From: Haliclona indistincta | Taxonomy: Eukaryota > Porifera > Demospongiae > Haplosclerida > Chalinidae | Reading direction: 5' to 3' | DNA: 64,000 bases | Assembly (NCBI GenBank): GCA_964017065.1 | Contig: OZ024784.1 | Span: 17,465,152 to 17,529,151 of the forward strand | Part shown: positions 1 through 64,000 of the stretch, in pieces | How positions within the stretch are numbered: position 1 is the stretch's first letter | Layout: each line of letters begins with the position of its first letter | Position numbers and translations under genes: made by a program | Notes under the pieces: model-generated | What the model was told of the DNA's origin: nothing | The model's input: the letters and a program-made list of their open reading frames with translations, nothing else | Database searches by the model: none

Positions 1-521
1 GAACGCCCAGGGACTAGACGCGGCAAACGAACTAGTGCGTCTTACAGTAGAGAGACTCCGCCCTGCTTCCCACGTGGACCATCAAGCTGACAAAGTAAAA
101 AATCTAGGAAAATTAACTACCACAGTTAAGAAAATGGTATGCGCACTACAAATCAAGTATTTTAACGACCCTTCTATTGCAGGAGGCTGTTGTGAATAAA
201 ATGGGCGGGCTAGCTAGGAATCTACGTGGATCAGCAGAGTTGTTAGCTTTGGAGGAGTCATCCATTCCCATAGCTGTGCTAGGTGAGTGGATAAGAGTGT
301 CTGCATCTCAGCCTCTTTGCTGCACAGCTCAGAATGCTCAAGACATATCTCAAGCTTACTGTGAGGAACTCCAGCTGAAGCAGAGCATATTGGAGGATAT
401 ACTTCGTCAGACGAACAGGGACACTCTGACTGTCTACCTGTCATGCTGGCTTCATGAACCATGCCTTACTGAAACAGTCAAAGAAAAACTTGAAACACTG
501 ATAATACACGCAATAAACTGA
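1..521 (+). CDS. CINP: CDK2-interacting protein (CINP), 3' part
   Basis: This is the C-terminal part of a CINP homologue, a small coiled-coil protein known in vertebrates to bind cyclin-dependent kinase 2/Cdc7 and ATRIP in replication and checkpoint control. Two exons are visible. The first runs off the left edge and ends at about 136 in an ATG before a GT donor. A 46-nt intron follows, and the last exon starts at 183 after ttgcag and stops at 519-521. The second exon carries the family's closing block: a tyrosine-led helix (YCEELQLKQSILEDIL) followed by LTVYLSCWLHEP, which lines up with the human YRKELLLKRTVAKELA and LTLSYLSMWLHQP segments. The upstream exon is charged and helical, as expected of the coiled coil. 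The gene is tail-to-tail with MCM9, whose stop codon lies 75 bp away, so the 3' UTRs probably overlap. The start and N-terminus lie outside the window. Confidence 0.8.
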
Positions 522-595
522 TAGTGAAATGATAATAGATAACTGAGCAGGGTTAGTGTAGTATAAAATGGTTGACTGACACCACATGTACTGGG

Positions 596-3500
596 TCATC
601 TTTGGGTTCTCAGATGACTGACTCTGAGCCGATCAAGGACTAGGTCCTCTAAGTAGTGATGGATAGAACCCGGGGCTCATTGGTATCAAGACTTACCCTG
701 ACATCTGTATTCTTCATCGGCGTTCTCAGGGAAAGCAGAGTGTAGCACGTTTATACCACCTAGAAGTGCTGAACCCTAGAGTAAAAAAATCACTGGGTAG
801 TCACTGATTTATAGAAAGTCATGTTACCTGCATTGAACTCTCCATAACAGTGACAGCAACAACAGCATCTTGTAAGCTGACCATTGGGCGGCACATCAAT
901 CGTGCATGACCTGTACGTGGATGAAATTTTTAAGTTTCTCAATTTCATAAAAATGCATTTCTGTCTATAGTCTAGGCCCTGACTAAGATTTTTATGCATT
1001 TAATTTAGGAGAGGATAACTCAACTGTTTTAGGGTAATTTAATCCCAAGGAATAAGATGTGATATGTGCCAAATTGTCTATCCGCTGCGAAATACCCGAA
1101 AATGACCACGCCCCTTTTATCGGCAGTGTCAATAGCAATAATTGCTCTATCTTCTTAAGGTGACGGGGTACAGTTACACCCCCACACTTATGAATATAAT
1201 TAGCATGTAATACCAGCAATGTAAAATGGCTGCGATCGATGAGCTACATTTTTGTCGTCAAAATTTGCGAACAGCACTTGCTTGCCATCGGTAAAACCCG
1301 AACGTTTCTGTTGTACAGAGCCTTGGACAGGGCCTGAAACTATAAACTTCGCCTAGAAGCCACCTGTTTGTGAGTTATGACGGCAGTTGTCACCAAAATA
1401 TTAGCCGTTTGGAGTCTCATAATAACTTTTTGGGCTTTTTCTCTGAAACGACTTACTGGATTACTTGCAAAACATACTCAGGCCCTCGCATGGATACAGA
1501 AGTGTCGGTTAGTGCTAAACTCTTCCATTTCTCCTTCAAAGCGTTCACAAATTTTGACGACGAAAATAGAATCTCATACCTCTCAAGCTCTGCTTGCTTG
1601 CTGCCCAACTTTGTTGCGTGTTTGCTTAGCTCTTGCACCTATTATGAAGACAAGTCTTTTGTGTGTACATGGATTGCCACTATGACGTTCTAGCGCTATT
1701 CTTTTCGACTCAGTATTTGTATTTATTTTATGAATAATTAATTAGCCAAACAGTACCCCGTCCCCTTAACCATTTTAGTAACCTACTTTCTGGCAACTGT
1801 TCTAAGGTAATATGACGCTAAGGAATGTATTGGGATGTGTGCCAAAACCAATATTCACTGCAAAAAATGGCTACACCTTTTCAGAAATGCATGAACATCT
1901 CTATTTTAAAGAGTTTAATATTGTAAGATTCTGATGGTTTGAAAACAGTACAAGTACAGGGTATTACCAACAAAAAGACACAATTTATTAACTTGAGGAG
2001 TCACTTAATATAAACTTAGGCAGTATTTAGTATTACAAAAATGATGTCTACAAAAATTAAGTCATTCAGTGATAGGGTTTTTGCAGGAGCTCCTTTACAC
2101 TTGCAGTATTTGCAACACTTGATTCCAGCTACCCTGCAGTGACATATCCATTCTTGTGGGCACATTTACCACATGTACAAGGATCGGGAAGGTCTTCAGG
2201 CTTGGAGGTAACAATACCAAGAAATATTAAATTTCTTTGTGAAACCATACGACTCAGTTTTCATTTCTAAACCATCTTCAAGTGGGGCGTGGGGCTTGTA
2301 TCCACAGCTGTTGTAATTATGCCCTTTGAATATGCTTTCTTGCATTGGTTGCTGTGCAGGGAATTTTCTCAAAGTCCATCTTGAGGGAATTGCTATTAAA
2401 AGCAGCAAGATGCAAGTCATCAAATGTTTCCAAGTCTTTTGTTGGCTTGAGAAACCTTACTACAGCACTGGGGAAAAGCTTAAAAGGTGTCTCCCTGCAC
2501 TCCGTGCTCTGACTGGATGTGATACAACTAGCAAGATTTCTACGAACCATGCAGCAATGAAAGCTATCCACAACAATTTAACCGTGCACTGATACAGAAC
2601 TTTAAGTCTTTAACAACTCAGAGTTGACAGAGAGCATGATACCGACGGCAGAAATTATCTAGTAAGGTGTCTCAAGCCAACAAAAGACTTGGAAACATTT
2701 GATGACTTGCATCTTGCTGCTTTTAATAGCAATAGGCCATTCCCCCTAAGAGCAAAGTATGCGTGGAATGTATCCGTGGGCACACTGCTCTGCTTGCCCA
2801 CAGCACTGGGGTGCGAGATGATTACGTAAGCGCTAACATTAATACACGAATTTTTATGGGGCTTATGGGAGAGATCGCGATAATTTCGACATCTTTGTAG
2901 TGCTCTCCGTAAACTTGACAACCGTGTGGTCTTGCTGCTTGGGTTCCTCTACCTTTTCTCTGTCGAACGCAAAAGACTACGCGTGCATTGGCAACATCGT
3001 TTTGGAGAAACAGGCGTGCAAACAAGCCCAAGTTACGCTAACTATGGCAAGCTTGTTGGGCATTTTTCTCGAGAAAAACAATTTTTTAAACCTGGATACT
3101 GTAAGAGTATACTGCGTGCAGGTACTGCTGCCAGTGGTTACTTGAACTGTGGAGACTGTGTCCTTTTTTAGCTTGATCTATAGTGCGAGTAGGCCTTGTT
3201 TGCACGCCTGTTTCTCCAAAACGTTGTTGCCAATGCACGCGTAGTCTTTTGCGTTCGACAGAGCGAAGGTAGAGGAACCCAAGCATCAAGACCACGCGGT
3301 TGTCAAGTTTACGGAGAGCACTACAAAGATGTCGAAAGTATCGCGATCTCACCCATAAGCCCCATATAAATTCGTGTATTAATCTTAGCGCTTACGTAAT
3401 CATCTCACACCCCAGCTAGCCCGGAAGCCAATTACGCTAGCCAATATCGCTAATTAAATTCTTTAGGCTCTTAGTAGGAATGGCCTATTCCCTCAAAATG

Positions 3501-6500
3501 GACTTTGAGAAAATTCCCTGCACAGCAACCAATACAAGAAAGCAAAGGGCATAATTACAACAGCCCCACTTGAAGATGGTTTAGAAATGAAAACTGAGTC
3601 GTACGGTTTCACAAAGAAATTTAATATTTCTTGGTATTGTTACCTCCAAGCCTGAAGACCTTCCCGATCCTTGTACATGTGGTAAATGTGCCCACAAGAA
3701 TGGATATGTCACTGCAGGGTAGCTGGAATCAAGTGTTGCAAATACTGCAAGTGTAAAGGAGCTCCTGCAAAAACCCTATCACTGAATGACTTAATTTTTG
3801 TAGACATCATTTTTGTAATACTAAATACTGCCTAAGTTTATATTACGTGACTCCTCAAGTTAATAAATTGTGTTTTTGTTGGTAATACCTGTAATATCGT
3901 GAACCCTGAACAATATCTTGAACTCTTGACAAGCACATGTATTATTTTTGATATTGTAATCGTAACATGGTATTGTATTGTGCTGGTCACCTTGTCTCTA
4001 CTTGTTTTATTTGTCTACTATTTAAACTCTGATTTTGTTTGTATCACCTGTTCTGTGCTTTGTGGAATAAACCTTTGAATCTATGACACTTGTTTTGGCG
4101 ACGAGGATAAACCATTGTCGGTGTTAGCTGGTGGAATTGGAGAGTTCAACCCAGCGGATGGAGACTGGTCCTCCTACACAGAGCGTCTACAACAGTTCTT
4201 CATTGCTAATGATGTGCAGGATGCCAGTAAACAGCGAGCTATGTTGCTGAGTGTGTGTGGAGCTGGTACTTACCGCAGTCTGGTGACTCCCAACAAACCG
4301 GCAGACTACTCTTTCAAACAGCTAGTTGAACTGGTTGATATCTATTACAACCCAAAGCCTTCTGTGACGGTTCAGCGGCACAAGTTCTACACTCGCGTAC
4401 AGCAACCTGGAGAGAGCGTGGCGGCGTTTGTGGCCAAGTTGAGGCGGTTGTCCGAACATTGTGATTTTGGTACGTCCCTGGATGTTATGATTCGCGACAG
4501 AGTGGTGTGTGGAGTGCACGACCCCGTGTACAGCGTCGTCTCTTGGTGGAACCAACACTCACTTTCAAAGATGCTTTCAAGATTGTTCAATCGATAGAAT
4601 TAGCCTCCAAGGACCTCGACGCGTTACATCAGCCCAGTGAATCTCCTGTTCATAAAATCAAGACTGGCCCGTCTGAAAAGCGTCAAGGTTGTAGTACGCG
4701 CTGTGGAGGCAAGCATCGTGAAGCTTCGTGCCGATTCAAAGATGTGGAGTGTTACAAGTGTGGCAAGCGTGGACATTTAGCTCGAGTATGCCGGGGAACC
4801 TTCAGACGACATGAACAGACGCCGAAGGCTCCTGACCAGGCTAATTGTTTGGACGACAAAGGTGAAGAAGTTGAGGAGGAAGCCTACGCGATATTCAACG
4901 TTAACCTGCCGACAAAGAAGAAACCATCTTTGGAGCCTCTGCGAGTGACCGTTTTGGCTGATGGACGTACTCTGGAGTTGGAGGTGGACACAGGCACTTC
5001 GGTTTCTATTATCAACGAGAAGGTATACTACGCCACATGGCCGGCTGCTGTTCGTCCCAGGTTGCAGGTGTCCAAGGCGTGTTTACGCACATATACTGGA
5101 GAGAAACTGAAGGTAGTGGGAGAGATAACTGTTTCTGTGTCCTACAGGTAACAATTGCTGCAGCTGAGTTTGTTGGTGGTGCATGGACAAGGTCCTACGC
5201 TCCTCGGAAGAGACTGGCTAAAGTATCTCAAGCTGGACTGGAATCAGCTTCTTTTCCACAGAGTACATGCTGTCACCATGGGGTCTAACCTGGATGCTTC
5301 GAATCCAAAGTTACACAAGGTGCTGGAGCGTCATGCAGCGGTGTTTAAAGAAGAGCTGGGAACGATCGTAGGACAGTCAGCTGTGATTAATGTCAAGCCG
5401 GACGCTCAACCAGTATTTTGTCGTGCTCGTCAAGTTCCTTATGGTTTGGAAAAAAAGTAGCTCAGGAATTGGAACGATTGCAGAGTGACGGAGTTATACA
5501 GCCAGTGAAGCACTCAGATTGGGCCTCGCCCATTGTTCCAGTGGTCAAACGTGACGGCAGCATTCGTATTTGTGGAGATTTTAAAATCACTGTTAACCCT
5601 TTATAGGCTATTGACGCCTTAAGGCGTCATAATTGACTTCACCTACTCTAGATGTCATAAATAGTGTGAAAAGTGCTCTAGAAAGGTCAAATCAAGTTTA
5701 ATTGCAGAAGATAACTTTACCTGAAAAAACCCACTGTTTTTCGCCGCGCCCTCCCCACTAAAATATATAGAACGGGGGGATTTTTAAAGGGGGGTGTCCC
5801 CCCTTTAACCCGGGGTTTGAAGGGGCGGAGCCCCTCGCCACTTTCGGCATTTTTAGGGCTTCAGGATGCCCTACTTTGGCATAGAATATGGTCTAAACTG
5901 TGCTGTTTGCTCACCTGGACACCACCAGGTTTTTGTATCAGTCACCAGGGCTAAATGAAGACCAAAATCAGCTGAAAAATGACGAGGCCGCAGCACTTAA
6001 GTGGCTTCAGTTCCGAAGTGGGAGTGGCCAACTCAGATTTTAGTACATGGTCGTAAACTTTGACTTGCCAGGTAAAAACAGTGCTAGTTTGGAACAGCTA
6101 GCGTACTGCATGTTGTAGAAAATTGCTAGACAAACTGTCAGTTTAGAGCAAGTCGAATTTTCGCCAAAATAACCTAGCAACTAAAGGGTTAATCAAGTCG
6201 CTAATAGAGATATCTACCCTTTGCCTCGATCTGAAGATCTCTTCAACAAGTTGGCCGGTGGTCAAGCATTCTCAAAGTTGGATCTGTCCCACGCATACCA
6301 GCAAATAGTTCTGTCAGAGGAGTCTCGGAAGCTCGTCACCATTAATACTCCACTGGGGTTGTTCCAGTATAGACTTCCTTTTGGTGTGTCAGCAGCTCCT
6401 GCCATTTTTCAATGTACAATGGAAACCTTACTTCAAGGAATAGAGCATGTGTGTGTCTATATTGATGATATTTTGGTCACAGGTGCTACAGAGGAAGAAC

Positions 6501-9500
6501 ACATCAAGACTCTGGACGAGGTCTTACAACGTCTCGAGACTGCTGGGGTTCGTTTAAAGCAGAGCAAGTGTGTCTTTATGAAGTCTGAGGTGGAGTTTCT
6601 GGGACATAGAGTCACACAACATGGAGTTCAACCTACAGAGGATAAGGTTAGAGCAGTTAATAGAGCTCCCACACCCACAAATGTAGCACAGTTACGCTCC
6701 TTCTTGGGACTCATGAATTACTATTCTCGTTTCTTCCTAACCTTTCCTCCACTCTGGCTCCTTTATATTTGTTGTTTCAGAAGTCGTCATCTTGGTTTTG
6801 GGGCACTGAACAACAAAAAGCGTTTGAGTCTGCTAAAGCTCAGCTATCATCCGACACACTACTGGTCTACTATTGCGGTGATAAACCACTTCTTTTGTCA
6901 TGTGATGCATCGTCATATGGACTCAGAGCAGTGCTCTCACATAGAATGGAAGATGGATCTGAAAAACCGATCGCTTATGCTTCCCGAACCTTGGCCCCAG
7001 CGGAGAAGAGGTATGCCCAAATAGAAAAGGAGGGCTTGGCAATAGTTTTTGGAGTGACCAAGTTTCGTCAGTATTTGTTGGGTCGAGAGTTTACCATTAT
7101 TTCTGATCACAAGCCCTTACTCGGTCTATTTTCTCACACTAGGTCAATTCCACAGATGGCTTCAGCTCGCATCCTTCGATGGGCTCTTACATTGAGTGCC
7201 TACCAATACACCATCTCGTTCAAGTCGGGAAAGACTCACTCTAACGCAGATGGCTTGAGCCGACTACCTCTCCCTGACACTCCCAGTCAAGTTCCGCTTC
7301 CTGGTGATACTGTGCTTGTCCTGGATCGACTTTCTGCTACTCCTGTTTCAGTTAGTCAGATTAGAACCTGGACTTCCCGGGATCCTCTACTGTCACGTGT
7401 TTGAGATTTTGTACAGCAAGGATGGCCTCAATCTGTTGACACGAGTTTTCGCCCTTTCCATTCTAGAAGATCTGAGTTGAGTGTGCAGGATGGTTGTTTG
7501 CTGTGGGGAAGTCGCATGGTGATTCCACCTCAAGGACGAGTTTTGATTATGGAAGAGTTGCATGAGACTCATCCTGGAGTGTCTCGTTTGAAGAGTCTGG
7601 CGCGTTCTTATGTGTGGTGGCCCGGTATGGACAGTGACCTGGAAGAGAAAGTCAGGAGGTGTGCAGAATGTCAGCAGAATCAAAAGTCTCCCGCCAAGGC
7701 ACCACTACACCCCTGGGAGTGGCCAGAGCGCCCTTGGTCCAGATTGCACGTGGATTATGCAGGACCTTTCCTCGGCAAGATGTTTCTTGTTATTGTGGAT
7801 GCCTATTCAAAATGGTTGGAAGTGGTCATTACCAATTCTGCCACTTCACTGACAACTATTGAACAATTACGCAAGCTATTTGCTGTTCATGGGTTACCAG
7901 AACTGATCATCAGTGACAACGGTCCAGCCTTCTCCAGTGACGAATTCAAAGTTTTCATGAAAAAAAAAAGGTATTCGTCACCGTCAAACTGCACCCTATC
8001 ATCCATCTTCAAATGGACTAGCGGAGAGGGCAGTTCAGTCTTTTAAGCTGGCACTCAAGAAGAATACTAGCGGAACACTACAGCAGCGGTTTTCTGACTT
8101 CTTGTTATATCAGCACATAACGCCTCATACCACCACTGGACGACCACCTGCTGAGTTGTTGATGGGCAGGAAATTGAGATCGAAATTGGACCTGTTGATT
8201 CCTGATGTGAGTATTAGAGTGCAGCTGTCTCAAGAACGTCAGAAGAAGTATCATGATAGAGGCACCAAGTCTCAAGAGTTTGAAGCAGGAGACAAAGTTT
8301 TCGTAAAGAATCATCTGTCAAAATCACCTCGTTGGCTGCCGGGACACTCAGAGAACTGGTCCACTCTCTTATGTAGTGCAATTGCACTCAGGTCGAACTG
8401 TTCGTACACATGTGGATCAACTTCGTATTGATACTACAGTTGAGGAACCAAAGGAAGTTGATGGAGCTTGGGACACTCTCGTGGTACCAACTGAATCCAC
8501 TGTACAACCAGAGCCTAGTGACCAAACTCCGCCAAGACAACTTCGTCGCTCAACTAGAACACGCAATCCTCCAGATCGATATTCACCCTCATGGAGAAGG
8601 GGAGGAATGTAATATCGTGAACCCTGAACAATATCTTGAACTCTTGACAAGCACATGTATTATTTTTGATATTGTAATCGTAACATGGTATTGTATTGTG
8701 CTGGTCACCTTGTCTCTACTTGTTTTATTTGTCTACTATTTAAACCCTGATTTTGTTTGTATCACCTGTTCTGTGCTTTGTGGAATAAACCTTTGAATCT
8801 ATGACAATACCCTGTACCTGTACTGTTTTCAAACCATCAGAATCTTACAATATTAAACTCTTTAAAATAGAGATGTTCATGCATTTCTGAAAAGGTGTAG
8901 CCATTTTTTTGCAGTAAATATTGGTTTTGGCACACATCCCAATACATTCCTTAGGGTCATATTACCTTAGAACAGTTGCCAGAAAGTAGGTTACTAAATG
9001 GTTAATAAGATAGAGCAATTATTGCTATTGACACTGCCGATAAAAAGGGCGTGGTCATTTTCGGGTATTTCGCAGCGGATAGACAATTTGGCACATATCA
9101 CATCTTATTCCTTGGGTACCCTAAAACAGTTGAGTTATCCTCTCCTAAATTAAATGCATACAAATCTTAGTCAGGGCCTCCACTACTAACCTTGAGCAAT
9201 TCGTACGAGGCTTTCCAGTAGTCTAATTGTTGTTCTTGCAGCATTTCTGCTGTCAGCTTGTCGCTGTAATTGATAATACTTTGAAAGTACTCTGAAACGA
9301 AATCAACTTCACGTACAACGCCAGAACAAGAACTAACTGGTTGGCTGGTTCGGTCATTATAGGAGAAATGGTCTTGATATGACAGAGATAGCCTTTGAGC
9401 TTTTCCGGACTCCAAATATCAACTAAATGAAAACCGAAAATTGAAAAGAATGTTCCATGGTAACCAACCATCTGTTGTGTTCAGGCTCCTCTGCTTGAGA

Positions 9501-11999
9501 ATGAAAGAAGACACAATTCTACGATCCAAAACCATTAACATCCACACGGTGATGATTCTTCCACTAACTTGTCCCACTCTTCATTGGAGGCATCGACCAG
9601 CACAAGCACGATATCAAATCTACTCAGTAGAGGACTAGCAAGTGCCACATTAACACTGAGACTCTGCATCATGGAAGAACAACACATTCTCAACAATGTC
9701 TACAACCGCACACATTTTTGATTTCTACAATAAAGTGTGTCAGATACTATCTAGCAATGGTAGGTGAAGTCACATGATCCCAAATAAGAGATCTCATACC
9801 CATATTAAAATCATCCACAGAGATTAGGGTTATGTGCCCACTACAGTTTCTGACCTCTTCAATGTCATACTGTCCCTTGGGATTAGTAGCTGCTAGCACA
9901 GAACATCTTGAGTTGAGCTTGCAGACTAGACCCGCCTGGAAAGCATCACACAGGACACACCACACTCTGTACCTTAGCAACACTGATGACTTGCTGTTCC
10001 ATAGCCTCGTGTATGCTGGCTCTATCACTCTCTTTAATACTACTAAACTCATCTACCGAGACATTTGTAAAATAGAGGAGCAAATGTGGTATAGATTAAC
10101 CTATGCAGCACAATCCACTATCAGCCAGTACAAGTGCTCCAGCTTCCAGCTGCCATTCCCCACTATCCTATACAGAGCAGAGTACCTCTACTCCAGCACA
10201 CAGCAGTGGTGTTACCCTGACAGCAGCCACTGTTAGCCCAGCATTAGTAGTACCAACTCCTGTAGTCAACACTGACCGAGGGACAATGCTGGCTGCGTAC
10301 TTGAGAAACTGTGATTTACCTGTACCTAGAAACAAGATAGCTCACTGATACACTGAATTGCCCACAAACCTGGATCACCAACTAGCAGTAGATGACAGTC
10401 ACCTCGTACTTTAGTACCAGAGGTATCTACATACTGTATACACACACACTTGCACACTGATACAGTCTGTACACTGACCTGTACTCCACCAGCTAAAGCC
10501 AGACATATGCTAAGCTTGACAATGTATAGTCCAAACACTTGCGGACAGAAGCTGGCAATTATTTTGTTCCGGCCCTCAAGAGGTGTGTCATCATGCTCCG
10601 CCCAAAATGACTCAAACTCACTCCTCTAAAAAAGACACTTGTCACTGAACAGTAAAAATATACTTGCTGCACACACAAGACTCATACTAACCTGTTCCTC
10701 AGTTACAGTGACTCCAACTCTCTGTTCACTGTTCAACGATATGTGGTTGGCAAGCAAAACCAGCTCCAACTGACACGTCATACTATTACTGCACAAAACA
10801 ATAAAGTCACTAGTGCACATAACATACATGAGGGGCCTCCATCGCTGTAGGACTACTCCAGTAACAGTGACATCGTCTCCAGCCTTGCACAAGTCCACAA
10901 GATCAAACTCCAACACAACCCACAATGACCTGGGGATCTGAAGCGAGACCAAGTCTAAGATCGAGACTCGCAGTACACAACTAAGCTCACATTACCAACT
11001 GCTAGCTTCTGTACATGCTCCTGTACTTTGATCTCCTGATAGTCACAATATCCATCGTGAGGCTGATCTGCAAAGACATATTTCTCACACATGATGTCTG
11101 CTTAAACCAAGGACTAACCTTTTCCTACAGCTGTGAGCTTGTATGAGTTACACCCCTCACCAGGACAACTATGAAGCTGAGTGAAATGTTATCAAAATTT
11201 TAGCAACAAAGCAGCACAAAATTTTAGTCCACTGTCTACACGATATGGTTTACTAACATGGTTGGTTTGGGTATTGCATAACATTGCTCAAACTCTGCTT
11301 CAACCGTGAACGTCTCGTCGCATTTGTCACACGTGAACAGAGCTTCGGTTTCTAACAGTTTTGGAACAGTACTTCTGATAACAGTACCTGAAGAGGAGAG
11401 AAACTTAACATTTAGGGGCAGTATTGTAGCTAGTTACCTCTGAAGGATACCATTCTGCTCACATCAGCTGTCAATGGTACAGTGATACGGGTCAGTTCAG
11501 GACAAGATGGTAGATTGGTCACTCTAACATGACAGCACTCCTTCATTGCCTTGCAATGGTACAAATGATGAATAGGAACTAGTGCTGATAAAATCTTACT
11601 AAGACTCCATCTTCAGTGTTTGACTCATTTAGCACTCCCTTCATCACTTTCTTCAAGCTCTTATCAAAAGCTGCAATGGTAATAGTCAATGCACTGTTAC
11701 GTTACAGCAATACCTGGTAGAACTGTCATCGGTGAAGCAACAAGCATTTCAAACAGCTGAGGATCACAGCTTAACAGTTCCAAACCACTACAGAGCGTCG
11801 GTAGGACATCGTAATTTCTATTAACAGCTCATTGACTGACTCTATAGCCAATCCATAGTGAAGAGAAGCGTCTTCTTCAGCCAAAATGGCGGTCACTTGG
11901 TCTTTGTATTGCTCGAGTAGAAACTTTTGTCCACGAGCTGCAGCCGAACGTTACAGCAACTTTAATGCAAGAATTTTACCCACTTTCTGTAGTCTCCAT
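596..11999 (-). CDS. MCM9: DNA helicase MCM9 (many exons, one 8.3 kb intron)
   Basis: MCM9 is an AAA+ MCM-family helicase that acts with MCM8 in homologous recombination and interstrand-crosslink repair. The ATG is at 11999. The N-terminal domain has a CxxC zinc motif (CDKCDETF near 11310) and the conserved [14 protein letters not shown] block (about 11000). The ATPase core has Walker [15 protein letters not shown] split across the exons at 10370-10433 and 10216-10325, Walker [12 protein letters not shown] (10101-10167 into 9973-10052), [10 protein letters not shown] (9855-9935) and [15 protein letters not shown] (9569-9663). Later exons are 9469-9518, 9338-9422, 9191-9291, 828-910, 697-775 and 596-648. 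The intron 911-9190 holds nested transposons; without them it would be 74 nt. The smallest intron seen is 39 nt (10789-10827). The protein ends soon after the AAA+ lid, without the several-hundred-residue tail of vertebrate MCM9. All exons I checked keep frame, so I treat it as functional. Confidence 0.88.
974..2400. repeat. Left inverted arm of the foldback element
   Basis: The sequence is the near-exact reverse complement of 8812-9179 (outer part) and 3480-3885 (inner part), interrupted only by the MITE at 1159-1765. Landmarks visible in both arms include the AGGAGAGGATAACTCAACTG segment near the tip, the GGGCGTGGTCATTTTCGGG box, and an AGCTCCTTTACACTTGCAG segment near 2090 and 3755. Confidence 0.8.
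1159..1765. mobile_element. TTAA-flanked MITE, family 1
   Basis: A 607-bp insertion lies between two TTAA tetramers (1155-1158 and 1766-1769). Its ends are inverted: GGTGACGGGGTAC on the left and GTACCCCGTCCCC on the right. The opposite foldback arm near 9000 shows the same flanks with a single TTAA, which is an empty site. TTAA target duplications are typical of piggyBac and Kolobok transposons. No transposase is visible inside, so it is non-autonomous. Open frames inside it resemble no family I know. Confidence 0.8.
2326..2592 (+). pseudogene. Remnant of a transposon protein ([10 protein letters not shown] motif)
   Basis: A short open stretch ends in [22 protein letters not shown], a motif I associate with uncharacterised proteins of invertebrate DNA transposons. 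It has no splice structure linking it to MCM9, lies on the strand opposite to MCM9, and is cut by the foldback geometry: the segment 2388-2450 recurs in inverted orientation at 2662-2735. I read it as a fragment of the element's own former coding region. The family name is uncertain. Confidence 0.45.
2388..2735. repeat. Short internal inverted repeat
   Basis: A roughly 65-bp segment at 2388-2450 (containing AGCAGCAAGATGCAAGTCATC) returns as its reverse complement at 2662-2735. The arms flank the [10 protein letters not shown] fragment, forming a nested hairpin inside the larger foldback. Confidence 0.7.
2805..3420. repeat. Central palindrome of the foldback (arms of about 230 bp)
   Basis: Segment 2805-3045 is mirrored by 3190-3410. 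Both arms contain the reverse-complementary boxes GCGTGCATTGGCAAC / GTTGCCAATGCACGC and ATTACGTAAGCGCTAA / TTAGCGCTTACGTAAT. The spacer between the arms is about 140 bp. It looks like an independent small foldback element lying at the centre of the larger one, because its sequence is unrelated to the outer arms. Open frames here are mirror-image shadows. Confidence 0.75.
3478..3889. repeat. Right inverted arm, inner part, with cysteine-rich coding remnant
   Basis: This is the reverse complement of about 1980-2400. On the + strand it reads as a degraded protein tail rich in CxC pairs ([11 protein letters not shown], then, one frameshift later, [14 protein letters not shown], around 3675-3770). 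This resembles the cysteine-rich tail found on some invertebrate transposon proteins. The left arm carries the same sequence inverted, so the left end of the element seems to be an inverted copy of its right end. Confidence 0.6.
3890..4088 (+). repeat. 5' LTR of the Gypsy element
   Basis: This 199-bp direct repeat starts TGTAATATCG and ends TATGACA, so it has the usual TG...CA ends. It contains a polyadenylation signal AATAAA at about 4066. It is identical to the 3' LTR except for one T/C difference near 4028 (8746 in the other copy). Confidence 0.95.
4096..4110 (+). other. Putative primer-binding site
   Basis: TGGCGACGAGGAT begins a few bases after the 5' LTR, where a tRNA primer-binding site is expected, and it starts with TGG, complementary to a CCA tRNA end. 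I did not assign the tRNA. Confidence 0.6.
4115..4910 (+). pseudogene. Gag of the Gypsy element, frameshifted
   Basis: The capsid-like part (4115-4525, [20 protein letters not shown]) switches frame around 4525 into a segment with a zinc knuckle [14 protein letters not shown] near 4760. The shift equals loss of one base. No ATG is obvious at the start, so translation initiation is unclear. It is normally the structural protein of the retrotransposon particle. Confidence 0.8.
4911..5598 (+). pseudogene. Protease and start of reverse transcriptase, broken
   Basis: The protease active-site motif DTGTSVSII is at about 4990. An in-frame TAA at 5149-5151 interrupts the protease, after which the same frame continues ([13 protein letters not shown]). 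A run of A residues at about 5450 has lost one base and shifts the frame into the reverse-transcriptase N-terminus ([20 protein letters not shown]). The frame is then cut by the MITE at 5599. Confidence 0.8.
5599..6188. mobile_element. TTAA-flanked MITE, family 2, inside reverse transcriptase
   Basis: A 590-bp insertion lies between TTAA (5595-5598) and TTAA (6189-6192). Its ends are CCCTTTATAG on the left and CAACTAAAGGG on the right, the CCCTTT-type ends common in piggyBac-like MITEs. Removing it with one TTAA makes the reverse-transcriptase reading frame continuous (DFKIT joins to the NRDIYPLP segment). Inside are a run of C/G tracts near 5780-5840 and no coding frame. It shares no obvious sequence with the 1159-1765 MITE. 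Confidence 0.85.
6193..7404 (+). pseudogene. Reverse transcriptase (palm) and RNase H, broken
   Basis: Reverse-transcriptase motifs are clear: [25 protein letters not shown] and the catalytic [10 protein letters not shown] at about 6460. A one-base loss near 6745 shifts into the RNase H part ([24 protein letters not shown]). The frame ends at an in-frame TGA at 7402-7404, after which the same frame resumes. The catalytic aspartates of both domains are present, so the damage is in continuity rather than the active site. Confidence 0.85.
7405..8607 (+). pseudogene. Integrase and C-terminal tail, broken
   Basis: The H2C2 zinc-binding N-terminus ([23 protein letters not shown], then CAECQQNQ) precedes a DDE core ([20 protein letters not shown]). 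A run of about ten A residues near 7965 carries one extra base and shifts the frame. The third acidic residue lies beyond the shift. Another shift lies between 8345 and 8376. The tail ends with an Arg-rich [16 protein letters not shown] segment that overlaps the polypurine tract. Confidence 0.8.
8592..8607 (+). other. Polypurine tract
   Basis: TGGAGAAGGGGAGGAA lies immediately upstream of the 3' LTR, as expected for the plus-strand primer of an LTR retrotransposon. Confidence 0.75.
8608..8806 (+). repeat. 3' LTR of the Gypsy element
   Basis: This 199-bp copy starts TGTAATATCG and ends TATGACA, followed by the target duplication ATACC. It matches the 5' LTR with one substitution. Confidence 0.95.
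8807..9179. repeat. Right inverted arm, outer part
   Basis: After the Gypsy target duplication the foldback arm resumes and is the reverse complement of 1770-1985 and 974-1158. It preserves the empty TTAA site for the left-arm MITE (around 9000) and ends in the terminal CTTAGTCAGGGCCT. Confidence 0.8.
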
Positions 12000-12187
12000 G
12001 GCTGAGCGATGGATTGAATAGCTGAAGAGAGAGGCTACACGTGCATGCGAGGCGCTACACGTGGATGTGAGGAATGTTTATGACGTCATAGCATGAGCTC
12101 CACCCCAATCACGGATTGCATAGTTATGGTGAAATAATATTATGCTCTGTGCTTTTCTGTGCTAAGAAAGTTCTGATCTTTTCGTTG

Positions 12188-13110
12188 ATGATGGCGAGTG
12201 CAAGAAGAAGTCGAAAAGTTAGTTCAGTAGTACCTGTGTATAAAGCATGTCCCTGCAATAGCGAGAGGATGATCCAGACACTAAGCTGTCCAAGTTTCTC
12301 TCATACGTGTGTCGTCATGGAGCTGAAAAAGAAGGCTTGCAAGTACACCAAGGTATGTTTTATTCATAAACATGTCAGTGTATGTTGTCACCCAATATCA
12401 GGTGGATTTGTGAATGTGAAGGATATCTTGTCGCTCAAGAAGGGTCAACAGTACACACAAGATGATGTTAGAAGAGTGGTCAGTAACAACGCCAAGCAAC
12501 GCTTTGCTTTGGTCGATGTTCCTGAAGCACCAGAGTTAAGGATCAGAGCCAATCAGGGTCACTCCATGCAAGTACGAGACCTGTCTCCATTGTGCATAAC
12601 CATTTTTCTTCAGATAGACGATTTAGAATTAACCAAGATTCTGAGCTCTGAAGGAATTCCCGTTGTGGTGCACGGAACCAATGCTAAAGCTTGGGAAAGC
12701 ATCAAACATCAGGTGTGCACAAACACAACACATGTCTGATTTACGGTATACCCACATGCTACAGGGCTTGGGTAGAATGAAACGCACACACATTCACTTT
12801 GCAGCTGGTCTACCAGGAGAGTCTGGCGTTATCAGTGGTATGAGGTCGAGTTGTGATGTGCTGATCTACGTCAATCTGGACAAAGCACTGAGAGGTGGGT
12901 TGTTCACCCACACACAAACACTATTGCCTTTCTGTTGCAGATGGTCTTGAGTTCTACCGGTCAGCCAACAATGTTATCCTCAGCCCAGGCAATGCCGATG
13001 GACTACTTTTACCAAAATACTTTGAAAGTGCAGTCACTACAGAAGGTACAGTTTGTGTACGAGTTGAAATCTCATTTGTAAAATTTTCTCAGGAAAGCAG
13101 TTAAAGTAAT
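12188..13110 (+). CDS. TRPT1: tRNA 2'-phosphotransferase (TRPT1/KptA family)
   Basis: The enzyme removes the 2'-phosphate left at the splice junction of ligated tRNAs, transferring it to NAD+. The ATG pair at 12188/12191 is followed by a basic first exon (MASARRSRK) and a 44-nt intron. The second exon then carries TKLSKFLSYVCRHGAEKEGL, with the conserved R-H-G. Later exons contain FVNVKDIL, QRFALVD, RIRANQGHSM, VVVHGT, THIHFAAGLPGE, VISGMRSSCDVLIYV and YRSANNVILSPGNADGLLLPKYF, matching the family in order and length. The last coding piece is tiny (EGKQLK then TAA at 13108-13110) after a short intron. It starts 188 bp from the MCM9 ATG on the opposite strand, so the two probably share a promoter region. 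All catalytic residues I can recognise are present. Confidence 0.9.
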
Positions 13111-13179
13111 ACTGCTTCACCATTGGACCTAAAATCTTCATCTAGATCATCTTCTATTTTGTAATAATTTTTATAAACA

Positions 13180-13781
13180 TTACAGTTCATGCAGTTCAGG
13201 AGGCTCATAGCCAGGTATAGGGGGTGTGGCTGTGGGCCCAACATACTCCAACGGAAACAAATCTGTTCTAAGCTCCAGTGCTTGTTCATATAGAGGTATA
13301 GACACTTTTTTCAGCTCACGCAGTGCTTTCTTGCGACTTTTCATCATTCCGTGAAAATAAGTCAAATCCTTCCTGTGCTCTGCCAGTCTGTGCCTAGTCC
13401 ACTGCTTCGTCATCAGTACTCGCTCCTCCTTCTGTTCCTCTGTTAATTCCACACGTGGTCTCTTTCGAGCAGGATTGAGCATCTCGGGGTCCATAGACTC
13501 GCCCTTCCTAGCCACGTTCATGGTAGCCGCAATTATCTGCTTCTCCAACTCTATTCGTTTTACAATATCTCGCATTGATTCTCTGAGGTACATAATAGTT
13601 ATAGTCATTATGCTTTTATACCCAGAAAGCTATGCCTATTATACCTCTTTTCCTTTCTAAGTTTCATCTTGTTTGCCTGTTTAGATTTTGCTCTGTTTGG
13701 TACCACACACATAGCAGGGACAGATGCTCGCAATCCTAGTTTAGCAAAGAGCTGCGACGGGCGAAACAGCATAGTAGCCAT
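13180..13781 (-). CDS. MRPL40: Mitochondrial ribosomal protein L40
   Basis: This is a component of the large subunit of the mitochondrial ribosome. The ATG at 13781 opens MATMLFRPSQLFAKLGLRAS, a basic, acid-poor N-terminus that looks like a mitochondrial targeting peptide. One short intron follows the KMKLRKEKR segment, and the second exon runs to a TAA at 13180. Family landmarks are KRPRVELTEEQKEER, a helical LAEHRKDLTYFHGMMKSRKKALREL, and the C-terminal LFPLEYVGPTATPPIPGYEPPE, which matches the human [21 protein letters not shown] block. It is divergently paired with TADA2A, with 63 bp between start codons, and tail-to-tail with TRPT1 (69 bp). Confidence 0.88.
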
Positions 13782-13844
13782 ATTCACGTGGTTGCATGTG
13801 ACTTCTAACTAACGCGCACTCGACCACGTGGGTTGTTTGCCAAC

Positions 13845-15549
13845 ATGGAGGAGGTGCTCTTTGTGTCTGGTTGGACCGGGAGCCAGGAACTGACACTCCT
13901 GGATGCGCTCGAAGAGTGTGGTTATGGAAACTGGTAATCTTATGGCCGTGTAATATTGCTTTTAGGTAATAAGTTTTATTCAGGACAGCGATCAGTAACA
14001 GATTAGGAAGAAGTCAGGAGGGTAAGATAAACCATTAGCCAGTTGATAATAAATAACGCTTCGTTTTAGAATGTAAGTACCACTATGACAACTGTTATGT
14101 GATCTCACCATCCAGCACTGAATTGCCTGGTCAGAATACCATTTTATGATAAGTACACTGAAATTGGAATTTTTATAATTCTCAGTCATGCGAGGTCCAG
14201 ATTCAGTTCCATCTTCTCGATCTGTAAAACAGTATGACCTAGCAACAATGGACTACAATGGGAAGGAGATTGTCCACTACAATCCATTAAGAGGAGAATT
14301 TGGTGTGGTAAGCATGAGACTAATGAAGCCTTTTTTTCAACTATAATCCTTCTCAGGAGATAGATGACGCTGCAGAAAAGAGGTTAAATGGGCTACCAAC
14401 AGCTGCTAACAATGACATGCAAGATGAGGAGGAGGAAGAAATGAGAACTATTGAGCAGCAAGACAGCTGTATCACATCACTGCAGCTAGCGGCAGTTGAT
14501 AGCTACAGATGGAGGCTAAAGAAGAGACAACAATGGAAAGAGTACGTTTTTGTTGGTTCTCCGTGGGTGTAAATTATTTATTTATTGCAGGATAATACGC
14601 GAGCACGGTTTGATAGATATCTTTAGACAACAAGGTGACGAAATTTTTAGGCTTAGTAGTTTTATGTGCGGTTATTTCTCAGGTAGAGAAAAATTGCATT
14701 CACCAGCTCTACGGTAAATGACAAAGTACTTTCTCTTGTTCTTTTGCTTTACCTGTAACTTCAGAAATGCTCGCACAAAAATGAGACCGTTTCTGAGATT
14801 TTTATCGTCAACAGAAGCCGAGAAACTAATCCAAAGCTTTGCCTGTGAGTAAGAGCTGAGTTGTGCTCACCGTGTGATGAACTCGTGCTATGCAGGGGAA
14901 ACGGAGCTCAAGGAAAGGTTGAAAAATTTACTCCACTGTCGACAAAATGGGATCACAACTTTGAAAGGTGGGTATTTTGTTATAGTGCATTTATACTTAC
15001 ATTCCATCGTCCAAAGGTGCTGATCTCTACACTAGACTGAGCAGTCATAGAGAAAAGATGAAAGAGCGCAAGAAACAGATGATAAAGGAACTGTGCAAAC
15101 AGGAGGTATAGTGTAATTATCATGTTTACTGCGTAGTGTGATTCTAAACTATTAGGAACGCTTGATCCGCATTATTCTACACAATCGTCAGCTCAACATG
15201 TCACTGGGAGCTACTACCGGTCAACAAACAGCACCAGCCGAGTCCAGACAGTCTGCAACACCTCATCTAGACATCTCGCTCTCGCCCGGAGTAGACAAAC
15301 TCTCGCAAGAAGAAAAGGAAGTTAGTACTAAGTCAAAGTTGCTTTATTTTATTATATTCTCTCTAGTTTTGTTCAAAAACTCGCATCTATCCGGAAGTGT
15401 TCCTGCGTTGTAAGATGGCGATGGTGACAGAGTACAATAAGAATCATAAACTCAGACTAATGGACGCCAGGAAACTGTGTCGCATTGATGTCAACAAGAC
15501 TAGAAAAATCTATGATCTTCTCAAAACTAACGGTCTCATCTGCCGTTAA
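13845..15549 (+). CDS. TADA2A: Transcriptional adapter 2 (ADA2/TADA2A), no ZZ domain seen
   Basis: ADA2 is the SANT/SWIRM adapter that activates the GCN5/PCAF acetyltransferase in SAGA/ATAC complexes. The ATG at 13845 leads straight into the SANT domain (SGWTGSQELTLLDALEECGYGNW, then TAISNRLGRSQEECKYHY across two introns). The middle shows the EEEEEMRTIEQQDSCITSLQLA helix, KKRQQWKEIIREHGLIDI and NARTKMRPFLRFLSSTEAEKLI. The C-terminal SWIRM domain reads FCSKTRIYPEVFLRCK, then RLMDARKLCRIDVNKTRKIYDLL, very close to human TADA2A, and ends LICR with TAA at 15547-15549. The family usually begins with a ZZ zinc finger. Here there is no room for it, because the divergent MRPL40 start is only 63 bp upstream, unless an exon inside MRPL40 is used. 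Confidence 0.88.
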
Positions 15550-15954
15550 TAATCTGTGTGTAAAAGAGCTTTTTATTTGTGAAACTGTGAATCGGATGCC
15601 ATGCAGTATGTTGTAATCAAGTCCTGAAGCAGAGCATAGTGATTATTTATCGTTTGAATGGAGATGATGTTACACCAGCAACAGGAACTGTCCTAGTAGG
15701 AGGTAGGGTAGTGCGGATACCTGAGAAAAAGAGACACAAACACAAACACATGATAGTGGTTTTAGTAAATCTACAGTGTGTTGGTAGTTTTATTGCAATC
15801 CCTCACCAGGTCTTATAAGAGGTTTGCCTCCTGTCAGCTGTAGTCTTCGGGTAACTGTCATTGGTTGAACACCTGTAAAGAATTGTATGTAACAGTGTCT
15901 GATGAAGGAACTAGGTAGTTGAGACTGTACCATTTCCATGCAGATAGACCCCTA
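15550..15954. other. Intergenic gap between convergent genes
   Basis: This holds the 3' flanks of TADA2A (+) and MED8 (-). I see no coding similarity, repeat or RNA gene here. Confidence 0.5.
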
Positions 15955-16900
15955 CTAGTCTTCTGGTTTCCTCAGATGAGTTGGGTTGAATGGTACCTGC
16001 AACAGAAGAGGTGAAACAGCTGCTTGGAAGTCACGCTGCCTACTGATAGTTGCTCGCTGCTTCTCCCACTCTTCTTTGGCATCTTCCACCAGCCCAATAG
16101 CAGTCTCCAGAACCTTGTTGAAGCGTTTCACATCCTGCATCAATGACAAGTAACTCACATAGTGTGTGTATCACTGGAATCACTAACTGCTTCTTGCACT
16201 GGTTGTAATGATGCTGTCTCGTACAGGTCTCTTTGCTTTGCCTCCAAGTCGAGATCGAGCTTCGTACGCAGATAGTCAGGAACTGTTTGATCGATTGAGT
16301 GAGGGAGTAATAAATTGTCACATTTGATCGTTCTTACCAACTTCATGATGTAGCATAGGGACTCTGCCTTCTGTTGAGTGCTGGAATACAAATGGTTACA
16401 GTATTCAGTCAGTGATTAGTATACCTCAAGCTCCATGTCTCTCTCGCTAGACACTTCTCGTGGTAACAGAATCTGGTTATACAATGGAGGTATCTTCTCA
16501 TGCTGTAGCTGCTTCATCAGGTTGCTGAACTGCCCTACATGCAAAAGAAGGGCTCTCTATAGAGAAGGATTTATATCAAACACTTACCAGAGAGAGCAGC
16601 GAAGCTGTCCAGTACACTGGGCCTAAGTGGAGTTTGACGAGCAATGATTGTAAGGTGCACTGTAACACGTACCATGTTAGTGGTTCTCGCTCCATCTTGG
16701 CTATGAAGGATGATAGAGACGCCTTCACGTCTTCTACCTTGGCTACTATGGCACCCACAGCAACATCTACATTTTTGTCTTCTCTTCCAAGTCCAGCAGG
16801 ACCCGTGAGCTAATGATAAACTACTATGAGAGCGCTCTTTCATTTACTCACGCACCTTGGAGGCATTACTTGCTGGATTCATCATAGCCATCATTATCAT
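15955..16900 (-). CDS. MED8: Mediator complex subunit 8
   Basis: MED8 is a head-module subunit of Mediator, which bridges activators and RNA polymerase II. The start is taken at 16900 (MIMMAMMNPASNASK). Exon 2 carries LTGPAGLGRED and the helix KVEDVKASLSSFIAKMERE, matching the human ADLKNSLGSFICKLENE. Next come a PSVLDSFAALSG block, the FSNLMKQLQHEKIPPLYNQ segment with LLPREVSSERDMELE, and the diagnostic VPDYLRTKLDLDLEAKQ (human VPDHLRTKPDPEVEEQEK). The last exon is a helix (FNKVLETAIGLVEDAKEEWEK) ending in FNPTHLRKPED and TAG at 15955. About seven short introns are present. The vertebrate glycine/glutamine-rich tail is missing, which is common in invertebrates. Confidence 0.82.
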
Positions 16901-17223
16901 GTGAATCAAAGGGGACTGGACCGCTCGGACTGGACTTTGGGACAGTGCCCCGCCCATTTAAAATGTGCGCGCGCAATTCAAATTTAACTTACATTACATG
17001 ATTCTGTTATAAATTTTTGAAAGCTGTCGTGAATAGTATTATAGCCTGGTCACAAGTATAGATTCTGCATTTGGCATCCCATAATTATTTATACCACTCA
17101 CACTTCAAGTTCATGTACAAAATAATGTGTGTACACTCTTGTGGTGCATGCATGCAAATTCACTATGTGAAATTCAAACTGTTCGCTTAAACTAATGCGG
17201 GCTCATCATTACCAGTAGCTTCT
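16901..17223. other. Intergenic: MED8 promoter side and SAMHD1 3' flank
   Basis: No gene is visible. Close to the SAMHD1 stop a stretch containing CATCATTACCAGTAGCTTC is tandemly duplicated (about 17203-17222 and 17241-17260), once outside and once inside the last exon. Confidence 0.4.
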
Positions 17224-19921
17224 TTATTCAGTCTTCTCCTCATCATTACCAGTAGCTTCATCCTGCTGCTCTTCACTATCAGTAGATTCTTTATTCTTCT
17301 CTTTTAGCCAGTTTCTCAGGACTTTACACATTGCAGGATCTCCATGTTCCGTGTCATAGTACAGAAAGAAGCGTTCTTCTTGAAACTCCTCGGGAACAAG
17401 CAACTTTGATACCTGTATGAATACACGCACATGACAAGCAAAAATCATTCAAACAAAACATGTAGACACAATTTTACCTCTGAGTCAGTGATAGGGAAGG
17501 CAGTATCAGGATCATGCTTGCTGTAGACATAATGCTGTTTTAAGGGATTTTTTTCTTTCATTCCATAGTTTATTTTTACTGTCTGCATAATGGAGAAATT
17601 GTTAATATTATGTTCATAATTATTATGAATTTTCATAGAAGCATGCAAACCTGCCAAATGCAAGGAATATCCCTGCCTTGTATAGAAATTGTGTCTTCTT
17701 CGGAAACAGGCTATAAAATTGGTGCAGATACCAATGTTATATGTGACAATTGTCATTCTTGTTTACATTTAGTTTGGTACATGCACATGCTCCAATGAAC
17801 TTTGGGAGCTTGCGCTTTTCAACAATTCTCTTCAAAATCTCTCTGACCTGCATTAATGACTATTTATTATAATAAAAGTGCATGCATTATCAATCACCTC
17901 AGACAACCCTTCACGGTTATGTACTCTAATGCAGGGTACCGGTAATTCAGCTATAGCCTCAGGTGTTCCCTGTAAATGAATAGTTACGTTATGTACCCAT
18001 ACTGCATGATGATGATGATTTACTTCAGGATGCACTGTTTTTAGTATGATATCCACGATTGAGTCATCAAGAAGATGAAACATCTCCATGTCATCCCAAC
18101 ATTCCAATATGGACTTGCTAAGAGTTATAAAGATTGACTTAATACTACTTTTAATGAAATTATCTAACCATTTGATTTGTCCACTCTCACCATTTTTACT
18201 GCCGTTAAATTTATAAATAGCAATGTAAAAGATATAATACTCTTACCAATACACTTTCACAAATTTTTGTGCTTCTTTAAATGCCTTTTTGAACCTATAT
18301 AAAAATGTGCATGCATGCACGATAAAATGAAAATTGACTAACAGGTATTGCACAATCCGAGTTGTTTTATGATGGAAAGCTATCTTGTGCAAGATGGCAC
18401 GTGTGTGAAACATCTCATAGAGATTGTCTATTTCCTGTCACAATAATCTTATATCAAATATGCACGAAATTGGTGTTATTAGCTCACCTTTTGATTTGTA
18501 CAAAGCCGATAGCATGTTTCAGCTGAGACCGGTGGTTCCACTTTAATCACTCGAGCAACTTGAATAAAGCGCCTTTAGTATTTATAGTTACATCTAAAAT
18601 CATAATAATTATTACAATTATGCAATTCACCTCCAATCAAATCTGTTTGGTAGCCCCAGTCCATTACTGTCTCTAGCAAAGTAGTCCATCTTGTCTACAT
18701 CAACGCCAGTTAGCCCATTAGCTACTATCTATTAAGTTCAAGTTAATATACATGTATCCTGTTAAAATAATAATAATAATGCATGTGTACCTCTAGTAGA
18801 TAGATTTTGTTTTCATCACGGCCTGCTTCTTTCAGTTTTTCCTGCATGACATTATGAATTATTCTAAGTTATAGAGTACATTTTTCACCTTCATGAATTT
18901 TATGCAAGATTGCTCCTTCTCTGTCTCGTTTAATTCAGACTTTTTTCTGTGTGTCTCGACATCCTTGGCAATGGTGATCATTGTTTGTATGAGCTCTAGA
19001 TCAGCAGCTTTTTCTAGAAAAGGGTTTTCGTCTTTAAGCCTTTTGTTTTCATTCGACGACCAGAAATTACAGTCGTCCATGAGCTTCTCAAGAATGGCAG
19101 CAGATCTATACTCATGGTGCTCATGGTGCTTAATGGTCATGGTGATAATTGTAGGCATAAGATAACTTAACATTTGATGCATTAAAAATTTACCATATCG
19201 TTTTGTTTGCCATCAAGACAATCATCATACAGATGAGAAAACGGTCCATGCCCTTTCAAGAAAAATATAATAAATAATAAATAAACGGCTGCTTGGTTGC
19301 ATGCATGTACTGACCCAAATCATGACACAGAGCAGCTATCTGGACACAGAAGGCATCTTTTGGTGTTATCAGCAGCTCATCTGGTGTTATCCGCTGCTCA
19401 CCATGAAGCTTCATTAGACCCTTCATTAGTTCCCCAGCAATGTGACAAACTCTGTATGAATTAGTTACAGAAACAAATGAATTTTGAGCTGAAAATCATA
19501 GCAGCAGCACGTAGATCCTTACTTGCATATCATATCATAACTGTAGTGCATGCATACAAGTAAATCATGCTTATCATACCCAATGGAATGTTCAAATCTA
19601 GTATGGACTGCTCCTGGGTATACAAAAGTAGCACCACCTAGATAAGTTTGATTTTAGTTGTGAGAGCAAGACTAATGGTGTATGCATGGTTTACATTGCT
19701 TGATCCTTCTGAGACGCTGGAACTGCGGTGTGTCAATTATCTTTATTAAAGCGCCATCAAGTTCAATAGACCCATGAATTGGATCACGTAATATTTTGTC
19801 CTGCAGTGTAAAGACAAATTCAGTCAAGTCATAACAAATGTGCTTGATTTCAAAATTTTAAATCTAGTACTCTTACAATGTATGAGTTGTTCCAACACAT
19901 GTTAAAAGGATGTGTGTGCAT
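17224..19921 (-). CDS. SAMHD1: SAMHD1-like dNTP triphosphohydrolase without SAM domain
   Basis: SAMHD1 cleaves dNTPs to nucleoside and triphosphate, limiting the dNTP pool. A first exon (ATG at 19921 or 19900, ending NNSYI) joins [35 protein letters not shown]. The HD motif residues are visible: [15 protein letters not shown], then [11 protein letters not shown], and [13 protein letters not shown]. Downstream are a helical region ([17 protein letters not shown]) and the C-terminal lobe ([32 protein letters not shown]; human [31 protein letters not shown]). The acidic tail ends NDEEKTE at 17224. About fifteen short introns are present. The N-terminal SAM domain of the vertebrate protein is absent from the visible start, so this may be a minimal HD-only form. 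Vertebrate retroviral restriction should not be assumed for it. Confidence 0.85.
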
Positions 19922-20619
19922 GCTGACAAACATCAGCGTGCATGCACAAACATTTATTTGCCCGGTGTTGGCCTATCTGGTTATACTGCGCGCATGCCCC
20001 GGTATGTATTACTATACAGCACTGTCTATACACTCTGTGATCTAGCATTCGAGATCGAGGCGCTTTACATGTGACTACTGCAACATAGTTTTATACGCAT
20101 GTGATTACCATAGCCTATAACAGTTAATAACAGAGCCAAGTAGCCAACAACTACAAGATATATCATGCAGTACAGCATTATCCATGCAATGCGTCATCAT
20201 TTTCTATAGCCCGGCTTACGTGTATTTTCTCTCCTGTCGCCATTCTCCAACGCGTTCTTCAAGTATTCACAGTAAACAGAAACAACGGTCCGAGCGACTC
20301 TGCAGCGAGCAAACCAGACGCGTAACCTGCGTAAAATATTATTATGGTCGCGTATGTCGCGTGATGATATGCAATTATAATACTAGGGCAATTTTGTATA
20401 AGAATGATTGGCATGGGATTGCAATGACATTTTTCAATGCCAATCTTCTCAATTCATGCCACAACCCCCACAACTCTAATTAAACACCTGCATTGCGGGA
20501 ACTACATAGTAATTCTCAATTCATTTCGTCTTAACATAAGTGTGAAATTCAAATCACACTAGTTTAAGAATTAAAATCACACTTGTATATAGCACAACTG
20601 GAGTGACTGAAAACAGTTC
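19922..20619. other. Intergenic: SAMHD1 upstream and DPP3 downstream
   Basis: The only open frame, on the + strand at 20184-20483, has no recognisable similarity and no splice partners. I treat the stretch as the SAMHD1 promoter region plus the DPP3 3' flank. Confidence 0.4.
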
Positions 20620-23600
20620 TTAGTTCCAATGACAACGATCTTTCGACCATAGTGACTCTAGATCATGATGGTAGCCGGGAAATTGCGCCAGATAGGATGT
20701 GATGATTCCTTCAGGAGTGGTTTCAAAGTCCTTCAGCTCTACCTTTCCATCTTGATAAAATAACAAATTTGTAACCATGGTGATATGAATGTATTGTCTC
20801 ACCACTCCCAATGCATGTGTGAGGCTGTACAAACATCCTACGCGGCATCTTCCTAGCTAGTACAATATTCCTCAGAGCAAGGTGATCCTCCGTAACACTG
20901 GAATAGTCAGTGTAGAGGGTCTCACCAGCAGAGACATTAGCTGTAGACCTGTACACCTAATAAGAAGGAAAGGCAAGGAATCAAAGACAGGACTATGATG
21001 GTTCCTTACCTGTAGTTTGTTGAGGAATTTACCAATGGCTGGTTTACCCACAGACTCAATCCTAGTTCGTTCCAAGTGCACAAGCAAGTCAGGTTTGCCA
21101 TCCTCACTGTTTGTGATCTGCTCAATACTCACTAGGTTCTCACACTCCAGCAACACGCGTAGAATCACATATCGAGCTTGCATGTGAGCCTAAAAAAGGT
21201 AAAATCAAAGCGTAGGCATTCTGTTAGCAACTGACTTGTCCCCATTTCTTGGTTTCTGGTGTAAAGTACTCCAATCCAACGAGTCCTGCTCGAACCATGT
21301 TCAACCAGTTTACAAATATGATGTCGTCAGCAGCCGATCCCTCGTGACCAAATATACTGGTGTGTGAGAATATGACAGCAAGCAATGCTGGTGTACATAA
21401 AGTACCTCAGTATCTCTCTGTCACAGCACAGATATATTCCCACGCACTCTGCTCGGCACTCCTCATACGAAGAAGCTACAGAACTGAATCGAGTGTCGTA
21501 CGTTTCACTAGGACCATACCAGCTAGCTATCTGCAAATAAATGAACAATGACCATACCATTACGTTTTTATGTAAACACCTTTCCACCAGTCAATGGATT
21601 GATGACTTTGTCTTTATCAAAGTTAAACTGACCCTTGTCATCCTAAGACAAACCGTGTTAGTGCAACAACTTGAGAATCTGTGTAAGAATTCGTACTTGT
21701 TTAAACATCTTGCCTGACCCGTGACCAAGTAACTCGTGAAGTCCAACCTGTACCTCAAATGATGCTGCTCTAAGCTGGACATACACGTCCTAGTAGAGAG
21801 AGAAGGAGAGGAGGAGTGAGTTGATAAAATAATCAGTGTCATCCAGACCTGCACTTCAGGTGGTACAAAGGACACTCTCTTGTCTCCGGCAGCTGCCGAC
21901 AACACATTGCCTAGTGACACATTCTTGAATCCCTCGTCTTGACGAATTTCATCATCTGACAAAAAACGCTCATAGTCATAATACAGAATATTGCTAGCTT
22001 CATACAGTTGGGTATGTTGATGCCTGCCGGGATACCACTGGAACCAAATGCTAACACATCAAGTGAAGTGAAGTCAGGACGCAAGAAATGGTCTTTCTCA
22101 AACTCCTTGGGCCAGGGCAGACGGCAGAGGAGGTCTTCAGCTGACGACACAAGCTTTCCAAACTTAGCGCTCATAGCCTTGTTGACGACAGCAACAAATC
22201 CTACAATGGTATGATGGATACAGCACTTGGATGTCATCATGCCTTACCTTCATACTCTCCTCTCACACCAAATGGATCACGATACGACTCAATGAATCCA
22301 ATATATCTGAGATAGAAAAATTATTCATCATTCTCACATATTCTCTTCGCATACGTTTCCACTACAGGTCCCTTGTTCTTTATCCACTGACGAGAGCCAT
22401 CTTTGTGAGCATTCAGTGAGCCTGTCTTGAAGCTCCTGGCGTAGTCCTCCAACATGGCTACTTCAAAGCTATTGGCAGCATACTCCTACAAACACAATAC
22501 TTGTAGTGAGCCTGAGCAAGCCCTGTAGACAATTTGTACTGTTAAGATTATGCACACAACCTTAGCCTTTCTCAGATTGTCCTCCATTCTCTTCATAAGA
22601 GGAGCATAGTCTCCTCTGGTAAGCGTGATGGACGCTCCCTTGTAAGTATGAGCGCCCAACATGGCAGCCATTTCATCTTCAGGACCACATGACTCGGCTA
22701 AAGATCAGACAGTCACAAGTACAGATGCTGGTATAGCAGCTGCTTACAGCTGGTCACAGAGGAGGCTAGTCTCAGCTCATACTTAGTTTGACCATCTTTA
22801 ACAGTCTTGAATGCTCTAGTGTTATATGGTTCCAGTGACTAGAATATAGAGCGTGAATGATAGCATTGGTCTAATGCAGTTAGTCAGCACCTTCTCTAGC
22901 ATGAACCCCTGAATGAGAGAGGCATCTTCACGAGTGAAGTTCTGTGAGTAGTACGTTGTGATTCCCTAATTTTGATACAAAAACACAGTAAAATACTCAG
23001 ACAGTTATTCGTTTTGAATATCGTACATGTACACACTGATCATCCCTCATGCATCCTTATGTGAAGTGTGTACTAGTTAGGATGGGCTCTGTCAAACACG
23101 TGTTACACTTGTATAAACAACATTTCATGCAGTCAAGCAAGCAACAGCAGCATTACAATAAGCGACATACCTGGGGAGGAAAGCCCAGCTGCCTGTCCCC
23201 ATCGTTCAGTGAGTACAAGCGACCGGACACAGCAGCCCACAGCTCGTCAATGAGACGACCATCTTGCTTGTATGACTCACTGGCAGTTATGAGTTTGTGT
23301 AGATCGTCTTTCGCTATCCCTGGAACTATTTTGGTATCTCCAAAACTCCGATAGTTGCCTAAGTTATTCAAAAATCCCGCAGCATACACCAGAAATGCCT
23401 GTAAAACCAACATTTTATGTGAATGATTTATAGTTCTTCGTTGACTGACGTTGAACTGTTGGTCGTTGAGACCACATTGTGATGAGGCTGTTTCGCGAAG
23501 AGAAGAGATGCTTTGTGCGGAGAAGACGCGCTGTAGCAGCAAAAACACAGGAGCTGACTCCGGGGAGGTCTGGAGCAGGCAGATGGGGGCTGCCTCCCAC

Positions 23601-23728
23601 GAAGCACGACACAAGTAGTGGGCATACAATCGTTCTTTTTCACCGAGTCCTTCGAATGCTTCCTTCGCGTCTAGCTTGCTGACTGGAGTATCCGCAGGGA
23701 TAGTAAAGTACCTGCGGTCGACAGCCAT
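20620..23728 (-). CDS. DPP3: Dipeptidyl peptidase 3
   Basis: DPP3 is a cytosolic zinc metallopeptidase (family M49) that removes dipeptides from short peptides; in vertebrates it also binds KEAP1. The ATG at 23728 gives [28 protein letters not shown], then [28 protein letters not shown]. Further on are [79 protein letters not shown] and [12 protein letters not shown]. The zinc site HELLGH is at about 21735, followed by GSGKMF, and the third-ligand helix is [11 protein letters not shown]. The C-terminal part matches as [28 protein letters not shown] and [12 protein letters not shown]. Length and order agree with the human enzyme. About thirteen short introns. It is divergently paired with URM1 (87 bp between starts). 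Confidence 0.92.
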
Positions 23729-23815
23729 TGTTGCACGTGCAATAATAAAGGCGTGTCAAATATCTCAACCACACCCATTACCACATGGTTCTAGAAGACT
23801 AATGTAGATCTACAG

Positions 23816-24109
23816 ATGAATATCAAGCTAGAGTTCAGTGGAGGGGCAGAGCTGCTGTTTGATAAGAAGAAAACTCATCACGTGTCACTACCAGATACCA
23901 ACAGCCCATGGACTCTACGATTACTGATTGGTTGGATCAAAGATAACCTACTACAAGAGCGTCCTGAGCTGTTTGTGCAGGGAGACAGTGTGCGGCCCGG
24001 TATACTAGTAATGGTGAATCTAACAGACTGGGCATTGCTAGGTGAACTAGACTATAAAATACAGGACGGAGATGAGGTACTGTTCATATCCACCCTTCAT
24101 GGTGGGTGA
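23816..24109 (+). CDS. URM1: Ubiquitin-related modifier 1
   Basis: URM1 is the sulfur carrier for 2-thiolation of wobble uridine in tRNAs and also a protein modifier. The single exon encodes 97 residues from the ATG at 23816: a beta-grasp fold opening [19 protein letters not shown], then [37 protein letters not shown] and ending LFISTLHGG. The free C-terminal Gly-Gly is the residue pair activated by the MOCS3/Uba4 enzyme. The length is typical. An AATAAA signal follows at about 24116. It is convergent with CFAP69, whose stop is 95 bp away. Confidence 0.93.
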
Positions 24110-24204
24110 CCTTCAAATAAAATTTACAATCTTGAATGCTATCATGTCATTGAGTTTATTTGCCTGTGTCCTTTTCGGTCAGTTCTGTGAAACAATAATT
24201 GCAC

Positions 24205-27200
24205 TTACATGAGTATAATATAGTTTATGGTCTTGCTTACTGTGGCTGTTGTTGTAGGTGGTTGAATGTTACTGGAATCATTGGGCAGTAGTTTCATTGG
24301 TGTGGTATTTACTGACACATGTCTACCACAGAATACCTTAGAAAAGAGCCGGGACAGTGTGAACACAGACTAGCAATTTTGACTTACTGTCACATTCAAA
24401 TTTGACTGCTCCACTGCGTGAAAACGTTCCCTAAAACATCAAAAATGTCAGTACAGCTGAGCCCAGTACAGTGTTCAGCTTACCCAAGGTTCACTGCACT
24501 TGGTCTAGAGTCATCAATGATAGTCTGTTGATGCTGTCTAGCTTCCTATAAGAATTATTAATAGTCATAGTTAGCGGGTATTTTTCACCTTTAATGTTTT
24601 GTGATTTGAGGTTCGTTGTGTGAACTTGTCGTGCCTCTCTTCTGTTCTCTCTTTGGTCAGCTGTGAGTCTCTTAGCTAGACACATGGTCACATTAGTTGG
24701 TATTGCTATACACATTGTCTATACCTGCTCATAGAATAGGTACTCCTCATCAAGATCCCTTCTATGCTGTTCATCTATTAGCTCATGCTAACATAAACCG
24801 AATGCACTGTAACTATGATGTTGGTTTAGCAGTTTAGCGCCACTAACCTGTTGTTTGATCACTTCCTCGGTCTTCTCTTCGGCACACTGTAGTATTTCCT
24901 GCAACCCCTCCTGATCTGGCGTGATGGGTCTCAGGCCCTCTTGAGCTAACTCACTAGCTAATTCATACCACACCTCTCCTGTCTATAGTAAGAGCATGCT
25001 ACACACTGGTTAATGGTTGACGTACTCACTGACCTTAAAATCCAGGTAGCTTTGTATGATGCACATTGTTATTTTGTCCTCTGTTGTGAGGGTGTCTGAG
25101 GGACATTGGAAGCCCAGTTTAGTGCACAGCGCATAGATCTTGGCTCTCATGTTCTCTGTGACATCCAGTATAGATGGCGATGGCTGGTTAGTTGGTAATG
25201 GAGACATTCCCTGGCGGCTCTGCTCAGCACCAACAAGAGGCAGAGTAGTTCCTGTAATATAGCGCACAATGCAGTGCATCTAGAGGCTGGTTGATTCTAT
25301 ACCTGCCACTGTGTTCATAACATCTCTTGGTACCTCAAGATCAGCCTCCTCTTGACGCCAGAGCTGTACTAACAGTGACCAGGCATTGGACTGGGACTTG
25401 CCTCTCCATGACGTTACATGAGGAATAGCCTGCATGTCAGTTGGTATGCATAATCTCATATATTTATCCTCAACAACACGTTACACCTTGGGATTGTCAC
25501 ATAGGTCCACCAGCACTCCTAACACTAGACCTCGCATGTTCTTTGGTGATACCTTTAAGTACAAACTATAGCAGTATGCTTGACATCTTGCTGAACTGAC
25601 CTGGAGCAGATCTAAGAGAACAAACACTCCTTCATTCTCTAGGAAAATGTCCTCCACCATGTTATTACCAACCACAGCACACCTGACAAGAAAAAATCTC
25701 ATCTGTAATATTTGACTATTCCACCATCTTTACCAAGTGCAGTCTGTAGCTGCTAGTAGCAAGCGGTGGTGACCAAGACCACTTGTAAACTTTTGTGGAT
25801 CTTTCTTGAGGCAATGTATTAGCACATGGATACCATCGTATCCACCAAACAGTTCCTGTGTGACACAAAAATAATTGTAATTTTGTAATACTGAGACAAT
25901 ACCTTCCTGTGCCCATTTAGTTCACACAGACAGGACAAGATGAGCAGGCAATCTGCCTGCATTTCCAACTGCACACAGTTGTCTTCCAATGCAGTTTGAT
26001 CCAAAAACTGCTTCATAAGGCCTGTGACAAGTAACAAGTTGGGCTTGAGGAGTAAGGATCACCCTTACCAATGAGCGCTGGTATGGCTCCTTGCTCATGC
26101 AGGTCCTGTAGCAGTGCCTCGTCTCCAGTATTACTCATACTGAGCAGCAGTCTTAGGCTGTATCTTAGCTGAGATACCCTAGTACCTTGACCGCCCTGAC
26201 CGTGGAAACTGTTCCCAAAACCAGTGAAACTACCTAGAAGACCAGCATCACAAGTTGTACGTAACATTAGTCACCGACCTTCCATTTTGTTACACCATTC
26301 TATTAGCAGCAGTATCCTAGTGCTACCCTGACAAATCATATAATCTTCAATACATTGAGGACTCAGTATTGATAAGCAGGAGAGTGCCTGTAGATACACA
26401 ATCCACTAATACAGCTGATATATTGATCAGGTACTGACCAGTAGTTGAAGCTCTTCATATTGTGCTAATGTCCACTCACTGGTCACTTTGTCATTGGCTG
26501 CTACATATGAGAAGAAAGCTCTGGGTATTTTCTGCTGTGACAACACCTAGTGACAAATGGAGTATTAAATCCACTACTTTTAGGGTTCACACACTGACTT
26601 GTACTGCAGCAGGAGAATCATTGCTTAGTGTTATGAGCAGACTCATCAGTGACCTCTTTAGCTCAAAGTCCTCATGCTCTTGAGTCAATTTGAGGTTTCT
26701 TGTTGCATCACTTGGTAATCGTCCATCTGCAACAACAAGCATGCGATCACGTAATGTTCTACTGTAGTAACATGCCTTCGGAGAAAGTAGTGAATTGACA
26801 GAGTTCTGTCAGAAAACCAGTTTCCTAATACGCAAAATGATTATGATTGTGCAGTGATGACGAGAGTAACAACTGACCACAAATGGAGCTCCAGGACATA
26901 GTGCAGCAATCAATGAGATTATCATGAGGAGATCGTTCCTCAGCTGCTTGTCCTGCTGGCTAGTAGCAGTCACCATGAGGCTTTTGAATAGTTTCTGAAG
27001 TATTCTAAAAATATCAATTCAGTGAACATAGAATGGTGTCACGTTACACGAGGCTTACTTTATGCACTTGAAAGTACCAAGTTGTTCGGCAACCTGCATG
27101 TGACATTATAAAATAGTTTGCCTGAAGTAAGCTATGCTCTATACCTGTAGTTGAGATCCATGCTGTAGTAGATTCCAGATAACCTCCACTCCAATAAACA

Positions 27201-28265
27201 TTGCTTTAGGTTCAGATGAAGACAGGCAAGTGCACACTGAAGAAGCCACACCTACCAACAGCATATGGTTGCAGTTGGTAACTGAGGAAGAGCATAGGTA
27301 AAATTGCTATCAAATTTTAGAACCGAGGTTTTCACCATTAGTAGACAGCATCAGAATAGCATCGAGAATAGGCAAGCAAGCATTGCGACTTTCAGAAAAT
27401 CGCTGTAGACTCTGAAAAATCAATGCTGAAGCAGAGACGCGGTATCTGATTCACTGTACCTCAGCAATGTACTTTGCTACAGAACTTCTCTCTATCAGCA
27501 CTGCATTGTAGGTCCTTCTGGTTCCTCTGAGCTCTGAAGCAGAACATGATCACACTGCTGTGGATTCAAAAGTACAGCTGTACCTGCAGGCAGAGTGATG
27601 TTCTCCTCCTTGCTATGATCATCAGAGTAGAACGATGCTACAGCTGAAGCAATCTCGCAACAAACTGATGCCGGACACTTAGACATCATCTTCCCAAGCA
27701 GTATAAATGTCTCAATGACAGTAGCAGCATACTTAGTCTCATCTGAAGTCTTTTCCTTCAGAAACGGCTTTCTGGATAGCAATGTGCAAAAAATTACGTT
27801 TGAAATTGTGCAGATACCTACTACCTGCACACGTGAATGATTCTACAGATGGACTCTTCATATTCAGAATAACGTTGAACTCTCTCCACACACAATTTTA
27901 ACAGCTGACTTAGACTAGAGAGATCTCTTAACATCTGAACAGTATTAATAGTCAAGGGCATTATAACAATAGTGTAGGACCATTACAGTAAAATTAATGA
28001 TGATTATAAATTGGATACATAGCCTTGTTTGTAGTTGTTGGCGATTCTGTTCAAAGCTCTGACATGTCTCTGCACCATCTCACACTGAAACAATATATTG
28101 GATTATGTGCACAACGCCAGATAATATGCAAATTTGAAAACAGTGCCTGAGGCTAGGCCTGAGGCGATTGTTGGATACATAGGCCTCGCTTACCGAGTGT
28201 TTATCTGTCATCAAAGCAATTGCTTTTGATATAGTCATCGTTGTTTTAAGCCTGTCTGCATCCAT
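24205..28265 (-). CDS. CFAP69: Cilia- and flagella-associated protein 69
   Basis: CFAP69 is an armadillo-like repeat protein of motile cilia and sperm flagella (central-pair projection C1b in other organisms). The start is at 28265 (MDADRLKTTMTISKAI), and more than twenty short exons follow. Strong matches to the vertebrate protein are GNSFHGQGGQGTRVSQLRYSLRLL near 26190, LLILSCLCELNGHRK near 25930, DIFLENEGVFVLLDLL with NMRGLVLGVLVDLCDNPKV near 25600, a VTSWRGKSQSNAWSLLVQLW block, SPSILDVTENMRAKIYALCTKLGF near 25130, and RPITPDQEGLQEILQ near 24930. The C-terminus has a charged helix (RLTADQRENRREARQ) and a vertebrate-like tail ending at 24205. The stop and the very last exon are assigned with less certainty. 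It is head-to-head with RIOX1, about 131 bp between starts. Confidence 0.85.
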
Positions 28266-28396
28266 GGTTCTGTGTCTCCACTCAATGCAGCAGAGAAAGC
28301 AGCTTGATTCCGGTCACGTCCAGCAGCGACCGTTTGGTTTCCAAGGCAACAAGTGGCATTAATTGGAGGCACCCACGTGTTGCAGATAGAGTAGCG

Positions 28397-31011
28397 ATGG
28401 CGAAGGTACCAGCTAATCTGTCAGCCTATGCTGCCTTTATGCAAGACCAGGGAGGTAGCCACAAATCTGACGAAGACGAGTGTGACCAACAAACAACCTC
28501 AAAGGTGGTAAATTTGATTGGAACTCATTATTAATTTTACTCTCATTGCAGATGATGTCCTCTGCGTCGAAGAAGCGCAAAGGCTCTCTGAAGAGTAAGA
28601 AAATGCAACAGATTAAACGTTCAAAGGTTCAAGCTATTCGAAACAGAGAACATGTAGCTAATAAACAGGTGTTCAAGCTACCTTCTTGTTGTTTGTTCAT
28701 AATTATTAAGCTTGTTTTTCTATTTTTATAGCTAAAGAAGTCCACCAAGAAAAAGAAGGCTCAAAGGAAGAAAATGCAACAATCTCCAATACCAACAGAA
28801 ACAGCAGTGAAACAAGAGGAGGAGGATCCATTCACTGATTCTGAATCACTAACAGAGGACTGTGTTGAGTCATTACCATCCACTTCACAGCCATTCAAGT
28901 CACAGTTTAACCTGGAGGATTATAATGACAGCCGAGAGGCTGCTCGTGCTCTGTTCGCGCTCGTCATCAAGCCTTACTCTGTAGACAAATTCTTCAGGTA
29001 CAGTGTGCAATTGCTTGTGTAGTACATCTGTTCTTTGTAGTCATGTTTGGGAGAGAAGGCCAGTAGGACTAAGAAGATTGAAACCACAGTATAATGATGG
29101 CTGGTTCTCTACTGAAGAGTTTGATCGAATACTACATCAGGTGTGTGTGCTAGGTCATCATTCACTATGCTTGCCTCCACACTAGGAATCTCTCCAATAT
29201 ACTGTCAATATCAACGTCACAAGCTTTGAAGACGATAAGAGAGAGACCCATAATCCTATCGGTAAAGTGTATCCATCCACACTATGGCAATACTTCAAGG
29301 TACAACAATACTAAGCATCTGTGTGTAGCTCCTCAATTGTTCTGTACTACAGGATGGCTGTTCAATACAGTTTCTCAACCCACAATCCTATTCTCAGTCC
29401 ATGTGGCTGCTAACATCTGTACTACAAGAACAGTTCAACTCATTTGTAGGAGCCAACATGTACGCAGTGCTAGATACTGTTAGTCACATTGCTGAACATC
29501 ATCCAGATACTTGACTCCAGCTGGCACTCAAGGATTTGCACCTCATTATGATGATATCGATGCCTTTGTTCTCCAATTGGAAGGCAAGAAAAGATGGAGA
29601 ATCTATAAACCCAGGTACTGTTTGTCAACTTGATGAGTGCTGCGTGAACAACCGTATGCTATTATCTTGCTAGAGACAGCTCAGAAAGATTAGCCAGAAC
29701 TTCAAGTGGTTAGCTCTGTAGCGATTTTATAATTTTAACGTTTGTTTGATTTCCAACGCAGAAAACTTCAGCGTTGATGAGATAGGTAAACCAATAATGG
29801 ATGTTGTTCTTGAAGCTGGTGACCTGCTGTATTTTCCAAGAGGATTCATTCACCAGGTATATAGCTAGGCCCATCATGGTTACCTTGTATCATTATACCC
29901 TAGGCTACTTGTATGCCAGGCACAAACTCAATGCATGTTACACTGTCAACTTGTCAAAAGAACACTTGGGCCGACCTGTTCGAGAAGGTGAGGTTCACAG
30001 AAAAATTCTCCCAAAAATTAAAAATTTTCTTTAATTTATTAGATGCTACCAGTTGCACTACAGACTGCAATTGGATCAGAACCAGCATTTCGTGCCTCTC
30101 TTCCCATTGACTACTTGAACTACATGGGCATTGTTCATTCGGAAATTGTAAGCTGTTGAAATGCTATGCTTTAGAATCAGTATACCCTGTTGTAGGAGGA
30201 TAGTCGCAAGAAAGCATTTTTGGACAAAATGTCTTGGTTTATGGGTCAAATTGAGTGTCTCTTACCTGTAGAAGCTGCAGTAGATCAGGTCAGCAGTGAG
30301 ACAGTGATTATCACTCATTTGGTGTTCGTGTTGTAGATGGGAGTTGATCAAATTCATTGTGCTCTCCCTCCATGCCTTACTGAAAGTAAGTGCACGCTTG
30401 CATAAGCTACCATAATTATAGCGGGATTTAGTGAATTTAATTTGGTGCCTAGCATTATTGACTACCACACGATTTCTTGATTTCTTCTGCTAATATACCA
30501 TGATTGGTGTCTGCTCATGTATTTAGGTGAGAACAAGAAGTCTGTCTATAGCGGCAGAAAGTCGAGCTTCAGCAAGGATGGAAGCATTGTCGATGAAGTA
30601 GAGATAACACTAGGCTCTAGAATCAAGTTGATACGTTATGGAGCAGTAAGGCAAGTAGATAATAGTGGTTACTTTATGACCAGGTGCACAAATATCCTTT
30701 CAGGTTGGCTGTTGAAGATGACGGTGAACCAACTCTCTATTTCACTACCAACAACTCGCGCGTGTACAAAGCAAGAGAAGTTCAAGGAATGTCTATTCAC
30801 GAGGATGTGAGTGTTCATGAATGTGTTATCATTGTTTTTATTATTGTTTTGTCTCTAGGATGCGCCTGGTGTTGAATACCTAATTCTGAACTATCCTAAC
30901 ACTGTCTGTGTAGCTGAGCTACCAATTGAAGAAGACAACCAAAAAGTTGACCTCTGTTATGTTCTGTACAGGCAGGGATTATTGCTTGTAGACAACAATG
31001 ACCAAATTTAA
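28397..31011 (+). CDS. RIOX1: Ribosomal oxygenase 1 (NO66), JmjC domain
   Basis: NO66 is a nucleolar Fe(II)/2-oxoglutarate dioxygenase that hydroxylates a histidine of ribosomal protein uL2; histone demethylation is also reported. The start is chosen at 28397 ([16 protein letters not shown]). Two lysine-rich exons ([33 protein letters not shown]) give nuclear/nucleolar localisation signals. The catalytic core follows: [51 protein letters not shown] (iron ligands H and D), [12 protein letters not shown] and [14 protein letters not shown] (second histidine). The winged-helix C-terminus ends with [24 protein letters not shown], as in the human protein, and TAA at 31009-31011. The middle exons are interrupted by introns of 50-150 nt. 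Nothing suggests inactivation. Confidence 0.9.
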
Positions 31012-31129
31012 TCACTGATTTAAAATTTATTGCTTGTTAGAGTGAAATTTGTTGAATTTATTACAATAAAATGAGACAGAAGGTGATAAAATACAGAATA
31101 AGTTAGGGCGGAATCTTTAGAGGAATGGT

Positions 31130-31145
31130 GGCTCTTAGAAGAGCC
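31130..31145 (-). terminator. Histone mRNA 3' stem-loop
   Basis: On the minus strand, 25 bases downstream of the H4 stop codon, GGCTCTTCTAAGAGCC forms a 6-bp stem with a 4-base loop and is followed by ACC. This matches the conserved hairpin of replication-dependent histone mRNAs. A purine-rich CTAAAGATT stretch a little further (about 31112-31122) could be the U7-binding downstream element. Confidence 0.9.
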
Positions 31146-31169
31146 GGTTTGAAAACAAACAAAAAAAGT

Positions 31170-31574
<405 letters not shown>

Positions 31575-31823
31575 TTATGCGCGGACCTCATAGGAATCTT
31601 GCTGCCAAAAGTTCTCGCTCACGTGCGCTTATCGCGCGATTCAGCAGTTTTGCATTTTGATCCGTAAGCTAAAATGTAGGCGGAGCATACAATTTATGGA
31701 TCATGGAGTCGAGAGCTAGCTGATTAGCTGAAAACTTTGTGATTCAATTTTAGAAGCAGCTCACACGTGAGATTGAAACTGCTGCTATTAATTTAAATAG
31801 ACACTTATTAAAGATCTAACATA

Positions 31824-32993
31824 ATGCCTGCCAAAAGAAAGAAGTTTGAGTCTACCTTCCCTGCTGTAAGTACACAATCATGTGATGTTCCAGATAAATG
31901 GCTTCGTACAGGCTCGTATCAAGAGGATAATGCAACTGGATGATGACATTGGTAGAGTAGCTTCATCGGTTCCCATTGTAATATGTATCCTTCTGCTAGC
32001 CATGGTTAACTACATTGCTGTAACTACTAAGGCATTTATCGAAGAACTAGGCATATGTTATGTGGTATTGCTAATGTAGTTCCTCTGATCCTTGACTACT
32101 AGTGCATAGCACGTGCTCTTGAGATATTTCTTCATGCTGTGTTGACTCGAGCAAATACATTTGCAGTTTCCAGGAGCGCCAAGACTCTGACAGTGGGGCA
32201 CATGTGAGTGTGCATGCAAGGTAATTGTAAATTTAAGACTCTTCTTCCATTTGTAGTAAATACTGTATTGAACGTGAGAAGCAGTGGGATTTTCTGAAGG
32301 ATTTGACAGCTAAACTGCCTGAAGTAAATGTTTCCGAGGAAATGCAGGGTGCTCCTAAGCGAGGGAGGTCAGTGTTGATCTTATTATTATTGATACTCAT
32401 CAACAAACATTGTGTGCAGGAAGCGTCGTGGTAGTGGCTCTACTGTTGGCAGTGTTGGTGGTGGTAAGGCAAAAATGAAAAAGGGGAGCAGTGCCAGAGT
32501 AGAGGCTGTTGGAGATGAAGAGGAAGAAGATGAAAGTGACTCCGATGAAGTTAGTTGCGCTACCTATGTGAATTGATTGCAGCATGCTTCTCTTCAGGGA
32601 TCCGACAACACTAGTACGACTAGTTCACCTCACAGTCGCAGCAACCCATCATCAGTGTCGGCGAATCCATCACCACTTGCCCTCCTCCAGCACCAAATGG
32701 TATCATCACAGTCAACCTCCAAGACTGCTCCTGCATCAGCTCCTTCCTCCTCAACCACTCTCTCTCCACTAGCTAAGTACACTGCCTCTCTGTCCAACAG
32801 TAAACCAGCTGCCAAGACTGCACCTGCTAAGGCTAGTCCTTTGTTAGCTTACACTAGCAAACTGCAGTCAGCAGGAACTACACCATCACAAAGCACTACT
32901 AGTGATGACAGTATGGCTCGAACTATGGAAAAGATTGCTAGCTTAGTCAATCCTCGCAAGGATTTCGACAGCGACGAGGACTACGACTCATAA
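31824..32993 (+). CDS. DRAP1: DR1-associated corepressor (NC2 alpha)
   Basis: NC2 alpha pairs with DR1 (NC2 beta) through a histone fold and represses TBP-dependent transcription. The ATG at 31824 starts MPAKRKKFESTFPA. A short intron is followed by ARIKRIMQLDDDIGRVASSVPIVI, matching human [24 protein letters not shown]. Later exons give SRALEIFLHAVLTRAN, AKTLTVGHIKYCIEREKQWDFLKDL, then a basic/acidic linker (KRRGSGSTVGS; EEEEDESDSDE). The last exon is Ser/Thr/Pro/Ala-rich with three similar SPLALL/SPLAKYTASL/SPLLAYTSKL modules. It ends DFDSDEDYDS, which resembles the human EEDYDS terminus. The low-complexity tail is longer in Ser/Ala than in vertebrates. Confidence 0.88.
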
Positions 32994-33143
32994 CTGTTTG
33001 TGTAGTGTTTTCAAATTGAGCCATTCACTCGACATTCATGTAACACAATAATCATTTACAAAAATTGTCAGATGATAAGAGCTGGGCTGTATGGATATAC
33101 TGAGCCCCAGGAGTGCATGATAGTGATTGATGCCAATAGTGTT

Positions 33144-34942
33144 CTAGTTAGCTTGTCTTTGTCTCATTCTGGTCTCATCTTCCTCCTCGTCACAAGTAGT
33201 TGCTCGATCGTTTCTCATCCAGTTCTCACGAGGTAGCCCATCTTCAACCTGTCTCCTGAGGTTAGACAGGCTGGCCTCCAGTTCACTCAGCTCTCCAGCG
33301 TCTGTAGTGGTTGTGAGCTCACTAACTGAACTGATAACACTCTCTGTGTCTTGTGTATCACTGTTGGTCGGCTGCTCTCCTCGACTTGACCCTTGGAGCA
33401 GATACATAATTATGCAGATGACAAAATACACACACTCGTAGTACCAGAAGCAGTTGACAACTCTTCTACTTGTGGTCTTCTCTGATGATGTCCACCACCT
33501 TCCCTTCTTCCTCTCTGATCTGTGCCATCTGCTGGCTACAAGAACAGCTCAAGTTAATGCAGTACACATGATATACCTGTGGAGATCTCCGCCTCCTCTG
33601 ATGCTGTAATTGCTGAGCAGCTGGCTGTTGTTGCTGTGCTTCTTGTTGTCTACCTGTGAATCGTCTGCTCAGTTTCCGTAACCACATGAGGACTGTCACG
33701 GTGGTCATAGAGACAAACGCACTCACAACAACAATGACAGCCATAGACAGAGGCCAGTGGTACAAATAGTATCTACATCAAGAACAAGATACTCTGATAA
33801 CTACAGAACAAAAGTAGGGCAGTTTGTTTATACATAGTTACTAATTTTGAAAAGAGGTGCATCACTGTGTATTGACTGTGCATCAGTCTAGTCTTACGCT
33901 AGTCCAGAAAAGTCAGCATCTAATTTGAGTGACACACGATAGAGTTGGACATGATGACTGAGCACAGTCACTCTGCCATATACTGCCCCAACTGCCTACA
34001 AGAATAACCAAATATTAGACTAGTGTAACATTAAAAATTAGCGGGTGAAAGAATACTATGCGCGTGCACTCACAAATGGCTCCTGGTAGTCCATCATTGT
34101 CACTGATAGATGTTGCTGTTGTTCAGACCAACCGAACAGGAGTGGTAAGGAATAGAAAAAAGTGGAGAGAGTTTGCAACAATGGTGACTTGTAGTGGAGC
34201 ATAACCTACAATGAAGAAATGATAAGATATTGCAACAAGGCTAACTTTATACTCACGTATCTAGCAGAAGTAGCAAGCTGTACTCTTGAATTGGAATACA
34301 GTGATACATTAACCATGAACATACCTGTACAATACACTTGGTATGGGTTATACTGTACTAATACAATAGACACTCACCCAACATCTCATTACTAGGGCTC
34401 TCAGGGAGTTCTATCTCTAGTGTAACTGTGTATAGTTGACCAGGGCTAAGCAGACGACTCCCGCCAGCAAGGAAGAATTCAGAGTATGGATAAAAGCATG
34501 CCGGCATTCCCACAGGGTGTTCGTGACTATAATAGTGCTTAGCCTCTTGAGTGAAGAGAGGGACATGTTCAGGATCATGTACTGAACTGGAGGAGGATGG
34601 GTGAGTTCGTGTGTTGTACTGTGCTCCACCAGATACTGTGCATTGTGGGCTATAGGGTGAGAAACAGTATTGGTATGATTGTCTATTGTGCAGCTGTAGA
34701 CCTTACTTGAAGTAAAGGTGTACAGGAATCATGTGAGTCTTTGGCGGCACCATTATGTGTCTGATTATAGTGTACAGCATCATGGATGCTAAGAGGTAGC
34801 CGAAGAACAGCACCACAGTGAGGACAGCACGCAGAATGAGCTCCTTGGTGGTTCCTAGAGCGGTACTCCAGAGCCATACGGCGGTACTCCATAGCCATGT
34901 GACAGGATAGAAGAGTCGGGATAGGAAAGATCGCACAGACAT
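33144..34942 (-). CDS. BSCL2: Seipin
   Basis: Seipin is an endoplasmic-reticulum membrane protein that forms rings at lipid-droplet formation sites. The start at 34942 gives MSVRSFLSRLFYPVTW. The first transmembrane helix is AVLTVVLFFGYLLASMMLYTI, followed by VPPKTHMIPVHLYF, as in the family. The lumenal beta-sandwich includes GQLYTVTLEIELPESPSNEMLGMFMV, SARYVMLHYKSPLLQTL and LPLLFGWSEQQQHLSV, close to human LELELPESPVNQDLGMFLV and VMLHYRSDLLQMLDTL. A second transmembrane helix (SMAVIVVVSAFVSMTTVTVL) precedes a cytosolic Gln/Arg-rich and acidic tail ending RMRQRQAN at 33144. It is divergently paired with the first kelch gene, with 134 bp between starts. Confidence 0.85.
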
Positions 34943-35076
34943 TGCCTTTGATTGCGCTAGCTTCCTTAGCAGCGCAGAGAATTAAAACTCCAACGTGACC
35001 TCCTTTTTCTCTTGCCCCTCCCTAAGGCTCGCTAAGAGCAATGCGCCACACCTCCAAACTTTTTGCCGACTAGAAG

Positions 35077-38000
35077 ATGGCGCTCGTTGATGAGTTCCCG
35101 ATAGCGAGAAGCGGCGCCGTTATGTTTGTATACGACCATCAGCTACTGCTGTGGGGAGGGATGACGCAAGTTGTGCTGGGAGAGGGAGAGGATCGCTTCA
35201 ATATTGACATCAACTTGCCAGGTAGGTCCACACGTGTACATGTACTTGACCCGGCTGAAGTCAGCACCACATTCGCCAGCACCACATTCATAGAAACCAT
35301 AAAACTACATTTTTGTGGTTTGGGCATTGTGCCTATAATAATAGCTGCTGTGCGCGCTTGACAATATCACCATAATAGAGTGCGCTTATGTACACGCGTG
35401 GTCTCGTTACTATTCAGTAGTACTGTACGGCATGAGAGAGGCAGCTAGGGCAGGAACATGAGTACAACGATCACTGGCAGTAAGTCATTCATACTAGATA
35501 GCTGGGAGGGAGAAAAGGCTTCTCAAATGCAGTTTTGCTAGGGGGCGTGATTATATTTATAATTAAATTTAGTACATTAAAGTTGATTGATGATCGAGTT
35601 GTTTGTTTCTAGTTGTTGAATGAGCCCAGCAAAGTATCTCGTTTCAAATATCATTTTTTGTTTCCTGAACTCAGCAATTAAGAGTTTGAATGTTGATTTA
35701 CCAATACGAAGCATGTGCATGGCACGCGCCTTATTATATTGCTGGGTGTGGCACTAACTGACCAAATTATCCATGTGAGTTTCTTCTTTATGTGCATGTG
35801 CTTGTTTCAAATCTCATTTTCCTTCATTCTAGTTGTCTCCTGGACCCAGCAATAAGACTTTGAACATCGAAATCTACCGATACCAACACGCTCCGCCTTA
35901 TTGCTGGGTGTGGCTTTAACTGACCAACTTCTACATGTGAGTTTCTTCTTCAGGTGCATGTGTTTGTTTCAAATCTCATTTTCTTTCATTCTAGATGTCT
36001 CCTGGACCCAGCAATAAGACTTTGAACATCGAAATCTACCGATGCCAACACGCTCCGCTTTATTGCTGGGTGTGGCTTTAACTGACCAACTTCTACATGT
36101 GAGTTTCTTCTTCAGGTGCATGTGCTTGTTTCAAATCTCATTTTCTTTCATTCTAGATGTCTCCTGGACCCAGCAATAAGAGCTTGAACGTTGAAATCTA
36201 CCGATACTAACACGCTCCGCCTTATTGCTGGGTGTGGTACTAACTGATCAACTTGTACATGTGAGTTTCTTCTTGATGTGCATGTGCTTGTTTCAAATCT
36301 CAGTTTGGGCTAGACTCCTGGACATTCAACAGACAAGCTGATCTCTTTTTCACTCTCAACACACTCCAATCCACCCAGGAATAACATTGGTTAACTCCTC
36401 CCACTTCCTGTTTTCCAACCCAAATACGTCAAATGCGATGTTCATCAATTTCTTGCACATTTTCAATTTGGGCTAGACTCCTGGACATTCAACAGACAAA
36501 CTGATGCCATTTCCACTCTCAGCACACTCCAATCCACCCAGGAATAACATTGGTTAACTCCTCCCACTTCCTGTTTTCCAACCCAAATACGTCAAATGCG
36601 ATGTTCATCAATTTCTTGCACATTTTCAATTTGGGCTAGACTCCTGGACATTCAACAGACAAACTGATGCCATTTCCACTCTCAGCACACTCCAATCCAC
36701 CCAGGAATAACATTGGTTAACTCCTCCCACTTCCTGTTTTCCAACCCAAATACGTCAAATGCGATGTTCATCAATTTCTTGCACATTTTCCATTTGGGCT
36801 AGACTCCTGGACATTCAACAGACAAACTGATGCCATTTCCACTCTCAACACACTCCAATCCACCCAGGAATAACATTGGTTAACTCCTCCCACTTCCTGT
36901 TTTCCAACCCAAATACGTCAAATGCGATGTTCATCAATTTCTTGCACATTTTCAATTTGGGCTAGACTCCTGGACATTCAACAGACAAACTGATGCCATT
37001 TCCACTCTCAGCACACTCCAATCCACCCAGGAATAACATTGGTTAACTCCTCCCACTTCCTGTTTTCCAACCCAAATACGTCAAATGCGATGTTCATCAA
37101 TTTCTTGCACATTTTCAATTTGGGCTAGACTCCTGGACATTCAGCAGACAAACTGATGCCATTTCCACTCTCAACACACTCCAATCTACCCAGGAATAAC
37201 ATTGGTTAACTCCTCCCACTTCCTGTTTTCCAACCCAAATACGTCAAATGCGATGTTCATCAATTTCTTGCACATTTTCCATTTGGGCTAGACTCCTGGA
37301 CATTCAGCAGACAAACTGATGCCATTTCCACTCTCAACACACTCCAATCCACCCAGGAATAACATTGGTTAACTCCTCCCACTTCCTGTTTTCCAACCCA
37401 AATACGTCAAATGCGATGTTCATCAATTTCTTGCACATTTTCAATTTGGGCTAGACTCCTGGACATTCAACAGACAAACTGATGCCATTTCCACTCTCAG
37501 CACACTCCAATCCACCCAGGAATAACATTGGTTAACTCCTCCCACTTCCTGTTTTCCAACCCAAATACGTCAAATGCGATGTTCATCAATTTCTTGCACA
37601 TTTTCAATTTGGGCTAGACTCCTGGACATTCAACAGACAAACTGATGCCATTTCCACTCTCAGCACACTCCAATCCACCCAGGAATAACATTGGTTAACT
37701 CCTCCCACTTCCTGTTTTCCAACCCAAATACGTCAAATGCGATGTTCATCAATTTCTTGCACATTTTCAATTTGGGCTAGACTCCTGGACATTCAACAGA
37801 CAAACTGATGCCATTTCCACTCTCAGCACACTCCAATCCACCCAGGAATAACATTGGTTAACTCCTCCCTCTTCCTGTTTTCCAACCCAAATACGTCAAA
37901 TGCGATGTTCATCAATTTCTTGCACATTTTCAATTTGGGCTAGACTCCTGGACATTCAGCAGACAAACTGATGCCATTTCCACTCTCAACACACTCCAAT

Positions 38001-41000
38001 CTACCCAGGAATAACATTGGTTAACTCCTCCCACTTCCTGTTTTCCAACCCAAATACGTCAAATGCGATGTTCATCAATTTCTTGCACATTTTCCATTTG
38101 GGCTAGACTCCTGGACATTCAGCAGACAAACTGATGCCATTTCCACTCTCAACACACTCCAATCCACCCAGGAATAACATTGGTTAACTCCTCCCACTTC
38201 CTGTTTTCCAACCCAAATACGTCAAATGCGATGTTCATCAATTTCTTGCACATTTTCAATTTGGGCTAGACTCCTGGACATTCAACAGACAAACTGATGC
38301 CATTTCCACTCTCAGCACACTCCAATCCACCCAGGAATAACATTGGTTAACTCCTCCCACTTCCTGTTTTCCAACCCAAATACGTCAAATGCGATGTTCA
38401 TCAATTTCTTGCACATTTTCAATTTGGGCTAGACTCCTGGACATTCAACAGACAAACTGATGCCATTTCCACTCTCAGCACACTCCAATCCACCCAGGAA
38501 TAACATTGGTTAACTCCTCCCACTTCCTGTTTTCCAACCCAAATACACTCTCATCCACTCTCATGATTATTATTGTACTATGTTATTAACTCAACCTATA
38601 GTTAAATTTTAACTTTCAACTTTTTTTCTTTTTTTTAGTTATTTTTGTTAGGATTCTTGTGTTACTGATTACAATTCACCGGCTCTAAAATTCTAAAAGT
38701 ACGGTCGGTCGGTCGGTCGTACGTACCACAGTAAAAAATTGGTGTACTACACGCTAGGTGGGGCTCGCTCAGGCTCGCCCCAATTATGTATTGTTCATGC
38801 AGGGTACTTTAACTTCAGTCTATGGGAATCTAGGATTCTCTGCGCCCAATGATGCTGAAGAAGGTACTTTGGCTCTTATAAATTCCATTTGTGATGGCCT
38901 TCAGGTATAGCTATTATGTTGGTTTGATGTAATAAATCAATGATTATTATCATGCAGACATTTCCTGGAAGTGATATTTTTGAATTGAAGTTTAAGATCA
39001 CAGCATCCTGTCCAGTTTGTATCGAGGTGTTGCAATAATATTTGTTATGTATAATGTATTGTGCACATGCAGATTCCAGCAACTGTGGAGGAAACTTCAT
39101 TTCAAATCACTCCATGTACCTTTGGCAGTACCAGTAATAAGAGACAGCATTGTTCCACAACTGTGTTGTGGAACAATGCTGTCTCTTATTATAAGACGCA
39201 ACTGATCATAAGTTCTAGGTAGCTATATAGTATGCCGGATCGAGATAAATTTATGCCAGCTTCTTGCAGCCAATGCCACAACTGCCAAAGCAACTTACAG
39301 GTCCATGGTGAAATACTGAAGTTACCAGATAACCTGTTGTTGGTAGTTCACCGAAACCTTGTTGGTAGACGCACAAAAGATAAAACTGCTGTGCAGCTTG
39401 ATGAGTAAGTTGTGTCAGATGATGATTAAAATAACTTATGATAAAATTATAGACTGTTGCAAGTTGATTCTCAAACCACTTATAGTTTGGCTGGTGCAAT
39501 TGTGAGTAGCATTATGCATAGCATAACTATTTAACATAGTTCTTAAAATTCATGTAGGTACATTATGGATCAAGAACTGGAGGCCATTGTATGTTTTAGC
39601 ATGCTTCAGTATAATAGAATTGACATAATGATTGTTGTTAAATTTAATGCAGATAACGCAATTGTGTCCAATGGCTATGGATGGACTATTTATGATGACA
39701 GTGCTGTAAGAGAGGAGAATAAAAAGGATTGGGCAATGTCAGAAAATGTTGCTGTTAGTATTCATTGTACAAGTGCTGTGCATGGAAACATGCATCATGT
39801 GTAATACTGCATTATTAACTATAATTATAGAGGAACGTATACATTGTAATGTACATCAAGAATCAATCAAAGGTGATTATAGTTAAGAGTTTAACAAGTA
39901 ATATTGCACATTAAAATAACAGGTCTATCTCAATCCATCAACTGACTTCAGTAACTATGGAACAGTAGTGAGTTTTTACATTTTGTAATGTTCATGCAGC
40001 AAGGGTTTATTGCAGAAGCCACAATTTGGAATAACTTTGGAAGAGGAAAAAACGGTACAGCCTATTTTGTAAGATTGCTAAGTTTATTAATTATATTCAT
40101 CAGATTAAGAAAAACCTTGCTCAGGTCCCTGGAGGGGAGACATTGACAGAAGGTCAATGGCTGTCATCTGAGGTGATTTCAATGCCTGCCTCGTGTGTCA
40201 CAAATTCATAATAATCTGTACTGAATGCAGATCATCTGTGAATATATGCACAGCCTCATACAGATGCATGATAAGCGAAAGGTATAGCTAATAATATTAA
40301 ACTCATTAATTATTCATTCATTTGCACTTGTTGCATCCAGGTTGCTTTTTCATTTGATCCAGTTTTCCTCCCAAATTTAAAGGCAAGAGGTTATAGCACT
40401 GTGGAGCGCTATGCCAAGGTTTGCGGCGCTGTCCAGTAGATGCATGGATGCATGACTTGTATGCATGCAGGGCATTGATCTTTTAAAGAAGGAAATCATA
40501 CTGTTCCCGGTTCATTGCCCACAGCATTGGATGTTGGTGGTAAATATGCATGCATGCATAACTCCAATAAGATTTTATTATTTCTTCAGGTTGTTTTTAT
40601 ACAACAGAAGCATGTTTGCTGTATCGATTCATTACAGCATTGCGCTAATCAGCCTGCTGATTATGTTAACTGGATATGGTATGCAATTGTTCATGCATGC
40701 ATGCATTTTTGTCCAGTATCATTATAGCCATACACACAGGTACTTTCTTGCCAGGAAATGTGGTCTTGACCGTCGGCAATGGAAATTTTGTGACATGGTT
40801 TGTAATGTAATGTAATGTTTACAATAATATAGCTAATATTATTTTTATGAAGACTCCATTTGCCCCTAAGCAGAAGAACATGTATGACTGTGGTGTATTC
40901 ATTTGTATGGTAATGTATTATTCGTATTGGTAACATAGTTTTGATTGTTAGAGCAGGCAGCAAAATGCATTATGCTGGGATGCAAATTGTCATACACACA

Positions 41001-44000
41001 GGTACATGTATTCAATACAAATTAAATCATCATTACCTTTTTCGATTATAGATGGACGCAATTAAAGCTAGACTTGAGATAGCCAAGACAGTCATGGAAA
41101 TGAAGACAAAAGCAGTCACTATTCAGGCAATAATTAACTCTTGCAGTTGTGTATGCATAATGCTGGGCTTATTAGGATTCAGATGATACAGATGGTGGTG
41201 ATGACAGTGATAATGATACCTTCCCCTCTGTCAACTTCAAGCTAATTGCAGAAAAAGTATAATACCTTTGTTAATACCGTACACTGTGTATATGCACTAC
41301 AATTATATAATATTCATGCATTCAATCATATCCATGTACTCTGACTATATACTTTTTTGCAGAAGTCTACGATGTGCAAGAGTACTGACAAAGTTGTATA
41401 CAATGATGTATGACATTATTATAGCTATATACATTCTAACACGATTTTTTTTCCAGAAGTCTATGACGTATCCAAGTACAGGTGATATAATTGCCACTTT
41501 GCACATTATAATTGTGTTGATATGAATAAAACTTGCTATGTCATGCAGCCATCATTGCAGACTACAATCAAAGACCAATATTTTGGGTGCATGGACTATG
41601 CACATTGTATGTGGAAGATGTATTAAATGTTCTATGTGAAGATCGATCAACGTGCATTACTGTAAGTCTGTGAATGCATCAAACAAATTAATTATTATGT
41701 GTTTCTATATACACACTATATTATGTAGGTTCTGTATTTTTGCTTGCATGTATGGGTAAAGATGCTGGAGAAATTTCAATTACAGGTTAATGCATCTTGC
41801 ATGAAAACAGAATTAAAGTTGTTCATTGAATGCATCATCAGATGGATGCATATGAGAGGCAAGATCAACTCAGCATTGAAATTATTCATGGCGTTGACAT
41901 ACAGAAGTGTCGAAAGCTCAATGCCACAGATTTTGACAAATTGAATCCATGCAGACACATCCAGGTACATTCACAAGTGGAAAAAGCTTCATGATTTACT
42001 GTTGATTTACAGAGAAGCCCATGTGATATTAAATATCTGATCTGCCCTTTCTTTTTGAGGCATTCTTTTATATGCGTAAGTTAACAATACTATACATGCA
42101 GTCATGCAAACTATTAAATAACTAATACAATATAGGTTGCTGATTTTAGAAAGAAAATTGTCTACTCCTATGATCCTGTTAATGATCATCATAAGCAACA
42201 TCTAAAGGAAGTAGAGCTGTTTCGGTAATGCATGCATGGATATAGAATTCATGAATGTCATACATGTATAGTGATGGATGCGAACATAGTATAAGTATGC
42301 ATAAATCTAAAAGGCATTATCACCTTTTTATAACATAGGAGGGTGGTGGGAACATGGCATTCTCTGACAGAGTCAAGAAGGCGACAATACAATGACTGGA
42401 CTATTACCAGCATAAAAGTATGCATCACTCATTATACTTAATTTTTACTGCAAATACTATATTATATAAGGTGACAACATTCATTTCACCAAATAGCAGC
42501 GTTGTCACACTTTGCAAGGTAATCATCATTAATATTGCGTGCATGTACATATACATGTATAACTATCATTCACTATCATGCAGTTTATTCATGACCTCCT
42601 TTGGAGTAATTGCTCGTGTTCACAGTTAGTAGACCATGGCAAAAATTTAAATGTAAGATGCTTGGCTAATATGAATCATCAATGGAAATATTTTACAGGA
42701 TGACAAGATGTGGCTAGTAAAGGAATTATGTAGAAGGTATGTGTTTATTAACTTTTTTTGTTGAAATATCTTTTTGTGAAAGGTATGTGTTTAAAACAGC
42801 AAAAATTAATGCATAAAATTAATTAATAAATCTCCGTAAACTGCTGCATAATCCATGCAGCATTGACAAGTTGGACACCGTCAATTGTGATGAGGAAATT
42901 GCAGAAAGAGTAAGAAAGCAGCTTGGCATTGTTGGTCAAGGTATGATGATTATATTCAGGCACACCAATAATTAGCTACATATTACATTTAATCATGAAC
43001 ATTCAGAATGTGCCTCATCAGTACACACAGATGCAAGTGAAAAAAATGAAGATGTGGTTATTCAGCTACTAGATTGTTACGGTACCTTTGTGCATGCACA
43101 TAATTATTTACTTATTACAATAATCAATTATGTATTGCAGATGAAACTACATTACCTAAATACATTTTGAGACCACAATTTAGTGGAAATTGTGATGTAG
43201 TAGATGCAGATGACATCTTTAACAGTAGGTCTAGGAGGGATATGTGGATTGCTGGATTTCCCAGGCTAGAAAGACCATCAGACGAGTTAGACATAAACTA
43301 ATCCATTAAGTTTTGATTATGTAACTCTATTCATATAGGCATTGGTTGTTTACACGACTATTTATAAGAGCAGTATTGAAGACTGCAGAGGCAAGAGACT
43401 TTTCCAATTGTTTAATTATTACAATTACTGGCATCATAATAGCCAACACTGAGGTCTGCCTGCACAGGAGAATTTGACAGTGTCTTTGCCATGAGAGAAA
43501 GTAGGAGGAAAGGCATAGACAAATATAACATGTGGCCATTAGAATCAAATGATATGGTATAAACTAGTGCACATGCATGTTACACATGAAGTATGCATAC
43601 AAGCATAATGTCAATAACAAAATGCATGCAAATCACCCAATGCAGTTTGAGGAAGTGATTTACTTTTTAAGTGGCATAGTGGGTGACGTAGAACAAAGAC
43701 ACCGCCATATCGCTGGTGATATGGTATATCAAGTGCTCTTCCCTGAGGTATGATAAAATGAAGAATAATAAAATGCTTTTGATTTCGTAATAGGCCATGA
43801 CAGTTCTAATAGGAAATAAATTTAATATCAGATACGAGGAGGCAGCAAAGTCATTTCTTACTAAGGTTCTAAAATTTAAATAGATACACTATTATTCGTT
43901 ATACAATTATTAACATTTTCTTCTTTCACTTTTCATAGACACTACCACAGGTGTGAGCAAGACAGACAGAATAGCTTAACAATAAATTCTCTAATTTTTG

Positions 44001-47000
44001 TTTATGTATAATAATTGCATGCATGCACAATGCACCGTTGTAATAAATGGATATAACAGGCAGGCATAAATAGCACATCACATACTTCCAATGCATGGGT
44101 ATTTAATTGTGGCCATAATAATGTTTAGGTTTTGAGCTGGAATCTCGCTTCAAGTCTATAATCCAAATGCACTGAAACTTCAATATATATGGATTTGACT
44201 AGTCAATCTCATTCTACTATTACCTTATGCAAGTTTTTATTAGTATAATAGTCATATGCACCCTGGTATGGTAGTGAGATCAGTGATCATAGGTATGTAC
44301 GCAGACCCTGTCATGTGAAGCCATCATCATTACTGTAGGCAAGTAGCTATAATAATAATGATGAACACATTATGGATACATGAATTATTTATGAGAACCA
44401 AAAAGTCCGAAACAGATAAATATTGTCTGTCTGCAGTTGCAAAGAATTACATACATAATAAAATTATACTGCAAAACATTCAAACTCATTCTTGAAATTG
44501 GGTTTAGAAACACGAAAAGAAAATAAGATTTACAATCAGCATATGTACCTCAACAAGAAATTCACAACAGTTAGTGCCACATGCATGCCCAGCAATAAAA
44601 CGGAGCATGTTTATCAGTTGGAATTAATCACATTCAAACACTTATTGCTTTGTCCAGAACAGAGAAAGCAGAAATGGCATCAATATGTCTGTTGAACATT
44701 CATAAATAACAATAAAACAAGAACACTACAAAAAACAAGGAAAAAGTTAAAATTTAGCTATAGGTTGAGTTTATAACATAGTACAATAATAGTAATAATC
44801 ATGAGAGTGGAAACACTGGGTAGATTGGAGTGTGTTGAGAGTGGAAATGGCATCAGTTTGTTTGCTGAATGTCCAGGAGTCTAGCCCAAATTGAAAATGT
44901 GCAAGAAATTGATGAACATCGCATTTGACGTATTTGGGTTGGAAAACAGGAAGTGGGAGGAGTTAACCAATGTTATTCCTGGGTAGATTGGAGTGTGTTG
45001 AGAGTGGAAATGGCATCAGTTTGTCTGCTGAATGTCCAGGAGTCTAGCCCAAATTGAAAATGTGCAAGAAATTGATGAACATCGCATTTGACGTATTTGG
45101 GTTGGAAAACAGGAAGTGGGAGGAGTTAACCAATGTTATTCCTGGGTAGATTGGAGTGTGTTGAGAGTGGAAATGGCATCAGTTTGTCTGCTGAATGTCC
45201 AGGAGTCTAGCCCAAATGGAAAATGTGCAAGAAATTGATGAACATTGCATTTGACGTATTTGGGTTGGAAAACAGTAAGTGGGAGGAGTTAACCAATGTT
45301 ATTCCTGGGTAGATTGGAGTGTGTTGAGAGTGGAAATGGCATCAGTTTGTCTGCTGAATGTCGAAAATGTGCAAGAAATTGATGAACATCGCATTTGACG
45401 TATTTGAGTTGGAAAACAGGAAGTGGAAGGAGTTAACCAATGTTATTCCTGGGTGGATTGGAGTGTGCTGAGAGTGGAAATGGCATCAGTTTGTCTGTTG
45501 AATGTCCAGGAGTCTAGCCCAAATTGAAAATGTGCAAGAAATTGATGAACATCGCATTTGACGTATTTGGGTTGGAAAACAGGAAGTGGGAGGAGTTAAC
45601 CAATGTTATTCCTGGGTGGATTGGAGTGTGTTGAGAGTAGAAATGGCATCAGTTTGTCTGTTGAATGTCCAGGAGTCTAGCCCAAATTGAAAATGTGCAA
45701 GAAATTGATGAACATCGCATTTGACGTATTTGGGTTGGAAAACAGGAAGTGGGAGGAGTTAACCAATGTTATTCCTGGGTGGATTGGAGTGTGCTGAGAG
45801 TGGAAATGGCATCAGTTTGTCTGTTGAATGTCCAGGAGTCTAGCCCAAATTGAAAATGTGCAAGAAATTGATGAACATCGCATTTGACGTATTTGGGTTG
45901 GAAAACAGGAAGTGGGAGGAGTTAACCAATATTATTCCTTGGTGGATTGGAGTGTGTTGAGAGTGGAAATGAGATCAACAAGAAACTCACATGCAAAACT
46001 TGGATAGTGCCACACTCAGCAATAAGGCGGAGCAACATTCAAAATCTTATTTTTGGCGGCATCTAGAATGAAAGAAAATGAGTTAAAATTATAACTCATA
46101 ATATTATAGTTAATTTTAAACAAAATGTCCTACCGTTCAGCTATTATATCATTTGTAAATATGTAACTAGTATTGTTGAAAAATAATTATGCAGACTGTG
46201 AATTATCATTTCCTTATGTAATATCATTATAGACTGTAAAGTTAGTCTGTAGTACTGACTCACAATCAGCGCTCCATGATTTGAGAGTTAAGGCGTACGT
46301 TGGCAGTAACTCTGGCGCGATCTGACGTTTCTGTCTCTAGATGTGTTACATATGCGTCGTGCACGCCCATTTAGTAAATGCGCACACAAAGCGCACTAGA
46401 TGTACATGTATACAACACATGTTCAACAAGTACATTCTTGTGGTTTATAGTGAATGTGGTGCTGGCGAATGTGGTGTTGACTTCAGCCGGGTATGTACTT
46501 GTCAAGCTTCATTATTATTTTTATTATTAATTTTAGAAATTGCAGAACTTGAAGATGATGATGAGGATGGTGGCCAGAATGAGATGTACATTGATATATT
46601 TGATTTGAAAACACGAGAATGGAGAAAGCAGATTGTTGATGGTGACGTGCCAACACAGTGTAGAGGATCATTCCATGTAGTTGTTGGTAATACGCTGTAC
46701 TTGTTTGGTGGTTATAATGGGCCAGATGGTTTCAGCAACACCTTATATGCACTCAATCTGGACACATTCAAATGGCAAAAACCAAAACAGGATCCTCTTC
46801 GTGCTCCCACTCCAAAGTTTCTTGGAGGAATGGTAGCTTTTGGGAATAGACTGGTAGTCTTCGGAGGCTATGGCAACAAGGCCGATTTTAAAGAAACCCA
46901 TGGAGCAACGTTCTTGCCTAACGATACCTTTGGTGGTGGCAATTCAGGAAGTGGATGGAACAATGCTGTGCATGAGTATAATATTGACACTGGTAAGGAA

Positions 47001-48109
47001 ACACCCATAGCAGCAGTATGTGTATACTAGTTGTGTATAGGTGAGTGGAATGAGTGTAGCTGTACTGGTGAGCGACCTCCTCCTTGTGATAAGTTCACCT
47101 TCAATCAGCTGGATAAACGGAGGGCTATACTGTTTGGAGGCAAACAGAGCAAGTACACCATTGCCTTCAATGAGGTATACATTCTGACTGCTGCAGAGGA
47201 GGGAAAAGAAATGGTAAGTCCACTTGCTGTCTCTGTTAGTTTACACTGTGTTCTTCTCATAGCATTTTGATGGACCCTTCAGACCACAGGCTGGGCAGCA
47301 GTGGCCAGTAGGGAGAGGGCTGCATGCTGCTGCTTGTCTTGTAGACCCTCAGTCAGATCTTGCCTGCACTGACCAGCACCTGATGGTTGTATGGGGGCAG
47401 GGATGGGATGCAAAGCATGTCAAGGATATCTGGATACTCCACATACAGAGCATGACATGGAAAAAGGTAATTATATAGACATACTAGTTTTTTCCAAAAT
47501 CATTTTGGAAACAGTGGAATATTTTGCTTCGTCCGAGGATGTTCCATATGGGATGCAGCTATCACCATGGTGACAGACACACTGATGTTCTAGTGTATGG
47601 AGGCAACAAGCACCGCCAGTCAAAGTTTGAGCGTCATGTCATGACTGATCTTATCATCTTTAAATTTGGTAAATCATCCTCTGTTTGATCCACTCACTCT
47701 CTCTCTCCTCTTGTCTAGGTTCATTGCAGAGTCTGTACGATAAGTGTGTCAAGATGGTGTCTCATGATCGCCATCTGTACAGCAAGAGTCTAGCAGTACT
47801 ACCTCCTAAGATTCAATCAGTCCTGTCAAGTGCAAAGGGCGTTGATGTTGCATGTCACATTATTTACCCTCATGATAGATTTGGTGAGTAAAACATGTAT
47901 TTATACGTACTCATCTCTTTCATAATATTACTTCAGGCTCTATCCAGACCCTGCAGGAAATGTGCATTAGGTTTGCATGTGGTGATCAGCAGCTCTATGA
48001 ACATGGGCTCTCTGTGCTGCAACCTCACTTCAAGTCAGCTCTGAGAAGAGCCAAGGATGCAAATATCTCTTACCGCATAGTCTATCCTCGAGACATTGAC
48101 TTTCAGTAG
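35077..48109 (+). CDS. Kelch-repeat protein, copy A (first intron carries a transposon)
   Basis: The protein is a kelch beta-propeller of unknown function. Exon 1 (35077-35221) encodes MALVDEFPIARSGAVMFVYD and LLLWGGMTQVVLGEGEDRFN. Exon 2 resumes at 46537 with EIAELEDDDEDG and the kelch blades (SFHVVVGNTLYLFGGYNG; GGMVAFGNRLVVFGGYG). Later exons hold RRAILFGGKQSKYTIAFNEVY, HMGCSYHHGDRHTDVLVYGG, and a non-kelch C-terminal segment (SLQSLYDKCVKM; QTLQEMCIRFACGDQQLYEHG; SYRIVYPRDIDFQ, stop 48107-48109). The reading frame is intact across all exons and close to that of copy B, so the 11.2 kb insertion has not obviously killed it. Excising the insertion and one 9-bp duplication leaves a 62-nt first intron. 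Whether the 11.3 kb intron is spliced efficiently is not known. Confidence 0.75.
35240..35248. repeat. 9-bp target-site duplication, left
   Basis: ATGTACTTG immediately precedes the left transposon end ACCCGGCTGAAG and is repeated exactly after the right end at 46493-46501. Confidence 0.9.
35249..35290. repeat. Left terminal inverted repeat
   Basis: It starts ACCCGGCTGAAGTCA and includes a partial internal duplication CACCACATTCGCCAG/CACCACATTCA. The right terminus, reversed, is the same over about 42 bp with one clear substitution at position 16. Confidence 0.88.
35600..36303. repeat. Tandem repeat A, 162-bp period
   Basis: About four units are present, with the box CCCAGCAATAAG at 35845, 36007 and 36169 (162-bp spacing) and more diverged units to the left. 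Each unit contains the box again inverted (CTTATTGCTGGG), so each can fold into a hairpin. One reverse-oriented unit is at the right end (about 45970-46105). Confidence 0.8.
36304..38546. repeat. Tandem repeat B, left array, 163-bp period, about 14 copies
   Basis: The marker GGCTAGACTCCTGGACATTC recurs from 36308 to 38427 at exactly 163-bp spacing, wherever I measured it. Copies are nearly identical, with a few recurring variants (for example CAATTTGG/CCATTTGG) that repeat in blocks of several units. This suggests expansion by duplication of multi-unit segments. No long open frame runs through it. Confidence 0.92.
38803..39960 (+). CDS. USP-type deubiquitinase-like segment (His-box half)
   Basis: The segment is inferred from spliced exons with clear 3' splice sites. 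Exons at 38803, 38958 and 39073 encode a CPVC...CSQCHNC pair of CxxC motifs of the kind found in the USP finger. Next comes EILKLPDNLLLVVHRN, matching the USP LP-x-x-L-x-x-x-x-x-R strand. The His box VHYGSRTGGHY is split between 39558-39588 and 39653, followed by GWTIYDDSAV and a final strand VYIVMYIK. This order is the C-terminal half of a USP catalytic domain with the catalytic His and the Asp/Asn-containing DDS motif. I cannot find the N-terminal Cys box, which should precede it; upstream is only the tandem array. It is therefore either truncated, inactive, or has an unseen 5' exon. It reads in the same direction as the Ulp1 segment. Confidence 0.6.
39135..39191. repeat. Perfect 26-bp hairpin at a 5' splice site
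   Basis: Two 26-nt arms (39135-39160 and 39166-39191) are perfect reverse complements around a 5-nt loop (CTGTG). The left arm begins at the T of the intron's GT donor, so folding would bury the splice site. Confidence 0.85.
40127..41125 (+). CDS. Ulp1/SENP-type SUMO protease (family C48)
   Basis: Nine short exons read as one C48 peptidase domain. The sequence runs LTEGQWLSSE, IICEYMHSLIQMHDKRK, VAFSFDPVFLPNLKARGYST, then GIDLLKKEIILFPVHCPQHWML (catalytic His in the HW pair), VCCIDSL (catalytic Asp), TPFAPKQKNMYDCGVFICM (oxyanion Gln and catalytic Cys), QAAKCIMLGCKLSYTQ and DAIKARLEIAKTVMEM. This follows human SENP1 (WLNDEIINFYM, IHLGVHWCLAVV, YYDSM, QMNGSDCGMFACKYAD) block by block, so the full catalytic set is present. 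The family cleaves SUMO-type modifiers. Ulp1-like proteases are known passengers of several eukaryotic DNA transposon groups (Mutator-like, CACTA, Zisupton). Whether it is fused to the USP-like part or separately transcribed cannot be told. Confidence 0.72.
41168..43301 (+). CDS. Downstream spliced segment with a second, degenerate C48-like stretch
   Basis: Exons continue in the same direction: an acidic linker (DSDDTDGGDDSDND), RPIFWVHGLCTLYVEDVLNV, DAYERQDQLSIEIIHGVDIQ, then IKYLICPFFLRHSFICVADF and KKIVYSYDP. The last part resembles the Ulp1 core strand-helix (hydrophobic strand, H-x-F-x-x-V, ..., Y-x-D), but the Cys motif is not seen. After it come NDWTITSIK, FIHDLLWSNCSCSQLV, DKMWLVKELCRR, EEIAERVRKQLGIVG, and a segment ending FPRLERPSDELDIN before a stop at about 43299. 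The second domain is a guess from pattern. The rest resembles nothing I know. Confidence 0.4.
43460..43885 (+). CDS. Last recognisable exons in the transposon core
   Basis: Three exon-like pieces read GEFDSVFAMRESRRKGIDKY, FEEVIYFLSGIVGDVEQRHR and MVYQVLFPEAMTVLIGNKF, ending EEAAKSFLTKVLKFK with a stop near 43882. The VLFPEA...YEEA pattern is reminiscent of the C-terminal tail of PWWP3/MUM1-type proteins, but that is weak. It is probably the C-terminus of the same gene as the preceding segment. Splice links were read by eye. Confidence 0.35.
43886..44744. other. Non-coding part of the transposon core
   Basis: AT-rich sequence between the last exon-like piece and the right inverted arm, with several ATGCATGC palindromes. 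I see no gene. Open frames here lack similarity and splice partners. Confidence 0.4.
44745..45972. repeat. Tandem repeat B, right array (inverted), about 7 copies
   Basis: This is the reverse complement of the left array: the marker CTAGCCCAAATTG recurs at 44881, 45044, 45207, 45514, 45677 and 45840. One unit around 45360 has lost about 19 bp including the marker. The first 65 bp (44745-44812) are the mirror of the unique segment at 38555-38612, so the inverted arm extends beyond the array. Confidence 0.9.
46451..46492. repeat. Right terminal inverted repeat
   Basis: It ends CTTCAGCCGGGT, the exact reverse complement of the left end, and is followed directly by the target duplication. Confidence 0.88.
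46493..46501. repeat. 9-bp target-site duplication, right
   Basis: ATGTACTTG, identical to 35240-35248. The host intron resumes at 46502 and ends in ttttag at 46536. Confidence 0.9.
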
Positions 48110-48184
48110 CCAACACCGAGGGTGGGGTTAAGGGTTACACGTGGGCGGTTGGGCGTTAAATAGGTTATTCTTGTTTACCAAGAG

Positions 48185-50076
48185 ATGGCGCTCGTTGAAG
48201 AGTTCCCGATCTCGAGGAATGGCGCTGTTATGTTTGTTTACGATCATCAGCTACTAGTGTGGGGAGGAATGACGCAAGTTGTGCTGGGAGAGGGGGAGGA
48301 TCGCTTCAATATTGACATCATCTTGCCAGGTCAGGGCATTGAAACGTGTTTGCTATGGGAGGGGTACGTGAGCCCAAAATATTGAGGTACATGTTCCACG
48401 CACAGACTTGGGCTCACATGCCAAGCTGTATGTACATGATGATTTGCATGTGTGATAAGTTTTGTGTTATATTCAGAAATTGCAGAGGAAGATGATGATG
48501 AAGAGAGCTACGATGGTGCCCAAAATGAGATGTACATGGAAATATTTGACTTACGGACACGAGAATGGAGAAAGCAGATTGTTGATGGTGATGTACCAAC
48601 ACAGTGTAGAGGATCATGCCATGTAGTTGTTGGTAATATGCTGTACATGTTTGGAGGTTATAACGAGCCAGATGGTTTCAGCAACACCTTATATGCACTC
48701 GATCTGGACACATTCAAATGGCAGAAACCAAAACAAGATCCACTCTGTGCTCCCACTCCAAAGTTCTTTGGAGGAATGGTAGCATTTGGGAATAGACTGG
48801 TAGTCTTTGGAGGCTCTGGCAGCAAAGACGGGTTTCATACAACCCATGGAGCAACATTCTTGCCTGATGATACTTTTGGTGGCAATTCAGGAAGTGGATG
48901 GAACAATGCTTTGCATGAGTATAATATTGACACTGGTAAGTGAAACCACTCATACATACAGAGAGTATCAGTCTAGTATGTGTGTGTACTACTTGTGTAT
49001 AGGTGAGTGGAATGAGTGTAGCTGTACTGGTGAGCGACCTCCTCCTTGTGAACAGTTCAGCTTGAATCAGCTGGATAAACAGAGGGCTATACTGTTTGGA
49101 GGCAAACAGAACAAGTATACCATTGCCTTCAATGAGGTATACATTCTGACTGCTGCAGAGGAGGGAAAAGAAATGGTAAATCCACTTGCTATCTCTATTA
49201 GTTTACACTGTGTTCTTCTCATAGCATTTTGATGGACCCTTCAGACCACAGGCTGGGCAGCAGTGGCCAGAAGGGAGAGGGGCGCATGCTGCTGCTTGTC
49301 TTGTAGACCCTCAGTCAGATCTTGCCTGCACTGACCAGCAGCTGATGGTTTTATGGGGCCATTTGTGGGATGCAAAACATGCTAAGGACATCTGGATACT
49401 TAACATACAAAGCATGACATGGAAAAAGGTATGATAATATATAATATAGTACATTAGACATTAAAGGTATTTTGTCAACAGTGGAATATTTTGCTTCGTC
49501 CGAGAAAGTATCATATGGGATGCAGCTATCACCATGGTGACAGACACACTGATGTTCTAGTGTATGGAGGTAACAAGCAACGCCAGTCAAAGTTTGAGCG
49601 ACATGTCATGACTGATCTTATCATCTTTAAATTTGGTAAATCATCCTCTGTTTGATCCACTCACTCTCTCTCTCCTCTTGTCTAGGTTCATTGCAGAGTC
49701 TGTACGATAAGTGTGTCAAGATGGTGTCTCATGATCACCATCTGTACAGCAAGAGTCTAACAGTACTACCTCCTAAGATTCAATCAGTCCTGTCAAGTGC
49801 AAAGGGCGTTGATGTTGCATGTCACATTATTTACCCTCATGATAGATTTGGTGAGTAAAACATGTATTTATACGTACTCATCTCTTTCATAATATTACTT
49901 CAGGCTCTATCCAGACCCTGCAAGAAATGTGCATTAGGTTTGCATGTGGTGATCAGCAGCTCTATGAGTATGGGCTCTCTGTGCTGCAACCTCACTTCAA
50001 ATCAGCTCTGATAAGAGCCAAGGATGCAAATATCTCTTACCGCATAGTCTATCCTCGAGACATTGACTTTCGGTAA
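48185..50076 (+). CDS. Kelch-repeat protein, copy B
   Basis: This is a tandem duplicate of copy A, starting 75 bp after its stop codon. Exon 1 (48185-48329) encodes MALVEEFPISRNGAVMFVYD, and its intron is 147 nt (48330-48476). Exon 2 begins EIAEEDDDEESYDG and contains blades SCHVVVGNMLYMFGGYNE and GGMVAFGNRLVVFGGSGSKD. The remaining exons follow copy A closely, including near-identical introns, and end SYRIVYPRDIDFR with TAA at 50074-50076. The last 180 codons are almost unchanged between the copies, including intron sequence, while exon 2 has several replacements. This fits recent duplication or gene conversion in the 3' half. The function is unknown; kelch propellers are usually protein-binding platforms. 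Confidence 0.82.
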
Positions 50077-50127
50077 ACACTCCATCCAAGGGCGTGGCAA
50101 CACGTGGGTAGTTGGGCGTTAAATAGA

Positions 50128-50823
50128 ATGTCTTTGCTGAAAACGTTTCTTGCTAGTACTGCTGCGTTTCATATAGCTGCTGTTCTCTTTGGAGCTCCGT
50201 TTGTAGAGTATGCAACTGTTTATTCTGTTAATATTTTTGTATTGATATATTATTGCAGGAATTTTGTAAGTACTCTATCATGGGCTGTGCTCATGTCAAT
50301 TTTAACAATTCTTGTTCCCAAGTTGTTGTGTGCAAGTGATTGTCAAGCTATTCTCAGGTTTCTGTGAAACTCAAATTTGTGAAACGCATGTTATTGTCTG
50401 TCTCTAGACCAGTGACACGATTAACTAGCAAAGAGGTGTGGTTTGTACTGCATGTGTGTCTGACTGTAAGTGGTGCATGGCTGGGAGCCATAGTACTACC
50501 TCTGGACTGGAACACTCACTGGCAGGTGAACTATCTATCACTGTATTATATTAAAACACAGGTCTGGTAGGACGTTTCTGAACTTTTAAAAAATATAATG
50601 TGTGGACGTTTAGCAATATGCTGCCAGTTCAAGAAGACACAATTTCTTAGCATGTTATTAGAGCGCTGATGTTTGTAGGTGGTCATTATTATGATTTTGC
50701 TTTTAGAAATTTCCATTCTCGTGTTGTGTTGGAGCTGTCAGTGGTTGTGTGATCAGCAGTCTGATGAACTGTGTCAGGTGGTTGATAGTATCAAAACAGA
50801 GAACTGAGAACAGCCATATTTAG
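50128..50823 (+). CDS. PIGF: GPI biosynthesis protein PIG-F
   Basis: PIG-F is a small ER membrane protein that partners PIGO and PIGG to add ethanolamine phosphate to GPI anchors. The ATG at 50128 gives MSLLKTFLASTAAFHIAAVLFGAPFVE. After a 58-nt intron come NFVSTLSWAVLMSILTILVPKLL, then LTSKEVWFVLHVCLTVSGAWLGAIVLPLDWNTHWQ, the family signature (human GAWLGAFPIPLDWDRPWQ). The last exon reads KFPFSCCVGAVSG and ends in RTENSHI, TAG at 50821-50823. Several hydrophobic helices are evident. It begins 52 bp after the stop of kelch copy B, in the same direction. Its last exon and 3' flank are duplicated at 52546-52779. Confidence 0.82.
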
Positions 50824-50957
50824 ACTGCTACTAGAAGCAGCTTTGTTTTATCATCAACAATGCTATCACCTGCAGATAACTGTTTCATAAGTAAAAAATT
50901 ATTTTCATACACATCAAGTTGAAAATAAAAATGATAAATAAACCAACTATCAAAAAA
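50726..50957. repeat. Direct repeat copy 1 (PIGF 3' exon and flank)
   Basis: About 232 bp covering the end of PIGF and its 3' flank. It recurs at 52546-52779 with only a few substitutions. The two copies bracket the intronless hydrolase gene. Confidence 0.9.
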
Positions 50958-51027
50958 TGAATACTAGCTAGATGTTAGCACACATTAATTTTTATGCAAG
51001 AAAAATCATACAAGTATCAACAATGCT

Positions 51028-52362
51028 TCATTGTGTTATTATTGTTCCAGAAATTGTCCATTCTCCAGAGTCTGAATTTATTTTGGACAGGATGATTTCT
51101 GATTCAAACATGTAGTTTGGATCACCACGTTCAAGAAGTGTACGAGCCATTGTGGCAACAGAAGGATACAGTTTCACCACAAAGTCTTGAAGACCTATTG
51201 ATATCTTCACTGCACAACTTGTGTTCAGCATACAGTCGGTGATTAGTATTCGTATTACAGAACCACATCCTTTTTCCGTAATGTGAATTGCATTCGAGTC
51301 ACGATTGAACGAAGCTTCAACACGAGTTGCATCACGCTCTCCACTCCTGGTGATATCGATCCAATAGAATAAATCAGAGGGGGCTGCCAAACCATCAATA
51401 GGATACAAAGGATTTCTATGGGCTCTTGTGTTCACATCCCAAATAACCTGGGATGGAAGAGGGTTGCGTCGATGCTGGCTAACCCAAGCAATTGCATTGG
51501 TATCCTGTGTTGTTGAATTGCGGGATTTGTCCTGAAGCCAAGCTTTAAGATCACTGACTACTGTGTATTTGCATTGATTTTTATCATTGTCTTTAAAGTT
51601 GTGTCCTTTATTGAAGTGCACCCAACACTCATGAACATACCCATCTGGGTGTTGTAGTTGGAGTTCATCCAGCATTATACCATACTCTGCTCCAACTCGA
51701 CACCGATTGTAGGCAGTATCCGACTCACCAACTTGAATTGCAAACGGAACATGGTATAAATTAACCATCTTCGTCCCATTTGGGTGACCAGAGGACATGT
51801 TAGCTGCTGCCCATCTATCAGCCATTCGAGGCGTCACCTGATATACCCCGTCACCACCTGCAGAAAAACCCAGTAGATAAACACGGTTCGGATTTATGTT
51901 CAGACACATTATCATGGATGCAATTAGTCGATCATAGAGTTCATAAGATTCCTTGACAAAGTGAAGATTCCACGTGTTTGTAATGCCTCTAGGAGCAACA
52001 TACACTCCAGTGGTAACACTGTCTTGATAATAGGTCTGCATGTGCTCCCATTGACTGTCGTTTATAAACGACGGGGTTCCTCCTCCACCATGTAAGCAGA
52101 TGTACAATGGGTACCCATCTGTGGGCTTCTTCCCGACCACCTTATACTCGATTTTCATTTTGCCGCAAAGCGTCTTGCTGCGCAGCTCCTGATCTGCCTT
52201 ACACTTGAAAGACGATAAATACTTCTCCCATAGCGCGTCTCTTGAAGAAGCTACTTGTCCTTGTTCTACTGTCACTGTGCTGGCTAGCAGTTGCTCCCAC
52301 GAGGACAATAGCAACGGTGTCTTCTGTTGAGAAACTCTGCTACTCTCTGGAGTCTCTGCCAT
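51028..52362 (-). CDS. Intronless alpha/beta-hydrolase (esterase-like), 444 residues
   Basis: The single uninterrupted frame starts MAETPESSRVSQQKTPLLLS at 52362. The hydrolase fold is marked by an oxyanion-hole HGGGG in YICLHGGGGTPS, the nucleophile elbow LLGFSAGGDGVYQ (Ser), a likely catalytic Asp in QVGESDTAYN and a His in HFNKGHNF. That is the triad order of polyhydroxybutyrate-depolymerase/feruloyl-esterase-like enzymes. A C-terminal part of about 150 residues (after KSRNSTTQDT) adds WVSQHRRNPLPSQVIWDV and beta-rich sequence. No signal peptide is visible. Nearly all neighbours have many introns, so the lack of introns suggests a retrogene or horizontal acquisition. The gene sits between two direct repeats of the PIGF 3' end. 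Substrate unknown. Confidence 0.7.
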   Translation of the reverse strand: MAETPESSRVSQQKTPLLLSSWEQLLASTVTVEQGQVASSRDALWEKYLSSFKCKADQELRSKTLCGKMKIEYKVVGKKPTDGYPLYICLHGGGGTPSFINDSQWEHMQTYYQDSVTTGVYVAPRGITNTWNLHFVKESYELYDRLIASMIMCLNINPNRVYLLGFSAGGDGVYQVTPRMADRWAAANMSSGHPNGTKMVNLYHVPFAIQVGESDTAYNRCRVGAEYGIMLDELQLQHPDGYVHECWVHFNKGHNFKDNDKNQCKYTVVSDLKAWLQDKSRNSTTQDTNAIAWVSQHRRNPLPSQVIWDVNTRAHRNPLYPIDGLAAPSDLFYWIDITRSGERDATRVEASFNRDSNAIHITEKGCGSVIRILITDCMLNTSCAVKISIGLQDFVVKLYPSVATMARTLLERGDPNYMFESEIILSKINSDSGEWTISGTIITQ

Positions 52363-52545
52363 TTCCTAAAATTCCTGTCAGCTGTGTTCATGTCATGTGT
52401 TATTAATGATTATTATAATACATGTTCATGAATAATAGACTCATTTCACACATGACAGCTGATTGCATTTCTTCTCCTCACAGATAGGTAAACGCTGGAA
52501 CAGAACATAAATACATCATCAGTGATGATTTGCATTTATCCATCT

Positions 52546-52779
52546 GTGTTGGAGCTGTCAGTGGTTGTGATATCAGCGGTCTGATGAGCTGTGTCGGGTG
52601 GTTGATAGTATCAAAACAGAGAACTGAGAACAGCCATGTTTAGACTACTACTAGAAGCAGCTGTATTTTATCATCAACAATGCTATCACCTGCAGATAAC
52701 TGTTTCATAAGTAAAAAATTCTTTTCATACACATCAAGTTGAAAATAAAAATGATAAATAAACCAACTATCAAAAAATA
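52546..52779. repeat. Direct repeat copy 2 (PIGF 3' exon fragment)
   Basis: A copy of 50726-50957 containing TGTGTTGGAGCTGTCAGTGG and the PIGF terminal codons with a small deletion that breaks the frame. It is therefore a pseudo-exon, not part of a gene. Confidence 0.88.
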
Positions 52780-52848
52780 ATATCTCTAAACATCACTCAT
52801 TTTATAATTTGAAATACTTGAAAACCTACAGAAAAGAGCACGGTGATT

Positions 52849-55739
52849 TTAGTAGAACCGATAGTTGAAAAATGAGCTCACTTTAATCTCCTGGTCCTCT
52901 GATCCAGTGAACACTGTGTCATGCCAGAGTGCTAGCGAATGTATGGCTCCTTCGTGTCTCTGGAGTGCCTGGATTGGTAGCATGTTCTCCAGATTCCACA
53001 CCTGTTGAATTAGAAGACACAGTAACCTTACACAACACAGCTACTGTCTAATGGATGTAGGGATTGCAATATTGAAGCAAAAAAAACACTGTTCGGAGAC
53101 AGTCTCTGTTTTTTTAAGAGTATGATCATTGTGTACTGACCTGTACTACGGAGTCGGAAGATGCTGAGAACATGAACACACCAGATGGTGACTCGGTCAC
53201 TTTCAGCACTGTCACTATCCCAATGTGACCGGTCAATGTACACACATGATTGAGAGTGACTCTGTCGTACACTTGAATATTCTGATTATGAGTCCCTGAG
53301 ACACAAGGAGACGGACCAATAAAATGTACTTGCTACTGAACAACACTCGTGTACCCCTTCCTTGCTCTTACCTACAATGACTAGCTTCCTGGTGACAGCT
53401 ATAGAGTAGATAGCGCCATAACTAGTGCTCATTTGGGTCACCATGGCGAAGTCGCCACTTGCCTTCCACACATGAATCTTGTTATGTGAACCACTGTATA
53501 CCACATCCTAAAAGGAAGAAAATGGTGAAAATCACCTAGGCTTACTATGGTCTTACCTGTCGCTTGTCGTAGACCAGTGCTCTTACCCAGTGGGTCAGTC
53601 CGTCTTTGTTACCAATACTGTGTACCTCAGTGAGTGTGAGCGGGTCCCAGAACTATGCGTGCACGAGAGCTATTGTAACGTGAGTTTATACACATACTTT
53701 GATGGATCCGATAGACGATGTGATAACATACTCTTTACTGCACACCATTGCACTGGTTATACCATCGTGTGCTTGCTGGAGTGTGAGATAGTTGTCATAT
53801 GCAGTGTTTAATAACCCATTACACTCCAGGCATTCAGTAGTTGTCAAAACTGTATTTGACTACGGAACTCACATCGATTTTTCCTATCTCTTCTAGTGTG
53901 TCAATCTGCCATGATCTTAATGACAGATCAGTGCCTGTGCTGTACAATATTCCTCTACCAACAGCTAAACACATTGTCTGTCACAATAAACCAATGACGA
54001 TCAAAATAAGAAATGCGAAAAGAAAAGTGATTGCTAACCGCTTCTTTGTGAGCAGGTATGGTCTTCAGGCATCCTCTTCTAAGATCAGCAATGTCCCAAA
54101 CCTTGACTGTCCCATCACTACTACCACTGTATAGATGAGCTCCAAACGCAGCTTGACACCATATAGTAGCTTTGTGACCTCTAGTGAATGAAGAAAAAAT
54201 CGCAAACTAAACAGTGCAATATTAATAGTACCTGAAGGTTCCTATACATTTCAAGGTGAAAGGCATCTGCCATACAAATGGTCTATGCTTCATCTCGCCC
54301 ACAGCGGCATGAGATGATGCAACGGAGTAAACAGATGCAATTGACTCAGTCGAATATCTCTTGTACTGCTCTGCATAAGATCTGGGGCAGACAGAAACAG
54401 CAGTCTAATTTACTTTCTGTGAACAAGCATGTTATTAGAAGATACATGTATAGCATACATTCTAGGTATAACCTACTACACTTGTTATGTATTCATAGCA
54501 ACAGTGCATAGCAAAAGTGATCTCAAATTCTCAAACAACTACTAGGTTTGCTATGACTAACCGTCTAAGGTAGTATGGCGTGGTGCTGTTCTCTCCTGCA
54601 GGAGGTGGACCATTGCCACGTCGTAATCTAACAGACTTGAATGATTCCACTTCAGTATCCAGCTGGTCCATGCGAGACGTCAGTGTAGTGATGGCTCTAT
54701 GACAAGAGGGGAGATAGAGGGGGCAGTGATTCAGCTATACTCTCACAATGCCTGCTGCTCCATCTGCAGTGTCATGGTCTGCTTTTCAATGGTCATCTTC
54801 TCCAATGCTTTGAGCACCTTTTGCATCGAGATTTGCAATGCTTCATTCTGCTCTTTCACTGCCTTTAGCTATGAGATGTCAATGTAAGGACTGTATGCAT
54901 TCTTCATAAGCTTGCATGCAGACACACATAGATGTGTTTACAAATCATTACATGCATAGGTTCCATGAAACTGACTGAATTACCTCTTTCATTGTGATAG
55001 TAAGCAGCTGTGACTCATCCGTGTATACACAGTGCTGCTTGTGCTCGGTGACCTCTTCCTTCAGTCCTCTGAATGTACAGCCTACACGAAAACAAACAGG
55101 TCTATCTAGTTGCTAGCCAGTCCGAGCAGCTACTAGCGTACCAAAGTCAGAGAAAGGGCACGGCACTTGACTGCATTTTGCAAGATGGTCGTCAAAGTCT
55201 TTTTTGCGTAATGCACCACACTGGTCTCCTCCGTACGGGCACACAGCATGTGAGAATTCACATTTGTCCTCGTGATGGTCTCGTGAGCCCAGCTTGACCA
55301 TCTGGCTGCAGCCGGTCTGATCCCGTTCACAAGTGAGTCCTCCGTCCCGCGAGATCAGACCAAAACAACAGTATATCAACAGATCATCAACCTGACATGC
55401 AGGATTGTAATATGATAAAACCCAGCTAGTACATGCTCTCTGTACCTGTCCACTAACTGCTCTGTTGAGTACGAGCTGTGTCCCATCACACTCAACACTA
55501 TCCAGTGGGCATCGCGTGCCAGTGAGAACCATACTCTCAATGCAACCACGACAGAACGTGTGCCCACATTTGACTGATATAACTGGTTCTGAGAACACCC
55601 GTTGACAGACAGGACACACCAGGGCCGACGGCTCGGTGACGAACATGGTTAGTCTTCTAGGCATCGTCGGAACTAGTGACAGCTGTGGGCTGCAGAAGAG
55701 ATGAACCATTGTTAGACTGCTCCGACTGCTCGCAGCCAT
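52849..55739 (-). CDS. TRAF7: TRAF7-like E3 ligase (RING, TRAF zinc fingers, WD40)
   Basis: TRAF7 is a RING ubiquitin ligase with a C-terminal WD40 propeller that acts in MEKK3/JNK signalling in vertebrates. The ATG at 55739 gives MAASSRSSLTMVHLFCS. The RING is CPVCQRVFSEPVISVKCGHTFCRGCI with the closing CPLD. Zinc-finger segments follow: LTCERDQTGCSQMVKL, HHEDKCEFSHAVCPYGGDQC and LAKCSQVPCPFSDFG. Next is a coiled coil with LKAVKEQNEALQISMQKVL-like helices, encoded around 54750-54870. The WD40 exons include DLRRGCLKTIPAHK, VYSGSHNKIHVWKA, YGAIYSIAVTRKLVIVG and the final HEGAIHSLALWHDTVFTGSEDQEIK, ending at 52849. Order and spacing match human TRAF7. The C-terminus runs about ten residues past the last blade. 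Divergent with EXOC5, 194 bp between starts. Confidence 0.85.
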
Positions 55740-55933
55740 ATTTGCTGCTATTGAAGCTCTTGTAAGCAGTGCATAATTTTAGCTATCATAATAACAGCAA
55801 CTAGCACTACAAAACAAAACACGCTGTGCAACTTACAACAATTTTAGCTGCGGAATCCACTTTCGATGCCAGCCATTAAACCACGCCCCTCTGTATACAT
55901 CGACCAGTCACGTGATCAAATTCCCTGCTAGCT

Positions 55934-58900
55934 ATGGCTGCTCCCTCTCTCAGAGACTTCGAGCCAGTGAGTGAACTGGGACTCTTTATTCTGTGTGTAT
56001 AGTGTGTGGGTGTGTCTAAGTCTTGGTGGTAGTTCTATCGTAATGTAGACATGTTGAAAGCACAAGCAGGCTTTTACCAATCCTTTGGTACAATGGGACT
56101 GATTTGTACACTATCTTTAGGATGCATTCGTTCTGGAGAAGTACCTGGAAAAGTTATCCCAGATGAACCCCAACACTGGGCTGGGCCCTCTCAGCAAGAA
56201 GAAGGACATGCCTTTTGATCCTCAAGTGCTGCTGGAGTCGTTTCAGAATAGTCTCAGTCTAATAAACGACCTTACCGAGAAAGTACAGAAACGAGTCGAT
56301 AAACTTGAGTTCTTGTGCGCTAAACAAGAGAGGGACCATGCCGATAGGGTCAAGCAACTCGAACCAACATTCCAGGTGTGTTGCAGTCTGTACATCTAAC
56401 TCACGCGCTCACTTTTTTCCTCATAGGATGCATTTACCGACTTTCATATTCTAGAAGACAGGATCACTTATGTTGCTAGGAAGGTGGTCCACCTCGGCGA
56501 CCAGTTGGAGGGGTCTAATAACTACCGTCAAAGAGACATCGAGGCACTCAAATTGTTAGAAGTTATGAAAGAATTCTCAGAAAGATCAAAACCGTCTCGT
56601 CCTGAATTTGTTGAGCCTAATCGGGTAAGTATAATGTCAATTGCACTAACATAATTTTTTTTCAAAATTATTTATGAATAGCCTAACAAAATTTGAATTT
56701 ATAAAATTTTGAATGAAACATCATTTTTATATGTACAGTTAACGGAAGGAGCTGAGCTGATTAACAAGTTGAATGTTCTCGCGAATGAGCTCCCTCTGAC
56801 AGAAAAGTGAGTCCATTATACCGGTTACTGTAGCATGCACATTTGTTGAATTTTGTGTTTAGATACGAAAGTATGCGGCACAATATCGCTCAACGATACG
56901 CAGAAATTGAGAGACAACTCGTGGACAAGTTTTGTGATGCTCTGCGATCGTCGGACGTGAAGAGAATGAAAAAGTTTGCCTCTACGCTTCAGGTCTTCCC
57001 TCACGTAAGTTTGAGTATTAGGAGCATTCCTTCCTATCTTGAGATCTTATTTTTTTCTCCTCACAGGGTGCTAGTCAGAGTGTGGTCAACTATATTCACC
57101 ATCATACCCAGGTTAGCTAAAGTGTAGTGACACACACTTGCAGCCTACCTGTCCTCCTCTGTAGACAATGGCGCAATTGGGATCGTTTGATGAACTATTT
57201 CACACTGTTGGTACCAGATGCGTCAAGGTATGACCGCTACAGCAGTGTGCCTGTGGCGTGGTACTCTTTGTGCTGTTGCTGCAGATCAGCAAGCAAGTTG
57301 TAGAGGTGTTTGATAATTCAGAAGAGGTGATGACTAAATTCATTCAAAATGTCACTGAGAAAGTTCTTCTGGTGAGTGTGAGAAAGTTCTTCTGGAAAGT
57401 TCTTCAATGTATTCTATACACGATTTTCTTTTCGTCAATTTTCTTTATTACTTACTGATTTCTCTCTCTCTTCACAGGATTACGTCAATAAAGAGCTGAT
57501 CGGCAAAGCAACAGAAGCTTATCTACAACGTCTCTATCAGTTGCACATAAAGTCAGACATTGGCTCATTGGTTAATGTTCGATTTTATGTGTTTCATACA
57601 ATAGAGCTATGTTGCTCAAAGATACTCTATCACAACTGGTTGTAAGGATCGACCCTGTGTTCCTCAGCAAGACACTGAGAGCTACTCTATTTTGTGATCA
57701 CCTTGGAGGATATGCTGAGTGAGACTTGTAATGAAGATGTTGTTTTACGCTGCTTGTTGCTGTTTTATAGAATGGAGGTCAAGCAGCTTAAAGACAAGTC
57801 CCAGCGTATGGTGGACGAGTTCAATGCACAGAAGGGTATCCAGAGAAAAGGAGGAGCTGGATCAGTGTAAGTATTACAAGAGCTTATTATGATATGTCGA
57901 AGTGTATTCTGTTAGAATATTGACCAGTTTCGTTTCACTGTATCAGTAACTGAGTGCAGAATCGATTTCAAATTGTGTTCAGAGTTGAATAATTTTATTT
58001 CTTTGTCTGTTGTGCTATTATCGTATCCAAGTCTATTGTGTGTTGTCAGTGATGATACTGTAACACTCATTTGTGATATTGTCCATTCTTCACGTAGCCG
58101 TGCTACCATCTCTGTTCCTGCATCATCTATAACTCCTGAGGAGAATCTTGTGTCCGAGATAACGTGTCTTACTGTTCTCAATGAATCAAAGACCTCTATC
58201 AAAAGATGCAAAGAGGTCCATATTAATACTGTACTGCACCATCACACTATTGTACTATTTATAGAATAGTATAGCATTAGTATTACTGTATTGTACTATT
58301 TATAGAACAGTATAGCATTAGTATTACTGTATTACTGTAGTTGCTGTTGGATCGTGAGTTATCTCACGTGATGAGAGACATTTTCCTCACTCTACTGAGC
58401 ATTCTTGGTGCTGATCATTTTAACGTTGCTATTGACATTGCTGGTAAATCATTTTTTGAGCATGCACTGTTGAGTTTAGTGCATACGTTTGTTTTCTCTT
58501 TTCATAGCTGAGTTGAAAGTGGGCCCGACTGGATTGTTTCTCCAAGTGGTTGGAAGTGTCAACAAGAACTTTCATTTGATAGAGAAGCAGTTTCGAGATC
58601 TCATATTGCCCTCGATCTAGTGAGTGGTTATCATTATCAGTGAGGGACTTGTATTATTGATCACACCCAGCTATGCTCCTGTGGCGTCTGTATGCAATGA
58701 GAAGAAGAGAGAGCTGCTCAGCAAGCTTGAGACCAAGATTGAGGCCGGGATGGAAAAGTTAGATCATGCACACGTCATTGTGGTTGCTAACTGTAGCTAT
58801 CAGTGTGTGATAAACCCTATCCATTATCTGACATTATCCATTATCTTGCAGGTGCATTGCTGGAATGGTTGGTACCCTGAAGCAGATTCTCTCCACACAG

Positions 58901-60948
58901 AGGAAGACAGATTACAGACCAGAGGAGCCGGCAAATGCTGAAGTCACTCATGTTGGTCACACTATTGGTCACTCATGTTGGTCACACTATTGGTCACTCA
59001 TGTTGGTCACACTATTGTCACTCATGTTGGTCACACTATTGGTCACTCATGTTGGTCACACTATTGGTCACTCATGTTGGTCACACTATTGGTCACTCAT
59101 GTTGGTCACACTATTGGTCACTCATGTTGGTCACACTATTGATCACTCATGTTGGTCACACTATTGGTCACTCATGTTGGTCACACTATTGGTCACTCAT
59201 GTTGGTCACACTATTGGTCACTCATGTTGGTCACACTATTGACCACACTATTGGTCACTCATGTTGGTCACACTATTGGTCACTCATGTTGGCCACACTA
59301 TTGGTCACTCATGTTGGTCACACTATTGGTCACTCATGTTGGTCACACTATTGATCACTCATGTTGGTCACACTATTGGTCACTCATGTTGGTCACACTA
59401 TTGGTCACTCATGTTGGCCACACTATTGGTCACTCATGTTGGTCACACTATTGGTCACTCATGTTGGTCACACTATTGGTCACTCATGTTGGTCACACTA
59501 TTGGTCACTCATGTTGGTCACACTATTGACCACACTATTGGTCACTCATGTTGGTCACACTATTGGTCACTCATGTTGGTCACACTATTGGTCACTCATG
59601 TTGGTCACACTATTGGCCACTCATGTTGGTCACACTATTGACCACACTATTGGTCACTCATGTTGGTCACACTATTGGTCACACTATTGGTCACTCATGT
59701 TGGTCACACTATTGGTCACTCATGTTGGTCACACTATTGGTCACTCATGTTGGTCACACTATTGGTCACTCATGTTGGTCACACTATTGGTCACACTATT
59801 GGTCACTCATGTTGGTCACACTATTGGTCACTCATGTTGGTCACACTATTGGTCACTCATGTTGGTCACACTATTGGTCACTCATGTTGGTCACACTATT
59901 GGTCACACTATAGTAGTATTGTATGTGGTATTGTCCATTGTAGTATATTGAACATTGTCTGTGTGTTGTTCATTCAATGTCACTCTTTGTTCATTCAGAC
60001 TTGCACTAAGGCAGTGGCGTACATAGAAGAGTGCACTAGTGTCATAAAGTTATCTCTGGATGGCAAGAATCAAGAGGTGGTTCTCTTGGAGTTTGGCATC
60101 AGAGTACACCGAGTGATCTATGAGATGATCCTGACATTCACTGTCAACTCAGCAGGCAAGACGAGAGAGCGAGAAAGAGAGAGAGCGAGGGAGAGAGAGA
60201 GAGGGGGTAGGGAGATTTGGGATTGTGGAGAGTGGGAGAGATAAAGAGAAAGGAAAAAGAAAGTGAAAGCAGGAGGGAATGAAAATGAGAAAGATAGAGA
60301 CACAGACATTATACCACTTCAGGAGCTATGTTTCTCATCTGTGATCTCAATGAGTACAGAAAAGCAGTGAAGGAGTTCAAAGTAAGCTGAGTAGTGGGCT
60401 TGTTGTGTTATGATGTAGGCTAAAGTTTATAGTCTGTTGCTCCCACACAGTGTGTGTACTATCAGTCTACTAGTGGTTGTGTTAGTGGTATAGTAGTGGT
60501 TTATAGTGTAGTGTATTGTAGGAGTGTCTGTTGTGTTATGGGACCATCTAGAGACCTTAGATGTAGTGATTGTAACATTGTATAGTGGTGTGTGTGTATA
60601 CTATCAGTCTGTGAGTGTTTTGGTACTCTCTACTATAGAACCAGTATGTTGACGAATTATTCGACAACCTACAAGCTCTCTGCAATATTTTCATTGTCAT
60701 GCCGAACAACCTCAAGCAAGTTTGTTCAGAGGAACCTTATGTAAGTTGTATTAACAAAACCGTTAGTAAAAATAGAAGTTGAGCCTTTAAGTTACTGCAA
60801 TAGAGTTCGTGTGTGTGTGAGCGGACAACGCTTCAATACTGCCTCTTCCTGTTCACAGATGAGCTTTGACAGAAGTGTTATTATGCACATGGTTCAAATG
60901 AGATCCGACTACAAGACAGCTAAATTACACAAAGTATTCCAGCAGTGA
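55934..60948 (+). CDS. EXOC5: Exocyst complex component 5 (SEC10)
   Basis: EXOC5/Sec10 is a subunit of the exocyst, which tethers secretory vesicles to the plasma membrane. The ATG at 55934 gives MAAPSLRDFEP. Exon 2 continues DAFVLEKYLEKLSQMNP and FDPQVLLESFQNSLSLINDL. Then come ITYVARKVVHLGDQLEGSNN (human ISYVATKVCHLGDQLEGVNT), ELINKLNVLANELPL, MTKFIQNVTEKVLL, FHLIEKQFRDLILPS, MVGTLKQILSTQRKTDYRPE, SLDGKNQEVVLLEFGIRVHRVIYE, MFLICDLNEYRKAVKEFK and NNLKQVCSEEPYMSFDRSV. It ends HKVFQQ, TGA at 60946-60948. About seventeen exons cover the whole family length. One intron (after the TDYRPEEPANAE exon) is filled by a 25-bp minisatellite, and the next has a GA-rich tract. Confidence 0.9.
58943..59911. 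repeat. Minisatellite, 25-bp unit (13 + 12 bp subunits), in an EXOC5 intron
   Basis: About 39 tandem units are built from GGTCACTCATGTT plus GGTCACACTATT. Variants include GACCACACTATT and doubled 12-bp subunits. Because 25 is not a multiple of three and the unit has no stop codon in any + frame, long apparent frames run through it in all three frames; these are artefacts. The array begins exactly at the exon end, where the first GT of the repeat is a possible splice donor. Confidence 0.95.
60160..60300 (+). repeat. Purine-rich (GA)n tract
   Basis: A simple AG/GA-rich stretch in the EXOC5 intron after the exon ending in TVNSA. The open frames on either strand are compositional. Confidence 0.85.
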
Positions 60949-61162
60949 CATAAACTAGAACTCACCAACAGCAGAACGAACAGATATTGACAACATTATA
61001 TTGAATGTGCGGTTATTATTTAAAATGGTGAAAAATTATAAGAAGTAATTTCTCTTCCTGAAGATGTGCTCTGGCGTACACGCCAAATGACTCTGTTACA
61101 AGACATGATGGGTATAAGTGATTAGTATACAAACTTGATACATGGTGATTATAAGGTGGTGG

Positions 61163-62476
61163 TTAATGGTTGTGTGATGAGTCTGAACTACTAAGTAACT
61201 GGATGAGCTCGTACAGGTCTCCTCTGCTACCACCAATGTTTTTCTGCCATATTTTAAGCAGTTGTAGCGCCTGGGCTGCTGGATTACCAAACTGTTGTTT
61301 AAGAGCCTCCAGTTCAATGTCAGGCACGTCGACTGCACTCGCCAGAAGAGGCATATCTTGAGTCACGAATTTAGAACAGCGAACTAGGTCGGCTAATGTG
61401 GGAGCATTCTGCATGTCTTGTTCGGAGTATACTTTGACCGGGCCTCCGTTTTGCTGAGCCTGCAGAGGCTGTGGGAAAGAGGGAAGAGGGAGTGGTTTAA
61501 CCTATTGATGGACAATAACATTATAGACACCACTACTACCACAGTCAAAGTGAAGAGTGTTTGGTTAAAGCAATATATGTCAACACAGGATAGGTATAGT
61601 ACCTGAGTGGGATAGTATATCTTGTTACAATAGTAATAGGTATTACTAGGAAATACTCCGCTATTGTTACCCTACTGAGTACACTGTAATCTTAATACAA
61701 TAACAGACGCAACTGAAATTCAATGCCGGGCCGGGTGCATACAGCAGGTCGGTAATCTTACCACTTGTGCCGGGCTCCCGTTGCTGTACGTGACACCATT
61801 CTCCACCACTCCTTGCTGCTGTGGGTGATGTTGCTGCCTTGATGGTGTTTGGGAACTGAATTGCATGTAAAGGAGAGTAGCTATTATAGTGTATAGGTTA
61901 CCTTGAGTTGCTTGGTAGATCCTCTCTAGCATTTTGCATCTGGTGAATGGATGGGTTGACTGTTAGTAAAGATGTCAGCATTCCTGATTGCTCCTCGACA
62001 AACTGTGTCAGTGCGGGAACACGTTCATATTCAGGGGTTGTTGGTGCTTGCTGGGCCAGCGAAGTCGTACGCCGCTCAGTAGCTCCTGGTCCACGACCAG
62101 TGTACGTCCCCCGAGGCAATCGCAATCTCTTCTGCGGATCCCCCATGTTCATCAGTGCTTCCAGTCGCGGCTTCTGCTCGCGCCATCGACGCACAAGACT
62201 TTCGTCCACGTTGAATTGCTTGCCAGCAGCAGAATTGCTGGTCTCCAGAGCATACGCGGCAACCTGCACTTTAAATTCTATGGAGAATTTGTTTCGCTTG
62301 GGTCCCCTAGTAGGGACCGTAGATTCTTCAGGACTAGCTCTTTTTGCACCCGACGGAATGGCTTCGTCGTTGTCAGTGTTCTCCGTATCATTGGTCTCCC
62401 AGTAGTAGCTAGTAGTCGGCATGTGCTCGCTAATTCCCTCTTTCATGTCTTCGCTAGGCATCACTGGTAGCTCCAT
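61163..62476 (-). CDS. Brinker-type DNA-binding domain fused to a Death-like domain, gene 1
   Basis: Exon 1 (62476 to 61902) encodes an acidic start (MELPVMPSEDMKEG), a basic KR stretch and a Brinker/psq-type helix-turn-helix: KFSIEFKVQVAAYALETSNS, AAGKQFNVDESLVRRWREQK. The WR of the recognition helix is conserved. A Ser/Gln-rich linker (SSQTPSRQQHHPQQQ) occupies a second exon. The third exon encodes a Death-fold-like helical domain: LADLVRCSKFVTQDMPLLAS, VPDIELEALKQQFGNPAAQA and LQLLKIWQKNIGGSRGDLYE, ending SSDSSHNH at 61163. The QA-LQLLKIW-x-x-x-x-G spacing is the Death-domain signature. The pairing implies a transcription factor that could be recruited by or recruit Death-domain adapters, but that role is inference. 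It neighbours a paralogue with the same order of domains. Confidence 0.75.
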
Positions 62477-62797
62477 AGTAGCTATTTAGCTCCGTAGTAG
62501 CTACTGACCACGTTGCCTGGTCACTTGTTCTTGTTAGTGGTTAGTGACTACTAAAATTAGAACTAGTGGTTAGTACCTATACTATAAATAGTAATCGTTC
62601 TATAACCCGGTAGCCACACCTCCACCACAAAACGTGGACAATAACAAGTTGTTATAAGCATGTATGATGACACAGAAAACATAATAATAATTATTATTAT
62701 TTCAATTGCAGCTATGTGCTCAGCTCTTTGTTGCTGGAAGTTAGACTGGTGAAGAGAAAAATATTGCAACGGTCAGGTAATAGCTGATGCAAGTATG
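62477..62797. other. Gap between the two DNA-binding/Death genes
   Basis: This is the promoter side of gene 1 and the 3' side of gene 2. It holds an AT-rich (ATT)n stretch near 62680-62700 and an imperfect local duplication of TAGTAGCT. No gene is visible. Confidence 0.4.
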
Positions 62798-63820
62798 TTA
62801 CCTTTCGGCAGCTAGTGAAAATCCAGCACCTGATAACAGCTTTGTCAGTTCTAGTCTTGAGCCTCCGATATTTTTTTGCCATATCTTCAACAGTTGTAGC
62901 GCTTGTCCTGGAGTGCTTTTGTATTTGGACTTCAACTGATCCATGTCCTCATCTGTCATGTCCATAGCACTAGCAAGCAGTGACAGATTCCCCTCCATGT
63001 GGCGGGAACAACACACAATATCAGACAGTTCAATCGGCTGCATCAGCCTGCATACCAACAACACAATTATTAAAAGCAGGTGCTAATTGGGGCAGAGTCT
63101 CAATTCCCTTATACATTTTCGTCACCAGAACAGAAAGACACGAAGATGATTACAAATGCAATTTGTGATAAAAATTAATAATACATGTACAGATATAAAA
63201 GAGATTGTTGCATCAGCTGGTTACGCAGGTTTTTTCGTTGCAATCCTAAAATCAGATTTTTATTATCATTGCTGATCGGCAATGATATGTAGGGATGACC
63301 TCGAACTAAGATGACAGCTACTCATGTGTGAAAATGAGTTTTCGCCCATGTATCTACTGTTATACTAGCTGCATTTACACATATGTACATGCCGTGCAAT
63401 CTGATCACGATTTACCAACCTCGAATCTTGATCAGCCACTAGAGGATTTAACTCAATTCTCACAGTAACTTCTTCTGGATAGTTGTCGTAAGCAATAACT
63501 CCAACTGACGACAGTCTGGCATCTAACGGCAAAACAGTTCCTTTCTGCCCACCAAAAATGAATGATACATGAAATCAGAAGTATTACATCACGATGATGA
63601 AGATCGTGCACTAGAGTTCAGTTTTACTAACTTTGATTGATTTTCTTGTGTCCTTATCCTCTAGATTTTCATACTGCGTCTTAAACTTGCGCCATCGCCG
63701 TATTACGCTCTCGTTCACTCCAAACTCACGCCCGGCTACGCGGTTGCCTGTAGCCTCCGCGTGAGCTACAACTTGGAGCTTAAACGCAGCTGTATAGGTA
63801 GAGCGAGGACTATTAGACAT
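62798..63820 (-). CDS. Brinker-type DNA-binding domain fused to a Death-like domain, gene 2
   Basis: This is a paralogue of the preceding gene. Exon 1 (63820 to about 63628) has MSNSPRSTYTAAFKLQVVAH, AEATGNRVAGREFGVNES and VIRRWRKFKTQYENL, the Brinker-type helix-turn-helix placed right at the N-terminus. Exon 2 (about 63538-63425) encodes KGTVLPLDARLSSVGVIAYD and EEVTVRIELNPLVADQDS, a beta-rich spacer I do not recognise. Exon 3 has MQPIELSDIVCCSRHMEGNL, LLASAMDMTDEDMDQLKSK and ALQLLKIWQKNIGGSRLELT, the Death-like domain, ending SLAAER at 62798. The KIWQKNIGGSR string is identical in the two genes while the linkers differ, so the Death-like part is under tighter constraint. The protein is about 190 residues, very compact for a transcription factor. 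Confidence 0.72.
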
Positions 63821-64000
63821 TCTGGATGAGATCTAAGTCCGGAGAGACGATATAAGGCGTAAAAATGCGCCAGTCGTCTTCTTCTTGGCGCCCCGAGTAC
63901 GCAAAATTGATTAATTATCCAATGAATAACATTCCTCGTAGGCGCAAGGAGGGCGCGTTCATAAACAATAACTATTCTTATGATTAGACTACTTCCCCCT
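63821..64000. other. Upstream flank of gene 2
   Basis: Promoter-side sequence with a GATATAAGG stretch about 30 bp upstream of the ATG that could be a TATA element. No other feature is visible before the window edge. Confidence 0.35.

Follow-up and report, generated by a model that had tools for sequence, protein, structure and literature searches.

We read the 11.2-kb element E1, found within a 64,000-nt stretch of Haliclona indistincta contig OZ024784.1 (the window), as a recent insertion of a large Mutator/Rehavkus-type foldback DNA transposon, in a copy that has lost internal sequence, and put the probability of this reading at about 0.8. Its parent lineage is represented by E2, a related 20.5-kb copy in the same genome. 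E1 positions 38540–38695 match E2 2695–2851 (98.7%), and E1 38699–44810 match E2 9611–15720 (99.8%). The common 6.1-kb core differs by 6 substitutions and 2 indels, with one further base difference at the deletion junction. The inverted, array-built arms of E2 enclose a PHD finger, a DDE-type transposase candidate, a USP (peptidase C19) domain, an Ulp1 (peptidase C48) domain and a third module, all encoded on one strand. The stretch missing from E1 (E2 2852–9610, 6.76 kb) holds the PHD finger, the transposase candidate and the USP Cys box. Judged from these alignments, E1 is a recent internal-deletion derivative of an E2-type element, and probably non-autonomous. The initial annotation was right to suggest a non-autonomous, Mutator-like element. 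Its remark that there is no recognisable transposase holds for E1 but not for the element type, in which the candidate is present in E2 and its loss from E1 is a deletion. An apparent cargo element can therefore be the deletion form of a large parent.

Table 1. Features of the E1 copy and its insertion site (positions in the window).
Feature	Position	Strand	Basis or remark
Intron of kelch-repeat host gene, element inside	35222..46536	+	GT/AG ends by eye; paralogue comparison
Left 9-bp target-site duplication copy, ATGTACTTG	35240..35248	none	sequence
Left terminal inverted repeat, about 54 bp	35249..35302	+	
Left arm, tandem array 1, 162 bp x 3.5	35737..36306	+	
Left arm, tandem array 2, 163 bp x 13.8	36300..38546	+	inverted relative to right array
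Internal deletion junction, 7-nt filler CTAAAAG	38693..38699	none	filler read by eye
USP remnant, several exons	38803..39760	+	places approximate, transferred from E2 models
USP remnant, Cys-pair exons	to 39404	+	
USP remnant, His box	39558-39593	+	GGHC unspliced, GGHY after splicing
Ulp1/SENP-like (Peptidase_C48) domain, short exons	40341..41007	+	
Ulp1 His, motif HWMLV	40471-40539	+	
Ulp1 Gln and Cys, motif PKQKNMYDCGVF	40853-40909	+	
Third conserved module	41176..43865	+	module comparison
Right arm, tandem array, 163 bp x 7.2	44816..45971	-	inverted copy of left array 2
Right terminal inverted repeat, about 55 bp	46438..46492	-	93% identity to left
Right 9-bp target-site duplication copy	46493..46501	none	

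The structure of E1 was largely as first annotated. Its inverted ends are exact (ACCCGGCTGAAG starts at 35249, and the reverse complement of ACCCGGCTGAAG ends at 46492), a perfect 9-bp duplication directly flanks both of them, and the inverted arms are indeed built from tandem arrays, with 162- and 163-bp units and arm-to-arm inverted matches of up to 615 nt (at 99%). In their inner part the outer regions resemble the 162-bp unit and not the 163-bp unit. We also compared 49 array rows (some overlapping) with the 12-bp tip of the element, and rejected the idea that the array units are multiplied transposase sites. The 34 rows with units other than 173 bp, which include all arrays of the window, matched the tip no better than Markov-shuffled units (p 0.275–0.975). 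Three mismatches to the tip were seen in 14 of the 15 rows with 173-bp units (p 0.015–0.065); because these rows have one repeat in common, they amount to one weak hint. The kelch intron, delimited by comparison with a paralogue at 48183–48744 that lacks the element, is 62 bp long once the element and the second duplication copy are subtracted.

A genome search for the element ends returned 40 matches, which represent 22 loci besides the window copy. A perfect 9-bp duplication (9/9) was found in 10 of the 17 two-ended copies, E1, E2 and E3 included, and is absent from the other seven. Inverted arm similarity was seen in 16 of the 17, the exception being E4, in which no inverted arms were detected; the locus L045 is flanked by inverted arrays of a related unit. 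E3 is a shorter copy that keeps both ends and a perfect duplication; internal stretches are gone, among them the USP and a portion of Ulp1. Unrelated ORFs, matching hAT transposase or reverse transcriptase, occur in some further copies that share the ends; the long ORFs of this kind are presumed to be nested insertions. The initial annotation had raised the case of ends without other copies, or of single-copy host genes trapped between two arrays; this is countered by the further copies and by four loci at which transposase, USP and Ulp1 occur together (below).

The two protease domains first reported for the spliced core of E1 fared differently. Ulp1, which is multi-exon, matches Pfam C48 (PF02902) with E=3.9e-15 on hand-joined exons, and its Asp could be read by eye in IDSL. 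The USP does not stand as an intact protease: the one piece scanned fell below the Pfam cut-off (E=0.054), and we call it a remnant because the catalytic Cys box is missing, as it also is from E3. A GWTIYDD exon is still present. Spliced USP models of the relatives exceed the PF00443 cut-off (6.3e-18 for E2, 1.4e-11 for E4 and 6.5e-21 for L045), and the Cys, His and Asp boxes were found in all three, the set being incomplete in E1. Against solved structures, the L045 model matched USPs weakly (best E=0.079). Its Ulp1 model scored E=1.3e-16 for C48 and, aligned to SENP2 (E=3.3e-16), keeps H, D, Q and C. Going by these motifs, only Ulp1 could still be catalytic in E1, if expressed at all. A six-frame search of the genome with the C48 profile found 19 places, L045 among them, and omitted both the window and E2, indicating that such searches miss short exons. 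Self-processing at GG was considered and rejected, as L045 does not conserve the VPGGETL motif that precedes Ulp1. The C-terminus of the third module gave a weak, sub-threshold match to the C-terminal domain of PWWP3A/B.

The transposase candidate has D, D and E motifs in E2 and E4, which are absent from E1 and E3; D1, D2 and CxxH are invariant across three relatives, with transposase identities of 59% for E4 and 43% for L045. Because a Pfam search of the E2 transposase, joined exons included, gave no family match (neither integrase nor any other transposase), the DDE assignment is based on these motifs and their conservation. PHD fingers (PF00628, exons joined by hand) exceeded the cut-off in E2 (E=1.9e-6) and E4 (E=2.4e-8), the L045 stretch ending before any PHD, and the finger would be fused to the DDE part. 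Relatives of the transposase were also sought in viral contigs, where none of 31 pattern matches was confirmed.

At all four near-full transposase loci the order is transposase, USP, Ulp1 on a single strand; measured from where the transposase match starts, the USP Cys box lies 2.4–3.3 kb and the Ulp1 His exon 4.5–5.5 kb further on. In E2, a 59-bp GT-AG gap separates the final transposase exon from the exon with the USP Cys box, and splicing across it keeps the frame (by eye). The corresponding gap is about 0.4–0.5 kb in E4 and L045, so support for a transposase-USP fusion is limited to E2. All splice models were built by hand or script from DNA, and the scripted E2 model is interrupted by an internal stop at one of its joins. 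Across four modules, pS (0.70–0.93) exceeded pN (0.26–0.40) in 10 of 10 comparisons, for a set that excludes PHD, uses exons picked for conservation and has mostly saturated synonymous sites. The four modules look to be under constraint. We infer that the modules form one spliced gene, and the proteases would therefore travel with the transposase. They do not look like the accessory cargo initially suggested, given the order in four of four loci and the possible in-frame splice in E2.

Could E1 instead be the complete, ancestral form, a pack-type cargo element with captured host USP and Ulp1, to which E2 later added a transposase? Taken alone, E1 has no transposase, and the unrelated hAT and reverse-transcriptase ORFs of some copies are in keeping with such a history. 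However, the first USP exons lie inside the missing stretch, and the transposase-USP-Ulp1 order recurs in E4 and L045 despite their divergence. The full module set is thus old and E1 derived, and we regard the ancestral-E1 history as very improbable. It is less far-fetched, if still unlikely, that the proteases are cargo genes in their own right, acquired in a single ancestral capture, transported alongside the transposase and under selection for some function outside transposition. E3 has a perfect duplication despite its protease losses, so neither protease is required in cis, and the longer gap before USP in E4 and L045 points the same way; the constant module order, the in-frame splice in E2 and a protease constraint of the same kind as that on the transposase argue for a closer tie.

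A further possibility, to which we give slightly less credence, is that the element belongs to another Ulp1-carrying superfamily (KDZ, Ginger1 or canonical MULE) and acquired its foldback arms independently. Ginger1 has Ulp1 and PHD and Mutator elements have Ulp1 (PMC2836005), foldback arms arose in several lineages (PMC4079207, PMC3169594), and the D2-E spacing here is longer than that of Muta1 as described in PMC5225508. Of the 14 KDZ (PF18758) and 52 MULE (PF10551) genome matches from six-frame searches, which can miss diverged or spliced domains, none fell in a retrieved copy or in any of the four transposase loci, leaving KDZ identity unsupported; the joined E2 transposase matched neither PF10551 nor, as noted, any integrase.

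On the reading of E1 as a deleted E2-type copy, an E2-like copy would have provided transposase in trans for the cut-and-paste move that brought E1 into the kelch intron. Faulty gap repair is proposed as the origin of the 6.76-kb deletion because of the short filler at the join. The proteases would most likely act on the transposase, or on repair or chromatin proteins at excision and insertion sites, by stripping off ubiquitin and SUMO; the element might plausibly manipulate host ubiquitin/SUMO control. We put forward only tentatively that this foldback lineage of an animal genome encodes a single polyprotein, PHD - DDE transposase - USP - Ulp1 - PWWP3A/B-C-terminus-related domain. If so, one transposition protein would read chromatin, cut DNA and remove ubiquitin and SUMO at the break, and the C-terminal domain of PWWP3A/B, which are DNA repair factors, would share ancestry with a transposon protein. 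What proteases do on transposons (transposition, silencing evasion or baggage) becomes testable here, with both kept beside the transposase and constrained over deep divergence, and natural deletion copies lacking one or both help.

FB/NOF are foldback elements, and the combination of inverted repeat-built arms, 9-bp duplications and PHD finger is already described, in foldback and Rehavkus elements. The initial claim of an undescribed combination holds for the pairing of USP and Ulp1 with such a transposase, for which none was found in the literature searched, among the matches listed. Ulp1- and OTU-type proteases are recurrent on different transposon groups (PMC2836005). As excerpted there, Ginger1/Mutator transposases with Ulp1, OTU or PHD resemble our element in joining a SUMO- or ubiquitin-type cysteine protease to a transposase, but with one protease type each, whereas USP and Ulp1 occur together here, with a transposase lacking a Pfam match. 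The same excerpts give a Trichomonas vaginalis transposase_11 protein with Peptidase C19, likewise a USP-type domain with a transposase, but of a different class and with Ulp1 unmentioned. Tm1 of root-knot nematodes and Tetris of Drosophila virilis share the repeat-built inverted arms, 8–10 bp duplications and transposase-less copies; the available portions of their descriptions mention no deubiquitinase or deSUMOylase, unlike what we find (PMC3169594, PMC4079207). Closest in architecture is Rehavkus, a Mutator-related group (PMC6446971, PMC10218199) whose members, such as Rehavkus-1_TC of Tribolium, serve as a MULE outgroup and are described with 9-bp duplications, a PHD finger and a tandem array ahead of the 3' end (PMC6446971). 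The 9-bp duplication, PHD finger and tandem arrays in inverted termini found here fit that group, the assignment being by its description and not by transposase sequence. In the text available, the Rehavkus elements listed come from arthropods and annelids, have a single ORF and lack a protease, whereas USP and Ulp1 lie behind the transposase in the 20.5-kb E2; the sponge element suggests that the Rehavkus/foldback type has a wider host range than those listed.

The window copy of the foldback transposon (E1, 11.2 kb) ends in exact inverted copies of ACCCGGCTGAAG, enclosed by a perfect 9-bp duplication. Its terminal inverted repeat spans ~54 bp at 93% identity, and its arms carry inverted matches of up to 615 nt at 99%. 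The exact ends, perfect duplication and array-built arms claimed in the initial annotation were each re-found. E1 is inserted within a kelch-repeat gene, in an intron that measures 62 bp without the element. The tandem paralogue (48183-48331 and 48472-48744; identities 90.6% and 87.5%) carries no element at the corresponding place, where its gap measures 140 bp.

Coordinates of E1 and related features (window positions, unless a contig of the same genome, G000, is named)
Feature	Position	Details
E1 left-arm arrays	between left end and core	162 bp x 3.5 and 163 bp x 13.8
E1 right-arm array		163 bp x 7.2, opposite sense to left
Hairpin	39135-39191	near-perfect, ~57 bp, also in E2; probably inside intron of USP remnant
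E2 (relative of E1)	G000:C7:1345722-1366202	20.5 kb; near-full transposase
E4 (relative of E1)		14.9 kb; near-full transposase
Transposase locus	C3:11178991	near-full
L045 (more distant transposase locus)	C3:15213959	near-full
Inverted arrays flanking L045 genes	C3:15204926-15205886 and 15220312-15221284	unit 76-79% like the window's
Inverted arrays of related unit	G000:C7:4804951-4806389 and 4811162-4813232	spacing 153 bp, ~5 kb apart; may belong to the element group
Best Ulp1-profile match in genome and canonical MULE transposase match	G000, C5:5628717-5629055 and C5:5632338-5632622	3.3 kb apart, same strand
Kelch gene with transposon in intron	46341-47030	
Kelch paralogue, none	48443-48943	
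ORFs resembling Gypsy-type LTR retrotransposon	4079-8431	like gag with zinc knuckle, reverse transcriptase/RNase H, integrase; several frames (by eye)
ORF, RNA 2'-phosphotransferase Tpt1	12092-12739	1.9e-20
ORF, RING + TRAF-type zinc fingers	55113-55778	best 4.1e-10
25-bp tandem repeat	58943-59911	~39 copies; open in overlapping long frames
ORF, Brinker-type DNA-binding domain	61898-62485	9.5e-6

To judge by alignment, E1 is an internally deleted form of an E2-type element. Positions 38540-38695 and 38699-44810 match E2 2695-2851 and 9611-15720, respectively (E2 coordinates include 200 bp of flank), with 6 substitutions and 2 indels across the shared 6.1 kb and one more differing base at the junction, where by eye a 7-nt filler, CTAAAAG, sits beside CTAAAA. 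In E2, the 6.76 kb missing from E1 encodes the PHD finger and the transposase candidate and also includes the first exons of the USP. The earlier statement that the element has no recognisable transposase holds for E1; E2 carries a candidate. E3 (7.5 kb) has a bigger loss, which begins inside the left array and extends as far as window position 40703, and lacks the Ulp1 His exon too. All three copies have perfect duplications.

The initial annotation had called for a genome search for other copies with the same ends. A search with the left 172 bp of E1 through the genome that contains the window (46 contigs, 144 Mb in all) gave at least 40 end matches. Apart from the window copy, these represent 22 loci (E2-E23; 16 two-ended, 6 one-ended). 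Including E1, 10 of the 17 two-ended copies have a perfect 9/9 duplication (E1-E4, E6-E9, E12 and E15). It is absent from E5, E10, E11, E13, E14, E16 and E17, the last with a left flank that reads N; E13 and E14, which agree in length and, in the lines compared, in flanking bases, are probably one duplicated locus. Inverted arms occur in 16/17, E4 being the exception. Cores vary from copy to copy. Besides itself, a 514-bp core piece of E1 matched E2 and E3 at 99-100%, E4 at 66% and 74 bp at C4:5430463.

Compared by tblastn, E2, E4 and L045 share a set of coding blocks in the same order, all on one strand: PHD, transposase, USP, Ulp1 and a third module (the L045 stretch compared ended before any PHD and soon past Ulp1). 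In the transposase, E4 is 59% and L045 43% identical to E2. In these relatives of E1, profile checks bore out the claim of USP and Ulp1 sequence. In predicted splice models, some with joins made by hand, Pfam matches were found for USP (6.3e-18 in E2, 1.4e-11 in E4, 6.5e-21 in L045), C48 (1.3e-16, L045) and PHD (1.9e-6 in E2, 2.4e-8 in E4). E2 has USP Cys (NMCWLNAILQ), His (GGHY, after splicing) and Asp (GWTIYDD) boxes; against solved USPs, the L045 USP is weak by sequence alone (best E=0.079). In L045, the Ulp1 aligns to SENP2 (E=3.3e-16) with His, Asp, Gln and Cys all matched, and the E1 Ulp1 shares these motifs. The C-terminal end of the third module (window 41176-43865) gave weak matches, under the Pfam cut-off, to PWP3A-B_C, the domain at the C-terminus of the DNA repair proteins PWWP3A/B (0.0024 in E2, 0.012 in E4).

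Scanning the transposase sequences gave no convincing Pfam match. We identify the candidate because its motifs (HCDATG, VIDRS, CVSH, a conserved W and NRTNGPIEAWN) fit the D/D/E-CH-W arrangement reported for MULE and hAT (PMC5225508). The same text gives Muta1 spacings of 68 (D1-D2) and 135 (D2-E) residues, compared to 74 and at least 219 here. Elsewhere in this genome, MULE and Ulp1 may have come together independently, since the best Ulp1-profile match lies near a MULE match on the same strand.

To see whether the proteases belong to the element, we looked at their order relative to the transposase. The E2 transposase exon has 28 matches in the genome, of which four cover at least 345 of its 393 residues; neighbour order was counted in these, the other 24 being partial. 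In all four, both proteases follow on the same strand: counted from the transposase-match start, the USP Cys box is 2.4-3.3 kb away and the Ulp1 His exon 4.5-5.5 kb away. This fixed order speaks against chance trapping of host genes, one of the two outcomes that the initial annotation had named as refuting its proposal. E5-E9 and E12 retain one Ulp1-like exon of this type at 62-64%. Synonymous differences greatly exceed amino-acid-changing ones in 10 comparisons of four modules, PHD left out (pS 0.70-0.93, pN 0.26-0.40), with dN/dS of 0.14 and 0.18 in the two unsaturated comparisons, although these values are biased low because exons were chosen for conservation. Since the L045 genes are flanked by inverted arrays of a related unit, arms and genes, on this comparison, have remained together.

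Inspection by eye shows that the final transposase exon of E2 can be spliced in frame to the exon with the USP Cys box across a 59-bp GT-AG gap, suggesting that transposase and proteases likely form one fused gene. We go no further than likely because the gap is ~0.4-0.5 kb in E4 and L045. That longer gap adds weight to a reading in which the proteases are cargo, captured as separate genes and carried beside the transposase, which we regard as rather unlikely; it also lowered our estimate for the best explanation, an internally deleted copy of a Mutator/Rehavkus-type foldback transposon, to a probability of about 0.8. Such an element would most likely move by cut and paste, with transposase provided in trans, and some copies would afterwards have lost internal sequence during gap repair. 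We infer a role for the proteases as well; for Ginger1, it has been suggested that such proteases target repair factors where the DNA is broken (PMC2836005).

In that paper, transposases are described with Ulp1, OTU or PHD, and one from Trichomonas with a USP, each domain occurring singly. Among the literature matches listed, mostly outside subscription papers, we found no description of USP and Ulp1 on one element. Rehavkus, as tabulated in PMC6446971 (Table 1), combines a 9-bp duplication, a PHD finger, a minisatellite and one ORF, and occurs in arthropods and annelids; Rehavkus-1_TC has a 164-bp unit in arrays inside inverted termini (PMC10218199). The architecture fits closely, a likeness of published description rather than of transposase sequence, and the element probably belongs to Rehavkus.
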